Below are positions 1 to 57,720 of a stretch of 57,720 bases of DNA, one piece after another. The notes beneath the pieces were generated by a model. It saw nothing but the letters and a program-made list of their open reading frames with translations, was not told where the DNA came from and did no database searches. The position numbers were made by a program, and so were the translations under genes. The stretch comes from a virus. Numbering within the stretch: position 1 is the first letter of the stretch; the number at the start of each line of letters is the position of its first letter. The stretch is taken from IMG/VR virus record IMGVR_UViG_3300009181_000083, positions 1 through 57,720 of that record, one strand, 5' to 3'.

Positions 1-289
1 CGAAAAGTCTGGGAGAGAAGTCCGGTATCCGATTAAATACAGCCGGACTAGCGGAACCAGTGTTTGGATAGAATACGAAATCGTCGATCAGCTTCTAGCT
101 TGGGAATTTGCTCACGCTAAGGGGGCGTGGATTACAATTACCGACGAGATTGTTAAAGAGCTTGCTGACAATGGGTTAGAACTTCCAAAGCAGCATAATG
201 GAGAAACTCACCTTAAGAATTTCTTAGAAGAAAACCCTAAAATTACCCAGTATCTATTTAACAAATTCATTAGCGTCTTAAAAAGATGA
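1..289 (+). CDS. RecA/UvsX-like recombinase, C-terminal fragment (5' end outside window)
   Basis: The frame is open from base 2 and ends with TGA at 287-289, so only about 95 C-terminal residues are visible. They begin EKSGREVRYPIKYSRTSG and continue with VWIEYEIVDQLLAWEFAHAK, then GAWITITDEIVKEL. The last ~40 residues are charged and helical. This resembles the C-terminal part of phage RecA/UvsX-type strand-exchange proteins as I remember them, and a recombinase would fit directly upstream of a helicase and primase. The ATPase core with Walker motifs is outside the window, so the family call is an inference. The stop overlaps the next start (ATGA at 286-289), indicating translational coupling. 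Confidence 0.45.
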   Translation, partial: EKSGREVRYPIKYSRTSGTSVWIEYEIVDQLLAWEFAHAKGAWITITDEIVKELADNGLELPKQHNGETHLKNFLEENPKITQYLFNKFISVLKR

Positions 290-702
290 AATTGCTAAAT
301 ATTTATGGAAAGACCGTAAGTAAAAATGTTTCTAATTATTTGATAAAATGGGACAGCCCGTCTAGGTCAAAGATTCAATTTCAAATAAAACAATTCTTAA
401 AACAATATTGGAAAAATCATATTGTCTACGAAGAGTTCCCCGTGTTCGGATCAAGAATGAAAGTTGACATTTTAGACTTTACGAGCAAGGTTGCCGTAGA
501 AGTTAACGGATCTCAACATTCAAAATTTAATAAGTTTTTTCACGGAGAGTCTAGGCTCAATTACTTGCGGTCTATCAAGAGAGACGTCGCTAAAGAAGCT
601 TGGCTTACTTTAAATCAATTTACTTTAGTTGAAATTTACGATCACGAAGTTAAGTCCATAAGCCCTGAGTTTTTTAAAGATAAATATAACATCACCCTTT
701 AA
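286..702 (+). CDS. Small PD-(D/E)XK nuclease, Vsr/DUF559-like
   Basis: This 138-residue protein has a compact nuclease core. After EEFPVFG comes a strand with D61 and D64 (KVDILDF), then the strand VAVEVNGSQH with E72, N74, Q77 and H78. D-x(10)-E-V-N-G-x-Q-H is typical of very-short-patch-repair and DUF559-like endonuclease folds. A basic segment (RLNYLRSIKRD) and a final strand (FTLVEIYDHEV) also fit. The likely role is nicking or trimming DNA during phage replication or recombination; the substrate cannot be read from sequence. The start overlaps the upstream stop as ATGA and the next gene begins three bases after its stop. Confidence 0.6.
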   Translation: MKLLNIYGKTVSKNVSNYLIKWDSPSRSKIQFQIKQFLKQYWKNHIVYEEFPVFGSRMKVDILDFTSKVAVEVNGSQHSKFNKFFHGESRLNYLRSIKRDVAKEAWLTLNQFTLVEIYDHEVKSISPEFFKDKYNITL

Positions 703-705
703 GCA

Positions 706-2193
706 ATGTCAATCTACTCGCTCCAAATAGAAAAGTATGTCCTCTCTGGACTGATCAAACATCCAGATGCTTTTTCAGATATTGAAAGTTTTATCAATGA
801 GAATGATTTTGTTAATGAAGTTCATTATACTATTTTTTGCGTTTTTAAAGAGACGTTTAATAAGGGAGAATCAGTAGATAAAATCCTTATAGCTCAAAAA
901 GCTAAAAACTTAGGAATTACTTTTAAAGATCAAGCTATTGATATTTTTAATTATGTTAATAGTATTTGTCTTATTCCCACTACAAGGCCTGGCTTAATAG
1001 AGGGGTCTAAGGAGTTATTAAAATTTAGGATTAGGAGAGAGATTGAAGAAACCGGAGAGTCGATTAAAAAGTTTGCTAATAATTGCGCCGACAAACCAAT
1101 TGAAGAAATCATCACTGAGTCTGATAAGATATATAATAATAAAATTTGCGCATACACTAGCGCCAATAACAAGCCGGAAGACATCACCTCCAACGTCATC
1201 GAGATAATCGAAGAACGGGGAAACAATCCGATCTTAGAAACTGGATTAATTACCCCTCACCCCAACTTTAATAGGTTTTATGGCGGAATCAGGCCCGGAA
1301 ACATTTACGCTTTTGTCAGTCGGCCAAAACATGGAAAAACGACTATTCTCAATGATCTAGCTATTAAGGTAACAAGTTTAAACAAAGGATGTAGGGCTTT
1401 AGTTTTAGACACAGAAATGACCACTTTAGATATGAAGTTTAGGATAGCTTCGTCTCTAACGGGGATTTCAGTTTGGCATCTAGAGACAGGTAACTGGAAA
1501 AAGAGTAATGAGCTATATAAGAAATTTCAAGAAAAGAAATCAGACATCTTAAAAATTCAAAATCAAGTTGATCATTTACAAGTGTCTGGAAAGCCAATCG
1601 AGGAAGTTGTCTCCATTGTTAAGAGGTGGTATTTTTCTAAAGTCGGAAGAGGTAATCCTTGTGTCATTGTTTATGATTACATTAAATTAACCGGAGAGAT
1701 GTCGGGCAATAAAAAAGAATATGAATTAATTGGCGAAAAAGTGAATGCTTTAAAAGAGCTTTCTTTGGAGTTGGATATCCCTATCCTGACCGCTTGCCAA
1801 TTAAACAGAAGTGCAGAAAATGGAGTTGACGACAGTAGCGCAATCTCTCAATCGGACAGATTGCAATGGTTCGCTTCTTTCGTAGGCATCTTCAGAAGGA
1901 AGACCGCTGAGGAAATGGCTTTAGATGGGGAAGAGTTCGGCTCGCACAAGCTGATTCCTTTAGCAACTCGGTTTCAGGGTCAGGACGCTCAGGGGCATCA
2001 CGATTTGGTTAGAATTAAAGAAGGCCGATCTGTCAAATACGTTCCCAACTTCATTAGCTTTAACATCTCTAACTTTAACGTAGAAGAACGTGGAACGCTG
2101 TCTGAAATCGCACAAGCTAGAGCTTTAAGACCCGAGCTGGACGATTCGGGCGATGACGAAAAAGAAAAGTCGGGCGACGGGAGCATTTTATGA
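706..2193 (+). CDS. Replicative DNA helicase, DnaB-like
   Basis: This 495-residue protein has the DnaB layout: a helical N-terminal domain (about 1-110), a linker, and a RecA-fold ATPase from about 175. The Walker A loop is the variant SRPKHGKTT (about 205-213). Walker B is CVIVYDYIKL around 318-327, and TACQLNRS near 362-369 is the DnaB motif H4 region. DnaB rings unwind DNA 5' to 3' at the fork and recruit primase, which is encoded immediately downstream. No helicase loader was recognised nearby. The ATG lies three bases after the previous stop and has no clear Shine-Dalgarno. The C-terminal ~20 residues are acidic (SGDDEKEKSGDG), perhaps an interaction tail. Confidence 0.9.
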   Translation: MSIYSLQIEKYVLSGLIKHPDAFSDIESFINENDFVNEVHYTIFCVFKETFNKGESVDKILIAQKAKNLGITFKDQAIDIFNYVNSICLIPTTRPGLIEGSKELLKFRIRREIEETGESIKKFANNCADKPIEEIITESDKIYNNKICAYTSANNKPEDITSNVIEIIEERGNNPILETGLITPHPNFNRFYGGIRPGNIYAFVSRPKHGKTTILNDLAIKVTSLNKGCRALVLDTEMTTLDMKFRIASSLTGISVWHLETGNWKKSNELYKKFQEKKSDILKIQNQVDHLQVSGKPIEEVVSIVKRWYFSKVGRGNPCVIVYDYIKLTGEMSGNKKEYELIGEKVNALKELSLELDIPILTACQLNRSAENGVDDSSAISQSDRLQWFASFVGIFRRKTAEEMALDGEEFGSHKLIPLATRFQGQDAQGHHDLVRIKEGRSVKYVPNFISFNISNFNVEERGTLSEIAQARALRPELDDSGDDEKEKSGDGSIL

Positions 2194-3128
2194 TGGACTG
2201 CGAGTCGGTCAAGATGATTCTCCAGGACATCGGATACGTTCTCTCCGATAACGGGAAAGAATTCCGAGCTAAGCCTTTATATCGAGATTCAGACAGTAAT
2301 ACTTGTTTGAGAATATGGAAAGACTCAGGAAGATGGGTTGACTTCAAGGAGAATATAAGCGGATCCTTGGAAGAGCTGGTTAAGTTAACGTTAAAGTTAA
2401 AAAGCGTCGGGGAAGCTAAAGATTGGGTAAGAAGCAAAGGCGTAGATTATTCTGCTTTAGAAGTAGAAAAACCCAAAGCCTTAACAAAACAAGTGAAAAT
2501 TTTTGATAAGTCCTTGCTAATCAAGCTGTTAAGAGACCATTCCTACTGGGCCTCTAGGGGCGTATCAGACTCTACAGTTACACCTTTTCAAGGGGGGTTG
2601 GCAAGAAGCGGCAAGATGTTTAATAGATACACATTCCCCATCTTCGACAATAAAGACGACATCATCGGATTCGCAGGAAGAGACGTTACGAACTCGGACA
2701 ACGAGCTTCGACCTAAATGGAAACTTATTGGCGACAAAAGTGAATGGGTTTATCCCCTTAAAGTAAATTTAAAAGATTTAAAAGAGCAAAAATCCGTAAT
2801 CTTAGTTGAGAGTATTGGAGATATGCTTGCTCTAAGAGAGAACGGCATTAGAAATTCTATAGTAACTTTTGGATTAAATGTATCATCTAAAATTATATAT
2901 AGCTTAATAGCTTTAAATCCCGAGAAAATAATAATAGCATTTAACAATGATTCAAACAATAATAACGCAGGGAATAAAGCTGCTGTAGCGGCAAAAGACA
3001 AATTACTAAATTATTTTGACTATAGCCAAATCCTAATCAGGCTCCCCGTTGACGATAACGATTTTGGAGACCTAAATCAAACAAACAAATTAAAAATTTC
3101 AGAATGGCTAAAGACAACAAACCTGTAA
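2190..3128 (+). CDS. DNA primase, DnaG/TOPRIM family
   Basis: This 312-residue protein has a TOPRIM domain. ILVESIGDMLAL supplies the catalytic glutamate (about E207), followed by an acidic/asparagine strand AFNNDSN (D254) and NAGNKAA (about 259-265), then VDDNDFGDLN. The N-terminal region (about 15-65, with RIWKDSGRWVDF) lies where the CHC2 zinc-binding domain normally sits, but only two cysteines (C4 and C39) are present, so a four-ligand zinc site is absent. It should make RNA primers for the split DNA polymerase downstream. ATG overlaps the helicase stop (ATGATG at 2190). It is about half the length of bacterial DnaG and lacks an obvious helicase-binding C-terminal domain. Confidence 0.85.
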   Translation: MMDCESVKMILQDIGYVLSDNGKEFRAKPLYRDSDSNTCLRIWKDSGRWVDFKENISGSLEELVKLTLKLKSVGEAKDWVRSKGVDYSALEVEKPKALTKQVKIFDKSLLIKLLRDHSYWASRGVSDSTVTPFQGGLARSGKMFNRYTFPIFDNKDDIIGFAGRDVTNSDNELRPKWKLIGDKSEWVYPLKVNLKDLKEQKSVILVESIGDMLALRENGIRNSIVTFGLNVSSKIIYSLIALNPEKIIIAFNNDSNNNNAGNKAAVAAKDKLLNYFDYSQILIRLPVDDNDFGDLNQTNKLKISEWLKTTNL

Positions 3129-4069
3129 AAAAAGAAAAAGTAAAATTAAGTGCCAGCAAAATCAAAACAGTGGAAAGTTGCAGTTGGCTTTACTATTCTA
3201 AATACGTTTTAAAATATCCAGACATAAGTAATTCAGGAGCTTCGAGGGGGACTTGTGTTCATTTAATTTTTGAGCTGCTGCTTAGAGATCGGCACAAAAA
3301 GTATTTTGATAAGCTGTGCGAGGGCAAGCCTGGTATTCTAAAATGCCCAGCCGTTCACCGACTCATCTTAAAAACCGCTAAGAAGTTAAAAGTAGATGAC
3401 GAAGAAAATCTTGAGCTTATTTACTCAATGATTCAAACAGGTTTACAAAATGACTTTTTTTGCCTAGGGTGTATTAAAGTAGAACCAGAAAAAGAATTTC
3501 TCATTGAAGAAGAGGGTTATATTATTAATGGTTTTATTGATAAGCTAGCTCAGTTTGACGACGAGAGCTTTAAGATATACGATTACAAATCAAGCAAAGG
3601 AAAGTTTTCTAAAGAAGAGCTAGATTTTAATTTGCAAAATTTAATGTATTCTCTTGCTGTTTTTAAGGAAAAGGGTCATATTCCTGATGTTTCATTTATC
3701 TTTGTTAAATTCAGGAAGCAGCCAATCCAAGAAGCTCCGAAGCCAACAAAGGAACAATTAGACGGATTTCAAACCTACCTAGCTTACATTGCTGGATATA
3801 TATCTTCCTTTAGCGATAAAGATGCTTTGTCTAATTTAGCTGCGAATTCAATGAAGAAGAAATGGATGTGCGGCAGCGATAAGGAAGGTAAGTGGATATG
3901 CCCATCTAGATTGTCAAAAACTTACTATACGGGGGTTGACAAAAATAACAAATTTATCAAATCAGCATTTAATAGGGACGATCTAGTCAACATTCCATCG
4001 GTTGAGACGATTAATGAAATCGAATACAATGGGTGTCCATATTGGCGGACAACTGATTTCGGATTTTAG
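3104..4069 (+). CDS. RecB/Cas4-like PD-(D/E)XK exonuclease
   Basis: This 321-residue protein has the RecB-nuclease order of motifs. An N-terminal helix (KLSASKIKTVESCSWLYYSK, C26) resembles the family's 'ESCPRKFYYKY' start. RGTCVH follows with H53, then GFIDKL with D146, IYDYKSSKG with D160 and K162, and QNLMYSLAV, matching the QxxxY motif. C26 plus C-terminal cysteines C256, C266 and C311 could hold an iron-sulphur cluster as in Cas4/AddB, but the spacing is looser than usual, so this is only a possibility. The likely role is processing of DNA ends in recombination-dependent replication. It overlaps the primase gene by 25 bases. Confidence 0.8.
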   Translation: MAKDNKPVKKEKVKLSASKIKTVESCSWLYYSKYVLKYPDISNSGASRGTCVHLIFELLLRDRHKKYFDKLCEGKPGILKCPAVHRLILKTAKKLKVDDEENLELIYSMIQTGLQNDFFCLGCIKVEPEKEFLIEEEGYIINGFIDKLAQFDDESFKIYDYKSSKGKFSKEELDFNLQNLMYSLAVFKEKGHIPDVSFIFVKFRKQPIQEAPKPTKEQLDGFQTYLAYIAGYISSFSDKDALSNLAANSMKKKWMCGSDKEGKWICPSRLSKTYYTGVDKNNKFIKSAFNRDDLVNIPSVETINEIEYNGCPYWRTTDFGF

Positions 4070-4098
4070 TTGACATTTGCAGCTAGCCAGTTCATGAT
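4070..4098 (+). promoter_or_regulatory. Possible sigma70-type promoter before the PHP gene
   Basis: TTGACA (4070-4075), a 17-base spacer and CATGAT (4093-4098) lie in the 34-base gap before the ATG at 4104. The -35 is perfect and the -10 matches 4 of 6. Transcription from it would begin at about 4105, almost on the start codon, implying a leaderless or nearly leaderless message. There is no Shine-Dalgarno. Sequence match only. Confidence 0.35.
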
Positions 4099-4103
4099 TT
4101 CGT

Positions 4104-4865
4104 ATGTATTCGGCTGAGCCGCTTTTTAAATCTCATTACAGTCTCGGTAAATCCGTCCTGACTTTGTCTAAGGCTGGAGAATCCGAGCCGGATGAGCCAA
4201 GTTCTGTTTTCGATATAGCGACAAAGCTTTCTCTAAACAAAGTCACACTCGTTGAAGATTCCATTTCAGGCTTCCTCGAAGCCTACAAGTCAAGCGAAGC
4301 GGCTAAGATGTCTTTAAGATTCGGGTTAAGACTTACGGTTTGTGATTCTATAGACAATAAAACCGCTGAATCTCGAGTGAGAGAGCATAAGATCGTTATC
4401 TTTATTAAGAATACGGACGGATATACAGATCTTATCAAAATTTCTACCGCTGCTTGCTCGCAAGGTTTCTACTACTACCCAAGGGTAGACTCCAAAGTGC
4501 TCAAAGACCTGTGGAATAACAAAAATTTACTGCTTGCTATTCCGTTTTACGATTCTTATATTTTTAAGAATAATCTAACTTACGGAGTTTGCGTTCCCGA
4601 CTTCAGCTTCTGCGATCCCATTTTTCTTTCTGAAGATAATAATTTGCCATTTGATTCTATTTTGAATCGCCGAATTAAAGAGTCTGCCGGATCGAATTCT
4701 AAAATTGTAAAGACTCAATCAATCTATTACGAAAATAAGGCTGACTTTGTAGCCTATCTCACTTTCAGGTGCATTTCCCAAAGGACGACTTTAAACAAAC
4801 CCAACTTAGATCACTGCTCTTCAAACGAATTTTGCGCTGAATCATTTAAGGAAAAATATGTCTGA
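4104..4865 (+). CDS. DNA polymerase III alpha, separate PHP-domain subunit
   Basis: This 253-residue protein aligns by eye with the N-terminal PHP domain of DnaE. FKSHYSLGKSVLTL corresponds to the 'HSDYSMIDG' start, VTLVEDSISGFLEAYK to 'LAITDFTNLCGLVKFY', and FIKNTDGYTDLIKISTAA to 'LAKNNTGYQNLTLLISKA'. SIYYENKADFVAYLTFRCIS corresponds to 'DVRFIDSSDFDAHEIRVAI' at the domain's end. The metal-binding histidines are mostly replaced (for example EDSIS where active PHP has a DH), so it is probably structural. It stops exactly where the palm domain would begin; that part is the separate gene at 5493. The ATG is forced by an in-frame TGA at 4095-4097. The stop overlaps the exonuclease start (ATGTCTGA). 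Confidence 0.75.
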   Translation: MYSAEPLFKSHYSLGKSVLTLSKAGESEPDEPSSVFDIATKLSLNKVTLVEDSISGFLEAYKSSEAAKMSLRFGLRLTVCDSIDNKTAESRVREHKIVIFIKNTDGYTDLIKISTAACSQGFYYYPRVDSKVLKDLWNNKNLLLAIPFYDSYIFKNNLTYGVCVPDFSFCDPIFLSEDNNLPFDSILNRRIKESAGSNSKIVKTQSIYYENKADFVAYLTFRCISQRTTLNKPNLDHCSSNEFCAESFKEKYV

Positions 4866-5496
4866 AGAATTAATGAGGTTTGATAAAACCAAAAGTCTTG
4901 TCTTTATCGATTGCGAAACTCTAAATCTATGTTTGAATTTTTGCCAGAACCTTCCTTGGCAAGTCGCAATGATTAAAACAGTAGGAGGACGTAAGACTGA
5001 CGAAAGAGACTTCCTCATAAAATGGGACACCGAGCTGAAGATATCTGAAGAAGCAAAGCGAATTACAAACTATCCAGAAGCAAAAATTCTAAGTCATGGC
5101 AAGAAATTCGAAGACGTCTTCCCTGAGATTGAAAACTGGCTCGAATCCAGCGACTATATCCTTGGGCATAATACTCTTCAGTTTGATATTTATTTAATTA
5201 AAGAAATGTATGCCCTGAAAGGCAAAAGGATGAATCACTTGGTTCATAAATTCATAGACACGAATTGCTTAGCTAAAGGCCTTAAATATGGTATTCAGAA
5301 AATGGAGAATGAACCATTAATAGAATATCAATATAAATTATCACACACCCGCAGGAAAGGCATTAAAACAAATTTACAAGCCCTAGGCAAAGATTATAGC
5401 ATAGAACATGATTACGACAACTTGCATAATGCAATTGTTGATTTAGAGTTAAACCTTAAAGTGTGGAATAAGATTAAATTCCAAATAGATATATGA
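4858..5496 (+). CDS. DnaQ-like DEDDh 3'-5' proofreading exonuclease
   Basis: This 212-residue protein carries all five DEDDh residues. Exo I is VFIDCETLNL (D18, E20), Exo II GHNTLQFD (D110), and Exo III HNAIVDLE (H190, D195). It should remove mismatched 3' ends for the polymerase encoded on either side of it. The gene sits between the two halves of DNA polymerase III alpha. In Gram-positive PolC the same exonuclease domain is inserted within the PHP domain of a single polypeptide; here the parts are separate genes. AAGGAAA at about 4848-4854 is a good Shine-Dalgarno, unusual for this block. It overlaps both neighbours (ATGTCTGA at 4858, ATGA at 5493). Confidence 0.88.
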   Translation: MSEELMRFDKTKSLVFIDCETLNLCLNFCQNLPWQVAMIKTVGGRKTDERDFLIKWDTELKISEEAKRITNYPEAKILSHGKKFEDVFPEIENWLESSDYILGHNTLQFDIYLIKEMYALKGKRMNHLVHKFIDTNCLAKGLKYGIQKMENEPLIEYQYKLSHTRRKGIKTNLQALGKDYSIEHDYDNLHNAIVDLELNLKVWNKIKFQIDI

Positions 5497-8063
5497 GTGA
5501 TTTTGATTCCTTTTTTGAAGACTTAAAAATTCCCCTTCACGGAGTAAGGCTTCCCGAATTCAGCATCGAGAGCCGATTGAAGAAGAAATACGATTTACCA
5601 GACTCTGCAACAAATTATGATTTTTTGATTCAAGTTTGCAGAACTAATTTTAAGAAATTAAAAATACCACAAGAAGAACGCGGCAAATACACAACAAGAA
5701 TAAAATACGAACTAGATGCGGTAAAAGATTTAGGATTTCTTGATTATATTCTTTTAGTTTGGACTGTTATTAATTTTTGCGAAGAGAACTCTATTCCAGT
5801 TGGGCCAGGAAGGGGATCTGCGGCGGGCAGCTTGATTCTTTATTTGCTTCGAGTCACAAGAGTAGATCCTATTAAATATGATTTATTTTTTGAACGTTTT
5901 ATTTCTAAAATCCGAGCCAAAAAGCAAATAGTAGATGGGATTACTTATTTAGATGGATCTTTGATGTGCGACGTTGACATCGACATCTGCTACTATAATC
6001 GGCAAAGGGTTATTAAATTCTTAGACGAGTCCTTCCTTGGAAAGACTTCTAAGATATTAACTCTGACGACTTTGAGCGGAAAAATCCTCATAAAAGAGTG
6101 TGGTAAGATTATCGACGAGAGGCCGGAGTCTGAGATGAACGAGATTACTTCTTTAATTCCAAAGACTTTCGGGCAGATTAAAGACCTGAAAGAGACGTAT
6201 GTTGAAGTAGCTGATTTCCAAAGATGGTGCGATAAGAATCCAAGGTCTTACCAAACAGCTTTGAAGCTGAGGGGTCTAATCAAGAATAAGAGCGTTCATC
6301 CTTCCGGAATGATGCTTTCATACCTCCCGATTGAACAAGGCTGTCCTACCGAACTTACCACCGACAAAGAACAGGTCTCTAGTTACGACATGAACTGGGT
6401 TTCGATCTCAAACGTTAAACTCGACCTTCTCGGGCTGAGGAGCGTTTCTATCGTTCACAGAGTTTGTTCGCTTGTCGGCATTAAAGTCGAAGACATAGAC
6501 TTTACCGACCCGATGATTTACCAGCAGTTGCAAGACCTTAAAACTCCGCACGGAATATTCCAAATTGAAGCTGATACCAACTTTAAAGTTTGTAAGAAGG
6601 TTAAACCTAAAAACCTAGATGAATTAAGTGGCGTTTTAGCTTTAGCTAGACCCGGAGCTTTAGAGTTCGTAGATCAATATGCTAATTTTACAACGACTGG
6701 CACCCGTGATAGCGTCCACCCTTTCTTCGACGACATCGTCGGAAACACTGGGGGTGTGTGTTTGTATCAGGAAACGTTGATGCAAATGGCTCACAAAATA
6801 GGTTTTACCCTTGACGAAGCAGAGGTGCTACGCCGAATTGTCGGGAAAAAGAAAGTCGAAGAAGTCAAAGTTTGGAAAGAGAAAATCGCAGAGAAGATTA
6901 AAGAAAATAAATTAAATCCTGAAATAGGCGACGTATTGTGGAGGATCCTTGAGAACTCAGCAAATTATTCGTTTAATAAATCACATTCCGTTAGTTATGC
7001 GGCTTTAGCGGCTTGCACTATTTATCTTAAATTTAAATACCCAAAGCAGTTTTTCTTAGCTTTGTTGGAAATGACTAGGCACGAACCAGCGCCATTAGTA
7101 GAGGTCTCTAAAATTCAAAAAGAACTAAGACATTTTGGAATAACCCTTCTCGGACCTCATATCTTAAAATCAGATACAGATTTTTCAATTCAAGGGAATG
7201 ACATTAGGTTTGGGCTGTCTTCAATCAAAGGCATCTCAGAAAAAACGATGGAAAAGTTAAAGAACTTTAAGACGGAGAACTCGGATAAGTTCGAAGTCTT
7301 TGAAGCGGCAAAGCAGGCTGGGATTTCTATCGGAGTCTTGTCTGCGCTAATCCAAGCCGGAGCTTTAGACGGATTCTCCGACTCTAGAAGCCGAGTCGTC
7401 TTAGAGGCTCAACTCTGGAATGTCTTAACAGTAAAAGAGAAAATCCTAAGCAAGCAATACGCCTCAGAATGTGAACTTGATTTACTCAGAACAGTAAAAA
7501 AGCTCTCGGTAACTAAAAATGAAAATGAAAAGTTATTAATAAAAGCTTCAAGATTAGACACTATAAGAAGAAATTACGATCCATATTTAAAAATCTATCA
7601 ACAGAACAATAAATCAGAAAGCTTTGCCAACTGGTATTATGAGAATCAATTACTAGGATACACTTACAATAAATCCTTAAAAGATATATTTATTTCTAAA
7701 ATTCCTAATTTGCAATCCCTAATCGAAGTAGGTAATTTGCGCGAAGGCTCGTCTGTTTACATTATCGGAAGAGTTCAAGAAGCTTCAGAGTGGGTGTCTA
7801 GGAACGCAAAGAAAACAAGAACCTTTAAAATGATTGTATCTGACGAATTCGGAACCATCCCAGTTTTGTCTTTCAACGATAGAATAGATGAGAATAAAGA
7901 TTTAAATAACGGAACTCTCCCTCAAGAAGGTGACATCGTCATAGTCAAAGGAACAAAGAAAACGGATTGTCTGTTCGCAGAAACCATAGCTACTCAAACC
8001 CTTAAAATTTACACGAAACTATCAGACTTGAAAGAAAAAAATGTTGACAATGACCCGATTTAG
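5493..8063 (+). CDS. dnaE: DNA polymerase III alpha, catalytic subunit lacking the PHP domain
   Basis: This 856-residue protein starts at the DnaE position just after the PHP domain (LPEFSIESRLKKKY corresponds to 'LPQFPTGDMSTEDYL'). The catalytic core follows: PVGPGRGSAAGS at about 102-113, DVDIDIC with D162 and D164 as the paired catalytic aspartates, and KLDLLGLRS with D311 as the third. LYQETLMQMA, VLRRIVGKKK and YSFNKSHSVSYA are fingers/thumb signatures. A helix-hairpin-helix region (GLSSIKGISEKTM) and an OB fold (VYIIGRVQEA onward, about 750-840) end it. Together with the 253-residue PHP gene it reaches about 1109 residues, close to normal DnaE length. No canonical clamp-binding peptide was seen. 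The start overlaps the exonuclease stop as ATGA. Confidence 0.92.
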   Translation: MSDFDSFFEDLKIPLHGVRLPEFSIESRLKKKYDLPDSATNYDFLIQVCRTNFKKLKIPQEERGKYTTRIKYELDAVKDLGFLDYILLVWTVINFCEENSIPVGPGRGSAAGSLILYLLRVTRVDPIKYDLFFERFISKIRAKKQIVDGITYLDGSLMCDVDIDICYYNRQRVIKFLDESFLGKTSKILTLTTLSGKILIKECGKIIDERPESEMNEITSLIPKTFGQIKDLKETYVEVADFQRWCDKNPRSYQTALKLRGLIKNKSVHPSGMMLSYLPIEQGCPTELTTDKEQVSSYDMNWVSISNVKLDLLGLRSVSIVHRVCSLVGIKVEDIDFTDPMIYQQLQDLKTPHGIFQIEADTNFKVCKKVKPKNLDELSGVLALARPGALEFVDQYANFTTTGTRDSVHPFFDDIVGNTGGVCLYQETLMQMAHKIGFTLDEAEVLRRIVGKKKVEEVKVWKEKIAEKIKENKLNPEIGDVLWRILENSANYSFNKSHSVSYAALAACTIYLKFKYPKQFFLALLEMTRHEPAPLVEVSKIQKELRHFGITLLGPHILKSDTDFSIQGNDIRFGLSSIKGISEKTMEKLKNFKTENSDKFEVFEAAKQAGISIGVLSALIQAGALDGFSDSRSRVVLEAQLWNVLTVKEKILSKQYASECELDLLRTVKKLSVTKNENEKLLIKASRLDTIRRNYDPYLKIYQQNNKSESFANWYYENQLLGYTYNKSLKDIFISKIPNLQSLIEVGNLREGSSVYIIGRVQEASEWVSRNAKKTRTFKMIVSDEFGTIPVLSFNDRIDENKDLNNGTLPQEGDIVIVKGTKKTDCLFAETIATQTLKIYTKLSDLKEKNVDNDPI

Positions 8064-8081
8064 ATCAAACTTTACATTAAT
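8043..8081 (+). promoter_or_regulatory. TTGACA box and A/T-rich leader before the SSB-like gene
   Basis: TTGACA at 8043-8048 lies in the last codons of the polymerase gene, 39 bases before the ATG at 8082. No good -10 lies at 16-18 bases; the nearest A/T-rich candidate is TTACAT at 8072-8077. The start codon lacks a Shine-Dalgarno. It is listed because the same TTGAC box recurs before 4104 and 11720; promoter function is uncertain. Confidence 0.25.
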
Positions 8082-8675
8082 ATGATTCAATTTTACAAAG
8101 CAAATCCGAAAGTTACAGGTTCCGCATGTTCCTTTAAGCTCTCTCTAAAGGACGATTGTATTTATCTCAACTTTATTAAGCAAGCGACTTGGAACGACGA
8201 GAAGAAGACGGGAACCTTTTCTTCTCAATCGACAAATCCAAAAGCCGTTTGCTCAATGAAGATTAACGCGACTGAAGTTGGAGATCTGATTTCTGCAATG
8301 CGTCGCGACAGTGAACTGAACTGCTTTCATGAATCTCAAAAACAGATTACAAAGATGAAGTTCTCTCCTTACCTAAGGCCAAGTAAGGACGATCCAAATT
8401 CAAGAAGTCAAGTTGGATACTCCCTAGCTGTCAATAAGGAAAGCAAAGAAGACTCTCAAGATAAAGCTTCTTTTATCATGGGTTTCACTTTTGGCGAGGC
8501 TGTAAAGTTAGAATTTTTTCTCAAACTTTCTCTCACTAAAATTTTTGAAAAATCTATTCAAGATCAAGATAATAAGAGCGCTCAGGGATATTCCCAGCCT
8601 AATCAGAAGGTTACTCCTAAAAAGGAAACTCCTAAAGAGGCTGCTACTAGTCCTGACGACTCTGATCTATGGTAA
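8082..8675 (+). CDS. Probable single-stranded DNA-binding protein
   Basis: This 197-residue protein has a beta-rich N-terminal domain (FYKANPKVTGSACSFKLSL, then IYLNFIKQATWND) and strands leading to HESQKQITKMKFSPY and an amphipathic C-terminal helix (FGEAVKLEFFLKLSLTKIF, about 145-165). A polar linker follows, ending in the acidic tail SPDDSDLW. A flexible tail with acidic residues and a terminal aromatic is the hallmark of phage and bacterial SSBs, which use it to recruit partners. The fold looks closer to PC4/Whirly-type binders than to OB-fold SSB, but this is judgement from pattern. Its place after the polymerase fits. The stop region overlaps the next start (ATGGTAA). Confidence 0.55.
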   Translation: MIQFYKANPKVTGSACSFKLSLKDDCIYLNFIKQATWNDEKKTGTFSSQSTNPKAVCSMKINATEVGDLISAMRRDSELNCFHESQKQITKMKFSPYLRPSKDDPNSRSQVGYSLAVNKESKEDSQDKASFIMGFTFGEAVKLEFFLKLSLTKIFEKSIQDQDNKSAQGYSQPNQKVTPKKETPKEAATSPDDSDLW

Positions 8676-10555
8676 AAAAGAAAAAAGTTCTATTTCATTC
8701 TGATTTTGCGTTATCTAAGACTGGCTTCGGTAGGAATACTAAAGCCATTCTTTCTTATCTACATAAGACCGATAAATACGACCTAGTGGCTTTGAGTGGG
8801 GGGATAACTAAGTCTCACCCAGAGTTGGAGAGAACCCCATGGAAAAGTTATGGCACTGTTCCAAATTCGGGACCAGAGGCTCAAGACTGCAATAGCAACC
8901 CAGACAGAGGAAGAATGTATGGCTATGGAGCTTTTGAGATTGACAGAATCATCGAGGCTGAAAAACCAGATGTATACATAGGCGTGCAAGATTTTTGGGG
9001 CCTCGATTATACCATAAGTAAACCTTGGTTTAATAAAATCACCTCTGTCATTTGGACAACTCTAGACTCCTTACCTCTTCTACCAAATGCTGTTTCAGAA
9101 GCTCCAAAAATTAAAAACTATTGGATATGGTCCAATTTTGCAACAAAAGAAATGCACAGACTTGGACATGCTCAAGTAAAGACTCTGCATGGAGCAGTTG
9201 AGGTTTCTGATTTTAAAATCTTTTCTCAAGAACAAAAAACTAAATTAAGAAAACAAAATAACATATCAGAAAATGATTTCATTATAGGATACGTTTTCAG
9301 GAATCAGTTGAGGAAGTCTGTTCCAAATCTTCTTCAAGGATTTAAAATATTTAAAGATTCCAACCCGAACCGTTCTCCAAAACTTTTACTTCACACTAGC
9401 TGGCAAGAAGGCTGGAACATTCCTAAGTTGTGTGCCGAGTCCGGCGTTGATTTAAAAGACATTCTTACTACTTACGCTTGTAGGAGCTGTAGCGGATATG
9501 AAATTAAAAATTTTCAAGGCGTAGAAGCTCCTTGCGTAAGTTGCCAAAGTAGAAATAGCAGCGTCACAACGTCAACAAGTTTCGGAATCTCAGAAGCCCA
9601 ACTAAATGAAGTCTACAATTTGATGGATGTGTATTGTCATCCTTTTACAAGCGGCGGACAAGAGATCCCAATTCAAGAAGCTAAGTTAACAGGCTTAATT
9701 ACTTTGGTTACTAACTATAGTTGCGGCCAAGAGATGTGTGAGCCGGAAGCCGCCTCTATTCCATTGGAGTGGAGTGAGTATCGAGAGTTCGGCACGGAAT
9801 TCATAAAAGCTTCTACTTGTCCAAAATCTATAGTCAAAAGTCTTGAGCTTGTGTGGAAAATGGACAAAGCAGAAAGAGAGAAGCTCGGAAGGCAGGCTCG
9901 AAAATGGACGATTAATAATTTTTCGACTTCTGTAATCGGAGGAAGAATTGAAGAGTTTTTAGACTCTTGTGAGTTTTCTAATTACAATCCAGATGATCTC
10001 AATTTATCAGCTCAAAACAATCCCAACGCTATCATTTACCCCTTAGATGACAATGTTTTATGGGTGAAGTCTTTATATTCTTTGATTTTAATAAGAAATG
10101 TTTCTGATAATGACGAAGGGTTAATTCACTGGATTGAAAAATTAAGAATTGGCGTCCCCAGGTCTGATATAGAAAACTACTTTAGACAAGTCGCCAGCAC
10201 TGAAAATCAAAAAGACACGCGCAAACAAAATGACAAACCATTTAGAATCAAAGATTTATTTGCAAACACTATTCCCGAAGACCGTATTTTTGTATCTATA
10301 GATTCTTCTCTAGAAAATGCATTCTTAGCAACAAAAATTATAGACTCCATCAAAAACAAATATCCAAATAAAAAAATCTTTGCGGCGTCGAACGAGGCCT
10401 GCTTACCCTTATTCTTAGGAAACTCGAACATAGAAGCCGCACTTCTTCCAGTCAGAGAGTTCCAAGAAGGGCAATTCCTTCAGGAGAATTTCTATGAGTC
10501 TTATTGCTTGGATAATTTTTCTATCAGAAACGGGCATTCTCTTTTTATCAAATGA
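8669..10555 (+). CDS. Glycosyltransferase (GT4-like) with zinc-ribbon insert and C-terminal GT9-like half-domain
   Basis: This 628-residue GT-B protein has KVLFHSDFALSKTGFGRNTK as the N-terminal Rossmann glycine loop. IIGYVFRNQLRKSVPNLLQG starts the C-terminal lobe. SGGQEIPIQEAKLTG (about 328-342; E332 and E337) matches the GT4 donor-sugar motif. Inserted in the C-lobe is a zinc-ribbon-like knuckle, C271-x2-C274 and C289-x2-C292. From about 538 to 628 a separate segment begins (RIFVSIDSSLENAFLATKII, then NKYPNKKIFAASN) that resembles the N-terminal domain of GT9/heptosyltransferase-type enzymes. The matching C-terminal domain appears to be the next gene. Plausible roles are modification of phage DNA, virion proteins or host glycans; the acceptor is unknown. 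Confidence 0.72.
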   Translation: MVKKKKVLFHSDFALSKTGFGRNTKAILSYLHKTDKYDLVALSGGITKSHPELERTPWKSYGTVPNSGPEAQDCNSNPDRGRMYGYGAFEIDRIIEAEKPDVYIGVQDFWGLDYTISKPWFNKITSVIWTTLDSLPLLPNAVSEAPKIKNYWIWSNFATKEMHRLGHAQVKTLHGAVEVSDFKIFSQEQKTKLRKQNNISENDFIIGYVFRNQLRKSVPNLLQGFKIFKDSNPNRSPKLLLHTSWQEGWNIPKLCAESGVDLKDILTTYACRSCSGYEIKNFQGVEAPCVSCQSRNSSVTTSTSFGISEAQLNEVYNLMDVYCHPFTSGGQEIPIQEAKLTGLITLVTNYSCGQEMCEPEAASIPLEWSEYREFGTEFIKASTCPKSIVKSLELVWKMDKAEREKLGRQARKWTINNFSTSVIGGRIEEFLDSCEFSNYNPDDLNLSAQNNPNAIIYPLDDNVLWVKSLYSLILIRNVSDNDEGLIHWIEKLRIGVPRSDIENYFRQVASTENQKDTRKQNDKPFRIKDLFANTIPEDRIFVSIDSSLENAFLATKIIDSIKNKYPNKKIFAASNEACLPLFLGNSNIEAALLPVREFQEGQFLQENFYESYCLDNFSIRNGHSLFIK

Positions 10556-11706
10556 ACTTATTAAAATCTTTCAGCATCACAACTAACGTTACTCCGGGTA
10601 AATCGTTTATATATGATAAATTTTATCCTTTAGATTTTGATAACTATATCGTCTTAGACACTCAATCTTTGGAAGGAAATCTTCATTACGTATTTTGGTT
10701 TAGGGTTATTGAATTGATCGAGCCGTTCTTCGATAAGGAAAATATAAAAATAGTTCATTTCGTAGAAAATAAAAATTACCATTTTAAACATACTTATATT
10801 AACAATTCAGCGTCTTTGAGTGAAAAAGCTTACATATTAAAAAGAGCGAAGTTTTTTTGCGGATCTTCTAAATTGTATTCTTTGATCTGTTCGGAAAGCA
10901 ATGTTAATCAATGCTTTATAAAAACCGACTACTCTTTAGATAATACTTTGTGTTCCGAGGCTCAAACGATCCATTCGTCTAAAGTTTTTAAAAATTTCGT
11001 AAACCCAACCGGAATTAAAATTAACAACATCCGACCAGAATTCATAGCTCAAAAGATTATTAAATTGTTTTTTGATAAAGACGTCGAGTTCCAAAACACT
11101 CTGTCTATTGGGAAGATGTATGCGACGCAAACTTTAGAATTGATCCCCAATTGCTCCTTCTCTATTACGGATGGTCGGACAGACGAAATTATCGTTAGAA
11201 TGGATGAGTTTTTCTCAGAAGTTCATCTAGAAAAGCAATTAAATATAGCAAAAGTTTCCATCGTCACAAACAAGCCCATAAATAAAAACATACTAACAAA
11301 ATACCGAAGTCAAATTAAAAAAATCTATTTCAAAGTAGAAAAAAATTCAGACAATAGTTTCGTAAAAGAACTAGAAAATTTAAAATTTAATTACGAAATC
11401 TTAACCGCTCTCGAGGAGGACGATCTCAATAAAGAAAAAATAAAATACATAAATCATAGAAAAATAAATAAATTAAGTTTTTCAGATATGAAATTCTTAG
11501 ATGGTCTTGATTTATCTAAAGTTGTTTTCAAATCTAATAAAATTACAATAAAGAATGAAAAAACTTATCCAAGTAAATGGCACGCTAGGATGAATTTAAG
11601 CTGCCCCGACGTTAGGGTTGAAGCTTTTTCTTTGCCTCCCGTGATAAACGAGTCTTTTAAGGAGGATTCTGATTATTTTTATTTCTTGACGTCAGAACAG
11701 TTGTGA
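10552..11706 (+). CDS. GT9-like glycosyltransferase C-terminal domain plus unknown domain
   Basis: This 384-residue protein has a first part (about 30-125) reading as the donor-binding half of a GT9-like enzyme: YIVLDTQS, then VFWFRVIELIEPFF, IKIVHFVEN, and SLSEKAYILKRAKFFCGSSK. The last is similar to the family's 'sl.e...ii..a...vg.dS' region where the nucleotide sugar sits. From about 180 on is a domain I do not recognise (LELIPNCSF, IIVRMDEFFSE, IVTNKPIN). The N-terminal Rossmann half expected of a GT-B enzyme is absent here but seems to be fused to the end of the preceding protein. The start overlaps that gene's stop as ATGA, with no Shine-Dalgarno. Confidence 0.45.
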   Translation: MNLLKSFSITTNVTPGKSFIYDKFYPLDFDNYIVLDTQSLEGNLHYVFWFRVIELIEPFFDKENIKIVHFVENKNYHFKHTYINNSASLSEKAYILKRAKFFCGSSKLYSLICSESNVNQCFIKTDYSLDNTLCSEAQTIHSSKVFKNFVNPTGIKINNIRPEFIAQKIIKLFFDKDVEFQNTLSIGKMYATQTLELIPNCSFSITDGRTDEIIVRMDEFFSEVHLEKQLNIAKVSIVTNKPINKNILTKYRSQIKKIYFKVEKNSDNSFVKELENLKFNYEILTALEEDDLNKEKIKYINHRKINKLSFSDMKFLDGLDLSKVVFKSNKITIKNEKTYPSKWHARMNLSCPDVRVEAFSLPPVINESFKEDSDYFYFLTSEQL

Positions 11707-11713
11707 CTAATAT
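11686..11713 (+). promoter_or_regulatory. Possible promoter before the annealase-like gene
   Basis: TTGACG (11686-11691), a 16-base spacer and TAATAT (11708-11713, 4 of 6 matches to TATAAT) precede the ATG at 11720. Spacing to the start codon is nearly the same as at 4104, again leaving almost no 5' leader and no Shine-Dalgarno. Sequence match only. Confidence 0.3.
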
Positions 11714-11719
11714 TAAAAT

Positions 11720-12427
11720 ATGAGTAGCGTTCCACTAAAGATTTTTAAAAGAAACGAATTCGGTCTTCTTTCCGAGCCACCTATTCCTTACGTGTATAAC
11801 GAAGATGGGTCGGTTAATTGGCGCAAAATGGTCAGACCCGAGTTCCTCGTTCCAAACAAGCAAAGGACTCAAGAGACCGACATTTCCAAACTAGAAGATA
11901 AGGATCTGCTAATCCTTCTCGGGGGCATTAAGGAACTTGCTCAAATTCGCGGATTCACCTCCGTTGGTTATTCGGTGAACTCATCTTCGAGTGCGTATGT
12001 TATGGCTTCGTGTTCCATCCATTGGATCGGCAATTACGAGACTGATGGTGTTCCCGTTTCTTTCCAGTCTTTAGCTGACGCTTCTTTAGAGAACACTCAG
12101 AGCTTTGCTAGGATTTATTTAGCGGCCACAGCCGAAAATAGAGCGTTTGTCCGGTGCGTCAGGAACTTCTTAAAGATTAACATCGTCAGTCAAGAAGAGA
12201 TTGGCGCAAAAGTTGTTGAAGACTTAACTCCAGAAAATCCAGTTTCCCCAGCTGCCGTTCTGGCATCTCTGATGAGAGAAAAGGGTGTGTCGCTAGACTC
12301 AATTAAAAAGAAATTGCTCAAAGAAAAATACGAAAAAGCAGAAGAAATCGTCAACCTGGGCGACATTCCGAAACCAAAAATCTTTGAACTAATTGACCGA
12401 CTTAAGAAGTCCGCGAAGAACCCTTGA
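11720..12427 (+). CDS. Possible single-strand annealing (Rad52/Erf-like) protein
   Basis: This 235-residue protein has a central alpha/beta region (YVMASCSIHWIGNYETDG, about 89-107). It is followed by SFQSLADASLENTQSFARIY and the helix AATAENRAFVRCVRNFLKIN (about 134-153). An 'AxTxAxxRAxxRAxR' helix after a beta-sheet is characteristic of Rad52/Erf/Sak-type annealing proteins, so I suggest that class with low confidence. The last ~60 residues form a separate charged helical domain (SPAAVLASLMREKG, then KIFELIDRLKKSAKNP). A recombinase partner would fit the recombination-rich replication block. Its TGA (12425-12427) abuts the stop of the convergent gene. Confidence 0.38.
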   Translation: MSSVPLKIFKRNEFGLLSEPPIPYVYNEDGSVNWRKMVRPEFLVPNKQRTQETDISKLEDKDLLILLGGIKELAQIRGFTSVGYSVNSSSSAYVMASCSIHWIGNYETDGVPVSFQSLADASLENTQSFARIYLAATAENRAFVRCVRNFLKINIVSQEEIGAKVVEDLTPENPVSPAAVLASLMREKGVSLDSIKKKLLKEKYEKAEEIVNLGDIPKPKIFELIDRLKKSAKNP

Positions 12428-12447
12428 TCACCACTTCCCGAGCGGAC
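12409..12447. other. Inverted repeat across the convergent gene ends
   Basis: GTCCGC (12409-12414) and GCGGAC (12442-12447) are perfect inverted copies. GAAG just inside the left arm can also pair with CTTC near the right arm. The loop contains TGATCA, in which the plus- and minus-strand stop codons meet with no spacer. No T-tract follows on either strand, so it is not a standard terminator, but it may pause or block opposing transcription. Confidence 0.35.
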
Positions 12448-12694
12448 ATTCCTCGAATTCGAATTGAGTTTTTGCGGAGACGAAGCAACCGCATTCAGCA
12501 CATCTTTTGGATGGTTTTATTAAAGAAGGGCACTTCTCGCAAATTGCAAGTCTTTCGGTTACCCTCTTTTCTTCTGAGACCGAGACTTTCGCCTGAATCG
12601 TATTCGACGCAGCTTTCCTAACTGTATTCGATAGGTTTTTGGACACTTTAAGCCCTTCTCTAAATAGATTTGCAAAATTTTTACTTACCGTCAT
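12428..12694 (-). CDS. Small zinc-ribbon protein of the tail operon
   Basis: This 88-residue protein has a basic helical N-terminal half (about 1-48) and a C-terminal cysteine cluster: CEKCP, then CAECGCF and CPLGKW. The pattern C-x2-C-P ... C-x2-C-G-C-F ... K ... C-P-L-G-K-W recurs in small uncharacterised proteins of many marine tailed phages, to my recollection. It should bind one zinc ion. The function is unknown; its position as the last gene after the receptor-binding-type proteins suggests a virion or host-takeover accessory. It starts in an ATGA overlap with the upstream gene. Confidence 0.6.
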   Translation of the reverse strand: MTVSKNFANLFREGLKVSKNLSNTVRKAASNTIQAKVSVSEEKRVTERLAICEKCPSLIKPSKRCAECGCFVSAKTQFEFEECPLGKW

Positions 12695-15600
12695 ACTTGA
12701 ATAATTTGTGGGTAAAACCCAGCTAGTTGCGGAGAAATTGTAACCGATTTATACGACGAGCACGATGGACCGCAAAACTGTTCTTCGCCGCGAAACCTTC
12801 CATTAAAGCGATTATATACGTTAGCAGCTCCATTTGCCTCGAGGGTTCCTTGCGCCACGCCAACCTCAGTGCTAAATGTTCTACTTGCAATTTGGTCGGG
12901 CAAAGTTGATTGTGTAATTGCGTAAGCGCTCGACGTATCGTCGGCGCGACGTCCGTATGGACCGGGCTCTGGGGCGCAGTAGATGACAGGGTGACCATTT
13001 TCGACCTCGGCATTTGTCGTTCCGCAAGAACCAATCTCCGTCATAATTAAAAAGGGAGATTTTTCTGCGGCTGGTCTTCCTAAATTTAAATTCGAGATTA
13101 TCTGGTGAAAGAGAGGGTGAATTTGAGAAGTGACTGTAAAACTAGCTGAACTTTTACAAGATTGAATATAAACACCCCTTGGTATAGTAGCCGACTCTCT
13201 TACATACCCTCTACCAACAGTCTGGGCAGCGGAGACTTGAATATTAGCTCTCGTATTAACTAGACCATCCGTAGATGAGCTTGTCGAATGAGAATATTTT
13301 CCTCCTTCCGAGAAGGTTGAAGCTTTGCTTTCATAATAATTAGGATCCGGTTTGAAATAACAAGTTTCATTTTGTGACGTCTTAACTCTAAGAACTTGAG
13401 GGACAATTAATCTAACCTTATTTAAGTGATTTACTCCGATGGCTAATCTATTAAACATCTCAGCTCTCGGAGCCATATTTGGTAAAGCTCCGTAACCAAT
13501 TGTTCCGTCAGCTCTTTCCGACATCGGTAAAATCGTGAGCCAAGGCGTCCCTTTAGTTTTACTCGTAATTGACACTGCTGGACTTCCGTCAGGAATTATT
13601 TCTAAATCAACCAAAGCAAAAGCGGAATAATCAGTGACGGATAAGTTAGTGGGCACGACAGTGATCGAAGATGCGTCTTGAGACGACTCGACCAAGGAAG
13701 AGTCTCCGGAATCTTGGAATTCGCTAACTTCAAGATTCAGGTCTTGATTATAAATCGTTAGCTCGTCGTATAGACTTGAAATGTTTTCGGAATAAAGTTT
13801 TAGAATAATATCCCAAGTAGCATCTAAAGATTTTATAGCATTAGCTGCTACTTGATTAGGCGTCGTAATGTAAGGAAGGACTGAATTATTTTCCACTTCG
13901 GCATTCTCAATAGGATTATTTTGTAAATATTTGTCTATTTTCAGTTGTTGGCTTGCGGAGATACTTGCTTTTTTAATATCTTCTGATACGCTAGATAATC
14001 TAACTCCAAAATTTAACGAGGCTTTTAAATTAACCCTATCAAAAGATAAGTTTTTGATATTTAAAAATTGTTTATTTATGTTTAAATTTTTACTTGAGAT
14101 AACGTAATCCATCAATACGATTGGAATTATGTCAGATTCAGATTGCTCTCTTTTAATTTGTATTGTTTTGTATTGAGAGTATCCTTGACCTACAACACTT
14201 AGCTCAACTGACGATATCTTACCGTATTCATTTAGTTTGACAATGCCTTGGGCTTTTTCAGAACCTATTCCTGATTTTATTAAATTTGGATCACTTATTT
14301 CTAAATCTGGAGGAATTAAGAATACGTCGTCAGGTATTTTTGGTAATTCTATTGAATTAATTGTGCCCTGCAAAACGGGGTCAGAATAAAAAACCTCAAC
14401 TACCGAACTTAATTTATAAAAAATAGACAAATCAGACCGCTCCTGCGCAATAACATTTATGAAACTTTCATAAGTTAATACGTCTGTCAACTTATCAAAA
14501 CAAGCAAAACCTTTTTCGGGCAGTCTTATTCCTCTTAAATAGGGGCTGTCCAAGCCAAGAGACAGTTTGTTTTCGTCAATTCTCGCTGCGGCATTTTTAC
14601 CTAAAAATTTATCGTAGCAAATATATTTCCATTCATGAGGTATTAATAATTTATCAAATGAAAAAAGACCTGGCAGATTTGGACCGTTAGAGGTTGAGCA
14701 ATAAACTTCATGCTTTACGATCAATATCCTTAAGTTGTCTGAATAGTTGTCGCTTTCTTTTACTTGATTAAATAAATCAGCAGAAACAGCATCGTCATAA
14801 AGAATCCCAAGCACAAACAGATTATCTTCAGGATTATAGTGCTCTTCTTGAGTCAAGGTAATTTCTTTTGTTAAATCTGCATATGTTCCTGAATTTTTGT
14901 ATTGTACTTTTACCACCAGTAAATCTGTTCTTACGCTTACTTGGCCTGATAAAAAACTATAATTAAAAAAATCATCATTAATTTTCCAAAACAAAACAAC
15001 TAATTTATTTTTTTGATTGTCAGATCCGTCTAGTCTAGAAAATAAAATACATGGAAGAATTTCAGAGACGCAAGCCGGAAACATATATCCTTTAGTTTCT
15101 CCTTTAGTTTCTCCTTCTTTCTCTACGGATGTGTAATGAAAAAGCGTGCCTGGTGTTAGTCCGGCGACCTCCTCCGCGTTTAAAAAAAACTGATTTTTTT
15201 CATTGAAGGTTTTAGGCAAGCCATGCTTATCTTTAGAATTGCCTGCAATGACGAACTCTTCGGAAAATTTTGTTTTAATTTCGTATCTTAATCCTGCTGG
15301 ATTTTCATTATCTACAATCTCAGCTTCTGGAAAAGTTTGAGTTCCTTTTTTTGAAGGTCTTATTTGTATGTTTTCGAAAAGTAGGTCTTGTATCTCAAGA
15401 CTGAGGCTCCCAAATTGTTTAAATATAATTTCAACATAAAAATCAAAAACTCCGCCAATGAAATCTCTTTTGATATTTACTCCGCTTAATTCAAAATCAT
15501 ATTTACTTATCTCTCCGCCTACTAAAGTAAGTTTTGGATTGGCAGTGCTTATTAAGAAAACTTCCCAACTTTCAGACCCTTGTTTTCGATAGTAAAGTTT

Positions 15601-16077
15601 AATTTCATCCAAACGCCTAATCTCGAACTCTTCCACTTGTTTTGATTTATCTATCGTAACGATTGCGACAATACCACTTGACGAATCAGCCACTCGAGAA
15701 ACGACGAAAGACGCGGTTACCGGAACTGTTTCTGCATGCGTTGGTATTATTTCGCGTCTGACAGTGATTTTTACCGAAGACGCCATGATGTATCCACTAT
15801 TCTTCGCTTTGAGTTGAAATACTGTATCGAACTTTTGATCCCTAATACCGGACCATTCATTTTGTGTAGACACGTCGATAGACGTTGATATGCCATTAAT
15901 CGTTTGTATTAAACTTAACGTCGAGTAATTACTAGCAGAAAAAGCAATGCTAAATTTATTAAGATCCGCAAGATCTTGAACGTAATAAAATTGAATAATT
16001 ACAGGAGGATTCGAACCAATTTCCTGTTGCGGTTGGCCTTTGCTAACGCCAATTTCTCCCTTAACTTCAATTTTCAT
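12691..16077 (-). CDS. Large tail/fibre structural protein, 1128 aa
   Basis: I do not recognise the family. The N-terminal half is a run of beta-sandwich-like segments (about 1-600). A short GxGYxxYxxI strand motif (VVGQGYSQYKTIQI, around 620-640) of the type common in phage baseplate and fibre proteins follows. The C-terminal ~250 residues are rich in serine, threonine, glycine and asparagine with several cysteines (GSCGTTN, FCGPSC), like a receptor-contacting tip. Being near the distal end of the tail operon fits a fibre or receptor-binding role. ATG overlaps the upstream stop as ATGA at 16074-16077, and its own stop overlaps the next start the same way. Confidence 0.5.
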   Translation of the reverse strand: MKIEVKGEIGVSKGQPQQEIGSNPPVIIQFYYVQDLADLNKFSIAFSASNYSTLSLIQTINGISTSIDVSTQNEWSGIRDQKFDTVFQLKAKNSGYIMASSVKITVRREIIPTHAETVPVTASFVVSRVADSSSGIVAIVTIDKSKQVEEFEIRRLDEIKLYYRKQGSESWEVFLISTANPKLTLVGGEISKYDFELSGVNIKRDFIGGVFDFYVEIIFKQFGSLSLEIQDLLFENIQIRPSKKGTQTFPEAEIVDNENPAGLRYEIKTKFSEEFVIAGNSKDKHGLPKTFNEKNQFFLNAEEVAGLTPGTLFHYTSVEKEGETKGETKGYMFPACVSEILPCILFSRLDGSDNQKNKLVVLFWKINDDFFNYSFLSGQVSVRTDLLVVKVQYKNSGTYADLTKEITLTQEEHYNPEDNLFVLGILYDDAVSADLFNQVKESDNYSDNLRILIVKHEVYCSTSNGPNLPGLFSFDKLLIPHEWKYICYDKFLGKNAAARIDENKLSLGLDSPYLRGIRLPEKGFACFDKLTDVLTYESFINVIAQERSDLSIFYKLSSVVEVFYSDPVLQGTINSIELPKIPDDVFLIPPDLEISDPNLIKSGIGSEKAQGIVKLNEYGKISSVELSVVGQGYSQYKTIQIKREQSESDIIPIVLMDYVISSKNLNINKQFLNIKNLSFDRVNLKASLNFGVRLSSVSEDIKKASISASQQLKIDKYLQNNPIENAEVENNSVLPYITTPNQVAANAIKSLDATWDIILKLYSENISSLYDELTIYNQDLNLEVSEFQDSGDSSLVESSQDASSITVVPTNLSVTDYSAFALVDLEIIPDGSPAVSITSKTKGTPWLTILPMSERADGTIGYGALPNMAPRAEMFNRLAIGVNHLNKVRLIVPQVLRVKTSQNETCYFKPDPNYYESKASTFSEGGKYSHSTSSSTDGLVNTRANIQVSAAQTVGRGYVRESATIPRGVYIQSCKSSASFTVTSQIHPLFHQIISNLNLGRPAAEKSPFLIMTEIGSCGTTNAEVENGHPVIYCAPEPGPYGRRADDTSSAYAITQSTLPDQIASRTFSTEVGVAQGTLEANGAANVYNRFNGRFRGEEQFCGPSCSSYKSVTISPQLAGFYPQIIQV

Positions 16078-18776
16078 ATTATCGACTCAAATGAAACTTT
16101 TAAGACTAAATTTAAATCATCAAATGGACTATCAGCATTTACAGTAAAATAATAAAAATAATCATTATCTCTAACTAAAGTTACACCTTCTAAATCTAAG
16201 TTATTATCAGCAGACTCTATTAGTTCAAACTTTGGAGGAATAAACTTTGATATATACGTCAGATAATCATCAACAAGAATCTTCGAGTTATCAAAATCAT
16301 ACAACTGCAAAAATGCATAAACCTTTTCCCCTCGGTTGACGATTGTTGGGACGATAGCTTTCGCCGAATCTGAATAAAATTCAACTTCAGCAGACTTAGT
16401 CCTGCTCAACATTCCAAAAGTATTTGCAAAACTAGCTGTTGATATTTGTAAGTAAGCTTTGTTATGTGGGTAAATGCTCCGTCGATTTATGATGCGAATA
16501 ATTGCAGTTAAACTACTCCAGCCATTTGAAGTCGAAAATTTACTAGTTTGCACATCTTTTAGCTCTGAAGTCGTTGAATACGTCACTGCCTGCGATATCG
16601 GACCATACAAAACAGTATTTGATTCATTTACTATTCTATATTCTATTTCGCTAGCGTGGTCGTAATTGAAAGAAAATGTGGCAGACGGGTTTAAAGTGCC
16701 AAGGACCGCCTTCAATTGCTGTGTTACGCTCCCATTAAGGAGCACGTCGTCGGTGTAATTAAAAAAAGTAAAAGGAATAATAAATGGAGTTTTATTTTGC
16801 AATAAAGCTACTATTTCAATTTTCCCATTTGAGTCTAATAATTTATATAAGTCTGCTTTATTAAAAGTAAGTATTTCTGCGCTTGTTATTTTTCTAGCAT
16901 CCAAACTTCCAATTTTTAACCACATTTCGGAATATTCAGTTGGCAAAGTAAAAGTTAATTTAAATCCATAAGTAACATCTAAATAATCCGACGCTACTAA
17001 ATAATTGCCGAAGCTATCTTGCGTATAATTGGAGCCCTCTATAAAAGAAATAATATTACCCCCCTCGTCTCTAAAGTTGAAAAGAATTCCATTTCTATAC
17101 ACCCTGAATTGAAAAATAGGAATAACGGGGGGGCTAGTTATTTCAAAACTTCTACTTTCCGAATATGCTCCATTGAAATTGTGGAAATAATTATAAACTG
17201 TAAAATATAAAATTCCACTTTTACCAACAAGACTTATTTCAGTTCGCTGACTTGTGCCGTCTGTTGTATCTGTTACATCTACGCTAGTCCCGCCGGAAGA
17301 GAGGTCGTTAAAGTAATAAACTATTCGAGTCGCGTAATCTGTAACTATAAAAAGTTTGTCGTATCCGCCGCCGTTTATTCCGCCGCCGTGTAGACTTATA
17401 ATTTTTGGTTTTTTTGCTGTTATCGGAATGTCTAAAAAGTAATCCAAAGCATCGACATCAGTAGCCGTGACTTTGTAAACTTTAAACGCGAATGTAAAGC
17501 CAGTCACTTTTTCATCAAATCGATTGCTCGTATCGAGTGTCACAGCTAAGTATTTCGATAGATCCAACGCTTGAGCTTTATAAATTGTAGTTGCCGACTG
17601 AACCGATCCATTACTTATGAAAGATGTGTAAATTTGGTTAACGTTTACGTAATCGATGTTCCTAAAGTTATAGGCGTAGATGTCTACAGGGACAGTTTCG
17701 GCAGAGAAATCTTTATAAAAAACTAAAGGATTAACATGAGCTAGCCTTATTACCACCATTACAGTTTTAGCAGTTCCCTTTATGGGGCAGACTAATTGGT
17801 CAAAAAAAGAATAATGAGTGCCTTGGTAATTCACCAAAACAAATCCAATATCCAACGGATGGCAAGACATCGTATTCAGAAGAGCAACGTAACCTTCGCT
17901 GTCGCATAAATCAGGGTAGAAATCTTCTGAGACTAACTCTGTAAGGTCTTCTAAATCAGGATCCGAATTCTGGATAAGATTTTTAATTACTTTGCCATGA
18001 ATAACTTTACCGTCATTCAGCGCTAAGGTCGGAAAGAAATTGGTGCAAATTTCCATACGTAGTTCTTCTTTCCCTGCGTTCAAATAATATTTTTGATCGA
18101 CCCCACTATAGTAAAAATTATCAGCAAAACTTTCAGTGTATTCTCTTTGGCGATTTTCTATTACTATTAAATTTCTATAAAAGGCGACCTCAACAGAATC
18201 TTTTTTCTTAAAGCGAAAAGAAGATACAAGACATTTACGATATGCAATATGTAATACGTTGGATGGGAATGTGGATGAGTTAAAATTTGCATCAACGCTT
18301 GTTGGTAAATTTGCTAATTTATAAGAGTGATATTCGTAAAGTATTCCTTCGTATTCTCTGATCCAATACTCTAGAGTTGATTGGTTTAATCCTCCTCCTG
18401 GATTGCTTATAGTAGCGGTTCCAGTTCGTGATGGCCTCTTGTCTATTAGCCCACCCAAAGGGTCGTTTCGATCAATACAAGAATTTTCATTGCGCTCTAA
18501 ATTAATATAAATTCTACTAAGGTCTACGTCGCTAGCGTAAGGCTGATTTTCAAGACTCGTTAAATCAAAATTTAAGTTAATTAAATTATCATAAAAAGCA
18601 CTAGAGGAGTCTGTATAGTCCGCTTCCTGAGAGAATGCGTCTGAGCTAATAAGTTGTAATGAATTTTTTTGGAATACGAGTGCTGATCCTGTATTATTGA
18701 AAGATTCAACTCCGGTTGGGTCATAATTAATAAACTTAGCCTTCACATAAACAGATTTTGTAAGATTACTACTCAC
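16074..18776 (-). CDS. Large tail/fibre structural protein, 900 aa
   Basis: I do not recognise the family. The sequence is almost all beta-strand with many aromatic and asparagine residues and no transmembrane segment or enzyme motif. Start is GTG at 18774-18776, within the end of the preceding gene (GGTGAGTAG), giving an 8-base overlap and suggesting translational coupling. It lies between the 3094-residue giant and the 1128-residue protein, and the three probably assemble in the same distal tail structure. A fibre or baseplate wedge role is inferred from position and composition only. Confidence 0.5.
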   Translation of the reverse strand: MSSNLTKSVYVKAKFINYDPTGVESFNNTGSALVFQKNSLQLISSDAFSQEADYTDSSSAFYDNLINLNFDLTSLENQPYASDVDLSRIYINLERNENSCIDRNDPLGGLIDKRPSRTGTATISNPGGGLNQSTLEYWIREYEGILYEYHSYKLANLPTSVDANFNSSTFPSNVLHIAYRKCLVSSFRFKKKDSVEVAFYRNLIVIENRQREYTESFADNFYYSGVDQKYYLNAGKEELRMEICTNFFPTLALNDGKVIHGKVIKNLIQNSDPDLEDLTELVSEDFYPDLCDSEGYVALLNTMSCHPLDIGFVLVNYQGTHYSFFDQLVCPIKGTAKTVMVVIRLAHVNPLVFYKDFSAETVPVDIYAYNFRNIDYVNVNQIYTSFISNGSVQSATTIYKAQALDLSKYLAVTLDTSNRFDEKVTGFTFAFKVYKVTATDVDALDYFLDIPITAKKPKIISLHGGGINGGGYDKLFIVTDYATRIVYYFNDLSSGGTSVDVTDTTDGTSQRTEISLVGKSGILYFTVYNYFHNFNGAYSESRSFEITSPPVIPIFQFRVYRNGILFNFRDEGGNIISFIEGSNYTQDSFGNYLVASDYLDVTYGFKLTFTLPTEYSEMWLKIGSLDARKITSAEILTFNKADLYKLLDSNGKIEIVALLQNKTPFIIPFTFFNYTDDVLLNGSVTQQLKAVLGTLNPSATFSFNYDHASEIEYRIVNESNTVLYGPISQAVTYSTTSELKDVQTSKFSTSNGWSSLTAIIRIINRRSIYPHNKAYLQISTASFANTFGMLSRTKSAEVEFYSDSAKAIVPTIVNRGEKVYAFLQLYDFDNSKILVDDYLTYISKFIPPKFELIESADNNLDLEGVTLVRDNDYFYYFTVNADSPFDDLNLVLKVSFESII

Positions 18777-21700
18777 CTTCTGCCTCCACTATTGCATCTT
18801 CCTCCACTATCGGATCTTCCTCCACAATCTCTTTTCCGTTTAACAGTTTAATGATTTCAGACTCGGAGAAATCTTCAAATTCGACGGTTGGCATAGGTTT
18901 TAGTTTTTCTATAGTAATAAAAATATCCAAATAATTAACACTAGGTGCTTGTTGCGCAAGCCTCGCTTCAGGAATTGGTTCTAGTAAAGTCTCAACATTA
19001 TTATAGTCCTCTACGGTTTGGTTGATGAGTCCTTGTCGATGTTCGGGCTTCCAATCATTCCCTATTCCAATTACTAAAGATCCTGGGTTTAAGACTGGAT
19101 ATTTAAATTGTAGCGCCGAATTGTGAGTTATGGACCATTGACTTATAACCTCCCTGAGATTAGTCTTTTTCATCGAGCACTCTACGAAAGATACATACTG
19201 TCCGTCTTTAGTGGTTATAGACTTACTCTTTAATGGGAAAACTTCTGTGATCGTAAAAATGTCTTTTTCGAAATCCGAATCTTGCCAAAAAGCGGAGGTG
19301 TTTGTCGGTAGCCAATATTCTACGCCACCTAACTCCGCCCTAAGCCCAAATTTACGATCAAATATAGCTTCCTTAAGAGCTAATCCCTCTTTAGGCTTAT
19401 CTACCACTTCTTTTGTTATTTCGGGGTCTATTGTCTCATCTGGTTGTCCTTCAAATTTATCGAATGTTTTTTCTAATTTTTGTATTATTTTGGCTACTTT
19501 TACATAATTTGGATATTTTATTTCGTAATTACTTACAGATACACCAATAAAAGTTTCACCATCTCTATATTCTTTGCCGTTATATTTAACATATGGATCT
19601 TCTGTTACCTTCGTGAAAAGATTTCCATTGATATTTGTTAAATTGTAAAATAAATTTGTGTCCGCTTCGACTATGTAGGTTGAACCGTTCTCAATTCCGG
19701 GTAATGTGTAAATTAATTCTGAAGGATCGAAAAATAAAAATTTATAAATAACTTCATGACCTATGCCAACCTCGTAAGCTAATATATTTTCTGGAGAGTC
19801 TGTGGGGATATCTATTCCATTGTAGTAATCCCTTATCGATAAACGCACGAAGCGACTCTGGCCAGTTTTATCTAAAAGCTTAACGTAAGAAGACTGCGGA
19901 GACTCACTAGAGAAGCTGTAGAAAATTGGTAAAATATCTTTAGTTCTATTTATTATTTTGTTCTTAGATACGCTGTCGGTTATGGAAATCATTGTTTTTG
20001 GATTGAAAACGCAATAGAATTCGTCTCTTCTTTTCGCTTTCTTCAAATATCTAATTCCACCAGAAGAATTTATAACTAAAACTGTATTTCTAAATAATGT
20101 TGGCGGCAGACTTTGCCCAGAGCTTAACTTTACAGAGACATCTTTCGCCGAATTATTAACTAAAAATATCTCAGAACCGACATTGACAGAAATATCATTA
20201 ATATTATCATTTACAATATAATGACCAGCATTTGAGACGCTTATCAAAGGTTTTCGGATATTAAGAATGCCAATTTTTTGATTTATTAACTGCTCGTTAT
20301 TGGATATTAAATAAGTAATTTTTTTATTGTCACCGTCATTATAGAGAGCATTATATCCAAAAAAATTCGCATAAATATCAGGAGGTCCGCCACTATCTTG
20401 GAGCAGGGAAATTGCAACGTTAACTAATGTATTAGATTGAGAGCTGATTCTATCGACATACTTTCCTTTATCAAAGTCGTGATCGAACAGAGCGTCGGCG
20501 AAAATATTTATTTTTGATTTTGATAGATAATTTTTATTTGTGACTTTAGTGCTTATATAAAACGTTCCTTTGGAATGGCTTTCCATGTAAGAAATGCCAT
20601 CTTTAGAAATTTCTAAAGTTCTTCCAACGGCGAGTGTGAAGGTTAGCCCGTTGATAAATATTGTTAAAAAAGAGCTGTAGGCGTTATGAATGTAAAATTT
20701 TTGATCAGGTAGTTCGTCTACCTTCAACAACGTTAGATCGTAAGGGACAAAAGATAATCCAGCCTCGTTGACTCTAGAAGATCCGTAAATAAACAATTTA
20801 TCATTAGGAGCGTATTCTTTTAAGTCGAATAAGTCTAATGTGCATATGTTTTTGATGTCGATTTTTACGGGTGTTCCGACTTGATTGTATTTGTATACTA
20901 TTGTTTCTGCTGTTATAAGTTTTACGATTGTTCCGCTTTTTAATTTCTTTTTTATTTCTTCGCCATCTGTCGTCGCGATGAGCGATGGTAATCCACCAAT
21001 TGCGATATTTGTTTTTTTAAAAGTTCCATTTTGATCTATCGATATTTTTGAGAACTTGGCTAAATCATGGAAAATTAAATCTTTTTTGCCACTTTCTTTT
21101 ATACGAATTGAGTAACCACAAGAATTGTAAAGATAAAAATTTTCATACGTATTACTCTTGAAGCTATTTTTGCTAATGTAAAATTGATCAAAATTAGAAA
21201 GATAAACAATTTCATTTCCATTAGTGTATATTGAATCAGACGTGTCACTCACTCCCTCGACACCTTTCAAAGTCGGATAAACTGTTTTGACGACGGGCTT
21301 GTCCTCGGTCAGCTCCGTCCAAAAATAAGTTATCGGCTCATTATTGCTTTTTGACGCTTGATAAACAAGTAATGAATCAATATTTAAAAGATTTTCCGTC
21401 GATGCGTCTGAATAATTTACCACCTGATTCGGCGTCGAGGAGTTGGCTCTAACCAAATTAACAAAAATAATTTTTTTGTTATGAATGGTTTCGCCAAGAA
21501 TTTCCCCGCCCTCAACTAAAGGCTGAGACAGATTAGGTAAATAATAAGTCATCAATTGAGAAGTTATAGGAATAAAAATCACGTCTGGAATACTAATGTA
21601 AGTCTGATTCCAGGAATATTTTAAGAGATCCTCATGCTGTCTCTCGATCACTGTTAGTGGCTTGACTGATCCTTGGAAATAAAATTCGTTTCTTTTTACT

Positions 21701-24700
21701 ATTTCACCTTCGAAATCTGCATATAAATAAAAAGCATTAACAAAATAAGGCCGCCCTGCTAAAGCTACTTGAGTTTTGGCTTTTCTTCCGTAGCAATATA
21801 TTCTTAATGCTACGCTTGGGGTTATGGTAGATGCTGAATCCACATCAATGATTTGGTATGTGTTAAGCCCAGCTATCAAAGAATTACCAATGAATTTGTC
21901 TAAAAATTCATCAGTATCAATTTCATTATTTTTATCAGGGTAAATAAGTTTCAGCGGATGATCAGAATCAATTTCCAAGTCTTGATTAGAAAATCTAATA
22001 ACCCTCCAGTCGGAAGAATTATCAGCATTGTCAGTATTGCTAGCAAAAGCCCAAGAGCTGGTATACGATAATTGAATTTGCTGGTTGGGCAATATCATCG
22101 TAATTGCAGAGTCGCTCAGAGTCTTTATAGGATAAGATCTAGAAGAGCTATTCTTAATAACTATATCAGTTTCTCCGAAAGCGTCTGGAATGATAATAGC
22201 ATCTACATCAGTTTCGGATCCCAAAATTATATAATAAATATTTTTAACATCAGTCCTAGTGTCGTCAGCTATTGTCTTTGCTATGAAAAATTCATCTTTG
22301 TTATAAATTGGAAAAATAGCAGTGGAGGAGCTGCCATTTCTCACTAGCCTGTTTTTTGCCAGAGTTTTATTTGTAGTGTCTTCGAAAACGGAGTCGTAAG
22401 CGAAATTCGCACAGATCTGCTCCATTTCTAAAACCGTGCTGAAAGTAATAGCTGTAGACCCCTTTTCACTTTCGTAACTCAGGACGCTTTCGTCTGACGT
22501 TTTCAAAACCTCTAATCTACCGTTTATATCTCCATCAGGATCGTAATCAAAAGACAGAGATCTAGATTCTAAATTTACAATGGAATTTTTTTCATCAAAA
22601 GATTGAATGTCTATCTTTTGCATTTTTGGAAAAAATATTTTACCATCATAGCTTGATTTTCTATTGTAAAAATCTCGTAAAGTAAAGTTGGATAATCCTG
22701 TCTCGTTTACGTAAAAATAATTAGCCGTTTTAGCCGTGTGTGAATCTGGAGTCGTTTCTTGAGGGACGCTATTCAAATTCTGCTTGCCATAATTTCCAAT
22801 GCGGTTTGTAAGCCATACTCTGTCAAGGGTGGGCCTGGTGTCGTTCTGAGATTGTTTGCGGACATTCAAGAACATAGAATTCAAACCTAAATTTTTGAAT
22901 TCATTTGACTCGTCAGTGCTGGAATTGTCTAATAAATCAGGTGGACATATTAAGCTTGAAGTATCAATCTTATTGGGAAAGAGTCTATTTTTGCAAATAA
23001 GAAAAGTCTCCTGCCCGGTAAAGTTGACCACATCTGGAAAATTAATTTCAGCATCGCAAAAATCTAAATTTAAAATATTAATTGTTGAATTTAAGTGGGT
23101 TACTGGGTCTATTGTAAATTCGAAATGGCTTCGAGCCTGCGTTAAAATTTCAACTGTAGCCTCAGAGTCCTTTAAGAAAATTCTTGCAATTTGGTTTTGA
23201 GAAAGAGCGGTTTTTTCTATTCCGTATGTGAATATTGCGTCTTTAGAGCTCTTATTCACGAAGTAAACAAAAGAATTTTGATATAGCAAATCTCCTGCGT
23301 CTTTCAAATTTATTTCTTGAGCAGAGTCTCCCTTAAGTATAATAAGTTGCTCTCGATCATCATTCAGAGCAACGCTTGCGTTTTTAGACGCGTAAATTAT
23401 TTTAAAATTGATTCCATTAGCATCTCTAGTTACTATTAATTTAAAATCTTGTTTTTGACTTGGGATGAAAGTTGTAGACGAGCTGTTTATTATTTTTATA
23501 TTTAAATCCCTATTCACCGCTTCGTCTTTTAGGAAGTAGTAAGCGTTAGAAGTATCTTTAAGGAACTTCGTGATTATGATTTCTGTATCGTCTTTTAGTA
23601 AGGTTATAAGATTATTATCTTCGCTTCCCTTAAGGTATATTCTTATGCTATCGAAATAATTTTTTAAGGCACCGCTCGGCGTATTAGCGCCACTCCACGT
23701 TACAAAATTAAAAGAGTCGGGAGCTAATACTGTAACGTTGTTTATTTTTAAAGAGTTTCTAGACGCATTATACACCGGAAGATCTGTGACGGCAGAGCTT
23801 AAAGTTAAGTTTAAATGATCGAAATTTGTTAATCCAGCATTAGAGTAAATATAATCGTCTTGAATGTTTACATTAGAAAAAGTTAGACCCGTAGTTAAGG
23901 CTGAAGCGGCGCTGGTCATGCGGAAAGTTTTTCCCCCCGTGAAAGAGTAATTAATGGAGTTGTAAAGTCCCGTTATGCTAGAAGCAGAATCATTAATTAA
24001 ATAAAACGTTTTTCCATCAATAGGATCTAGAAAAGTAAAGTTATTTTTTAAATAAATTACATCATTATTAATTATATTATTTAGACTTAAAGATCCAGAA
24101 CCTAAAACTTGCAGCCCTGACGTTGCTATAGGAAGTGTTCCGCTAATAGCAGCCACATAGCCACTAATTAAGCTTGTCCCGCCCACGCTACAGCTCAAAG
24201 ACCCAGTGTTTGCTACGTAAGCTTCGAAAGCTTGCCCAGTTATTCCCTTTAACGTGCTCGTCGCAGAGTCCGTCACAAAATAATAACCGCTATGATTTTG
24301 ATCGATTTCAAAAGTTGAGTTCTTTGATTCTGGATTGTTAAAATTCAACATCGGCGAATACGTTACGCCACTAACGAGCACGGCTGTGGTAACAGTATTT
24401 AGATTAATAATCTTATTAACTTTTAAATCGGAAGATGTATCTCCTACTTCAAATCCATATTCGCCCGAAAGAGAACTTGAAACCTTGGCGGTTGAAGGCA
24501 TGATTCCGGAAACGACAATGTCGTAATATCCAGAATAATTAAGGGATCCAAAATTAGCCAACCCCATATCAATATAACTCTGCTTAACATCGGGGACAGC
24601 ATAAGAAGACGTCTTCAAAACGAGTTCTGACCTTAGCAGCGTTAAGTTATTTCCAGTATCTTTTTGATAAATGTCAAAGCGAGGACATGCAGCGTTGCCA

Positions 24701-27700
24701 GACCACGAAGCCTGAATGGGAATAAAATTTGTTTTTTTGATAACCTCCACCGACGAGGTCGAGATTCCAAGTCTTTTATATTTTACTATCTTAAATTCGT
24801 AATCGTTGTCATCTAAGAATAGTGGTAGATTAACCTCAAAAGCTACCATTGATAGAAAATGGACTCCTTGGTTAAAGTCGAGGTATTCGGAGGGTATCAC
24901 ACCGAAGTTGCAAGAAATTTCATCTATTAAAAATTCCCTGCTTTCAGTCACCTTTTTCCAAACTAAATCGGTAGGATCTTTTTTCTTATATTGCAACTCG
25001 TATTTCCATCCGCCGTTGTTATATATCGAATTACGAGAACCGGCGTCGCCAATGATTACGAGGTTCTTCGTGTAAAAATTGTATTTAATTTTTGTGACTT
25101 TTAATCTTCTTGTTTTTGAAAGAGTGATCGACTCGGGATTGGTCGGAGCTAGCTGCTTGACAAGCCTGTTGTTGTGAGCAAAATCTAAAACACAATTAGA
25201 TTCATAAGAAAGAACATTTTTAGACTCTTCGGTAACAATTATGTTGTTCTCGAAAAGTCCCTCCTCTAAGCTAGTTATATGCGCAGTCGTAACTGGAGAG
25301 CCTTCGTGATTTTTTGAAGTAAATGGGCCATTCGGAAAGCTGAAAAGAACCGCGCTTGAATTTCTAGTTTCTAGAGGGGTTTCCTCAAAAAAGCGAGGCG
25401 TAATGAGTCCCGCTGATTCTTTACTGCCATAATTATTGTCATTAATTGGATTTTTATTAAAAATAGACCATTGATGAGTCGTGTTTTTAGGTTTTAATTC
25501 GTATTTATAAATTTGAATATTAAATCTAATTAGAGCGGGGTCTACCAGCGCAAGACCAGTGTCTGCTATGGAAGGATATGTCGCTTGGAATAAAGTATTG
25601 TCTACGAACTCCGTAGATAATGCATTTTCAAAATTCTTTTTTGAGAATTTTAATACAGCCGCTTTTCCTGAAATTACAGAAGCTGGGTCGTTGTTTTTTA
25701 TGTTCGACTTGTTGAAAGTTAAAGGGTCTGAAGTTCCCGTGTGTGAATATAAATGATATGCGTAATTTTTTATATCTTGATTAGCTATTGAGATAGCGGC
25801 TCCATTAAGCCCCGTCCAAGCCACAGCTCCAGAGTAACTATTGTAACTAAACGTGCTATTCAATCCGGTGGCGTATTCTACTCTAAGGCATTTTTTATCA
25901 TTAATCGGGTTAAAAAGCAATTTACCGATTGAATCGCCAGTAGAGTATGATAAGCCGCTGTGCTCAAGAAATTTCTCGAATGTTAAATTCTCGTTGTAAT
26001 TTTGGGCTGGAAAGAAGCTTTTCGGATCATTGGGGACATCTCCGTAGGATTGGACACAATACAGTCTGTCGTTTTGTGTGGTCGTTAATTTTGAGCCAAT
26101 AGCGATCTTAGATCCAGAAGTGAATGATCTGTTAAATTCTGAAATTTGACTTTCATTATAAGGTTCTGTATAGATTTCCCTTTCGACAAATATTCTCGGC
26201 ACTTTCCCACCATTAGTTAAGAAAGAATTTTCACTTGAATTTTGTTTGGGTCCACCTATGTCCTGGTTAATTTTAGATAAGGCTCCAGCAAAAAAACCAG
26301 AATAACTACTCTCTGCTAAAGTTGGATATACAGTAAAAGAATTGACGTAGTTTTTAGTATAAAAATAATTTATAGCATTCAACCAAGCTTCTTTATCTAT
26401 ATAATTTGTTTTTTTTATGATACCGTCACTTGGGATTCGTGTCACGGTGCCGTTTTCAGTATAAACATCCTCACCCGCTTCTCGATAGTCATCTAAAGCA
26501 GAATCTCCTTTGCAAAAACTCACTTCATCTATTCGCAAACCAAGAGCTGTTGGATTTATAAGCTTCACCTCTTGAGTTCCGAATGCCCTACCTAAAGCTA
26601 AAGATTCATTGCCGCAATAAACAAATATAGGAATAGAATAAGCCGATATGGGAGTGATGATGTAAGTTTCTCCAGAATTTAAATAATTTGTATAATAATC
26701 TTTTGAAATTATTTTTTTAGGCAATGGGAAATTTGATAAAAATGATTTTATTGGTGGAGATTCTTGATTACTATTTAATGCAGCGAAATCTTCGTTTATC
26801 ATCAAATCGTTTTTGAATTTCTGATCTTCATCTATATTTTCGGTTGTATCTTCCAAGTAAGATGCGTATTTTATTTCTTCCTGCTCTTTTAATTGATTCA
26901 ACGCTTCAGCTTCAGTCATGAAATCTGTATAATTATAAGATTGCCCATCTTGAATTGTTCTTGGGTAAACTCCAGAACCAAATGCAAGATTTATTATTCC
27001 ACTGCCGATACCGGACGCGTTATATCCAGACATTACGTAGCCTATTTTAGTTATACCAACATTACCACTTGATTCTTGAATTACTACATTTACTCTATAA
27101 ATTCCACTATAGCTACCAGTAGCAAGTAAATCAATTTGTAAATTTGAACCCGCCTTTGATACCTTAACGCCAGTTACGGATTCATCCAAACCACTTTTTA
27201 TGCAAGGATCGGATTGATCAAGGACCGTCTTCACCTCGTCAGATGAAAAAGATATAACTTTAGGAGTCGAAAAATTATAATTAACTGAGCTTGTTATTTG
27301 TTCAGATACTTCATCATTTGGTAAATTTATTAATAATTGCCCGTTTGCGTTAGTTTCTGCGGGGAAAAAAGATCCGAAAGGATCGCTCTTTCTAGATACC
27401 CGATATTTAAAACTAGAACCTTCTTCCACTTGAGATGGAGGGTCGAATGAAAAAGAATTTTTGACCGGAGAGTTTTTGCTGTCATCATATAAGAATTTAT
27501 ATCTTGTAGAGACCTCGTTAGAATAACCACTATATCCCGTATCTTGATATCCATAAATAAAATCAAGATTATTTCCAGAAATTAATAATTTAGTGTCTTG
27601 CCAATCTTCGCCAGATATGACTAGCAGCTCTTTATTCGAGAACTGAGAGATATTAATTCCAGTGATTTCACACCTTCTATATATTTTACCAGAAAAACTT

Positions 27701-28053
27701 ATCCCAGGTATAAAAATATATGGAGACAAACCGGAAATGTAAGAATCTGTTATGTCTGCAATGATCTGTATCGTCTCTTCGTAACTTTCCCCCTTTACTC
27801 CCGACGATATAAAAAACCTTGATTTAGTGAGGTTGCCTTCATTATCTGGCAACGTCCAAACTGTTCCAGTAAGGGCAAATGGATAAGTAATTATATCTTC
27901 CACTAGAAATTCTGGAAAGGCGTATCCATCTTCATTAACATTTAAATTTTCAAAAGTAGACACCCATAGACCGTAAGTGTTTTGTGTAACATTTAAATTT
28001 GGATCAGATAAAACTCCAGTTAAAAAATTTATATTATCGGTAACGGCACTCAT
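18769..28053 (-). CDS. Giant tail structural protein, 3094 aa
   Basis: This is the second largest gene in the window. The N-terminus (about 1-300) is beta-rich with repeated SGY turns. From about 1250 to 2810 there are at least nine divergent copies of a short beta-module built on [FY]-[YF]-[LIV]-x-N-x-[SA]-S, for example FYLINDSASS (~1347), FVYFVNKSSK (~1593), KFYIHNAYSS (~2449) and IFLVNNSAKD (~2628). The C-terminus is a very acidic tail containing an EEDxIV repeat. Length and composition suggest a long tail-tip or side-fibre component that makes multiple host contacts. No enzyme motif was seen. The stop is TAG at 18769-18771. Confidence 0.6.
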   Translation of the reverse strand: MSAVTDNINFLTGVLSDPNLNVTQNTYGLWVSTFENLNVNEDGYAFPEFLVEDIITYPFALTGTVWTLPDNEGNLTKSRFFISSGVKGESYEETIQIIADITDSYISGLSPYIFIPGISFSGKIYRRCEITGINISQFSNKELLVISGEDWQDTKLLISGNNLDFIYGYQDTGYSGYSNEVSTRYKFLYDDSKNSPVKNSFSFDPPSQVEEGSSFKYRVSRKSDPFGSFFPAETNANGQLLINLPNDEVSEQITSSVNYNFSTPKVISFSSDEVKTVLDQSDPCIKSGLDESVTGVKVSKAGSNLQIDLLATGSYSGIYRVNVVIQESSGNVGITKIGYVMSGYNASGIGSGIINLAFGSGVYPRTIQDGQSYNYTDFMTEAEALNQLKEQEEIKYASYLEDTTENIDEDQKFKNDLMINEDFAALNSNQESPPIKSFLSNFPLPKKIISKDYYTNYLNSGETYIITPISAYSIPIFVYCGNESLALGRAFGTQEVKLINPTALGLRIDEVSFCKGDSALDDYREAGEDVYTENGTVTRIPSDGIIKKTNYIDKEAWLNAINYFYTKNYVNSFTVYPTLAESSYSGFFAGALSKINQDIGGPKQNSSENSFLTNGGKVPRIFVEREIYTEPYNESQISEFNRSFTSGSKIAIGSKLTTTQNDRLYCVQSYGDVPNDPKSFFPAQNYNENLTFEKFLEHSGLSYSTGDSIGKLLFNPINDKKCLRVEYATGLNSTFSYNSYSGAVAWTGLNGAAISIANQDIKNYAYHLYSHTGTSDPLTFNKSNIKNNDPASVISGKAAVLKFSKKNFENALSTEFVDNTLFQATYPSIADTGLALVDPALIRFNIQIYKYELKPKNTTHQWSIFNKNPINDNNYGSKESAGLITPRFFEETPLETRNSSAVLFSFPNGPFTSKNHEGSPVTTAHITSLEEGLFENNIIVTEESKNVLSYESNCVLDFAHNNRLVKQLAPTNPESITLSKTRRLKVTKIKYNFYTKNLVIIGDAGSRNSIYNNGGWKYELQYKKKDPTDLVWKKVTESREFLIDEISCNFGVIPSEYLDFNQGVHFLSMVAFEVNLPLFLDDNDYEFKIVKYKRLGISTSSVEVIKKTNFIPIQASWSGNAACPRFDIYQKDTGNNLTLLRSELVLKTSSYAVPDVKQSYIDMGLANFGSLNYSGYYDIVVSGIMPSTAKVSSSLSGEYGFEVGDTSSDLKVNKIINLNTVTTAVLVSGVTYSPMLNFNNPESKNSTFEIDQNHSGYYFVTDSATSTLKGITGQAFEAYVANTGSLSCSVGGTSLISGYVAAISGTLPIATSGLQVLGSGSLSLNNIINNDVIYLKNNFTFLDPIDGKTFYLINDSASSITGLYNSINYSFTGGKTFRMTSAASALTTGLTFSNVNIQDDYIYSNAGLTNFDHLNLTLSSAVTDLPVYNASRNSLKINNVTVLAPDSFNFVTWSGANTPSGALKNYFDSIRIYLKGSEDNNLITLLKDDTEIIITKFLKDTSNAYYFLKDEAVNRDLNIKIINSSSTTFIPSQKQDFKLIVTRDANGINFKIIYASKNASVALNDDREQLIILKGDSAQEINLKDAGDLLYQNSFVYFVNKSSKDAIFTYGIEKTALSQNQIARIFLKDSEATVEILTQARSHFEFTIDPVTHLNSTINILNLDFCDAEINFPDVVNFTGQETFLICKNRLFPNKIDTSSLICPPDLLDNSSTDESNEFKNLGLNSMFLNVRKQSQNDTRPTLDRVWLTNRIGNYGKQNLNSVPQETTPDSHTAKTANYFYVNETGLSNFTLRDFYNRKSSYDGKIFFPKMQKIDIQSFDEKNSIVNLESRSLSFDYDPDGDINGRLEVLKTSDESVLSYESEKGSTAITFSTVLEMEQICANFAYDSVFEDTTNKTLAKNRLVRNGSSSTAIFPIYNKDEFFIAKTIADDTRTDVKNIYYIILGSETDVDAIIIPDAFGETDIVIKNSSSRSYPIKTLSDSAITMILPNQQIQLSYTSSWAFASNTDNADNSSDWRVIRFSNQDLEIDSDHPLKLIYPDKNNEIDTDEFLDKFIGNSLIAGLNTYQIIDVDSASTITPSVALRIYCYGRKAKTQVALAGRPYFVNAFYLYADFEGEIVKRNEFYFQGSVKPLTVIERQHEDLLKYSWNQTYISIPDVIFIPITSQLMTYYLPNLSQPLVEGGEILGETIHNKKIIFVNLVRANSSTPNQVVNYSDASTENLLNIDSLLVYQASKSNNEPITYFWTELTEDKPVVKTVYPTLKGVEGVSDTSDSIYTNGNEIVYLSNFDQFYISKNSFKSNTYENFYLYNSCGYSIRIKESGKKDLIFHDLAKFSKISIDQNGTFKKTNIAIGGLPSLIATTDGEEIKKKLKSGTIVKLITAETIVYKYNQVGTPVKIDIKNICTLDLFDLKEYAPNDKLFIYGSSRVNEAGLSFVPYDLTLLKVDELPDQKFYIHNAYSSFLTIFINGLTFTLAVGRTLEISKDGISYMESHSKGTFYISTKVTNKNYLSKSKINIFADALFDHDFDKGKYVDRISSQSNTLVNVAISLLQDSGGPPDIYANFFGYNALYNDGDNKKITYLISNNEQLINQKIGILNIRKPLISVSNAGHYIVNDNINDISVNVGSEIFLVNNSAKDVSVKLSSGQSLPPTLFRNTVLVINSSGGIRYLKKAKRRDEFYCVFNPKTMISITDSVSKNKIINRTKDILPIFYSFSSESPQSSYVKLLDKTGQSRFVRLSIRDYYNGIDIPTDSPENILAYEVGIGHEVIYKFLFFDPSELIYTLPGIENGSTYIVEADTNLFYNLTNINGNLFTKVTEDPYVKYNGKEYRDGETFIGVSVSNYEIKYPNYVKVAKIIQKLEKTFDKFEGQPDETIDPEITKEVVDKPKEGLALKEAIFDRKFGLRAELGGVEYWLPTNTSAFWQDSDFEKDIFTITEVFPLKSKSITTKDGQYVSFVECSMKKTNLREVISQWSITHNSALQFKYPVLNPGSLVIGIGNDWKPEHRQGLINQTVEDYNNVETLLEPIPEARLAQQAPSVNYLDIFITIEKLKPMPTVEFEDFSESEIIKLLNGKEIVEEDPIVEEDAIVEAEGE
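18785..18820 (-). repeat. 18-bp tandem repeat encoding EEDxIV
   Basis: Two units of 18 bases (18785-18802 and 18803-18820) differ at two positions, and a third partial copy follows. They encode consecutive EEDAIV / EEDPIV hexapeptides in the acidic tail of the 3094-residue protein. Probably slippage-generated. Confidence 0.8.
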
Positions 28054-28060
28054 ATTTTCA

Positions 28061-31000
28061 TCAACCGCCTCCTCCGGAACTCATATTTGGTCTTACAGCT
28101 GATCTGTTTTTCTGAGAGTTGTCATAGGAATTGCTCATTAAGTCTTCAAATAGATAATCTCCAACTGCTGAGTCGAATCCTCCGACGGATTGAGTCCCCA
28201 AATCTCCAGTATCAATTGCTGTCTGTATTTCAGTCGCGGAAAGCTCAGATTGCGTATTTACGAACCCATTACACATTGCTCTTAAATAATATTCCATTTG
28301 TCGATAGTGATCAGAATACATTATTGAATTGCGAGATACGTAAGGAATTAATTTAACAAAATAAAATCTAGGATAACAGCACCCCCAAGGACGATTGCCA
28401 GCCCAAAAATTTTGGTTATCCAAAGCTACGTCTCCGATGACTTCTCTTTTGCAATGAGCGATGCCCATAGATAGTAAATATGATATTATAGCATTTTCAT
28501 CGGTTCTTACGTTTTCTGCGAGCATTCTAGATTTCCACTGTCTTACATTTTCTCTAAAACTTCCGGGGATAATGCTGCCAAGAGCTTTAAGCCTCCCCTC
28601 TATAGTGACTTTTATTATGTCGCATGTCGGATCGAATTCATTAACTCTAGTTACAGACCTAATGTAATAAGGCTTTTGATATATCGAGCAACTCGACGCG
28701 AAATCCTCGATATAATCATTGTTCCCTGCCCATTGGGCGTATTGTAAATTAGTGTTTGCTCCTTCTATGTAATTGTAAGCGGAGGGAGACTCTACTATTA
28801 GTGGTTTATCGTATTGTCTCCAACTGACGTTCGCTAAATGTAATTTTACATTTTTAGATGTCCGGCTAACGTTCTCTAAAGCGTAACTGCTTGTTAGGCA
28901 CCTCGCGTTTAAAGCTCCCATAATATCTCCATACATTTCTGGCTTCCAAGCTGATGAGTTAGATGGGTGATATAAATTATAAGACATGAACATTGACCAT
29001 TCATTACTTATTGCTCCCGGAGACTTTTGCTTCACGTCGTCAACCATAATCTCCGATGATTGAGTCCTAGAGACATGAGTTCTAGTAATTATTCCGTCTA
29101 ATTCGTAAATTGCTATTCTTGGGCTAGAAAAATACGAAGCATAATAATAATTACCACCTGTAAAAATAGATCCATGTTTGAAAGAGGTCTTCTCACCATT
29201 CCAGACGTAGTCGATATAAGTTGTCGAACTTTTATCCATATCCAATACTATATATTCCTTTCCTTGAGTAATTGGAATAAAAGTTTCTGTTACTGATCCG
29301 ATCATATTTCTATTCCCAACTTGAGTGATAGACGGGCCGAGACCTCTAAAGGAGTCCATCCCCATTTTTTTCATTCCGAATCGGTATCTTTTAAAATACA
29401 AAACAGACCGACCCCGTTCGATTGCGTAATCAACTAAGGAATATCTATCTGCCATTTTTATATGACTGGATATGAATTTTCTGGCCGATTCGTAAACAGG
29501 ATTTGCGCTTACATGCACATCGTTCTCAGCTAAACGCGCACTGGATAAGTTATAAGCTACTCCATATTTTATATAGTTTGTAAAAACGTTTTTAACCGCG
29601 TCAGAATTAAAATGGCCAACTGGGTCCATATCGCCAGGGTTCAACCCAAGCCCTTCTGTGGTTGCCACCCTCATTATAACGTAAGCGTCTGCGGCGCTGG
29701 GTTTCATCTCCAACACATGTGCGAATTTTATTAATATTGCAAATTTATCAGGAGCGTTTGGGATTTTTAACCCTAAGCAGACTGTCCCGTGTTTTTTCGG
29801 AGTGGGCACTTCTATGCCTTCAGTACCTCTAGCTCTAAACGAAACTTTTCCCTTCACTGGGTATGGAAAGTGATGAATCTTGTTAAATTGATATATGTAA
29901 TATTGTTTGTAGGAGTTTTTAAGATTCTCGTTAGTCTGCCCCGTTGACCGATCCGCTTTGTATTTATAATCTGGAATTATAGGAATTGTTTCGTATAAAT
30001 TTCCATTTACATACATATCTATTAAAAAACCTCGCAACAAAACCTCGGATTCAAATTCGTACTGTACAGCGATGTCCGAGCTTTGTATAAAAATACTAGA
30101 CAAACAAAACCTATTTAAATCATATGCTGGTAATGGACTCGTATTGAATTCTGAATTGTTGTTGAGATCTTTAAATAAAAAATTATCATCATTTACTGTT
30201 TTAATTATATTTAATTCACTAGTGTTTTGGAGTGGGTAAGCCCAACCAAGAGTCAGAGCCTCTGGATAAAGCTCGGGATAGCCTGTCGGATCATATTTTA
30301 TTCGGAGGTTACCAAAAGAGTCTATTTTTTCAACACCTGCTCCGTCTTTTTCGTATCTCGGAAAAGAATAGTTCGGAGCCAACAGGAACTGCCTAGAAAA
30401 AAAAGTTTCAAAATCAAATCCATCTGTAGCCACATCATTTCCAGTAAGGTTGTGCTTAGCTCTTTGATCTTCTGATCCCCTAAAATAACTTAGGTAATAA
30501 AACATTGCTTGCCCAATTTGATCTTTTGAAGCGTTTTTCTTCCTAAAAATTCCACCTCTACCATTCACGTAGGGAACAAAACTTGGTGCGTATTTACCTA
30601 AAGACGCAGAATCCATTACAAATCTTAAATGTTTTCTTGCAGCAGCAACGATTCCAAGAGATAACAATTGCATTTCTTTCCGTCCTGATTCATATTTATA
30701 GTTTTTAATATACGCTACGCAGCCTCTTTGAAATTCGGAGTCGTGCCAAACAGTATTTAGGCTTGCGTGTCCGTAATCGTATTCCGGCAGTTCGGGTGGA
30801 CTAACTTCTAGCCCTCCTAGCCTTACCGGTTCCGACCAATATCCATGAATTTCGCCAGAAGTCTTGTCTTTTTCGCCATTCGGCGCCGTAGCTCTGCCTG
30901 CGTTTCCGAATATCCACGCTAAAAACGGATTAGCGACATTAGCCCCTTCGGGATATCCCGCTGGACTTTCTGGCCAGCTAATCCTTCCATAGCCCATTTT

Positions 31001-31228
31001 CGGTTCAATATTTGCGTAAAAAGTAAACCACTCATCTTGCGCTGGGAAGTTGGTATCTTGAGGATTCCTTACTCCTCTAAAAGTTGAGTAAGCGTAATAA
31101 AATATTCTCCAAGCACAGTCTCCAAGTCCGGAAAGTATTCTGCTATTAAAAGCGACGGCTAAAGAATTGTGCTCCAAATGACTTGGCCGGTGTCCTATCT
31201 TTACCTTTTTTGAATTAGGAAGTTTCAT
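28061..31228 (-). CDS. Baseplate/tail structural protein, 1055 aa
   Basis: I do not recognise a named family. It is rich in tyrosine, phenylalanine, tryptophan and glycine throughout (for example FRGVRNPQDTNFPAQDEWF and IFGNAGRATAPNG), typical of an extended virion protein. The last residues are a glycine run (NMSSGGGG). It follows the hub-like and small tail proteins and precedes the giant fibre candidates, suggesting it links the tail tip to distal fibres. The start ATG is preceded by GGAG (about 31237-31240), a reasonable Shine-Dalgarno. No transmembrane segment or catalytic motif seen. Confidence 0.5.
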   Translation of the reverse strand: MKLPNSKKVKIGHRPSHLEHNSLAVAFNSRILSGLGDCAWRIFYYAYSTFRGVRNPQDTNFPAQDEWFTFYANIEPKMGYGRISWPESPAGYPEGANVANPFLAWIFGNAGRATAPNGEKDKTSGEIHGYWSEPVRLGGLEVSPPELPEYDYGHASLNTVWHDSEFQRGCVAYIKNYKYESGRKEMQLLSLGIVAAARKHLRFVMDSASLGKYAPSFVPYVNGRGGIFRKKNASKDQIGQAMFYYLSYFRGSEDQRAKHNLTGNDVATDGFDFETFFSRQFLLAPNYSFPRYEKDGAGVEKIDSFGNLRIKYDPTGYPELYPEALTLGWAYPLQNTSELNIIKTVNDDNFLFKDLNNNSEFNTSPLPAYDLNRFCLSSIFIQSSDIAVQYEFESEVLLRGFLIDMYVNGNLYETIPIIPDYKYKADRSTGQTNENLKNSYKQYYIYQFNKIHHFPYPVKGKVSFRARGTEGIEVPTPKKHGTVCLGLKIPNAPDKFAILIKFAHVLEMKPSAADAYVIMRVATTEGLGLNPGDMDPVGHFNSDAVKNVFTNYIKYGVAYNLSSARLAENDVHVSANPVYESARKFISSHIKMADRYSLVDYAIERGRSVLYFKRYRFGMKKMGMDSFRGLGPSITQVGNRNMIGSVTETFIPITQGKEYIVLDMDKSSTTYIDYVWNGEKTSFKHGSIFTGGNYYYASYFSSPRIAIYELDGIITRTHVSRTQSSEIMVDDVKQKSPGAISNEWSMFMSYNLYHPSNSSAWKPEMYGDIMGALNARCLTSSYALENVSRTSKNVKLHLANVSWRQYDKPLIVESPSAYNYIEGANTNLQYAQWAGNNDYIEDFASSCSIYQKPYYIRSVTRVNEFDPTCDIIKVTIEGRLKALGSIIPGSFRENVRQWKSRMLAENVRTDENAIISYLLSMGIAHCKREVIGDVALDNQNFWAGNRPWGCCYPRFYFVKLIPYVSRNSIMYSDHYRQMEYYLRAMCNGFVNTQSELSATEIQTAIDTGDLGTQSVGGFDSAVGDYLFEDLMSNSYDNSQKNRSAVRPNMSSGGGG

Positions 31229-31231
31229 AAC

Positions 31232-31741
31232 TCAACTCCACACCGCAACAGCCCCTCCCCCGCCCGTTTTCATTCTACTTCTTCCTTTTGCATTAGTGTC
31301 TCTATAAACTGCGATTTGTTTTTTGTTTATTATTTCGTATCCCGCTCGAACATTTAATTTTTCTCCCAGCTTATATTCGGAAGATAAAGAAGTTCGTCTG
31401 CTGATAAACTCAGGCGGCATAAGAACCTTAGTAAATCGAGTTGGAGGAATGTATTTCGGGTCAGTCGGTTTAACTTTTTCTTGCTCATCTGATTTATAAA
31501 ACTTATTTAAAAGAGCTGGGGTATTCACGCACAAAATATAACCCAATTTATAATTCACAAAATTATCTTTAAAATTCAACGACATATCATCCCCCAATTG
31601 TGCATCTATCGCTTTTTTAAGAAGATCGCTCTCGCATTTGCTTACTCCGTCTTTGGAGGTTTTTTGAACCCCATCCCAACTGGCTATGTATAAAGGAATA
31701 ACGCTAGATCCTAATTTTGAACGCTTTAAATCATTTTTCAT
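31232..31741 (-). CDS. Uncharacterised tail-operon protein, 169 aa
   Basis: Not recognised. It is a mixed alpha/beta protein with basic patches (RSRMKTGGGG) and a small hydrophobic C-terminus (AVAVWS). The ATG overlaps the upstream stop by one base (TAATG), so it is coupled to the 459-residue protein. Position suggests a baseplate or tail-tip accessory. Confidence 0.5.
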   Translation of the reverse strand: MKNDLKRSKLGSSVIPLYIASWDGVQKTSKDGVSKCESDLLKKAIDAQLGDDMSLNFKDNFVNYKLGYILCVNTPALLNKFYKSDEQEKVKPTDPKYIPPTRFTKVLMPPEFISRRTSLSSEYKLGEKLNVRAGYEIINKKQIAVYRDTNAKGRSRMKTGGGGAVAVWS

Positions 31742-33120
31742 TATTTTGTTCCTGTTATATATCTTTCTATTATATTACTATTTGCCCCGCTAATTACCAA
31801 TTTAGCCACCATAAAATCATTATTAAACGAAATATTGTATTTAACTTCAATATTTATTAAAGAACTTTCAGAAATCGAATGTCCTGTTTTTATATATTTG
31901 GTTCCAGATACGAAAGATTTACTAGAATAACTTTCGAGACTTGGCCATAACCCTGTAGATAAATCAAAGCTACCAGTAAAACTTTTAGTATAAAAAGTCG
32001 TTAGACCTGACCCAGAAGCGATTGTCGGAAGAATATTGTTTATTATCCCCGTGCCTCCGGAAAACGTAACAACTGGAGTCGAAGTGTAGCCCGAGCCGAA
32101 AGACGTCATTTGAACACCTAAGACAGCGTCGTAATTTAAGCTAGTGCCCCCGAGAATTGCGCTACCAGAGGCTGAGTTGCCACCGCCGCCACTGAACGTT
32201 ATCGTCGGAATACTTAAATATCCATTTCCCCCACTATTTACTTGGACGCCCGTCACGAGTCCGTAGTAGCCGGTGATTCCAGAATAATATGATAAAGAAA
32301 TATCTAGAGGAAGAGATGTCGGAATTAGTGAGGATGAATTTGTTTGATAACTATAATCTAGAATTAAACCCCCGACTTTCGAGACGTTAGAATTCGACGA
32401 AGAGGTGGACAGCTTGTCTAAAAAATCCGACCCTTGTAGAATCTCAAATGTATAACTAAGATAAGGTTTCTCTACTCTTTCAACTGAAAACCGTATTGGA
32501 TAATTTCCCGCTGACGTGTCGAAAAAAGCTTGAGAAGTTAATTTTCCTAAAACTTCAGAACTTCCAGATATTATAACAACGCCAGGAGAAGAAGCTGAAA
32601 TTATTCCTGTGGAGCCGCTGGAAAAAGAAAACGAAGAAAATTGATCAAAATACCCAGAAAATAAACTAAACCCGCTAATAGAATCAGTAATTAAATATCC
32701 AGTTAAATCAGACTCAGAAATAAAAGAAGCCGGAATGCTTAATGAAAGAGTTGGTTTTTTAGATTTTATTTCTATAGACGCATCTAATACGGTGCCCGTA
32801 GTGTTAATGTAAAATTTTTCCGCATAGAAATTTTGTTTAAATCCAGAATTTAAAATTCTAGATCCATTAATAGAATAATTATAAGCCGTTCCCGAAAAAT
32901 TAGTTTGTATATTTACTGACTTATCTGGGAGATAGGATGAAAAATATCTATTTTCGGGATCAAAAATTTTTCCGCTTGTGAAGCTAAATTTATAAGTAAT
33001 TCCTTGTCCGCTAAAGCCGATTTCAGAACGCCCAGTGCAATTATTCAAAGACACATCCAGACTCGTAGAAAATCTATTTTCTCTTAAAATTTTTCGACTA
33101 GTATTTCCGGAAATGATCAT
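31741..33120 (-). CDS. Beta-rich tail protein with GxGYxSxPxVTFSGG repeats, 459 aa
   Basis: The N-terminal ~230 residues are serine-, glycine- and isoleucine-rich beta-strand. Around 290-370 there are two copies of a repeat: GGNGYLSIPTITFSGGGG and GSGYTSTPVVTFSGGTG. Such G-x-G-Y-x-S-x-P-x-V-T-F-S-G-G units are frequent in phage fibre and baseplate proteins, where they probably form stacked beta hairpins. Function is structural by inference. The start overlaps the upstream stop as ATGA at 33117-33120. Confidence 0.6.
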   Translation of the reverse strand: MIISGNTSRKILRENRFSTSLDVSLNNCTGRSEIGFSGQGITYKFSFTSGKIFDPENRYFSSYLPDKSVNIQTNFSGTAYNYSINGSRILNSGFKQNFYAEKFYINTTGTVLDASIEIKSKKPTLSLSIPASFISESDLTGYLITDSISGFSLFSGYFDQFSSFSFSSGSTGIISASSPGVVIISGSSEVLGKLTSQAFFDTSAGNYPIRFSVERVEKPYLSYTFEILQGSDFLDKLSTSSSNSNVSKVGGLILDYSYQTNSSSLIPTSLPLDISLSYYSGITGYYGLVTGVQVNSGGNGYLSIPTITFSGGGGNSASGSAILGGTSLNYDAVLGVQMTSFGSGYTSTPVVTFSGGTGIINNILPTIASGSGLTTFYTKSFTGSFDLSTGLWPSLESYSSKSFVSGTKYIKTGHSISESSLINIEVKYNISFNNDFMVAKLVISGANSNIIERYITGTK

Positions 33121-36100
33121 ACCAAGAAGTTCGTGTTTTGAAATTTTATATTAGGTTTATTATTGTAAATTAATGTTTCCATTGAGAGCGGTTTAGCGGG
33201 CCTGCTATTAAATTGGCATTTTAAATTTAGACCTCCTTCCCCAAGAGTCATATTCAGACTACTCAAGCCATTATTTACTGATAATATATCTTTCAATCCT
33301 GAGCTGATTGAGCTGCAAAAAAGCTCAGCAGAAAAAGATACTGCCGGACCTTGTATTGAAATGTTTTTTTCATCATAATATTTTTTTAATGTCTCATGAA
33401 ACTTTGTAAGCGTTGTGAATTGGTAGGCTGGAGTATCTAGTGTGTAACCTTGGTAATGCATAATGACGGGGTCTACTTCGGCGGTATCTAAGACCGTGTC
33501 TAACGCAAACGCGGGAGTCGATTGGTCCCCAAATAATCCTCTAATGTTTGGCGTTACGTTGTTTAAGGATATGTCTACAGAAAATGCATCGCTTTCTAAT
33601 ATCTTTGATATATCCGAAGAGTCTTCCAAACCACCCTTCACGAACTGCTCGAAAGGGACGAAAACTTCAGAACTTGTTTTACTCATTAATCTGATCTTAT
33701 AAGTTTCTTCGGAAGGGAATATTATGGATTCAAAAATGATTTTGTTTAAATTCTTTGTATACAACACTATCGCGGGCTCTTCCGAGCCTTCTATGTTTTT
33801 CATATACCATCTGCCCTTATTGTCCAGCGTAGCTTTATATTTACTATCACCATTTCTGGTTAGTCGGTAGTTGTGAATCCTGATCTGGTTAAGCATGGTT
33901 TCTTCATCTAGGTCGGCTGAGAGACGCCCGCTCAAACTCACTTTCATTAGTTGAGCGAAAACTATATCTTGAGGAGGCATTTTTCTTGTAATCTTAACTC
34001 TACGGCACTTAAGCGGGTTTGGTCCTTGAGCTGATTGTTTTACGGCTGACGCATCGCTGCTGATCTTCTCCATTTCGCTTTGAAAAACGCATATTTCATA
34101 TAAGACTGTTTTACTACAATCATTTTTTTTATCTTTTTTACTCTTAAGATCTGCGTTTTCATTCAGTTTACCTATCACTTCGCATAGTGATCTGATTTGA
34201 TTTTGCAACTCGATAGGGTTAATAAATTCGCCTGGTACATCATTCTTTACCTCTTCGAACGTGAAGAGACTCCTGTTATTCGCTATAGAATAAAGAAGAC
34301 CAAATTTAAAATCTCCCACCACCAAACTTGAAATATTCACCGGCAAGACCGCCTGAAGTAACGCAAGAGTTACGGGGGACAACTCTTTAAACCCTGGAGA
34401 ATATAGATCCGCCAAATTTAGTTCAAAGTGTTCAGAGGTCCCGACGGAATATTCAAATATTTCTATTTGTCTAATTAGCTCTTCAAAAACGCCGTAAGCA
34501 GAGCCAGGCCTTTCTGAATAAAATATTAATTTTTTTAACTGTTCACTATCGGCAAGCTTTTTTATATAATCACTTTCCGAAGATTTGCAGACTGTGTCAG
34601 CCAAATTCTTGGCGGCGATTAAAGATGAGTAAGCATTAAAATAACTTTCAGAACCTTCGTATACAGCGTTTAGTTTTTGTATCAAAAACCGACCCTCTGT
34701 AAAAAGCGGTATAGAATAAAGTTGTTCATCGTAATATTTTTGAACAGCAGGCATTGACGTTATTTCGTATTGACTTAATGAGTTTTCATTACCTGAAGAC
34801 CCCTCTTTAACATCAAAATAATCAGTCCAATAATGCTTCCCTAGAAAATCAGCAATATAAGATTCGATTCTTTCTATTTGATTTACTAATTCTTGATTGT
34901 AAAAGCCAAAATGAAAATCATACACGGCATCGCCTTCGGCATCGAATAAATTTTTAGATTGGATCTCTAATATAGAAGAGATAGCCTCTTCGAGTAGCAT
35001 TTCCGTATCGTTGCCTAAATTTAATTTTGAATTCATAACCTCATCAGTTACGGTCAAGAATCCCAAAGCTCGAAAAGCTCCTATTCTATAATTGTAAATC
35101 TGTCGCAACTTCGGGCTAAATCTTCCCAAGACGGCGGATGTGATGACTTCCTTATAGCCCCTTCCAGCTCCGCAAAAATCTAGACTTAAGAACTTTCCTA
35201 ATGGATTTTCTTTGTCAAAAACCTGTATTCCATTCAAACCAATAATATAATACGGCTCCCTGAGCCCAAACCATTTTGGAAAGATGCTGGCTAAATTCAT
35301 ATTGTAGAAGTTTTTGTCGCCAAGGCTCGACTCAAAAGAGGTGTTATTATCTCTAGCTTCTTTAAAATAAAAAGAAGAATACAAATTTAATTTTTTTTGA
35401 CTTAAGTCGTAGTCAAAGTCTTGAGATTGGATGACGAAATTTGAGCTAGAAGTCTCTAAATCTTCTAAATTAAGCTTCGTTGACATAACTGTCTCTTTAG
35501 AGGTATTGCTGGATAAATCAATTCCTTTTATGACAATCTCAGACGAACTCGAAAAATCTACAACGTAAGAGTAAGAGTATATGTCGCACCATTGGTTTAA
35601 AACATCTTTAAGTGTTCCTGAAAAATTCTTTTTTATTCTTCCTTTTGACTTATCTATCAAAGAAGGCGAATCGCTCTCTGTGAATATTTTAATTCCTAAT
35701 TTTTTCATCGCCGCTAGCAGCGTGCTAAACGAGTAAGTAACCTCAGAACTAGAACACTGGGAATCTTTAAAGTCTTCTTCCCCCACTAGAATAACGGCTC
35801 CGTAACCTCTTTGGATAGATTTTTGAAGATCCTTTGATTTGATGGTGATATAATTAAATTGGTCTTCGTTAATACATCCCGATAATTCCTTTTCGATACA
35901 TGCCGGCTCCTTCTGGATAAACTGACGACAGTCTTGTGAAATTTCCTCGTCGGTATAAGCTCCTAATGCGTCCAGTTCTTTCTTACATTTATCAGGCATT
36001 GCTATTTCCTTGAGAGTAAATCCTGATTCCAATATGCATGTGTCTTCGTCTATCTTTAACTTTTTAGCCAAATGATCCGCTGTAAAATGCAATAATTGCT

Positions 36101-36719
36101 TGTAATGAGTTGTCCTCATCTCTTCTTTTTTGAGATTTACAGCAGGGCAAAATATTTTTATGTCAGTTATTTTTGCTATTTTTTCCGACCTTAAATCCAG
36201 AGCAACATGTTGACCCAATACACCAACAAAAATTTTATTTAAAACAATAGAATTATCGTGTAAAGTTAATGTGAGAATTTTTTCATTGTTTTTCTTGGAG
36301 ATCGAGTAACTTATGATTTTAAAATTAAACAATTCGTAATTTTCAGCAGAACTCGAGTTACCGTTAATGGAGATATTGTAACCACTCCTTATACCTATAT
36401 GATTTTCATTTATATCGAAATCATTATCTGCTAGGACACTAAAAGTTTGCGCACCTCCCGAGCGTGTCAAGGTTAGGGTTTGGGTTGCGCTGGCTATATC
36501 TTTTTTTCTTTGATCTATGACGTCATTACGTTTGCTGACATTTTTTAGCGTTTTATCCAAGGCTAAATTAAGAATTAAGGCGGAAGGCTCTCCGTTAAAG
36601 CCGACGGTCAGAGATAAATTATAAACGTAACCATTGAAAATTTTATTTCCAAGAGCCGAGCTTACGGTTCCTATCACTCTTGTTATGTTTATGCTGCTGC
36701 TATTTTGAACTTTTGCCAT
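33117..36719 (-). CDS. Tail hub / tail-associated protein, 1200 aa
   Basis: The N-terminal third resembles phage tail hub (Tal or gp27-like) proteins. It opens with a beta-barrel containing VSKRNDVI and LTLTLHDNSIVLNK (about 60-165). Then FSTLLAAMKKLGIKIF and GTLKDVLNQWCDIYSYSYVV (about 335-400) match the usual hub pattern of a helix before an aromatic 'qWc..y.ys.' strand. The rest (about 450-1200) is a long mixed extension I cannot assign. It follows the LamG-like protein in the expected place for a hub. No lysozyme or peptidase motif was found. GGCAT lies just before the ATG. Confidence 0.6.
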   Translation of the reverse strand: MAKVQNSSSINITRVIGTVSSALGNKIFNGYVYNLSLTVGFNGEPSALILNLALDKTLKNVSKRNDVIDQRKKDIASATQTLTLTRSGGAQTFSVLADNDFDINENHIGIRSGYNISINGNSSSAENYELFNFKIISYSISKKNNEKILTLTLHDNSIVLNKIFVGVLGQHVALDLRSEKIAKITDIKIFCPAVNLKKEEMRTTHYKQLLHFTADHLAKKLKIDEDTCILESGFTLKEIAMPDKCKKELDALGAYTDEEISQDCRQFIQKEPACIEKELSGCINEDQFNYITIKSKDLQKSIQRGYGAVILVGEEDFKDSQCSSSEVTYSFSTLLAAMKKLGIKIFTESDSPSLIDKSKGRIKKNFSGTLKDVLNQWCDIYSYSYVVDFSSSSEIVIKGIDLSSNTSKETVMSTKLNLEDLETSSSNFVIQSQDFDYDLSQKKLNLYSSFYFKEARDNNTSFESSLGDKNFYNMNLASIFPKWFGLREPYYIIGLNGIQVFDKENPLGKFLSLDFCGAGRGYKEVITSAVLGRFSPKLRQIYNYRIGAFRALGFLTVTDEVMNSKLNLGNDTEMLLEEAISSILEIQSKNLFDAEGDAVYDFHFGFYNQELVNQIERIESYIADFLGKHYWTDYFDVKEGSSGNENSLSQYEITSMPAVQKYYDEQLYSIPLFTEGRFLIQKLNAVYEGSESYFNAYSSLIAAKNLADTVCKSSESDYIKKLADSEQLKKLIFYSERPGSAYGVFEELIRQIEIFEYSVGTSEHFELNLADLYSPGFKELSPVTLALLQAVLPVNISSLVVGDFKFGLLYSIANNRSLFTFEEVKNDVPGEFINPIELQNQIRSLCEVIGKLNENADLKSKKDKKNDCSKTVLYEICVFQSEMEKISSDASAVKQSAQGPNPLKCRRVKITRKMPPQDIVFAQLMKVSLSGRLSADLDEETMLNQIRIHNYRLTRNGDSKYKATLDNKGRWYMKNIEGSEEPAIVLYTKNLNKIIFESIIFPSEETYKIRLMSKTSSEVFVPFEQFVKGGLEDSSDISKILESDAFSVDISLNNVTPNIRGLFGDQSTPAFALDTVLDTAEVDPVIMHYQGYTLDTPAYQFTTLTKFHETLKKYYDEKNISIQGPAVSFSAELFCSSISSGLKDILSVNNGLSSLNMTLGEGGLNLKCQFNSRPAKPLSMETLIYNNKPNIKFQNTNFLV

Positions 36720-36734
36720 ATGCCTTAATTTAGA

Positions 36735-38516
36735 TTACACGTTGAAATAATCTGTATTATTATTATAAATAATATCAGTCATAGGGTCTAAAGAAAACGT
36801 AGAGTAGTTCAAATTAAAATTTGATAATTTTTGATAATCTGTTCCTTTAATTTGTCTTAATCCATTGACCCAAATTTGCTCGTCGAAAAGACTTAAATTT
36901 GTATCAAAATTATTATCATTATATCCTGTGTATCTAGAAAGATTTTTGTTATGCTTTGGTAAGATGAGAATGTCTCCATCTGTCAAATTAGTAGTGGACA
37001 ATACAACTGTTGCACCGACTCCGGAGTAGTCTATTCCAGACGTTAATTTCATACCATTTAAGTATAAATCTCGATTGTTAATGTAAGATCCGCTAAAAGC
37101 TTTAGATCCATTAGTCACGTCTTGAGTTGTAAGACCCGTTAGAGACCCTGATCCAGAAATGATATCATAAATAGGAAAATCAAAAACATCGAAAAACAAT
37201 TCAGATCTTATAGACTTTTTTGAAATGATAAAGTCTCCGGTTGTTTGAGAGCTGAAGCCCGTCGCTAAAGTTTGGCTTATGCCATTTACATACAAGTTGA
37301 GCCACTCTCCAGCTCCCGTTGAAAATATGGAGTAAGTGTTGGTGTCCTGAGAAAAGTTCGGAATCAAATTTAAATCATCATTATTAACTCCGGAAAAACT
37401 ATAAACCTCCTTGAGGGAAGATCCGAAGTTACTTGAGAGAAGGATCTTAGAATTACCAAAAGGCACGGAGTAGCCGTAATCAATCAAGCCGCTAGCTTCA
37501 TAAAAGAAGGTCCGAGTCGATGTTCCAGACGCGATTCCGGTCATCTCAACTACCCCAGTCTCATAGACTACGCCAGTGACTCCTGAATAAGTATATCTAT
37601 TGATCACCCCGCCGTCTACGGTTTCAGTTCCCGCCAAGATCGCGACGTAACCAGTAATGCCCGTCGAGATAGGAAGGCTTTCAAATTTTAACCCAGTTAC
37701 CTTAATAAAATTATTCGTCTCGTCTTGGTAAAAGCTTGGAGCAAATCCCGAGCAAAAGAAAGCTTTAGCAAACGTATTCCTTTCTGCGAACCTCAAGCCT
37801 TTATCTAAAACCATAAAACTATTAATATTACCACTAAAATTTCTATAACTAGAACCAGAAACCCTCATGCCTCCTATATAAAAACTATCAGAAGGAGTAA
37901 AATCTAATAATTCAAATTGAGAATCTGTTGACAGCTTATTCAGCGAATCATTAAACTGATGAACGCCAATAAAAAGATCAGAATTTATTTTCGATAATGA
38001 AACTAAATTTTTATTATCTAAATCATCATCTACTGTATATATTCTTTTCCCGCTGGATTGAGTATTGTATTCACAAAATAATCTATTGCATCCATTGATT
38101 CCGAAGGTTAATCCCGAAACCGAAGAGTCTCCGCTTCTTGAAGAGAAAATGACTTTGCTAACGTTAGAAAATCCAGTTTCCAGATGATTAAAAGCAGTAA
38201 AAATTGTCCAATCATTCAGAGTGACTTTCCCTAAAACTTTTAATTTAGTATTACCGCCAAAATTTCCACTAACTATAGAGCTCGAAATCCTCCCAGTATC
38301 AGAAACGCTCAAAGCTGGATTATAAAAATCATAAACATTAGAACCAGAATATTGAGAACCAGTACCAGTAATTCTATTAAATACTAAATATCCTGTATTA
38401 CCAGAAGAATCAGTTAAGCCAGTATACGAAACATTTCTAAAATCATAATCAACTACAACAGAATTCATCGGGCAAAATATTCGATTCAAAAATCCAGATT
38501 TTATTAGTTCATTCAT
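36735..38516 (-). CDS. Tail protein with N-terminal LamG/concanavalin-like domain, 593 aa
   Basis: Residues about 20-260 read as a concanavalin A-like jelly roll: VVDYDFRNVSYTGL, DWTIFTAFNHL, FYIGGMRVSG, and the closing FSGNINSFMVLDKGLRFAER. This is the usual last strand plus helix of LamG domains. Such domains on phage tails bind glycans or cap fibres. The C-terminal half is a series of glycine/serine-rich beta segments (DLYLNGMKLTSGIDYS, QIWVNGLRQIKGTDYQ), each a 'lNG..l..G.dY' hairpin that recurs several times. It is probably a carbohydrate-binding component of the tail tip. Confidence 0.6.
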   Translation of the reverse strand: MNELIKSGFLNRIFCPMNSVVVDYDFRNVSYTGLTDSSGNTGYLVFNRITGTGSQYSGSNVYDFYNPALSVSDTGRISSSIVSGNFGGNTKLKVLGKVTLNDWTIFTAFNHLETGFSNVSKVIFSSRSGDSSVSGLTFGINGCNRLFCEYNTQSSGKRIYTVDDDLDNKNLVSLSKINSDLFIGVHQFNDSLNKLSTDSQFELLDFTPSDSFYIGGMRVSGSSYRNFSGNINSFMVLDKGLRFAERNTFAKAFFCSGFAPSFYQDETNNFIKVTGLKFESLPISTGITGYVAILAGTETVDGGVINRYTYSGVTGVVYETGVVEMTGIASGTSTRTFFYEASGLIDYGYSVPFGNSKILLSSNFGSSLKEVYSFSGVNNDDLNLIPNFSQDTNTYSIFSTGAGEWLNLYVNGISQTLATGFSSQTTGDFIISKKSIRSELFFDVFDFPIYDIISGSGSLTGLTTQDVTNGSKAFSGSYINNRDLYLNGMKLTSGIDYSGVGATVVLSTTNLTDGDILILPKHNKNLSRYTGYNDNNFDTNLSLFDEQIWVNGLRQIKGTDYQKLSNFNLNYSTFSLDPMTDIIYNNNTDYFNV

Positions 38517-38517
38517 G

Positions 38518-40257
38518 TTATTGTGATTTAATTATTTTTCGTTTAGCTAATTCGGTTGATGACAATTCGAAAGAATACGCACACGAAGCACTAACTGTTG
38601 ACCCTACTTTACTACCATCAATTCCGTAGCTATTTCCAACGGAAGAAGTTGAAACTTCTTTTTGAAGAGAGTCTAAGCCGGCTAATGTCAGCGGCTGGAT
38701 AAAATTAGTTTCGAAATCTCCAAATATTCCAGTTTTTGAATTTAAAAGACTAAGTTCGGTTGATCCTGGGTTTGCTATTTGAATATCTAAACTCACGTTT
38801 TCTCTTTTTTGAGTATTGATATCTACAACTAAATGTTTAATTGAATCATTACATGAAGAAGCAAAAGAGTATACAGTATTATACGGAGTGTATTGTATTG
38901 AATAATCCGAAGATCCTAGCGAGTTAAGTTTATCTTTGTTATCGAAACTAGCCGAAACAGACGCCGTCCCTAGTTGAGCGTTTGAAGTTACTTCTACAGA
39001 ATTAGGAATAATGTTTAAAGTAAAAAGAGGAGTTGTGTCTCCAAGATACGCAGTATAGAAAGAGTTAGCGAAATCATAAATTCTAGGAACTGACAAACTT
39101 GTTCCACTAGTTAAAAATTGCTGTAAATAACCTGAAGAACTCGTAGATCTATTCGCTCGACTTCCTCTGCATTTTACTTCCCCTTTTACATCTACCGTTA
39201 TTGTTTTCGTCAATTCGTCAACGGAACAAGACGTTTGGGCGTCGAAATAGCATCCGCCGTAAGAATACGGGCCGTCTGTTCCGTAGAATTCAGAATTGTC
39301 ATAAGATGCATTAAAATTAATTTTTTTTGCTCCTGAGTTTTCCGTTACGGAGAAAGTAATTGGATCTGAACAAAACGTTAAACCATTCGGAGACCCGTAG
39401 GTCCCAGATACAACAGAGTAAGGACTTAAAGTAGATAGTTCGCTGTATAGGTCGGATAAAGTTCCAGCTCCGCTTATAGGATGTCTTATTTCTCCTTGAA
39501 TCGTAGCTGTAACAAAATCATCACCGGCTCCGGAAGATAAGGTCGTCGAATAAGATGTTAAAAAATTTTTATTAAAATTATAACCCAAAACTCCGCTTAG
39601 TAATTTAAATTTATAACTCTTTTCAAGTGAATAAGTTAAATCTAATCGATTTAAATTTTCAGAAACGTTTACTAAAATAGGAGTAAAAGCCGTGATAGAT
39701 CCTGCCAATTTACTCATAGCCGCAATCTTTGCTACTCCAGAGGCTGATCTTCCGCTAACAAAATTTTTCGCACTATTTATTGCCGTATTTGCATTACCGA
39801 TAGAAAATCCCTTAGCCGATACAGCATGACTTACCGTTCCAAATCCGTCATTGCCTGCTGAAATTCTTATCTCATCTTTCGGCTCTAAAATACCAAAGAA
39901 TGAGTCGCCAGAAGGATAAGACAGTAATTCAATAGAATAAGGAACAATTCTGTTGTAACGAGAGCTATCGAAAGATATAGATTCAAACGAACAACCGGAA
40001 AAAACAATGGCATCGGTGGAGCTGCCAATACCTTCGGTAATCGCTAACGTTTTGTAACTAGTTGAAAAAATACCAACCAAACCCGATTGAGCGGTTGCTA
40101 AAGCGGCAAAACTAGTTCCTGTTATTTGTCCGTTTAATGTTATCTTATTTACGGATGCAAATCTGCTTCCGTATCTAATAATTTCGTTATTTACAGATAC
40201 GTAAGGAGTTGGAGTGGGTAGTGTGACATTATTATACTTTACCAATACATCTGACAT
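38518..40257 (-). CDS. Distal-tail-like protein, copy 2, 579 aa
   Basis: A beta-rich protein starting MSDVLVKYNNVTLPTPTPYV. ITLNGQITGTS and FSGCSFESISFDSS followed by PYSIELLSYP form the kind of N-terminal barrel seen in distal tail (Dit) proteins of siphophages, which close the tail tube and attach the hub. It then has DEIRISAGNDGFGTVSHAVS, which aligns with FSFKLGEDGNFEASHSIS in the preceding gene product, so the two appear to be tandem paralogues. The start is a few bases after the upstream stop and lacks a Shine-Dalgarno. Confidence 0.5.
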   Translation of the reverse strand: MSDVLVKYNNVTLPTPTPYVSVNNEIIRYGSRFASVNKITLNGQITGTSFAALATAQSGLVGIFSTSYKTLAITEGIGSSTDAIVFSGCSFESISFDSSRYNRIVPYSIELLSYPSGDSFFGILEPKDEIRISAGNDGFGTVSHAVSAKGFSIGNANTAINSAKNFVSGRSASGVAKIAAMSKLAGSITAFTPILVNVSENLNRLDLTYSLEKSYKFKLLSGVLGYNFNKNFLTSYSTTLSSGAGDDFVTATIQGEIRHPISGAGTLSDLYSELSTLSPYSVVSGTYGSPNGLTFCSDPITFSVTENSGAKKINFNASYDNSEFYGTDGPYSYGGCYFDAQTSCSVDELTKTITVDVKGEVKCRGSRANRSTSSSGYLQQFLTSGTSLSVPRIYDFANSFYTAYLGDTTPLFTLNIIPNSVEVTSNAQLGTASVSASFDNKDKLNSLGSSDYSIQYTPYNTVYSFASSCNDSIKHLVVDINTQKRENVSLDIQIANPGSTELSLLNSKTGIFGDFETNFIQPLTLAGLDSLQKEVSTSSVGNSYGIDGSKVGSTVSASCAYSFELSSTELAKRKIIKSQ

Positions 40258-40258
40258 A

Positions 40259-42136
40259 TTAAGTTTGCTCCTTCGCCATTAAAAATTTAAAAACTAAATC
40301 TACTTTTAAATTATAGTTATTATCTATAGATAATTTTAAATCATCTAGAAAATATGTTAAATCCTGTTGCTGTAAAGATGAGCTGGCGTATATTTTGGCA
40401 AAAATAGACAAAACCAATGGAGAGGACCCACTAAATAAATAACCGCTCGGTCCGTCAAGGATTTCAAATGTCAATAAGTCTTTTATTTTTGTAAATATTG
40501 AAGCGGTGGAGGTGTTGACTCCGTTGGCTGAACCGTCATAAAGCTGTTCTCTGTCTATTTTCATTTCTAAAGAAATATTTCTGGATCCTTGCGATAGTTG
40601 TCTTGTTTGGTATATTATTTCTTTTCCTAACAGCTTCGAAGAGGATCCTATTAATTTAATAGTTGAGAATTTATTTACTGGATCTGTACAAGTTTCGGTG
40701 GTCGTTAGTTTTCTCACTATCACATTAGCGCCAGAAGCCCTTAAAGTTGGAGAATTTGAATAGGTTTTAGAATAAGAAGTCTCCACTCCGAACTTCGCAA
40801 AAGTCATTGTCGAAGCTGTTTTAATTCCAACGTAAGAATCGCTTAATCCAGAGATTTTTTTATAATAAGAATCTATTTCACTAAGATCATCACTGTCTAT
40901 TATTGCTTTAACTACGCTTATTTTATTTATAAAATCTTTTATTTTATTAGTGTAAAGTCTGATGGACCCTTCTTTAGAGACTTCGTAGACTCCAAGGCTG
41001 TCTTTTTTTAAAAGTATGGAGTAAGTATGTATGCTTGTCACATTAGAGTAGGCTGGATTCGTTGTAAATTTTATTTCGTAACCAACTTCTGAGGTCACAT
41101 CTGTTAAATCTTTGGTGATTGATATTGGATTAGTTTGTAGAGTGTTCGAGCCGCTATATTTTGGAAGGACCCCCTGAATCCTGCTAAAAGAAGCATTGCA
41201 TCTAGTATAAGCGTCTGATAAATTAGTATTTAATTTTGCGACAGCGTTATTTCTTGCTAATGTGTATGAAACCCCCTTCCCTTTGATTCGCCCTTTTTCA
41301 GACACCTCTATTGATCCGTCGTCTTTGTAGCTCACTTCTGTGGTTATCGTTTCGGATGTGGACGCCCCATTATTTTGCGAGAAGACTGTGTAGTTTTTAG
41401 AATAAGCGAATTTATAATTAATTAAATCAACAGATTGTTCCGTGAGAGACGATCCGTAATCACTAGTAGAGTTTTGAAAATCAGCAGAACTATAAAGAGA
41501 ATATATCGAAGACAAGCTTTGTAAAGTTTGGGCAAAAAAACCATTAGCCACCGCCACTGCGGCGATTGTAAGGTTCGCGTCTAAAATAACTTCTCCCGGG
41601 TCGTATTGAAAACTAATACTATGAGACGCTTCAAAATTTCCATCTTCCCCTAATTTGAAAGAAAAATCTTCTGAAAAATCTTTTAATTTATACCATTTCC
41701 AAAGCTCATTACTCTGGTTTAGAGTTTTAACGTCGCTTGGCAAATTAGCGTCCGCAAAAGTGCTATCGTCGTCTACTTTTATAATTTCTAATTGAATTGT
41801 AAATTTAGAAAGATTAATTGCATTTTCATCGAAGTTTACTGAAGTAGGAAAACTGAAAGAAATAAATCTAGCTTTACCATACAAAACGTCATTTAGTTTT
41901 AAATCAACAAAATCAACAGAATTAGCTAAAAGATTTTTGACGTCCTTAAAATGCTCGGTGACCGATTGCGCAACGCCTTTTTGCGAAAACAAACCTTCTA
42001 AAGATATGACTTCTTTCCTTCTGTAATTAAATGCTCCCATTTTTTCATTTTGCATCGAGTAACTCAAGAGAGTAGCTACTGCAAAACTTATCGACGAGTT
42101 GTCAAATTTTAATACTGTTTCTGATGCGAATGACAT
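40259..42136 (-). CDS. Distal-tail-like protein, copy 1, 625 aa
   Basis: First gene after the tape measure, where siphophages encode the Dit protein. The N-terminal barrel reads ISLEGLFSQKG ... GKARFISFSFPTS ... LSKFTIQLEI (about 45-130), followed by DFSFKLGEDGNFEASHSISF. The same order occurs in the next gene product at similar positions, indicating duplication and divergence. The C-terminal half has a second round of beta segments. It is likely a ring component joining the tail tube to the hub. No catalytic motif seen. Confidence 0.55.
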   Translation of the reverse strand: MSFASETVLKFDNSSISFAVATLLSYSMQNEKMGAFNYRRKEVISLEGLFSQKGVAQSVTEHFKDVKNLLANSVDFVDLKLNDVLYGKARFISFSFPTSVNFDENAINLSKFTIQLEIIKVDDDSTFADANLPSDVKTLNQSNELWKWYKLKDFSEDFSFKLGEDGNFEASHSISFQYDPGEVILDANLTIAAVAVANGFFAQTLQSLSSIYSLYSSADFQNSTSDYGSSLTEQSVDLINYKFAYSKNYTVFSQNNGASTSETITTEVSYKDDGSIEVSEKGRIKGKGVSYTLARNNAVAKLNTNLSDAYTRCNASFSRIQGVLPKYSGSNTLQTNPISITKDLTDVTSEVGYEIKFTTNPAYSNVTSIHTYSILLKKDSLGVYEVSKEGSIRLYTNKIKDFINKISVVKAIIDSDDLSEIDSYYKKISGLSDSYVGIKTASTMTFAKFGVETSYSKTYSNSPTLRASGANVIVRKLTTTETCTDPVNKFSTIKLIGSSSKLLGKEIIYQTRQLSQGSRNISLEMKIDREQLYDGSANGVNTSTASIFTKIKDLLTFEILDGPSGYLFSGSSPLVLSIFAKIYASSSLQQQDLTYFLDDLKLSIDNNYNLKVDLVFKFLMAKEQT

Positions 42137-42142
42137 AATTTT

Positions 42143-45100
42143 TTATCTTTTTGCAATTCTTGGACCCATTTTACCCATTTCTTTCGGGAATTTAGATTGT
42201 AATATATCTAAAACACCATCCATCATTGAGTCTGAATTTCCTTGATATGATCTTTCGTCATTTATATTAACTATGTTTGAATTAGAAACATTTGGAACCA
42301 TTCCTCCTGCAAATGATGCTATTCCATTTTTCATAGCTTCTGTGATTGCAGCTGTAAATTGTTCTGTTGAGAAATTAGGAATAAATCCTGCACTAAATCC
42401 TAAAGATTGTTGTTGAGCTGGGTTTAATATAGCGTGAGTCTCTGATGGGTTTTTAGGTTTCATATTTGCACCGGCTGGACCGAACATTCTACTATATACT
42501 TCACTGGCCGGAACTTCTATTTCAGCGCTGTTGATTACGGCATTTTTATACACGCTAGAACGCATCGGAACGGCGTCTCTATGTCCAGCGTAACTTGGGC
42601 TAGATAAAACCGCACGTTTTTCTTGCATGAACATGGGAGCGAAGCCTCTCGCGTAATTATTGATCTTCCCACTCCTAGCTGGTATAAACCCATTGGAATA
42701 ACCATTTAAAAGTTTTTCAAGCTCCGTCATGCTCTCTATCTGATTTTTATTTATTGATTCTTGTTCTTTGTTTAGCATTCCCGCAGCTTCAACCCCTTCG
42801 CTTGTCAGCCCGAGCCCTTGCGGAGTCATCGCACTTAAAGGATTTCCTGCCACGCTCCTTAGCGTAACTTGATTAGACTCTCCCAGAGCTGCAAAAGTGC
42901 GGGTAAGTGCAGGATTTTCTGGCGTCGTGGCGTTTAACAGGGCTCCGCCCGCAGCTTCCTTATCTAACCTTGCCAAGGATTCTTGTTTTATTAGAAGAGC
43001 GTCAGCCTTTTCTCTTTGCGAATCTGACATGTCAAGGTAATTCAGCATAATTTGCGAATCCGACTTTCCCGGGAACGTTGCCCTAGTTAAGCTGCCGTCT
43101 TTCTCTAGGAACGCCGTCATCCTTTGCTGCCTATCATTTAGGACTTTAGATTGCTGTTCTCTAATAGCGGGCATTAGAGTAGGATCTACTGATGCAAGGC
43201 TGGGATCTCGCATGTATTCTCGCAACATGAGGTCTTTCTTGTCTTTGATTTCCAACGCGCTTTGTTCAGCATTTGGACGTTGATATTCGTCAAGAGGGGC
43301 AGCGAATCCCGTTCGCGCTTTCACGGCGTCAGCCATTAACCCAAACGCTTTCTCTCTCTGCTCGCTTGATAAGAGAGCAAGTTCGCTGTCGCCAGACGGT
43401 CTAAGTGACTGCTCCTGCCGATCATATATGACGGGTTGGTCCCATAACCCACGTTTTTTTACGTGATTTATAATCTCGTCAGATGTTGAGGTAATTAGGT
43501 CTGGATCGTTTGGACTAGGGTTATTGCGCAAGCGTTCCATTGCGTAACTTAATTGGGCCGTTTTCTTGGCTTGTTCTTTTGCTTCTTTTTCTTCCTTTGG
43601 GTGGGGGGTGAGTCTGTCGATCTGAGCGCCAAATGCCCCCATTCCAAGAGCCGAGAAGGTGTTTTCGTTTGCGTGTTTCTCCATCTCTTGGGTTTTTGCG
43701 CGATTCAACCTTTCGGAAAAGGTCTCGCCGAGGCTGGGCCTGTCTCCATGGAAGTCCGTTATCCTCGCCAAAAGTGCTTCGTCGTTATTGTCCATAGGGG
43801 ATATGCCTTGTCTCACGGAGATGTCCATACTCTTCTTTTTTAGGACGGTATCTTCAACAGGTAGCTGTCGATACATGCTAAGAATCGCAGCTTCTTTATC
43901 CGACAGGTTGAGATTTTCTCGGTTTTTGACAGCCTTAGCCGTTCGAAAAGCTACTACGTTGGCTTCTATTCGATTATACTCGGTCTTATATCTTTCAAGA
44001 CTAGCGATTTTGGCGTCGAAATAAGCTGCGTCGCTCTTCGACATTGATAAATATTGATTTAAACGTTCGTTGTCCGACTGGGGCGACGATTGAGGAGTAT
44101 ACATAGCTGCTAATCGTGGATCGTGTCTCAATTTATTAGCAGCCACTCTGTAGCTATCATGCGGTGCTCTCGTTTCCGTTATGCGAGGTATGTCCACAGG
44201 GCTATCCAATACATCTCGTTTCACGCTTAGAAAGCGTTGCTTGCGCTCGTCAAGTAGTGCCTTCTCCTCTTCATAAACAGAATTTTTACGATTCGGAATA
44301 AACTTTACTTCACCACCATTTTCCCAATCTGTCACCTTTTCGAAAGCGTTAGGCGCCAGCCCCCTCAAGATTTCATTTTCTTTTGCCGCCACTTCTATTC
44401 CAGTTAGCTGATCCGCACGTTCAGCTCGCAATGCCGCAGCGCTCTGCTTGTTCGCAGACAGTCTTTCAGATCTTCCCTCTTCATAATTGGGTCGACTTCT
44501 AGCCCATTCGGTTTCAAACTCGATATCATCTTTTGTACGAATCTGACCTCCAGGAAAACGTTTGGAAATCTTACGAGACTCAGGGTTTCTTGCTTCTGCC
44601 AGCAACCGCTCATTGAGACGTGTTTTCCAGTTTGCATTCTCGTCTTCTCCTTGCATGGACATCGTCATTGCCCCAAGTTTATCACCTAAGCCAATTCCCT
44701 CTTCAATCATCCCCCCCACCGCATAACCCGTGTCCCAAACGCCCTTTGCCAATAGAATTCCGCCGATGATCGGACCAACTACCGGAATGAAAGGCAAAGC
44801 CGTATAAAGAGCTCCCCAGGCGGCAGCTTTCAAAGCCTCAGACTGGGCATCTTCTTTGCTAATAAGTCCTTTGTTATAATCTTTATTTATATCGTATAGA
44901 GAGGAGAGGGTGTGAAGTGCGCCCGCAGCTATGCCGATCTTAGCCATGGGGCCCATACCTCCAGCACCACCTCTAGGGCCACCTTTAGGCGTCTGACCTC
45001 CAGGCGCTTTAGTAAAGCGACCCCGAGCGTCCCTCAACGGCCCTTTGCCTCCAGATCCCTTACTCCCAGGAGTCTTAGCTCCAGAAGTCTTACCTCCAGG

Positions 45101-48100
45101 AGCCCCAGCATTTGCAGGACCACCCGCTCTATTCTGAAATCTATATTGACCGTAAGAAACTGCAAAATTGATCGCCTCATTACGCACCAATTTTATTAAT
45201 TCTTCAGTTACCTTTTCGCCCTTCTCAGCCTCTGTTAGCTTATTGTCGTTATAAATGTCATAGATGTTCTTACCCCCAAGAGCTATGTCACCGCCCATGA
45301 ACAATTTAGAATAACCGCCCATCTTATAACCCGGCCTGCTTCCCGCCTGACCAGCTTTATTCTGAGACTCTACTGAGGAAGTCTTATTTCCAGGTTTCTT
45401 AGCTCCAAAGTAGTCGTATCTTCCCGTCTTTGGATTAAAAATGTCCTGACCTCCGGGTTTGACAACTTTACTTTGTTTTGAACCAGCCTTCGAAGGCTTT
45501 TTAGCCGGTGAACTAAGAGGAGCTGCGGGCGGAGTAGTTGTTGATGGTGAACTAAGAGGAGCTGTAGGCGGAGTAGCTCCGGATGGTGAAGGAGTCCTTG
45601 ATGCAGCGGATAGTGATGAAGTAGGACTTTGTCCAAAGACATTTTTAACTAATGTTTGCGACAGATTTCCGCCCATGTATCCTGAAGACCCTCTCAAATC
45701 ACTTGGATTGACTTCGAAAACAATAGTGCCAACTTTGCCTCTTCCGCCAGAGTAAAATTCCCTCGACTTAACGCCAGCATTTTTTGCCGCTTCTAAAGTA
45801 GTTCCACCAACATCAACTCCGAAGAAGGCATTTTTTATCCCTTTCTGTTTCACTGAGGCTCTTATAGCGTGAACAGCGGAACTTTCCGCTGCTTTTTTAA
45901 AAGATTGAGTCATTTTAATAGCTTCATCTTTGGCAAGCCCAGCCTTCATATAGGATTGAATCGACGCCTCAGCGGTAGGATCGGCTTTAGTGGCTTTTAA
46001 AATTGTTCCACCTTTTATTATTTTTACATTTCCTTTATCATCTACCGCGACATGAACTCTTAACTCGTTGTAATAAGTGGGAACTTTTGCTTGAGTAAAA
46101 AATCCACTTCCAGTGCCTTTGCTATATTGATTTATGATAGAGGCGGTGTCGGAAGTTGTTAATTTACCTCCCCTTCCAAATACTCCTCTACTTTGAATAT
46201 TTGACTCTCCAAATGCTGTTTTAACAACTATATCTTCTCCTCCTGTTTTTTTATGAATTTGGGTCAATAAATTTTCTGGAGTAAGTTTTCCTTGCCTGTT
46301 TAGTCTAGATAGAATTCCATCTATTGGTTGAGATCTAGCTACCCCCGGAAGCTTTAATTCATCAAGTTTCGTTACTTTAGGATCGTTTAGTCCAAGAATA
46401 GATTTTCCTTTACCGCCGGTTTGCCCGAGTTCTGTAGATATTGTTCTTGATCCTTTCGGTAAATCGTTAGAGTTTATTAAAGCAGTTTCTACTGAGCTAT
46501 CCGGATTGACTTTTCTAAAACCGTCACCGATGTGATCCCAAACATACAATTTTCCAAGCGATGCTTGTTTCCTAGCTAAATTTGCTTTCTTTTGACCAAA
46601 AGCTGCAAAATTTGGAATATAACCATCAGCCAATCCAATACTAGCCAAACCTCTCGGTTCATCAATTGTGTTTGTTACTGCTAATCCAAAAGGATTACTT
46701 GATTGTTTTAATTTGTTGCTTTGATCTACTCTAATTGAATTAAATGGTACAAATTCAGACTCTCTGCGAATTGCGTCTCTTAAAGGGCTTTTAAAATTTG
46801 GAATGAACCCACCAGCCTTGCCCATGTCCGCCGCCGCTGCTTGATCTGCGCTAGACGCCTCAGGACCTCCGGTAAAATAATCTGAAACATCACTGGCCAT
46901 ATTGCTAAAATACGACATGACACCATCCATAAAACTGCCGTCCTTTTTCTTTTCCGAGTCTGGGTCTAGTCCTTCGACTATAATCTTCGCTTTCGTTATA
47001 GTTAGCCCTCTCTCGAATGACTTTCCTAAAGAAGTTTCAAATTCGTCCATTTTGGTTTTCGTGTCCTTGCTTGACTCATTTATTAAAGCGTCAGCCTGCG
47101 GTTGCATAGCTTTTTCAGATGCTCTAAGTCGCTGATCATCAGATCTTTTTTCCATGTCATCTTGCGTATTGCTCTGTGAATAATCAGCTATTGCCTGCTT
47201 TACTTCATCGGGCATTTTACTCAACCCAAGGTGAGCCTGCGTCTGTATTTTACCTATCGCATATAGATCTTGCGAATCATTAGCTTTCGCTCGCATAGCT
47301 CCGCCCAGCTGATAGTCACCCATTCGATCAGCCCGCCTAGCGTCTCTAAGTAAAGACTTCCTCAAGTCTCTCGCTCTTAAATTTGCACCGACTTCCGTTG
47401 CTCTGTCAAACGCTCCTTCACCGAAATTCAATCCTGCATATTTTTCTTTAACCCCTTTCGCGAAATTAACATATCCAGCATCAGCTGTATTTTGAGATCC
47501 AAATCGGTTTCCCAATGCATACTGCATGGACGCTCTCGCAGTCGGTTCGTCAGACGCCCTTTTGCCTTCGTAACTTAAAGATGCCGCCATTCCTCCTCCA
47601 AAAACCAACCTTCGTTTTAAAGCTAAAAGTGCAAGATCTTTCTTTTTTTTCTCATCTGCTTTTGATTCGATTACTTGCATTGCGTTTTGCGACTGTTTAG
47701 TTTCAGAAAGAAGTGCCTCTAGCTCGTTTTTTTGTTTAGGATCTTTAGTTTGTTTTATACTATTTTTCAGTGACGATTCCAGCTCTTGACTCGGACCTTG
47801 ACCAATAAAACGACTAAGCCCTGGCATTTTTTCAGCTTTAGAAGAAAGCATTGCACCAAATCTTGCTCTTTCCTGCCCTGATTCCATTGCCACGTCCACG
47901 TTTCTCCTCGCGTCTATTTCGGACTCTGGTCCGAAATTAGATGCGTAATCAACCAAATCATTAAGATAATCACCTCTAGACGATTTTTTTATGGCTCTTA
48001 ATTTTTTATTTTGTTCATTCTGCATTCGAATATCTGAGGATGGTCGCCTGAGATTCGTTAATTGATTTTTTGTTAGCTCTTCTTTCTCGCTTATCTTTTC

Positions 48101-51100
48101 ATTCGTCTGTAAAAAATTAATAAATGGCGTTATGAGTCTCCCTTTAGTCCCGGCGAGAACTTTGTTAGCGTCTCCTATGCCAGCTTTCTTCAGGGCCTCT
48201 CCAAGATTTTCAGGCGTTAAATTTTTAACGTCCAACTTGCTCATGTCAGCTTGACTAGACCAATCTGAGAATAAAGACTTTATCGCCTTTGGTTTTCTTT
48301 TTTTGTCATCTAATTCTAAAAACTTAATAGAAGCATCATTAACAACTTTATCTTTAGTCGCTGACTCTACCGCATCTGCTAAAATTGTTTGTTTTTCCGC
48401 TGATGTCCGTGCCGTCGCCAACTTCATTGCCGCTTGTGGATTACTTTTATCCATGCTTCTCATTAGCTCTGCTTGTTTTTTACCTAATTTAATAAGGACT
48501 TCTGGACTAACGCTCGGGTCTAAATAAGCATTGTTTAAGTCTTCAATGGATTGAGCTAATTGTCCTGCATTTTGAGTAAGTTTATTGAATTTATCAGCAG
48601 TGTTATCTTTTACTTTTTGAAATTGATCTGATCTTACGTCAGCTTCTGTTTGACTAGCTCCTGAAAAACCAGATATTATAGCTGGTGCGTTTTGCGCGAT
48701 AGCCATACCCACATTTGCAGCTTTTCCCCATCCAGTTCTACCACGAGCAAATCCTGAGACGATATCCATCCCAGCCATACCTAAGGGAAGCCCTCGTTGC
48801 ACGGCAGCAATCGTACCTACGTTATTTTGATTCGCTACCCCGCTCAACATCATTGACGCGCCTCCAATTAAACTTGATCTCATCATCCCACCCATCATGC
48901 TCGGACCTTCTTGAGGTTGGTAGTTACTCATACTTCCGTGCTTCACTCTGAACGCTGCCATATCAGCCAGTCGTTCATCTTTCCTTTTCTGCTCCCACCA
49001 ATCTGATATCTTATTGAAATTAGGAATGAAACCTTTAGACTTAATCAACCCAGCGCCTTTTTGCATCGAAGCTGAATCTGACAAAGCATTTTGAAGTCCT
49101 CCATGATCATTTATAGCTGATTCGAAAGTCGGCTGACTGGAATTACGAACATGAGGAAACGGTTCGGTATCGAATATTGCTGTGCCATTTCCAGCTTCTG
49201 ACTCTAGTTGTTTTACTTCATCTAAATAAGCAAAATTGGGGATAAATCCTGCATACTTGTTCCGAGATCTCAGTACTCTTCGAGCTTTTTGCTTTAGCGA
49301 CTTGGCGGATGTGGACTTTGCATATTGTTGTCGAGATCTTTGAGTAGGCGTGGCTTGTTGATTTGTAGAAATAACCTCTATTATATTTCTACTATCTATA
49401 TCTCTACCATTTGAATCTATGGTTAAGTCTTTGCGTTTTTGGACAACTTTCTTTAGTCCACTAAGCATATCTGTTTTTATTTGTCCGATGTTGACAGACC
49501 CGCCTTGTAATTTTACTTGTCCTAAAAATAATTCATTTTCTTTTTCATTTTTTTTATTTTCATGTACCGTTTTGATAAAGTAATCATAGCCGTTAAAATT
49601 TGCTTTAAATAGACCGCTGTCGATTATTGAGTCGCCTCCACCTATCAACGTTGTTTTAAAACTGTCGAGAGCTTTACTCTCTTGAGAAAGCCTTTCCTTA
49701 AGGATATCTTTATGGTTTTGGGTTTTTTGGGTTTCTGAAACGCCTTCCTTTTTCGTCTCAGTCATTAACTTTTCGATGTTGCGTAGCGACACGTCTGCTT
49801 GCTCGTTGTCCGCATACGTATTGTATAGCATCTTCGCCCCGTGATTCATTAGGAAATTAGGAATAAAACCTCTACTAGAATAAGGATTAACTCCTGTTTG
49901 TTTAATTGCATTTTCTCGATGCATTTGCCCAGCTTTTGAACTTTCAGGCGGATTAATAAACGGTTGAGAAAACCCAGGAACGTATTTGACCTTCTCTGAG
50001 GTGTTCATTATTCCACCGATAGATGATGGAGTTTCCACCACCGCTCCCGGAGAGTATCCTCCACTTAGAGCTCCTGCTCTTTCTGCGTCTTGATCTGCTT
50101 TGGGAATGTAGCCCATTGCTCTTCTTTTTTTAAGTCCAGTTGTCGGACTTACTGTAAAACCACCTTGAGCTAATGTGTTTGCTAATGCAGAACTTAAAGT
50201 GGCATTTGTTTGCAGTTGAGCGGCTTGTTGCTGCATTATAGTTAGCAATGCTTGAGCAGCAGTTGTTTGACTTATTTGCCCACTGACTATTTGTTGTATG
50301 ATTTGCGGTTGATTATTAAGTGTAGAGGTGATTAAACTTTGTAAATTAAGAATATTCTGAGAAGCGCTAGTTACTCCCAAAAGGCTTCTTACAGCCTCTG
50401 TTCCAAATGTAAGTAATTTTTTACCAATAGCGAAAGCTAAAGCTCCGACGATAACGATTCCGGGCCCTGCTATCGCAGCTCCGAGTCCCTTAAGCAGTGA
50501 TTCGCCAAATGACCGACCACTTTTCGCTCCTTCTTCATCGCCTTCTTTTTTATCAAATACATTTAAAGTTTTATTTATTATTGCTGTTCCGGTCTTAACT
50601 AGCGGAGTCAACAGCGGGGTGGCAATTGCCGCTCCTTTTTGTTGTAGATTAGCTTTAGTTATTTCTATTGTAGCGGTGAGACTTTGATTTAAAGCTTCGT
50701 TTTTATCAAAAGCTTGATCTGTCGCAGAGTTCGACGCTTGTAAAGCTCTAGCATAAACACCATTAGATCTGGAAAGGTCATTAATTAAAGAATTTAATAT
50801 GTTGATTTGGAATATGCCGCCAAGTAATTCTGCTGTTTTTGCTTTTTCTGTTTGACTTAAGTTTTTTGTGGCGTCGGTGTAGTTTTTTAATATACTTATA
50901 CCATCTAAGAAATATCCATTTTGATCTTTTACCGCAACTCCGATTTCTCGTAATTGGTCTATAACTTCCGGCCTCTTCATTCTAGTGAAGATTGTTTTTA
51001 ATGCGTTTCCGATAACCGCACCGCCACGACCTGTCGTTTGTTGAGCGGCGGTGATGGATGCGACTAATTGATCAATTGAGACTCCAGAATCTTGAGCGGA

Positions 51101-51739
51101 ACTACCGACTCGGCTCAGTGCTTGAGCTAAATCACTCGAACTAACCGCAAATTGAGAATCAACTTGAACTAATTTATTTACGATTTCTGAAGAAGTTAAT
51201 CCAGATTTATTAAAACTGTTTATTGCGGTTGTTAAAGCTGTAACCGACTCAGCTGCTCCGAGACCCGATATCCTACTTAGAATTAGAGCGTCATTGGTTC
51301 TCTTCAAGGTGTCTTCCATCGACAAACCTTGCCTAGCGAATTCTTTCGCAGCTTCAGCAACTGCACTAAAAGAAGTTGCAGTATTTTTAGCTATTGAAAA
51401 TAGAGAATCTCCAAACGCTTTCAGCTGCCCTTGAGATTGACCTAAAAAAGTATTTAATTCCGTCAATTCTTTATCAACTAACATCATGGATTTAGCTGCT
51501 TCAGACATAGCCTTAGAAACTAAATAAATAGCCCCAGACGTTACTCCGAAAGCTGCGACGCGGGCTGAAGCCGCTGCCATAGACTTGTCAAACATTGCTA
51601 GATCGCCAGTTATACGACCCAATGGCTGAGAAAAATTTACTTTGGCCGTTATCGGCTTGCCTGCGGCGGTTTGAAGAGCGCTTAATTGAGCTTGAGCCGC
51701 TGCCGTCGAAAGATTTAAATTAATATTATAAGTTGCCAT
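42143..51739 (-). CDS. Tail tape measure protein, 3198 aa, with embedded ATP-grasp-like domain
   Basis: Residues 1-400 are a TP901-type tape measure core (FDKSMAAASARVAAFG, KELTELNTFLGQSQ, TGRGGAVIGNALKTIFTRM). Hydrophobic stretches lie at about 413-440 and 2303-2336 (ALPFIPVVGPIIGG), as expected for a protein that is ejected and may insert in membrane. Ten GFIPNF-type motifs are scattered through it. Residues about 1715-2040 resemble an ATP-grasp enzyme (K1840, E1892-L-R-V-H, D1976, E2009-x-N2011). Proline- and glycine-rich linkers follow (about 2050-2085 and 2210-2270). About 2350-3000 is charged and helical. At about 0.15 nm per residue the tail would be near 480 nm. The ATG has GTAGGATT directly before it. 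Confidence 0.92.
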   Translation of the reverse strand: MATYNINLNLSTAAAQAQLSALQTAAGKPITAKVNFSQPLGRITGDLAMFDKSMAAASARVAAFGVTSGAIYLVSKAMSEAAKSMMLVDKELTELNTFLGQSQGQLKAFGDSLFSIAKNTATSFSAVAEAAKEFARQGLSMEDTLKRTNDALILSRISGLGAAESVTALTTAINSFNKSGLTSSEIVNKLVQVDSQFAVSSSDLAQALSRVGSSAQDSGVSIDQLVASITAAQQTTGRGGAVIGNALKTIFTRMKRPEVIDQLREIGVAVKDQNGYFLDGISILKNYTDATKNLSQTEKAKTAELLGGIFQINILNSLINDLSRSNGVYARALQASNSATDQAFDKNEALNQSLTATIEITKANLQQKGAAIATPLLTPLVKTGTAIINKTLNVFDKKEGDEEGAKSGRSFGESLLKGLGAAIAGPGIVIVGALAFAIGKKLLTFGTEAVRSLLGVTSASQNILNLQSLITSTLNNQPQIIQQIVSGQISQTTAAQALLTIMQQQAAQLQTNATLSSALANTLAQGGFTVSPTTGLKKRRAMGYIPKADQDAERAGALSGGYSPGAVVETPSSIGGIMNTSEKVKYVPGFSQPFINPPESSKAGQMHRENAIKQTGVNPYSSRGFIPNFLMNHGAKMLYNTYADNEQADVSLRNIEKLMTETKKEGVSETQKTQNHKDILKERLSQESKALDSFKTTLIGGGDSIIDSGLFKANFNGYDYFIKTVHENKKNEKENELFLGQVKLQGGSVNIGQIKTDMLSGLKKVVQKRKDLTIDSNGRDIDSRNIIEVISTNQQATPTQRSRQQYAKSTSAKSLKQKARRVLRSRNKYAGFIPNFAYLDEVKQLESEAGNGTAIFDTEPFPHVRNSSQPTFESAINDHGGLQNALSDSASMQKGAGLIKSKGFIPNFNKISDWWEQKRKDERLADMAAFRVKHGSMSNYQPQEGPSMMGGMMRSSLIGGASMMLSGVANQNNVGTIAAVQRGLPLGMAGMDIVSGFARGRTGWGKAANVGMAIAQNAPAIISGFSGASQTEADVRSDQFQKVKDNTADKFNKLTQNAGQLAQSIEDLNNAYLDPSVSPEVLIKLGKKQAELMRSMDKSNPQAAMKLATARTSAEKQTILADAVESATKDKVVNDASIKFLELDDKKRKPKAIKSLFSDWSSQADMSKLDVKNLTPENLGEALKKAGIGDANKVLAGTKGRLITPFINFLQTNEKISEKEELTKNQLTNLRRPSSDIRMQNEQNKKLRAIKKSSRGDYLNDLVDYASNFGPESEIDARRNVDVAMESGQERARFGAMLSSKAEKMPGLSRFIGQGPSQELESSLKNSIKQTKDPKQKNELEALLSETKQSQNAMQVIESKADEKKKKDLALLALKRRLVFGGGMAASLSYEGKRASDEPTARASMQYALGNRFGSQNTADAGYVNFAKGVKEKYAGLNFGEGAFDRATEVGANLRARDLRKSLLRDARRADRMGDYQLGGAMRAKANDSQDLYAIGKIQTQAHLGLSKMPDEVKQAIADYSQSNTQDDMEKRSDDQRLRASEKAMQPQADALINESSKDTKTKMDEFETSLGKSFERGLTITKAKIIVEGLDPDSEKKKDGSFMDGVMSYFSNMASDVSDYFTGGPEASSADQAAAADMGKAGGFIPNFKSPLRDAIRRESEFVPFNSIRVDQSNKLKQSSNPFGLAVTNTIDEPRGLASIGLADGYIPNFAAFGQKKANLARKQASLGKLYVWDHIGDGFRKVNPDSSVETALINSNDLPKGSRTISTELGQTGGKGKSILGLNDPKVTKLDELKLPGVARSQPIDGILSRLNRQGKLTPENLLTQIHKKTGGEDIVVKTAFGESNIQSRGVFGRGGKLTTSDTASIINQYSKGTGSGFFTQAKVPTYYNELRVHVAVDDKGNVKIIKGGTILKATKADPTAEASIQSYMKAGLAKDEAIKMTQSFKKAAESSAVHAIRASVKQKGIKNAFFGVDVGGTTLEAAKNAGVKSREFYSGGRGKVGTIVFEVNPSDLRGSSGYMGGNLSQTLVKNVFGQSPTSSLSAASRTPSPSGATPPTAPLSSPSTTTPPAAPLSSPAKKPSKAGSKQSKVVKPGGQDIFNPKTGRYDYFGAKKPGNKTSSVESQNKAGQAGSRPGYKMGGYSKLFMGGDIALGGKNIYDIYNDNKLTEAEKGEKVTEELIKLVRNEAINFAVSYGQYRFQNRAGGPANAGAPGGKTSGAKTPGSKGSGGKGPLRDARGRFTKAPGGQTPKGGPRGGAGGMGPMAKIGIAAGALHTLSSLYDINKDYNKGLISKEDAQSEALKAAAWGALYTALPFIPVVGPIIGGILLAKGVWDTGYAVGGMIEEGIGLGDKLGAMTMSMQGEDENANWKTRLNERLLAEARNPESRKISKRFPGGQIRTKDDIEFETEWARSRPNYEEGRSERLSANKQSAAALRAERADQLTGIEVAAKENEILRGLAPNAFEKVTDWENGGEVKFIPNRKNSVYEEEKALLDERKQRFLSVKRDVLDSPVDIPRITETRAPHDSYRVAANKLRHDPRLAAMYTPQSSPQSDNERLNQYLSMSKSDAAYFDAKIASLERYKTEYNRIEANVVAFRTAKAVKNRENLNLSDKEAAILSMYRQLPVEDTVLKKKSMDISVRQGISPMDNNDEALLARITDFHGDRPSLGETFSERLNRAKTQEMEKHANENTFSALGMGAFGAQIDRLTPHPKEEKEAKEQAKKTAQLSYAMERLRNNPSPNDPDLITSTSDEIINHVKKRGLWDQPVIYDRQEQSLRPSGDSELALLSSEQREKAFGLMADAVKARTGFAAPLDEYQRPNAEQSALEIKDKKDLMLREYMRDPSLASVDPTLMPAIREQQSKVLNDRQQRMTAFLEKDGSLTRATFPGKSDSQIMLNYLDMSDSQREKADALLIKQESLARLDKEAAGGALLNATTPENPALTRTFAALGESNQVTLRSVAGNPLSAMTPQGLGLTSEGVEAAGMLNKEQESINKNQIESMTELEKLLNGYSNGFIPARSGKINNYARGFAPMFMQEKRAVLSSPSYAGHRDAVPMRSSVYKNAVINSAEIEVPASEVYSRMFGPAGANMKPKNPSETHAILNPAQQQSLGFSAGFIPNFSTEQFTAAITEAMKNGIASFAGGMVPNVSNSNIVNINDERSYQGNSDSMMDGVLDILQSKFPKEMGKMGPRIAKR
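45507..45584 (-). repeat. 39-bp tandem repeat, proline-rich linker
   Basis: Two 39-base units (45507-45545 and 45546-45584) encode the sequence TPPxAPLSSP twice, with differences mainly in two short stretches. They form part of a Pro/Ser/Thr linker directly after the ATP-grasp-like domain. Confidence 0.85.
45600..46600 (-). other. ATP-grasp-like domain inside the tape measure
   Basis: Residues about 1715-2040 of the tape measure. DIVVKTAFGES (K1840) with FGRGG after it resembles the phosphate-contacting lysine and glycine-rich loop. NELRVHVAVD (E1892, R1894, H1896) matches the 'E.RVHV' strand. FFGVDVGGT (D1976) and FEVNPSD (E2009, N2011) match the metal-binding 'D ... ExN' end. GFIPNF-type motifs occur just before it. 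ATP-grasp enzymes join carboxylates to amines or thiols using ATP. Assignment rests on motif order only. Confidence 0.5.
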
Positions 51740-51790
51740 AATCCTACAGTCTATTACACAAGAATTACAAAAATCCGAGAAAATAGGACT
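51740..51790 (-). promoter_or_regulatory. Leader of the tape measure gene with GTGTAATA box and SD-occluding stem
   Basis: Read on the minus strand: AGTCCTAT directly after the upstream stop codon (51783-51790), then GTGTAATA (51752-51759), then GTAGGATT (51740-51747) next to the ATG. AGUCCUAU and GUAGGAUU can form eight base pairs including two G-U pairs, hiding the ribosome-binding site. GTGTAATA may be a late promoter element. The 51-base gap holds no gene. Confidence 0.4.
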
Positions 51791-52786
51791 CTACGCGCCG
51801 TGCATTTCGATGAAATCTTGCATTGTTAACGAACCGCCTTTTTTCTTAGCGAATTCTTCAAGGGAAGTAGCTCCACCACCAACCATGTTTTGTAGTTCTT
51901 CCTTAGTTGCTCCAACATAACTTGTTCCACCTTCTCGATTCAAATCAACCTGGCGTGAGCTAGTGGATAACGAATCATACCATTCTATCATTTTATCAGG
52001 ATCCGCCATGATATCCGACGGTGGATTTACGTTTTCTTTTCTAGACTCCATCAGAGACTTAAAATATCGTCCTTGAGAAAATAAATTAACTTGCAAAATC
52101 GTTAAATTTGTAACATGTGTCCCGTAAAATGACGGAATATCTTCAGAGGCTAAGCTGAATAAATTAATAAAAAAATAACACGCGCAAATCCTTTTGATTT
52201 GATTATGTGAAAATTCTGCATAAAAGTTATTTAAGACCTTAATCAAACTAGAAATATCACTTTGAGTTAAATTATCAAACTCTTCTCGGGAGAATAACTG
52301 TTGAGAAAGCTGTTCATCTTTAAAAAAAGAATTAAAAATAACCAAGTCGTTCATTTTTTGAGAAACAAAATCTTCAACGCAAAATCCCACGCACTCTTCT
52401 TTTTCGTCTATTAATTTTTTTAATTTCAATTCGGTTTCGGCTTTTTTTTGCTTTGTTTCTTTAATTTGTCTTTTGATGATTAAATTTTTCAGAAACATTT
52501 CTAAGTCGGAAATTTCTTTTTCTAATTTTTCTATTTCTATTTCGTTTTCTATCGGCCAGTAACCTTCTTTCAACAGGAGCTGTAGCTTATCTTCTCTTTC
52601 TAAAAGTCCGTTCTTTTTTGCGATGCTAAAAAAAATAGAACTTTCTCCCGCATGTCTTCCATTGTTTATTTCTGAAAAATGTTTAATAAAAATGGGTTTC
52701 TCCATGTATGTTGACACAGAAAAACCCATTACTATTTCTTGATATAGTCTTTTAAAATGATTTATTTTTTGCTCGGAATCATTCAC
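51791..52786 (-). CDS. Probable tail assembly chaperone, second protein, 331 aa
   Basis: It precedes the tape measure, where tail assembly chaperones are encoded. The middle is a highly charged coiled coil (about 78-128; ENEIEIEKLEKEISDLE, then EKKKAETELKLKKLIDE-like heptads), followed by a helical globular part. The C-terminal ~70 residues are flexible, with NPPSDIMADPDKMIEW and VGGGATSLEEFAKKKGG. Start is GTG (52784-52786), one base after the previous stop TAA. A stem-loop covers that stop, suggesting re-initiation or frameshifting. Chaperones of this kind coat the tape measure during tail assembly. Family not confirmed. Confidence 0.5.
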   Translation of the reverse strand: MNDSEQKINHFKRLYQEIVMGFSVSTYMEKPIFIKHFSEINNGRHAGESSIFFSIAKKNGLLEREDKLQLLLKEGYWPIENEIEIEKLEKEISDLEMFLKNLIIKRQIKETKQKKAETELKLKKLIDEKEECVGFCVEDFVSQKMNDLVIFNSFFKDEQLSQQLFSREEFDNLTQSDISSLIKVLNNFYAEFSHNQIKRICACYFFINLFSLASEDIPSFYGTHVTNLTILQVNLFSQGRYFKSLMESRKENVNPPSDIMADPDKMIEWYDSLSTSSRQVDLNREGGTSYVGATKEELQNMVGGGATSLEEFAKKKGGSLTMQDFIEMHGA

Positions 52787-52805
52787 GTTAAGGCGCCGAA
52801 GCCTT
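52784..52805 (-). promoter_or_regulatory. Stop/start junction with stem-loop (coupling or frameshift candidate)
   Basis: On the minus strand AAGGC (52801-52805), a six-base loop and GCCTT (52790-52794) form a stem that runs into the stop codon. It is followed by TAACGTG, where TAA ends the first gene and GTG starts the next in the +1 frame. CCT TAA just before could allow a +1 slip. Confidence 0.3.
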
Positions 52806-53510
52806 GATATCTTCTTTAGATAAACCAGAGTTTATCCTACCTATGTAATACGATCCTTTTTCAATTACTTTTGCTAAAAATTCGTCACCAGAATCTTCAA
52901 TTGCATTAAATCTTTCCGTTCTCTGATCGAAAGTGCCTTCGCCAAAGATGCAAGATTGAACACCATCCTTATCTGAATAAATTAAATTTAAAACAAACCA
53001 AAGATTAAGCAAATCATTAGCTCTTTTCTCAGCGGTATTATCGAATAAAGAAGATTGTAAATTTTCATAATCAAAGATTTTTTGTCGAAGGTCGTCGTAT
53101 TCAGTTTTAAGGGCAGAAATCTGCAACTCTTTTTCAGCGTCGGAAAGCTCCGCGACAAGCTTGATCGACTCCATGTCCACTTCAAGTTTTATTGCTCTTG
53201 AATAATTATCCGAATGAACTTTTTTCTCTTCACTCGAGGGAGTCAGACCTTCTTGTTGGAATTTTCTCAATAGGTAGTTCTTCGTAACCAAACCGAGTCG
53301 GATTCCTTCGGAGACTTTGACAGAATAAAAAATACTAGCCTCATCTTGCATTTTCCTCGTCGGGTTCAGAATAGAAAACTTTTGAGGAACTTTTTGTTCC
53401 ACTTCTTTGGAAATCGAAATCTCCTCACCAGCTTCGTTTTTTTCCGTTGTTGTTTCTTTAACTTTCTGAAGTTTATCTACTTCGAAAGTGAATAGCCATT
53501 TTTCTTTCAT
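52788..53510 (-). CDS. Probable tail assembly chaperone, first protein, 240 aa
   Basis: A charged protein with a beta-type N-terminus (KEKWLFTFEVDKLQKV, repeated KVE/EEI segments), the motif KFSILNPTRKMQDEASIFY (about 45-62) and a long helical middle (AELSDAEKELQISALKTEYD). The C-terminal half (LLNLWFVLNLIYSDKD onward) is compact. Its place two genes upstream of the tape measure and its coupling to the next gene match a G-type chaperone, with the next as the T-type partner. No Shine-Dalgarno at the ATG. Confidence 0.5.
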   Translation of the reverse strand: MKEKWLFTFEVDKLQKVKETTTEKNEAGEEISISKEVEQKVPQKFSILNPTRKMQDEASIFYSVKVSEGIRLGLVTKNYLLRKFQQEGLTPSSEEKKVHSDNYSRAIKLEVDMESIKLVAELSDAEKELQISALKTEYDDLRQKIFDYENLQSSLFDNTAEKRANDLLNLWFVLNLIYSDKDGVQSCIFGEGTFDQRTERFNAIEDSGDEFLAKVIEKGSYYIGRINSGLSKEDIKASAP

Positions 53511-53519
53511 ATTTTTTTG

Positions 53520-53801
53520 TTATTTTAATGTAATTTTTATAGAATTAAAGCTGCTTTCAACGCCTCTGACGGTATCATTTCCGGCGTCTAGAATCTTTTT
53601 TCTAATGTGGTTATATTTATCAATGCTGAAGTAATCTATATTTTTTACAAATTCTTTGGAAGATTGAGCTTCCATTTTCCTCAACATGAGTTCGTGCTCT
53701 AATTTTAAATCATCAATTATTTCAAAATACTTCTTATATAAAGAAACGATATTTCTATTTAATTGAAACGCCAAAAATTCTTTTAACTTATCTTCTTCCA
53801 T
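53520..53801 (-). CDS. Small helical tail-operon protein, 93 aa
   Basis: Mostly helical and charged (KLKEFLAFQLNRNIVSLYKKY, then LEHELMLRKMEAQ), without recognised motifs. It is the first gene after the terminator and opens the chaperone/tape measure unit. The ATG has GTAGGATT directly before it, the same octamer as before the tape measure. It could be an assembly cofactor; no evidence beyond position. Confidence 0.5.
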   Translation of the reverse strand: MEEDKLKEFLAFQLNRNIVSLYKKYFEIIDDLKLEHELMLRKMEAQSSKEFVKNIDYFSIDKYNHIRKKILDAGNDTVRGVESSFNSIKITLK

Positions 53802-53840
53802 AATCCTACTTTATTATATAATAAAAATTATAAAAGGACT
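53802..53840 (-). promoter_or_regulatory. Promoter-like leader with SD-occluding stem
   Basis: On the minus strand this follows the terminator: AGTCCT (53835-53840), two overlapping A/T-rich TATAAT-like hexamers, TAATAAAG, then GTAGGATT next to the ATG. AGUCCU pairs with AGGAUU (6-7 base pairs), as in the tape measure leader. It likely restarts transcription after the tail tube gene, possibly with translational control. Confidence 0.4.
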
Positions 53841-53844
53841 AAAA

Positions 53845-53880
53845 AAATAAAAAAACCCCCGTTTTTAGGCGGGGGTCTGA
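53845..53880 (-). terminator. Rho-independent terminator after the tail tube gene
   Basis: On the minus strand ACCCCCG (53870-53876) and CGGGGGT (53855-53861) form a 7-base-pair stem with an 8-base loop, followed by TTTTTTTATTTTTT. On the plus strand the stem is followed by TCTGA, so only minus-strand transcripts are terminated. It ends the tail tube transcript. Confidence 0.93.
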
Positions 53881-53905
53881 AATATTTCGGAATAAATATT
53901 AGCTA

Positions 53906-54961
53906 TTATGAAGTAGAAATGAATAATCCAGAATCTTTACCGGCTTGAGCAGATAATTCTATTGTGATTGATTTGTTTGGGCCAATAGAAGAAGTCGTGT
54001 TTTGAGAATTTAATTTAGCTCCTTTTATAGCGATAATTGCGGTAACAGCTGATCCAGCATTAGTAGGGTTACCTACTAAGGTTAGCTGACAAGTATACTT
54101 AGCATTATCTCCAGTTGCCCCCATTAGAGAAAGCAACGAGCTGAGACCGCCTGACGAAAACTGTTCTCCGACTATGGCAGTAACGGACATCGTACACATA
54201 ATTGGGAAAGTCAGCTCTCTGCTGAATGCAAAAGATTGACCTAATTTTCGGATCGGCTCACGGGAAAGAGTAACCGCCACAGTCGCGCTTTGAAATTTCA
54301 AATCAAGTTCTGAAAATCCAGCTATTGGAGTGTTGTCGTTCTGAAGAGCTCCCAGTAGGACAGTCACATTCCCAGGTCTAACGGCAGCGATTTGCCCGGT
54401 ATTATATATTGCAGCAACCCCGGCTGAAGTGTCAGTCAGAGCAGCGCCACCAGTAGAAATAGATGGATTACTAAAACCAGTCGCAAATCTAATATTCTGA
54501 CCCTCAAAAGCGCAAGATACAGTAGGAATCGCTCCCACAGCAGCTTCCAAAGACCAAGAAGATAGAAAACTATTCCCAATCCCAATTACCCCATCGTAAC
54601 CACTAGTGTTGTTTGCGTCTGTTCCGACAGCTGCTGTTGCTATGAAAATATTTTTCTCGGCATCGGCTGTGGTTCCGCTGGCTATATTAGATAAGGCGTG
54701 AAAGCTTGTGCTCGCCAAGAGCCCCAGAGAGCCTTCATTAGTAAGGCTGGGGTCAAAATAATAAGACATATCAACAGAAACGGTTGGCTCTCTAAGAATT
54801 AATCTTTCGAGCGAAGCTAGTTCCCCAAATTGATTGATATCCGTTCTCTCGATTGCAAAATTATAATTGCAACTTTGAATCCTTCTCAAATGGACGGGTG
54901 TTGAAGCGATGGGACCAACGAAAACGGCCTCACTTTGGTAAATTACTCTATTTCTTGGCAT
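53906..54961 (-). CDS. Major tail tube protein, 351 aa
   Basis: N-terminus MPRNRVIYQSEAVFVGPI then RIQSCNYNFAIERTDINQFG and LILREPTVSVDMSYYFDP (about 25-70). This is the tail tube pattern of a 'RIQSxNYxFxxxRTDVNQFGxLAxxxRxxLxxPTVxxxFSYY' opening as I recall it from related phages. The remainder is glycine-, serine- and threonine-rich beta sheet with a central inserted domain. It forms the stacked rings through which DNA passes. AAGGAA lies nine bases before the ATG. It is set off by a 58-base gap upstream and a strong terminator downstream, as expected for a highly expressed structural gene. Confidence 0.8.
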   Translation of the reverse strand: MPRNRVIYQSEAVFVGPIASTPVHLRRIQSCNYNFAIERTDINQFGELASLERLILREPTVSVDMSYYFDPSLTNEGSLGLLASTSFHALSNIASGTTADAEKNIFIATAAVGTDANNTSGYDGVIGIGNSFLSSWSLEAAVGAIPTVSCAFEGQNIRFATGFSNPSISTGGAALTDTSAGVAAIYNTGQIAAVRPGNVTVLLGALQNDNTPIAGFSELDLKFQSATVAVTLSREPIRKLGQSFAFSRELTFPIMCTMSVTAIVGEQFSSGGLSSLLSLMGATGDNAKYTCQLTLVGNPTNAGSAVTAIIAIKGAKLNSQNTTSSIGPNKSITIELSAQAGKDSGLFISTS

Positions 54962-55019
54962 ATTTTATTCCTTTTTATTCTGAATTAGTTTACACTTAAA
55001 AAACGCATTATGGAAATTT
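54962..55019 (-). promoter_or_regulatory. Leader of the tail tube gene with GTGTAAAC box
   Basis: A 58-base gap without a gene. On the minus strand it holds GTGTAAAC (54988-54995), AATTCAGAATAAA, then AAGGAATAAAAT and the ATG. GTGTAA resembles the box in the tape measure leader. No AGTCCT is present. Promoter function is inferred. Confidence 0.35.
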
Positions 55020-55865
55020 TTAATCAGAATGTGGATTTCTGATCGATTCCAATTGAAAATCAGCAAAAGCTGAAAAAACTTTAGGATTTAAATTCACAAA
55101 ATCAGCAGAACTAATTGCCTTAAGTCTTAATATACCTACATCAGCTATATAAATAGATTCTCCAGTTGATATCCCTGAATAGTTATAAGAAGATCCAGTA
55201 TAAGCACTCATAGCGTTCATATTTAGATCACTATTTTTAACTAAATGAAAGAAATCATGCGCGGAGTCTCTCAGGACGCCGCACACGGCATCTAAAGAAA
55301 ACATAGAATTTGCCATGATTATAGTTCTTAATTCTACTTTCGTCATGTCTGTTCCTCCAAAAGCAAAAGGATCATTCATTGAATTATCAAATCTAACAAA
55401 TACAGCCGGATAAGTTATTTCATCAGACTCTAAACCTCTAAGAGTTTGAGGTTTTCTATTTTTATTTTCTATTTTTGTGGTGAATAAAATTGTTTCTTCC
55501 GACTTGTCCGTTAAATAGATATTAAAATCTTTAATTGAATAATTACCGCTAATTGTGTATGCGTTTTTATTAGAGTTAAATATTACCTGCCCGTCTTGAT
55601 GATTTATAGCAACTAACCCGCTTTGGCCTGGAACTATAAAAGTATTATTCAAATATACTCCAGACAATTGCTGAATACCCGAAATGGAAACGTCGTTAAC
55701 GATTTGCTTGTAAGGTGCGGCGTAAGTATAATACCCATCATAAACTCCACTAATTGGATAAAAATTACTAGAAACAGGAGAATGCGCTTCTCCTTTCTTT
55801 AAAATTAAATTATCTAAGAATAGTAAAAAGCTGCTAGTAAGAACATTTTGATAATTTATTTTCAT
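55020..55865 (-). CDS. Virion protein, probable tail terminator or connector, 281 aa
   Basis: Not recognised. It is beta-rich, opening KINYQNVLTSSFLLFLDNLI, with GVYLNNTFIVPG and GLVAINHQDGQVIF (about 75-105). After about 145 there is a more alpha/beta part (NMNAMSAYTGSS). Its place between the gp10-like protein and the tail tube protein suggests a tail terminator or head-tail joining protein. No Shine-Dalgarno at the ATG. Confidence 0.45.
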   Translation of the reverse strand: MKINYQNVLTSSFLLFLDNLILKKGEAHSPVSSNFYPISGVYDGYYTYAAPYKQIVNDVSISGIQQLSGVYLNNTFIVPGQSGLVAINHQDGQVIFNSNKNAYTISGNYSIKDFNIYLTDKSEETILFTTKIENKNRKPQTLRGLESDEITYPAVFVRFDNSMNDPFAFGGTDMTKVELRTIIMANSMFSLDAVCGVLRDSAHDFFHLVKNSDLNMNAMSAYTGSSYNYSGISTGESIYIADVGILRLKAISSADFVNLNPKVFSAFADFQLESIRNPHSD

Positions 55866-55870
55866 GACGT

Positions 55871-56446
55871 TTAAAATGATTGTTTAAAGTCGTTTAATAA
55901 TTGAGACATATATTTTCTATTCTTGAATTGACCACCTCTTATCCCCGCTCTCACTTGGATTCCCTGCCCTGATCTTCCTTTCTTGACGTTCATAAAATAC
56001 TGGAATCCAGAGAGACCGCGCTCCATTCCTTCAACCCAATTTTTAGTGTCCCACTCTAACGAAGCTGCCGAAGAAAAATCTTTTAAATCCGGAACGGTGA
56101 AACTAAAAGTCACCACGCCTAATCTTTTGTTTATGGTAATCCTTCCCTTCATCTTCACTTGACGTTCAAGAACGTCCCTAACCGCTCCGACTGGATTGCT
56201 ACCCTCTGGAATACCTAAAAAGCCATAAAGATTTCCATACCCACCTAAAGTATTACTTACATTTTCTGAGCTTGGATTTCCTACTTCTTGAGTTACAGGA
56301 TGCTCATCAAAATTTTGAAGCAGTTCTTTTTTTAAATTTTCAAATTGATTTCTAACTCCTTGTTGGATTTGCGCTTTAAGCTCTGGAAGATTTAAAATTT
56401 CTTCCAGCATATCTTTTACATTACTTTTCTGAACGAAGGCTGGCAT
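55871..56446 (-). CDS. HK97 gp10-like neck/connector protein, 191 aa
   Basis: Helical N-terminus (DMLEEILNLPELKAQIQQGV), a basic linker, then a compact part with FSAASLEWDTKNWVEGMERG and GRSGQGIQVRAGIRGG. The mix of a long N-terminal helix, a beta-hairpin core and an arginine/glycine C-terminus resembles HK97 gp10-type tail-connector proteins. Position before the tail tube gene agrees. AGAGGGA precedes the ATG. Family is a guess from architecture. Confidence 0.4.
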   Translation of the reverse strand: MPAFVQKSNVKDMLEEILNLPELKAQIQQGVRNQFENLKKELLQNFDEHPVTQEVGNPSSENVSNTLGGYGNLYGFLGIPEGSNPVGAVRDVLERQVKMKGRITINKRLGVVTFSFTVPDLKDFSSAASLEWDTKNWVEGMERGLSGFQYFMNVKKGRSGQGIQVRAGIRGGQFKNRKYMSQLLNDFKQSF

Positions 56447-56447
56447 T

Positions 56448-56891
56448 TTATATGTCCCTCTCTAAATAATAAATAAAATAATTTGGAGAAATGAATCTTC
56501 TTAAAGACTCCGAGCTTACAATTTTAAACATCGTGTCACTAATAGAAATGTTTATAGTTTTTCCGTCATTTTCTATGAAGTCTCTAGCGTCTGACTTTAC
56601 TTTAATCGAAGCCTCGCCGTGCTCAATCCAATTGCCCACTTCTTCTAGTCTATCCTGCTGTTGTCTTTTATCAAAATTTACCATAGCTGAGAAAGTCCCA
56701 GTAATTGGAATATAATTAATATTTGAAATATCAACTTCTTCATCGTAACCAAAAAGTCTTGGTTGATTGATGTTTGTTATTTGGATTTTTGCTTCTTTAT
56801 AAATGATGATATCTTGCTTGAAAGTATCAAACAAAGTATCTAAAGCTGTTGTGAAAACAGCCTTTTGATCGTCATTAAGTAAAGATGCCAT
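56448..56891 (-). CDS. Probable head-closure/stopper-like protein, 147 aa
   Basis: Helical N-terminus (DDQKAVFTTALDTLFDTFKQDI) followed by beta strands: IIIYKEAKIQI, FSAMVNFDKRQQQD, EASIKVKSDARDFI and TINISISDTMFKI. This size and layout match head-completion (SPP1 gp16-like) stopper proteins, which close the portal after packaging. Called by architecture and position only. The start follows the stop of the upstream gene with a GTGTAATA box at the junction. Confidence 0.35.
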   Translation of the reverse strand: MASLLNDDQKAVFTTALDTLFDTFKQDIIIYKEAKIQITNINQPRLFGYDEEVDISNINYIPITGTFSAMVNFDKRQQQDRLEEVGNWIEHGEASIKVKSDARDFIENDGKTINISISDTMFKIVSSESLRRFISPNYFIYYLERDI

Positions 56892-56899
56892 AATTAATA

Positions 56900-57199
56900 T
56901 TACACTTCAGGACTAATTGGTTCAGGATTTACAGGAATAAATTCAGTAAATCCTAGAGCTGTTAATATTGTTTCTTTTATGTAGCTATTGTCGTATTCTG
57001 GAGCTGTCGCGGCTGGCCAATTTTGCCATCGGTCTCCGGCTAGATCAACGAAAGTTCTATCGATAGTTATTCCATTAGGGTTGTAAAGAACCACTGAAAA
57101 ATTGACGCCGTTACTCGGGTCAAAAGAATGGAAATCCACAGCTAGTGTTTTAACATTCCGGTCTACTGTTGGGTTTACTGATATATATAACGTATTCAT
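56900..57199 (-). CDS. Small uncharacterised virion-operon protein, 99 aa
   Basis: Begins MNTLYISVNPTVDRNVKTLA, then VNFSVVLYNPNGITID and FVDLAGDRWQNWP; the C-terminus is acidic and proline-rich. A single small beta-barrel is likely. No family recognised. Its position between a fibre-like gene and the connector genes suggests a minor capsid or decoration role. The last two codons (GTG TAA) form part of the GTGTAATA box. Confidence 0.45.
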   Translation of the reverse strand: MNTLYISVNPTVDRNVKTLAVDFHSFDPSNGVNFSVVLYNPNGITIDRTFVDLAGDRWQNWPAATAPEYDNSYIKETILTALGFTEFIPVNPEPISPEV

Positions 57200-57206
57200 G
57201 TTTTTT

Positions 57207-57720
57207 TTAAATTTCTATTTGAATTTTTGGCACGTCTTTTCTTTCTCCGAAAACGTGATAGTAATAATTCATTTTTTCTAAAGCTTCTCCAGCAACTATT
57301 ACACCTGAGCAATTGATTTCTTGAACGAAAAGATTCTGAGAATTTCCAATCGGAGTTATTGACGCAGTAATAGAATTCAAATCAACTAAATAATTCCAAT
57401 AATCAGGAAAATTAATAAAATTAGAATTAGACATTTTGCCGCGAATGTAGACGGAATGTTCTGGGCCTTCTAATACTCCATATTGGAGTTTCTTTCCTAT
57501 TTTAATTGGGTGGTCGATTAGAAATGATTTTGTGGCCGCCGACAAGTGATTCGTGACGGTTAAATTTTGAGCAACGATCAAGTTGCCGTCAGTCTTGACA
57601 GTGGAACTAGCGCTCCTGTATAAGTTAGCTCCAGAATCGTTTCCGAAAGCCAACCCACTTGCCGCTATCGTCGAAGAACCAGTTCCAACCGTTAAAAGAG
57701 CAGTGCTAGTAGCCGTTCCA
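57207..57720 (-). CDS. Fibre-like structural protein, C-terminal part (5' end outside window)
   Basis: The reading frame stays open to the right edge, so a TTG start at 57653 is unlikely and the gene is partial. The upstream residues read GTGSSTIAASGLAFGNDSG, a glycine-rich repeat typical of trimeric fibres. The C-terminal domain (about 120 residues, FLIDHPIKIGKKLQYG, LEGPEHSVYIRGK, then YYYHVFGERKDVPK) is a domain I recall at the C-terminus of many phage fibre and capsid-decorating proteins. It lies just upstream of the connector genes in transcription order. Function: virion fibre or appendage. Confidence 0.65.
   Translation of the reverse strand, partial: GTATSTALLTVGTGSSTIAASGLAFGNDSGANLYRSASSTVKTDGNLIVAQNLTVTNHLSAATKSFLIDHPIKIGKKLQYGVLEGPEHSVYIRGKMSNSNFINFPDYWNYLVDLNSITASITPIGNSQNLFVQEINCSGVIVAGEALEKMNYYYHVFGERKDVPKIQIEI

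Follow-up and report, generated by a model that had tools for sequence, protein, structure and literature searches.

In a large tape measure protein family of phages, the short linear motif GFIPNF lies where independently exchanged modules meet

Tape measure proteins (TMPs) are usually regarded as rulers and DNA conduits, and the locus described here raises the question of why one of them should carry the same hexapeptide, GFIPNF, again and again along its length. The window, that is, the whole stretch of 57,720 nucleotides of viral DNA that was analysed, encodes a protein of 3198 aa, which we identified as a TMP from a PF10145 match (1.9e-28) in its N-terminal part. The original prediction saw about ten copies of the motif, with very little change, between positions 42287 and 50113, a span that corresponds exactly to residues 543 to 3151. 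This description holds for six strong copies, five exact and one GYIPNF, which differ from one another by synonymous codons; because a count of ten requires four degenerate copies (Table 1), "very little change" applies to the six only. In shuffled versions of the protein, stretches with at least five of six motif identities occurred at ~0.01 per protein, and in 500 shuffles there was no hexamer of any sequence with a third copy in one protein.

In a survey of loci, 239 of 303, almost all from the viral collection, had an ORF with at least two motif copies; the figures were 101 of 119 for viral loci and 2 of 119 for cellular-genome loci. Together with the shuffles, these counts rule out a chance repeat as the source of the motif. 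A lack of conservation in relatives was half of what the original prediction had named as speaking against it, and we find the opposite, since the motif is strongly conserved in them. The consensus, A-[AS]-x-G-[FY]-[IV]-P-N-F-A, is that of a short linear motif with little conservation outside it: across 730 distinct contexts, strong conservation extends only from -3 to +7. Among one-off variants the Pro is never altered, the Asn is replaced mostly by Ser or Gly, and the aromatic residues by Leu and others. The group of uncultured phages that share this motif-jointed TMP is large and widespread; a search with linker domains B or C (see below) against 50,697 phage isolate records returned nothing at E ≤ 1.

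The relatives also share a common layout. PF10145 matched all 42 N-termini scanned (the window and 41 relatives), and the N-terminal core has homologues in 169 family-set loci (query residues 1-560). In 50 complete relatives, whose TMPs are 1862-3089 aa long, a conserved core of ~540-625 aa is followed by a cassette zone and then by a C-terminal part of 936-1854 aa, and strict motifs number 0, 168 and 0 in residues 1-520, 521-1700 and beyond 1700, respectively. The cassette zone holds one to four variable modules, counted as segments longer than 110 aa, in 50/50 of these proteins; small linker domains border it on either side, A at its entry and B or C at its exit. Profile comparison places B and C in one domain family (99.7, the firm result), whereas the values for A-B (98.4) and A-C (96.2) are raised by the common motif ends. 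On Kyte-Doolittle hydropathy only, 45 of 51 proteins have a hydrophobic stretch at most 260 aa ahead of their first motif. The window TMP is itself an odd member: its linkers C and B are 735 aa apart and, unlike the 50 complete relatives, it has a motif copy near its C-terminus. A search for its close relatives gave four pattern matches, of which none was confirmed. The segment after residue 1706 that had been described as ATP-grasp-like does not bear out that label: residues 1706-2110 gave nothing at E ≤ 0.05 in Pfam, the sole PDB match was meaningless (E 0.95), and no homologue was found in the family set.

Table 1. Features of the window TMP (P0001), with positions in the window.
Feature	Position	Strand	Basis or remark
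TMP, 3198 aa (P0001)	42143..51739	(-)	PF10145
N-terminal TMP core, residues 1-542, motif-free	50114..51739	(-)	PF10145
Hydrophobic TM-like stretch, ~residues 415-433, ahead of cassette zone	50441..50497	(-)	Kyte-Doolittle only
Degenerate GYIPKA, residue 543, start of linker A	50096..50113	(-)	relatives have GFIPNF or similar there
Linker domain A, residues 543-629	49853..50113	(-)	family-set comparison; wider stretch 536-640 matches in 79 loci
GFIPNF, residue 624	49853..49870	(-)	
Module 1, residues 630-830	49250..49852	(-)	family-set comparison: no clear homologue, one weak 58-aa match (E 0.003)
GFIPNF, residue 831	49232..49249	(-)	
Linker domain C, residues 831-908	49016..49249	(-)	matches in 64 loci; identity to relatives up to ~70%
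GFIPNF, residue 903	49016..49033	(-)	
Stretch separating linkers C and B (735 aa), particular to this TMP	46811..49015	(-)	one weak family-set match only (E 0.004)
GFIPNF, residue 1644	46793..46810	(-)	
Linker domain B, residues 1644-1711	46607..46810	(-)	matches in 167 loci
GYIPNF, residue 1706	46607..46624	(-)	
Residues 1712-3016: "ATP-grasp-like" segment, then low-complexity and tape-like part	42692..46606	(-)	no relatives found (Pfam, PDB, family set)
Degenerate GFIPAR, residue 3017	42674..42691	(-)	
Degenerate GFAPMF, residue 3032	42629..42646	(-)	
GFIPNF, residue 3118, exceptionally near C-terminus	42371..42388	(-)	
Degenerate GMVPNV, residue 3146	42287..42304	(-)	

When relatives were compared with one another, homology blocks were seen to start and stop at the motif, in line with the proposal that it bounds separate modules. 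Within the cassette zone, 73% of block ends had a motif no more than 12 aa away in each of the two proteins, versus 3% of random points; with the motif masked and a limit of 10 aa, the values were 61% versus 2%. The HSPs behind these percentages are not mutually independent. The same borders are visible in the DNA: in the pair L106/L382, identity is 0.35 before the motif, 1.0 within it and 1.0 after it, and three further phage pairs displayed similar steps (~0.3 to ~1.0 overall). Taken together, the block ends and identity steps indicate that modules are exchanged at the motif, and pairs such as L106/L382 are cases of recent module exchange in TMPs. GFIPNF is, in sum, a short linear motif that sits where independently exchanged modules join.

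A minority of these modules resemble enzymes, with Pfam matches to SNase (2.2e-9; staphylococcal-nuclease-like), GNAT (7e-8) and the cytidylyltransferase-related HIGH_NTase1_ass (3.2e-8); a PD-(D/E)XK-like profile was in addition found in 77 of 240 ORFs. Most modules matched no known family in Pfam, and NCBIfam matches were weak, so a description as enzyme cargo holds for the minority. PADLOC identified four families among the modules with one member each (best E 1.9e-4). A rare module with an HExxH motif, spotted by eye in two loci (L002 and L060), has a weak Pfam match (0.17).

Structure prediction gave one usable model of a motif-bearing region, from the relative L107, in which the stretches with pLDDT below 50 (residues 1-24, 101-107, 345-356 and 418-445) include the motifs at 20, 102, 350 and 423. 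The motifs are thus predicted to lie in linkers of low confidence that separate folded domains, although low pLDDT may also reflect a thin alignment; a second model (L098 region) had a mean pLDDT of 41 and was too poor to be used, so that the flexible-linker assignment comes from the L107 model. A fold search with this model against PDB found nothing at E ≤ 0.001 (best E 1.4), and a profile search with its alignment against PDB sequences gave 0 matches.

These observations suggest that the phage tails carry interchangeable protein cargo. As a tentative reading, to which we give a little less than an even chance, GFIPNF would mark the joints of a modular cargo zone for recognition, most likely by a processing protease. 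As cargo, the modules would exit together with the TMP when the phage infects, and a single factor would recognise the motif as an aromatic Pro-Asn turn presented by a flexible linker. The likeliest such factor would be a phage or host protease that parts the modules as in a polyprotein, and the next likeliest a partner that binds and secures the joints while assembly proceeds. The motif positions and the predicted flexible linkers are compatible with cleavage, which is possible. Since Ser and Gly are tolerated at the Asn position, a turn fits better than a strict Asn-specific cut, and these variants likewise weaken a cut of the Asn-cyclisation type. No protease domain was found with Pfam among 105 module representatives, and no protease profile matched the conserved neighbour gene families scanned. 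T4-type prohead protease site motifs differ from GFIPNF. Cleavage at every motif would also detach the conserved N-terminal core and the small linker domains. The fuller version of this reading, in which the TMP is a tail-borne cargo polyprotein whose exchangeable effector enzymes are cut apart at GFIPNF joints, is possible but doubtful; if true, each phage lineage could refit the proteins that it delivers at DNA entry, for example against host defences.

It is unlikely, if still plausible, that the motif instead stays uncut and is bound by a dedicated partner that keeps the modules, whether folded or unfolded, in register during tail assembly, such as a chaperone encoded by one of the conserved genes that immediately precede the TMP. 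Such a contact would suit a motif that is short, exact and placed in predicted flexible linkers, and two conserved gene families (~246 aa in 100 loci and 251 aa in 86 loci, both in the window) do lie directly upstream. However, the C-terminal part, where the main chaperone or tube contact is expected, is free of the motif in the 50 complete relatives, as is the N-terminal core, and both chaperone docking and the tube-lining contact considered in the original prediction are therefore disfavoured. A tube-lining or periodic tape contact is further at odds with the aperiodic spacing of the copies.

Rather improbable, in our estimation, is a purely structural role, in which the aromatic Pro-Asn turn packs against the corresponding turns of other TMP subunits or caps adjacent domains, with no other protein as recogniser. 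The substitution pattern, with its invariant Pro, does follow turn-like rules, but the motif lies in low-confidence, unpacked stretches of the L107 model, a monomer prediction that cannot reveal inter-subunit contacts, and a mere spacer would not stay so constant while both flanks are swapped. Least probable of all is that the 18 bp are kept as a short homology for module exchange and not for the peptide: breakpoints do coincide with the motif, identity over these 18 bp is 83-100% at the displayed junctions, and codon identity of same-ORF GFIPNF pairs (0.68) exceeds the 0.59 expected from codon usage, but each of the six positions shows synonymous codon variation and just 21 of 256 motif pairs match over the full 18 bp, a spread that places conservation at the peptide level and rejects a DNA-level signal as its main cause.

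On the preferred reading of a recognition element in a cargo zone, the tail would become a vehicle for cargo, with a ruler whose modules are interchangeable, in part enzymatic, and set behind a single junction motif. The motif would serve as a ready marker for mining entry-stage effectors, and it renders TMP processing during infection directly testable.

Several known systems offer points of comparison. TMPs of the PF10145 (PhageMin_Tail) type resemble the present family in the N-terminal core match and in their position beside tail genes, one neighbour gene family here matching the phrog_14 minor tail protein (2.4e-8), whereas the motif-jointed cassette zone with exchanged modules sets it apart. 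A survey of phage protein mosaicism saw a mosaic signal in TMPs yet could not confirm a genuine recent case (PMC10684548); the pairs described above provide clean ones. A cell-wall enzyme is reportedly built into the TMPs of mycobacteriophage TM4 and of enterococcal and SPbeta-like phages (PMC1796659, PMC10194240). The likeness lies in an enzyme domain inside a TMP, with lysostaphin-type annotations among those listed; here, by contrast, several modules (nuclease, acetyltransferase and others) stand in series, bounded by one motif and swapped. Phage polyvalent proteins (Iyer et al. 2017, PMC5512222) are likewise multi-domain proteins of great length, with domains of nuclease, GNAT, ART or peptidase type, and are thought to be injected with DNA. 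In our family, Pfam matches (SNase, GNAT, nucleotidyltransferase-related) occur in a minority of modules. The present proteins differ in that the TMP is the carrier and one hexapeptide is common to the joints; the term "tape measure" is absent from the text of that paper. In lambda, injection brings TMPs to the inner membrane (PMC13190303). MARTX toxins deliver as many as five modular effector domains, located mid-polypeptide, by means of conserved arms (PMC6315884). They resemble the present proteins in working principle only, with no shared sequence claimed; neither a cysteine protease domain nor another regular protease is recognised here, and the targets are presumably bacterial hosts. Finally, work on T4 and SPN3US describes ejection proteins that the prohead protease cuts at short sites and whose mature forms enter the host (PMC10052503, PMC7411985), again a likeness of working principle, although those are head and not tail proteins.

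The window ORF at 42143-51739 (-) is a tape measure protein (TMP) by its PF10145 match (1.9e-28), and it was also matched by eight PHROG tape-measure families. The original prediction had described about ten copies of the hexapeptide GFIPNF, recurring with very little change, in this 3198-residue protein. The repetition is real, since none of 500 shuffles of the sequence gave any hexamer more than twice; the near-invariance holds for six copies (five GFIPNF and one GYIPNF) but not for the four degenerate copies that are needed to reach ten. Residues 1-908 match the plan of the wider family, beyond which the window TMP is atypical. There are 735 residues without clear relatives between linkers C and B, and one motif copy lies just 80 residues before the C-terminus.

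Features of the window and of its tape measure protein
Feature	Position	Strand	Remark
Linker domain A	TMP residues 543-629		surrounding stretch with hits in 79 loci
Linker domain C	TMP residues 831-908		surrounding stretch with hits in 64 loci
Linker domain B	TMP residues 1644-1711		surrounding stretch with hits in 167 loci
GFIPNF, exact	TMP residues 624, 831, 903, 1644, 3118	(-)
GYIPNF	TMP residue 1706	(-)
Degenerate motif copies, four	TMP residues 543, 3017, 3032, 3146	(-)
1128-aa ORF	window 12691-16077	(-)	no confident Pfam match
3094-aa ORF	window 18769-28053	(-)	no confident Pfam match
1055-aa ORF	window 28061-31228	(-)	no confident Pfam match
1200-aa ORF	window 33117-36719	(-)	no confident Pfam match
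Replication block	window 706-8063	(+)	strand opposite to TMP

Surveyed in other phage tape measures, as had been proposed, the motif proved to be a family trait. A degenerate DNA pattern encoding GFIPNFA found at least 119 loci in a viral collection, 101 of the 119 listed having two or more copies per ORF. The same pattern found at least 119 loci in cellular genomes; 117 of the 119 listed carry a single, chance-like copy, and the other two (L141, L194) are on metagenome-assembled contigs and have a phage-like appearance. Two additional scans with Tyr and Val variants enlarged the set to 303 loci, some on a common contig, of which 239 have an ORF with at least two copies. In 40 whole virus records, hand-picked from motif-bearing loci, we counted 182 motif-coding matches, on one strand per record, versus 2 for the reversed pattern. 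Among the matches listed, these cluster in one gene-sized stretch, except at one place in G023, the record of locus L049: a lone same-strand match (G023:C1:45248) about 21 kb from the TMP cluster, which is either chance or a second motif-bearing gene. The family's linkers had no match among 50,697 phage isolate records, and as judged from these linkers the group seems to be uncultured.

Across 730 distinct contexts, information is confined to positions -3 to +7 (A, [A/S], x, G, [F/Y], [I/V], P, N, [F/Y], A) and is low outside them: GFIPNF is a linear motif. One-off variants never change the Pro and rarely the Gly (7); the Asn changes in 23, mainly to Ser or Gly, the Ile/Val position in 26, and the first and last aromatics in 100 and 14. 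Codons vary at every position, and thus what is conserved is the peptide.

In 50 complete ORFs, strict motif counts for residues 1-520, 521-1700 and beyond 1700 were 0, 168 and 0 (length cut 1800 aa, which excludes a complete 1697-aa ORF with motifs at 1479 and 1530). The first copy falls at about residue 531-571 or 625-650, and 936-1854 motif-free residues follow the last. PF10145 matched all 42 N-termini scanned, by which this part is the TMP core, and 45 of 51 proteins have a hydrophobic, transmembrane-like stretch within 260 residues ahead of the first motif.

Between this core and the C-terminal part lies a cassette zone framed by three recurrent small linker domains. By profile comparison (probability 99.7) linkers B and C belong to the same domain family; the kinship of A is less clear, its score being raised by the common motif ends. 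In four loci (L010, L071, L297, L313) linker A has a second, degenerate form, IPNFAFGGG ... NTSEYVVPNF/Y, which may resemble a motif of the GPEAIIPL type known from lambda-like TMPs. Complete proteins carry one, two, three or four variable segments between linkers (30, 11, 4 and 5 proteins), and 174 segments of 100-699 aa fell into 104 clusters at 35% identity. Most of the 105 module representatives scanned (one per cluster, together with the stretch of the window TMP that follows residue 1706) had no Pfam match at E 0.05. Matches above curated cut-offs were to SNase (L099, 2.2e-9), GNAT (L060, 7e-8) and a cytidyltransferase-related family (L047, 3.2e-8), with a GHKL-type match slightly under its cut-off in L023 (HATPase_c, 6.7e-5). 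This last module, a very long one of 812 aa also found in L038 and L118, weakly matches the C-terminal part of phage G1 gp67. A common module with the residue pattern G-x-x-F-E...D...K is read from that pattern as PD-(D/E)XK-like, a label unsupported by fold search or by profile search against the PDB; its profile, built from 25 sequences, matched 77 of 240 ORFs but not the window TMP. HAD-, kinase-, zincin- and ADP-ribosyltransferase-like labels for some modules were assigned by eye only.

That the motif bounds separate segments, as originally predicted, was borne out. When all proteins were compared with one another, the cassette zones contained 26,938 homology-block ends, and 19,707 of them (73%) lay within 12 residues of a motif in both proteins, versus 3% of random points. 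With the motif masked, 61% of ends lay within 10 residues and 72% within 20, versus 2% and 8%. The ends are not mutually independent, and conserved linkers add to these counts. Individual pairs show the border clearly: between L106 and L382, DNA identity is 0.35 in the 60 nt ahead of the motif, 18/18 within the motif itself, and 1.0 and 0.98 beyond. Similar steps occur in L015/L106 and L001/L015 and, on the opposite side of the motif, in L049/L112; the fifth pair displayed, L017/L391, has no step at the aligned motif because the common module begins at a degenerate joint, KFVPNY, within a longer segment. By these comparisons the motif is a border of modules. A survey of phage protein shuffling reports that it could confirm TMP mosaicism in no instance both genuine and recent (PMC10684548).

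An AlphaFold2 model of the 445-aa L107 region (25 sequences, mean pLDDT 68.5, pTM 0.41) has low-confidence stretches at 1-24, 101-107, 345-356 and 418-445, with a short one at 284-286, and its four motifs at 20, 102, 350 and 423; most blocks of the linkers and intervening module reach about 65 to 90 pLDDT. This one model supports placing the motif in a flexible linker; a second, of the L098 region (mean pLDDT 41), was left out of the analysis. The layout resembles a polyprotein: folded units are connected through flexible joints, which carry a single motif, and are freely swapped. We therefore put putative processing at the joints first, as a leading if still tentative reading. Against it, no protease was found among the conserved neighbour gene families scanned, and cutting all sites would also release the TMP core and linker domains. 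Docking of a partner at the motif is a distinctly less probable second, and a structural turn or self-contact ranks a little lower still. That the motif is a recombination seam is improbable.

Upstream of the TMP (window 51791-53801, (-)) lie members of neighbour families conserved across the group and almost without annotation (about 246 aa in 100 loci, 251 aa in 86 and 96 aa in 46), which are candidate tail chaperones. The four very large ORFs downstream are probably tail-tip, fibre or adhesin proteins. The replication block encodes a DnaB-like helicase, a primase Toprim, a PD-(D/E)XK nuclease and DNA polymerase III alpha (about 24-31% identical to its best listed isolate matches), with PHP and RNase T exonuclease as separate ORFs.

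No publication was found for GFIPNF, GYIPNF, FIPNFA, GFVPNF or IPNFAK in full-text search, or for such a tape measure by titles and the starts of abstracts, in a literature collection with a minority of subscription papers and no bioRxiv preprints. Among known tape measures, the distinguishing trait of these proteins is an exchangeable cassette zone whose joints carry the motif. In lambda, TMPs are reported to work at the inner membrane at the time of injection (PMC13190303), an analogy that makes delivery of modules by the motif-bearing TMPs plausible.

Follow-up and report, generated by a model that had tools for sequence, protein, structure and literature searches.

A conserved candidate ATP-grasp ligase domain within a phage tape measure protein

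To our knowledge, tape measure proteins (TMPs) are mostly regarded as rulers and channel formers that carry lytic domains at most. TMPs leave the tail tube by ejection (PMC13277306; RcGTA, PMC7296036), and during injection that of phage lambda was labelled at the inner membrane (PMC13190303). The concepts nearest to the protein described here are the polyvalent proteins (PMC5512222) and the TMP-derived effectors (PMC13277306), the known kind being virion-delivered enzymatic cargo. ATP-grasp ligases of the R2K clade (CDC123/R2K.1-3) have been found in several caudate phages and were proposed to modify host proteins (PMC4431377, PMC7824862), and phages such as UFV-P2 have a protein annotated as an ATP-grasp enzyme (ORF28; PMC3890496). 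The template described for the superfamily comprises two lysines, one in a linker and one ending strand 2 of the RAGNYA lobe, an acidic residue in strand 4 of the kinase-like lobe and an ExN motif ending the last strand, with an ExR motif in the amide-forming assemblage (PMC4431377). Within the literature searched, whose coverage leaves out most subscription journals, we found no report of an ATP-grasp domain in a TMP.

The DNA analysed here, referred to as the window in the rest of the text, comprises the 57,720 bases of an IMG/VR virus record. An ORF of 3198 aa on its minus strand (42143 to 51739) codes for a TMP, as indicated by TMP profile matches and by its place in a tail module. Its conserved N-terminal core (aa 117 to 306; 50822 to 51391, minus strand), recognized by Pfam and by alignment, matches PhageMin_Tail (PF10145, E = 1.9e-28 in a Pfam profile search), and PHROG tape measure families match the ORF with E-values down to 2.7e-49. 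The tail genes are syntenic with those of the related contigs L002, L007 and L008; those downstream of the TMP gene follow the same order in L007 and L008, with 40-57% identity. The N-terminal ~530-630 aa are common to the TMPs of this family, which diverge into modules beyond that point. Elsewhere in the window, a 3094-aa protein without a Pfam match is encoded, like the tail genes, on the minus strand (18769 to 28053), DNA polymerase III alpha (4104 to 8063) is apparently split into a PHP domain (4104 to 4865), an exonuclease (4858 to 5496) and a polymerase (5493 to 8063), and a 628-aa glycosyltransferase-like protein (8669 to 10555) adjoins the replication genes.

The first-pass annotation of this sequence had proposed that the TMP contains an ATP-grasp-like domain at positions 45600 to 46600, which correspond to aa 1714 to 2047. 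Relatives were collected from IMG/VR starting from the TMP N-terminus, and the same domain was found in two of them, L002 (a 174.6-kb contig, also present as the 88.7-kb contig L003) and L007 (an 80.8-kb contig). In the N-terminal core, the TMPs of the window and L002 are 49-73% identical; beyond it, identity is mostly 19-37% but rises to 64-73% over aa 1701 to 2000 before dropping again after aa ~2038, where a Pro/Ser/Thr-rich linker begins (aa 2038 to 2087; 45479 to 45628, minus strand). Based on conservation, the limits of the domain lie at about aa 1700 and 2038 (~45626 to 46642). Its core (aa 1728 to 2036; 45632 to 46558, minus strand), also backed by the pattern and block tests described below, is 71% identical to that of L002 and 73% identical to that of L007, and the difference at codon positions 1 and 2 is 0.17-0.18 compared to ~0.5 in the flanks, i.e. 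about a third. Such an island of strong conservation between flanks of mostly 19-37% identity indicates a discrete selected domain rather than chance motifs. Whatever its fold, the region of aa ~1700 to 2038 thus forms a domain of its own, held under strong purifying selection in a TMP that diverges fast. In a sensitive search of 26 related virus records the domain was confined to the three phages (window, L002 and L007), further scans using other peptide patterns revealed no extra carriers, and searches by sequence of Pfam, PHROGs, PDB, phages, plasmids and genome contigs returned no informative homologue. An assembly artefact was ruled out, as the domain occurs in three distinct phages, on separate contigs and in separate samples.

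The candidate residues singled out in the first pass, K1840, E1892-L-R-V-H1896, D1976 and E2009-x-N2011, lie exactly at these positions of the TMP and are invariant in the window, L002 and L007 (all coordinates below refer to the minus strand). K1840 (46220 to 46222), the candidate ATP-binding lysine, lies in GGEDIVVKTAFGESNI at the end of the strand DIVVK and is followed by a glycine/serine loop, TAFGESNIQSRGVFGRGG (aa 1841 to 1858; 46166 to 46219), which weakly resembles the ssxGbGl loop of the published template (PMC4431377). E1892-L-R-V-H1896 (46052 to 46066), in the context YYNELRVHV, is the putative ExR strand of the kinase-like lobe and exhibits the E-x-R-V-H-V of stand-alone phage ATP-grasp proteins. 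D1976 (45812 to 45814), in FFGVDVGG, is a candidate Mg-binding acid, and E2009-V-N2011 (45707 to 45715), in TIVFEVNPSD, forms an ExN motif whose E and N are invariant in the three phages, with V or I between them. By comparison with the template (PMC4431377), K1791 (46367 to 46369), which is also invariant in the three-sequence alignment, may provide the positive charge in the linker preceding the RAGNYA lobe. The order K, ExR, D, ExN is that of the template: K1840 would take the place of the lysine with which RAGNYA strand 2 ends C-terminally and before the Gly loop, while E1892-L-R1894 takes that of the ExR, D1976 that of the strand-4 acid of the kinase-like lobe, and E2009-V-N2011 that of the ExN ending the final strand. 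If these correspondences hold, the ExR arginine points to the part of the superfamily that forms amide or peptide bonds.

Stand-alone phage ATP-grasp proteins with the motif EYRVHVF were found in 91 IMG/VR contigs, and 87 such proteins served for comparison. A composite ATP-grasp pattern matched none of 2000 shuffled TMPs, a rate that is a guide and not a p-value since the pattern was written after the target had been seen. Over 727,542 ORF residues, it matched only the TMP domain and the stand-alone EYRVHVF proteins (70 of the 87 were recovered), with 0 matches in reversed ORFs and 2 per 9.5 million residues in shuffled ORFs. A full-profile comparison with the EYRVHVF family was not counted because it was driven by the shared ELRVHV, which had also selected that family. 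We used instead a motif-free test, in which position-specific blocks were derived from the 87 proteins, collected by the EYRVHVF motif, with the motif itself excluded. When allowed to search freely downstream of E1892, the D-strand block (B3) and the ExN block (B4) settled exactly on FFGVDVG and GTIVFEVNPSDLR, respectively. For the window alone, their summed score was reached by 64 of 3000 flank shuffles and by 99 of 5000 natural positions; for the three sequences taken jointly, it was reached by 11 of 2000 column shuffles. The upstream block covering the lysine and the glycine-rich loop (B1) found no support, as 1201 of 3000 shuffles reached its score, and a block around the TQ preceding the ExR was not significant. 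Hence K1840 is present and invariant, yet its block fails to beat the controls, and the glycine-rich loop claimed in the first pass is indeed there but only loosely resembles the canonical loop and fares no better against them. The putative kinase-like lobe (ExR, D and ExN) is supported beyond chance, and the Lys/Gly-loop lobe is without independent support.

Profile and structure searches did not recover the fold. None of the Pfam ATP-grasp models matched any of the three carriers at E ≤ 10, the R2K_3 (PF14243) and RimK models had no match in the window, and PDB profile searches yielded no match to the domain. A profile of the EYRVHVF family did not list the TMP domain (hmmsearch, E ≤ 10), and hhalign of the domain against that family aligned ELRVHV only. 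RimK relatives from genomes were tried as a profile and dropped, being too alike to be useful. AlphaFold models of the domain had a pLDDT of 33 from one sequence and 37 from three, too low to read, and Foldseek matches obtained with the latter model were discarded as noise at such confidence. Curated profiles diagnose known families, and none for ATP-grasp matched; as the superfamily is defined by its fold, the lack of a Pfam match was not taken to decide membership. The failure of every profile and fold method to recover ATP-grasp, the missing signal of the N-terminal lobe and the restriction of homologues to no more than three phages would all suit a conserved domain of another fold, for instance a nucleotide-binding, nuclease or transferase module, with motifs that mimic the ATP-grasp order. 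We find this rather unlikely, given that three motif blocks are ordered and spaced as expected, two being significant without the selecting motif, and that the composite pattern is very rare by chance. Thus, although no such method confirms the domain proposed in the first pass, the order, spacing and invariance of its motifs and its domain-sized conservation island stand, and on these features its assignment as ATP-grasp is quite likely.

The setting of the domain within the TMP family bears on its possible role. A survey of loci L002-L044 revealed that the TMP modules are separated by a repeated linker with the consensus [AS]xG[FY][IV]PNF[AS]. ORFs flagged as TMPs contain 193 [IVM]PNF motifs in 100,341 residues compared to 16 in 195,093 residues of other ORFs, and 12 of these 16 fall in four TMP fragments missed by the flag. 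The TMP of the window contains copies at aa 624, 831, 903, 1644, 1706 and 3118 and degenerate ones at aa 543, 3017, 3032 and 3146; the linker could be a hinge, a docking site or a site of protease processing. Directly before the domain, an element delimited by blastp and by the linkers GFIPNF (aa 1644) and GYIPNF (aa 1706) (aa 1642 to 1712, NPFGLAVTN..DEP.GL; 46604 to 46816, minus strand) is common to most TMPs of the family (L013, L014, L016, L018, L024, L025, L029, L034, L035 and L042, by blastp). Most modules of the family have no database match. One of L005 (13424 to 13906) weakly matches three GNAT acetyltransferase families (0.0017 for PF14542 and 0.0047 for PF00583), the best match being below its curated cut-off. 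Another TMP module of L005 (11699 to 13456), for which Pfam and PHROGs returned nothing, displays by eye a protein-kinase-like glycine loop (GSGVQGVVYKYTLPSGKQKIVKIPR). We tentatively suggest that this lineage of large tailed phages might use the TMP as a modular delivery rack, in which variable enzymes separated by the repeated linker (an ATP-grasp ligase in the window, GNAT-like and perhaps kinase-like modules in relatives) would be threaded through the tail and released into the host at entry.

As an ATP-grasp enzyme requires ATP, its action is expected in the cytoplasm, be it that of the cell producing the phage or that of the cell just infected. A delivered effector is favoured by the variable modules of the relatives, and we lean towards aa ~1700 to 2038 being a catalytic ATP-grasp-type ligase domain that is carried in the virion as cargo, ejected and predicted to act in the host. 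By analogy with other ejected TMPs, the domain would be an injected effector that travels in the virion and enters the host. As is the case for other long-tailed phages, the TMP would leave the tail ahead of or together with the DNA, and the domain would refold in the cytoplasm, where ATP is available. There, it might link an amino acid, a peptide or the like to a protein or metabolite of host (or early phage) origin via an acyl-phosphate intermediate, thereby helping infection to start. A genuine ATP-grasp enzyme could also work in the producing cell, for example by modifying the TMP itself or virion proteins while tails are being assembled, and merely be packaged: ATP is available in that cell as well, the gene lies within a conserved tail module, and action after ejection is deduced from TMP biology. 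However, the variable, linker-separated modules of the relatives fit delivered effectors better than a family-wide assembly step, making this explanation unlikely. That the domain is a degenerate derivative of ATP-grasp that serves in binding or structure (as a plug, spacer or interaction module) without catalysis, as the departure of the Gly loop from the canonical motif might indicate, is improbable given that all candidate catalytic residues are invariant across the three phages and the domain is strongly constrained.

Should the TMP carry an ATP-dependent ligase that acts in the newly infected host, a protein- or metabolite-modifying enzyme would be delivered before any gene expression. 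The repeated linker provides a simple handle on further cargo modules in other TMPs and renders the question of TMP-borne effectors directly testable.

Compared with the stand-alone EYRVHVF proteins, the TMP domain has the same E-x-R-V-H-V, GVD/AVD strand and hhExN strand in the same order, as well as, by eye, an (F/Y)TQ before the ExR strand. In contrast to these proteins, which are separate and mostly 220-310 aa long, the domain is part of the TMP, contains inserted sequence on either side of the D strand, towards ExR as well as towards ExN, and is unmatched by their profile. Like the R2K ligases, it fits the ExR, D and ExN template, and it has a suggestive K/R at position 1851, within the loop that follows the strand lysine. 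Since it lacks a match to the PF14243 profile and differs from them in spacing and loop, it was not filed as R2K. Separately, a 203-kb contig of L005 (L057), a phage with a related TMP, contains a distinct R2K_3-type ATP-grasp gene (1201 to 2019; 1e-10, above the Pfam cut-off). Other domains, C-terminal or lytic, are found in the tape-measure-related contractile-injection-system effectors Sle1 and Tme (PMC13277306) and in TMPs known to have lytic activity domains (PMC10194240), and an ATP-dependent ligase was not reported in the literature found; as is predicted for the window, a TMP carries in these systems a functional domain that is ejected from the tube. The text on polyvalent proteins (PMC5512222) makes no mention of tape measures and includes ATP-grasp only as RNA ligases, whereas here the carrier is the TMP itself. 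The two are alike in being very large, multidomain proteins that bear swappable enzymatic modules and accompany the DNA, as is predicted for the TMP.
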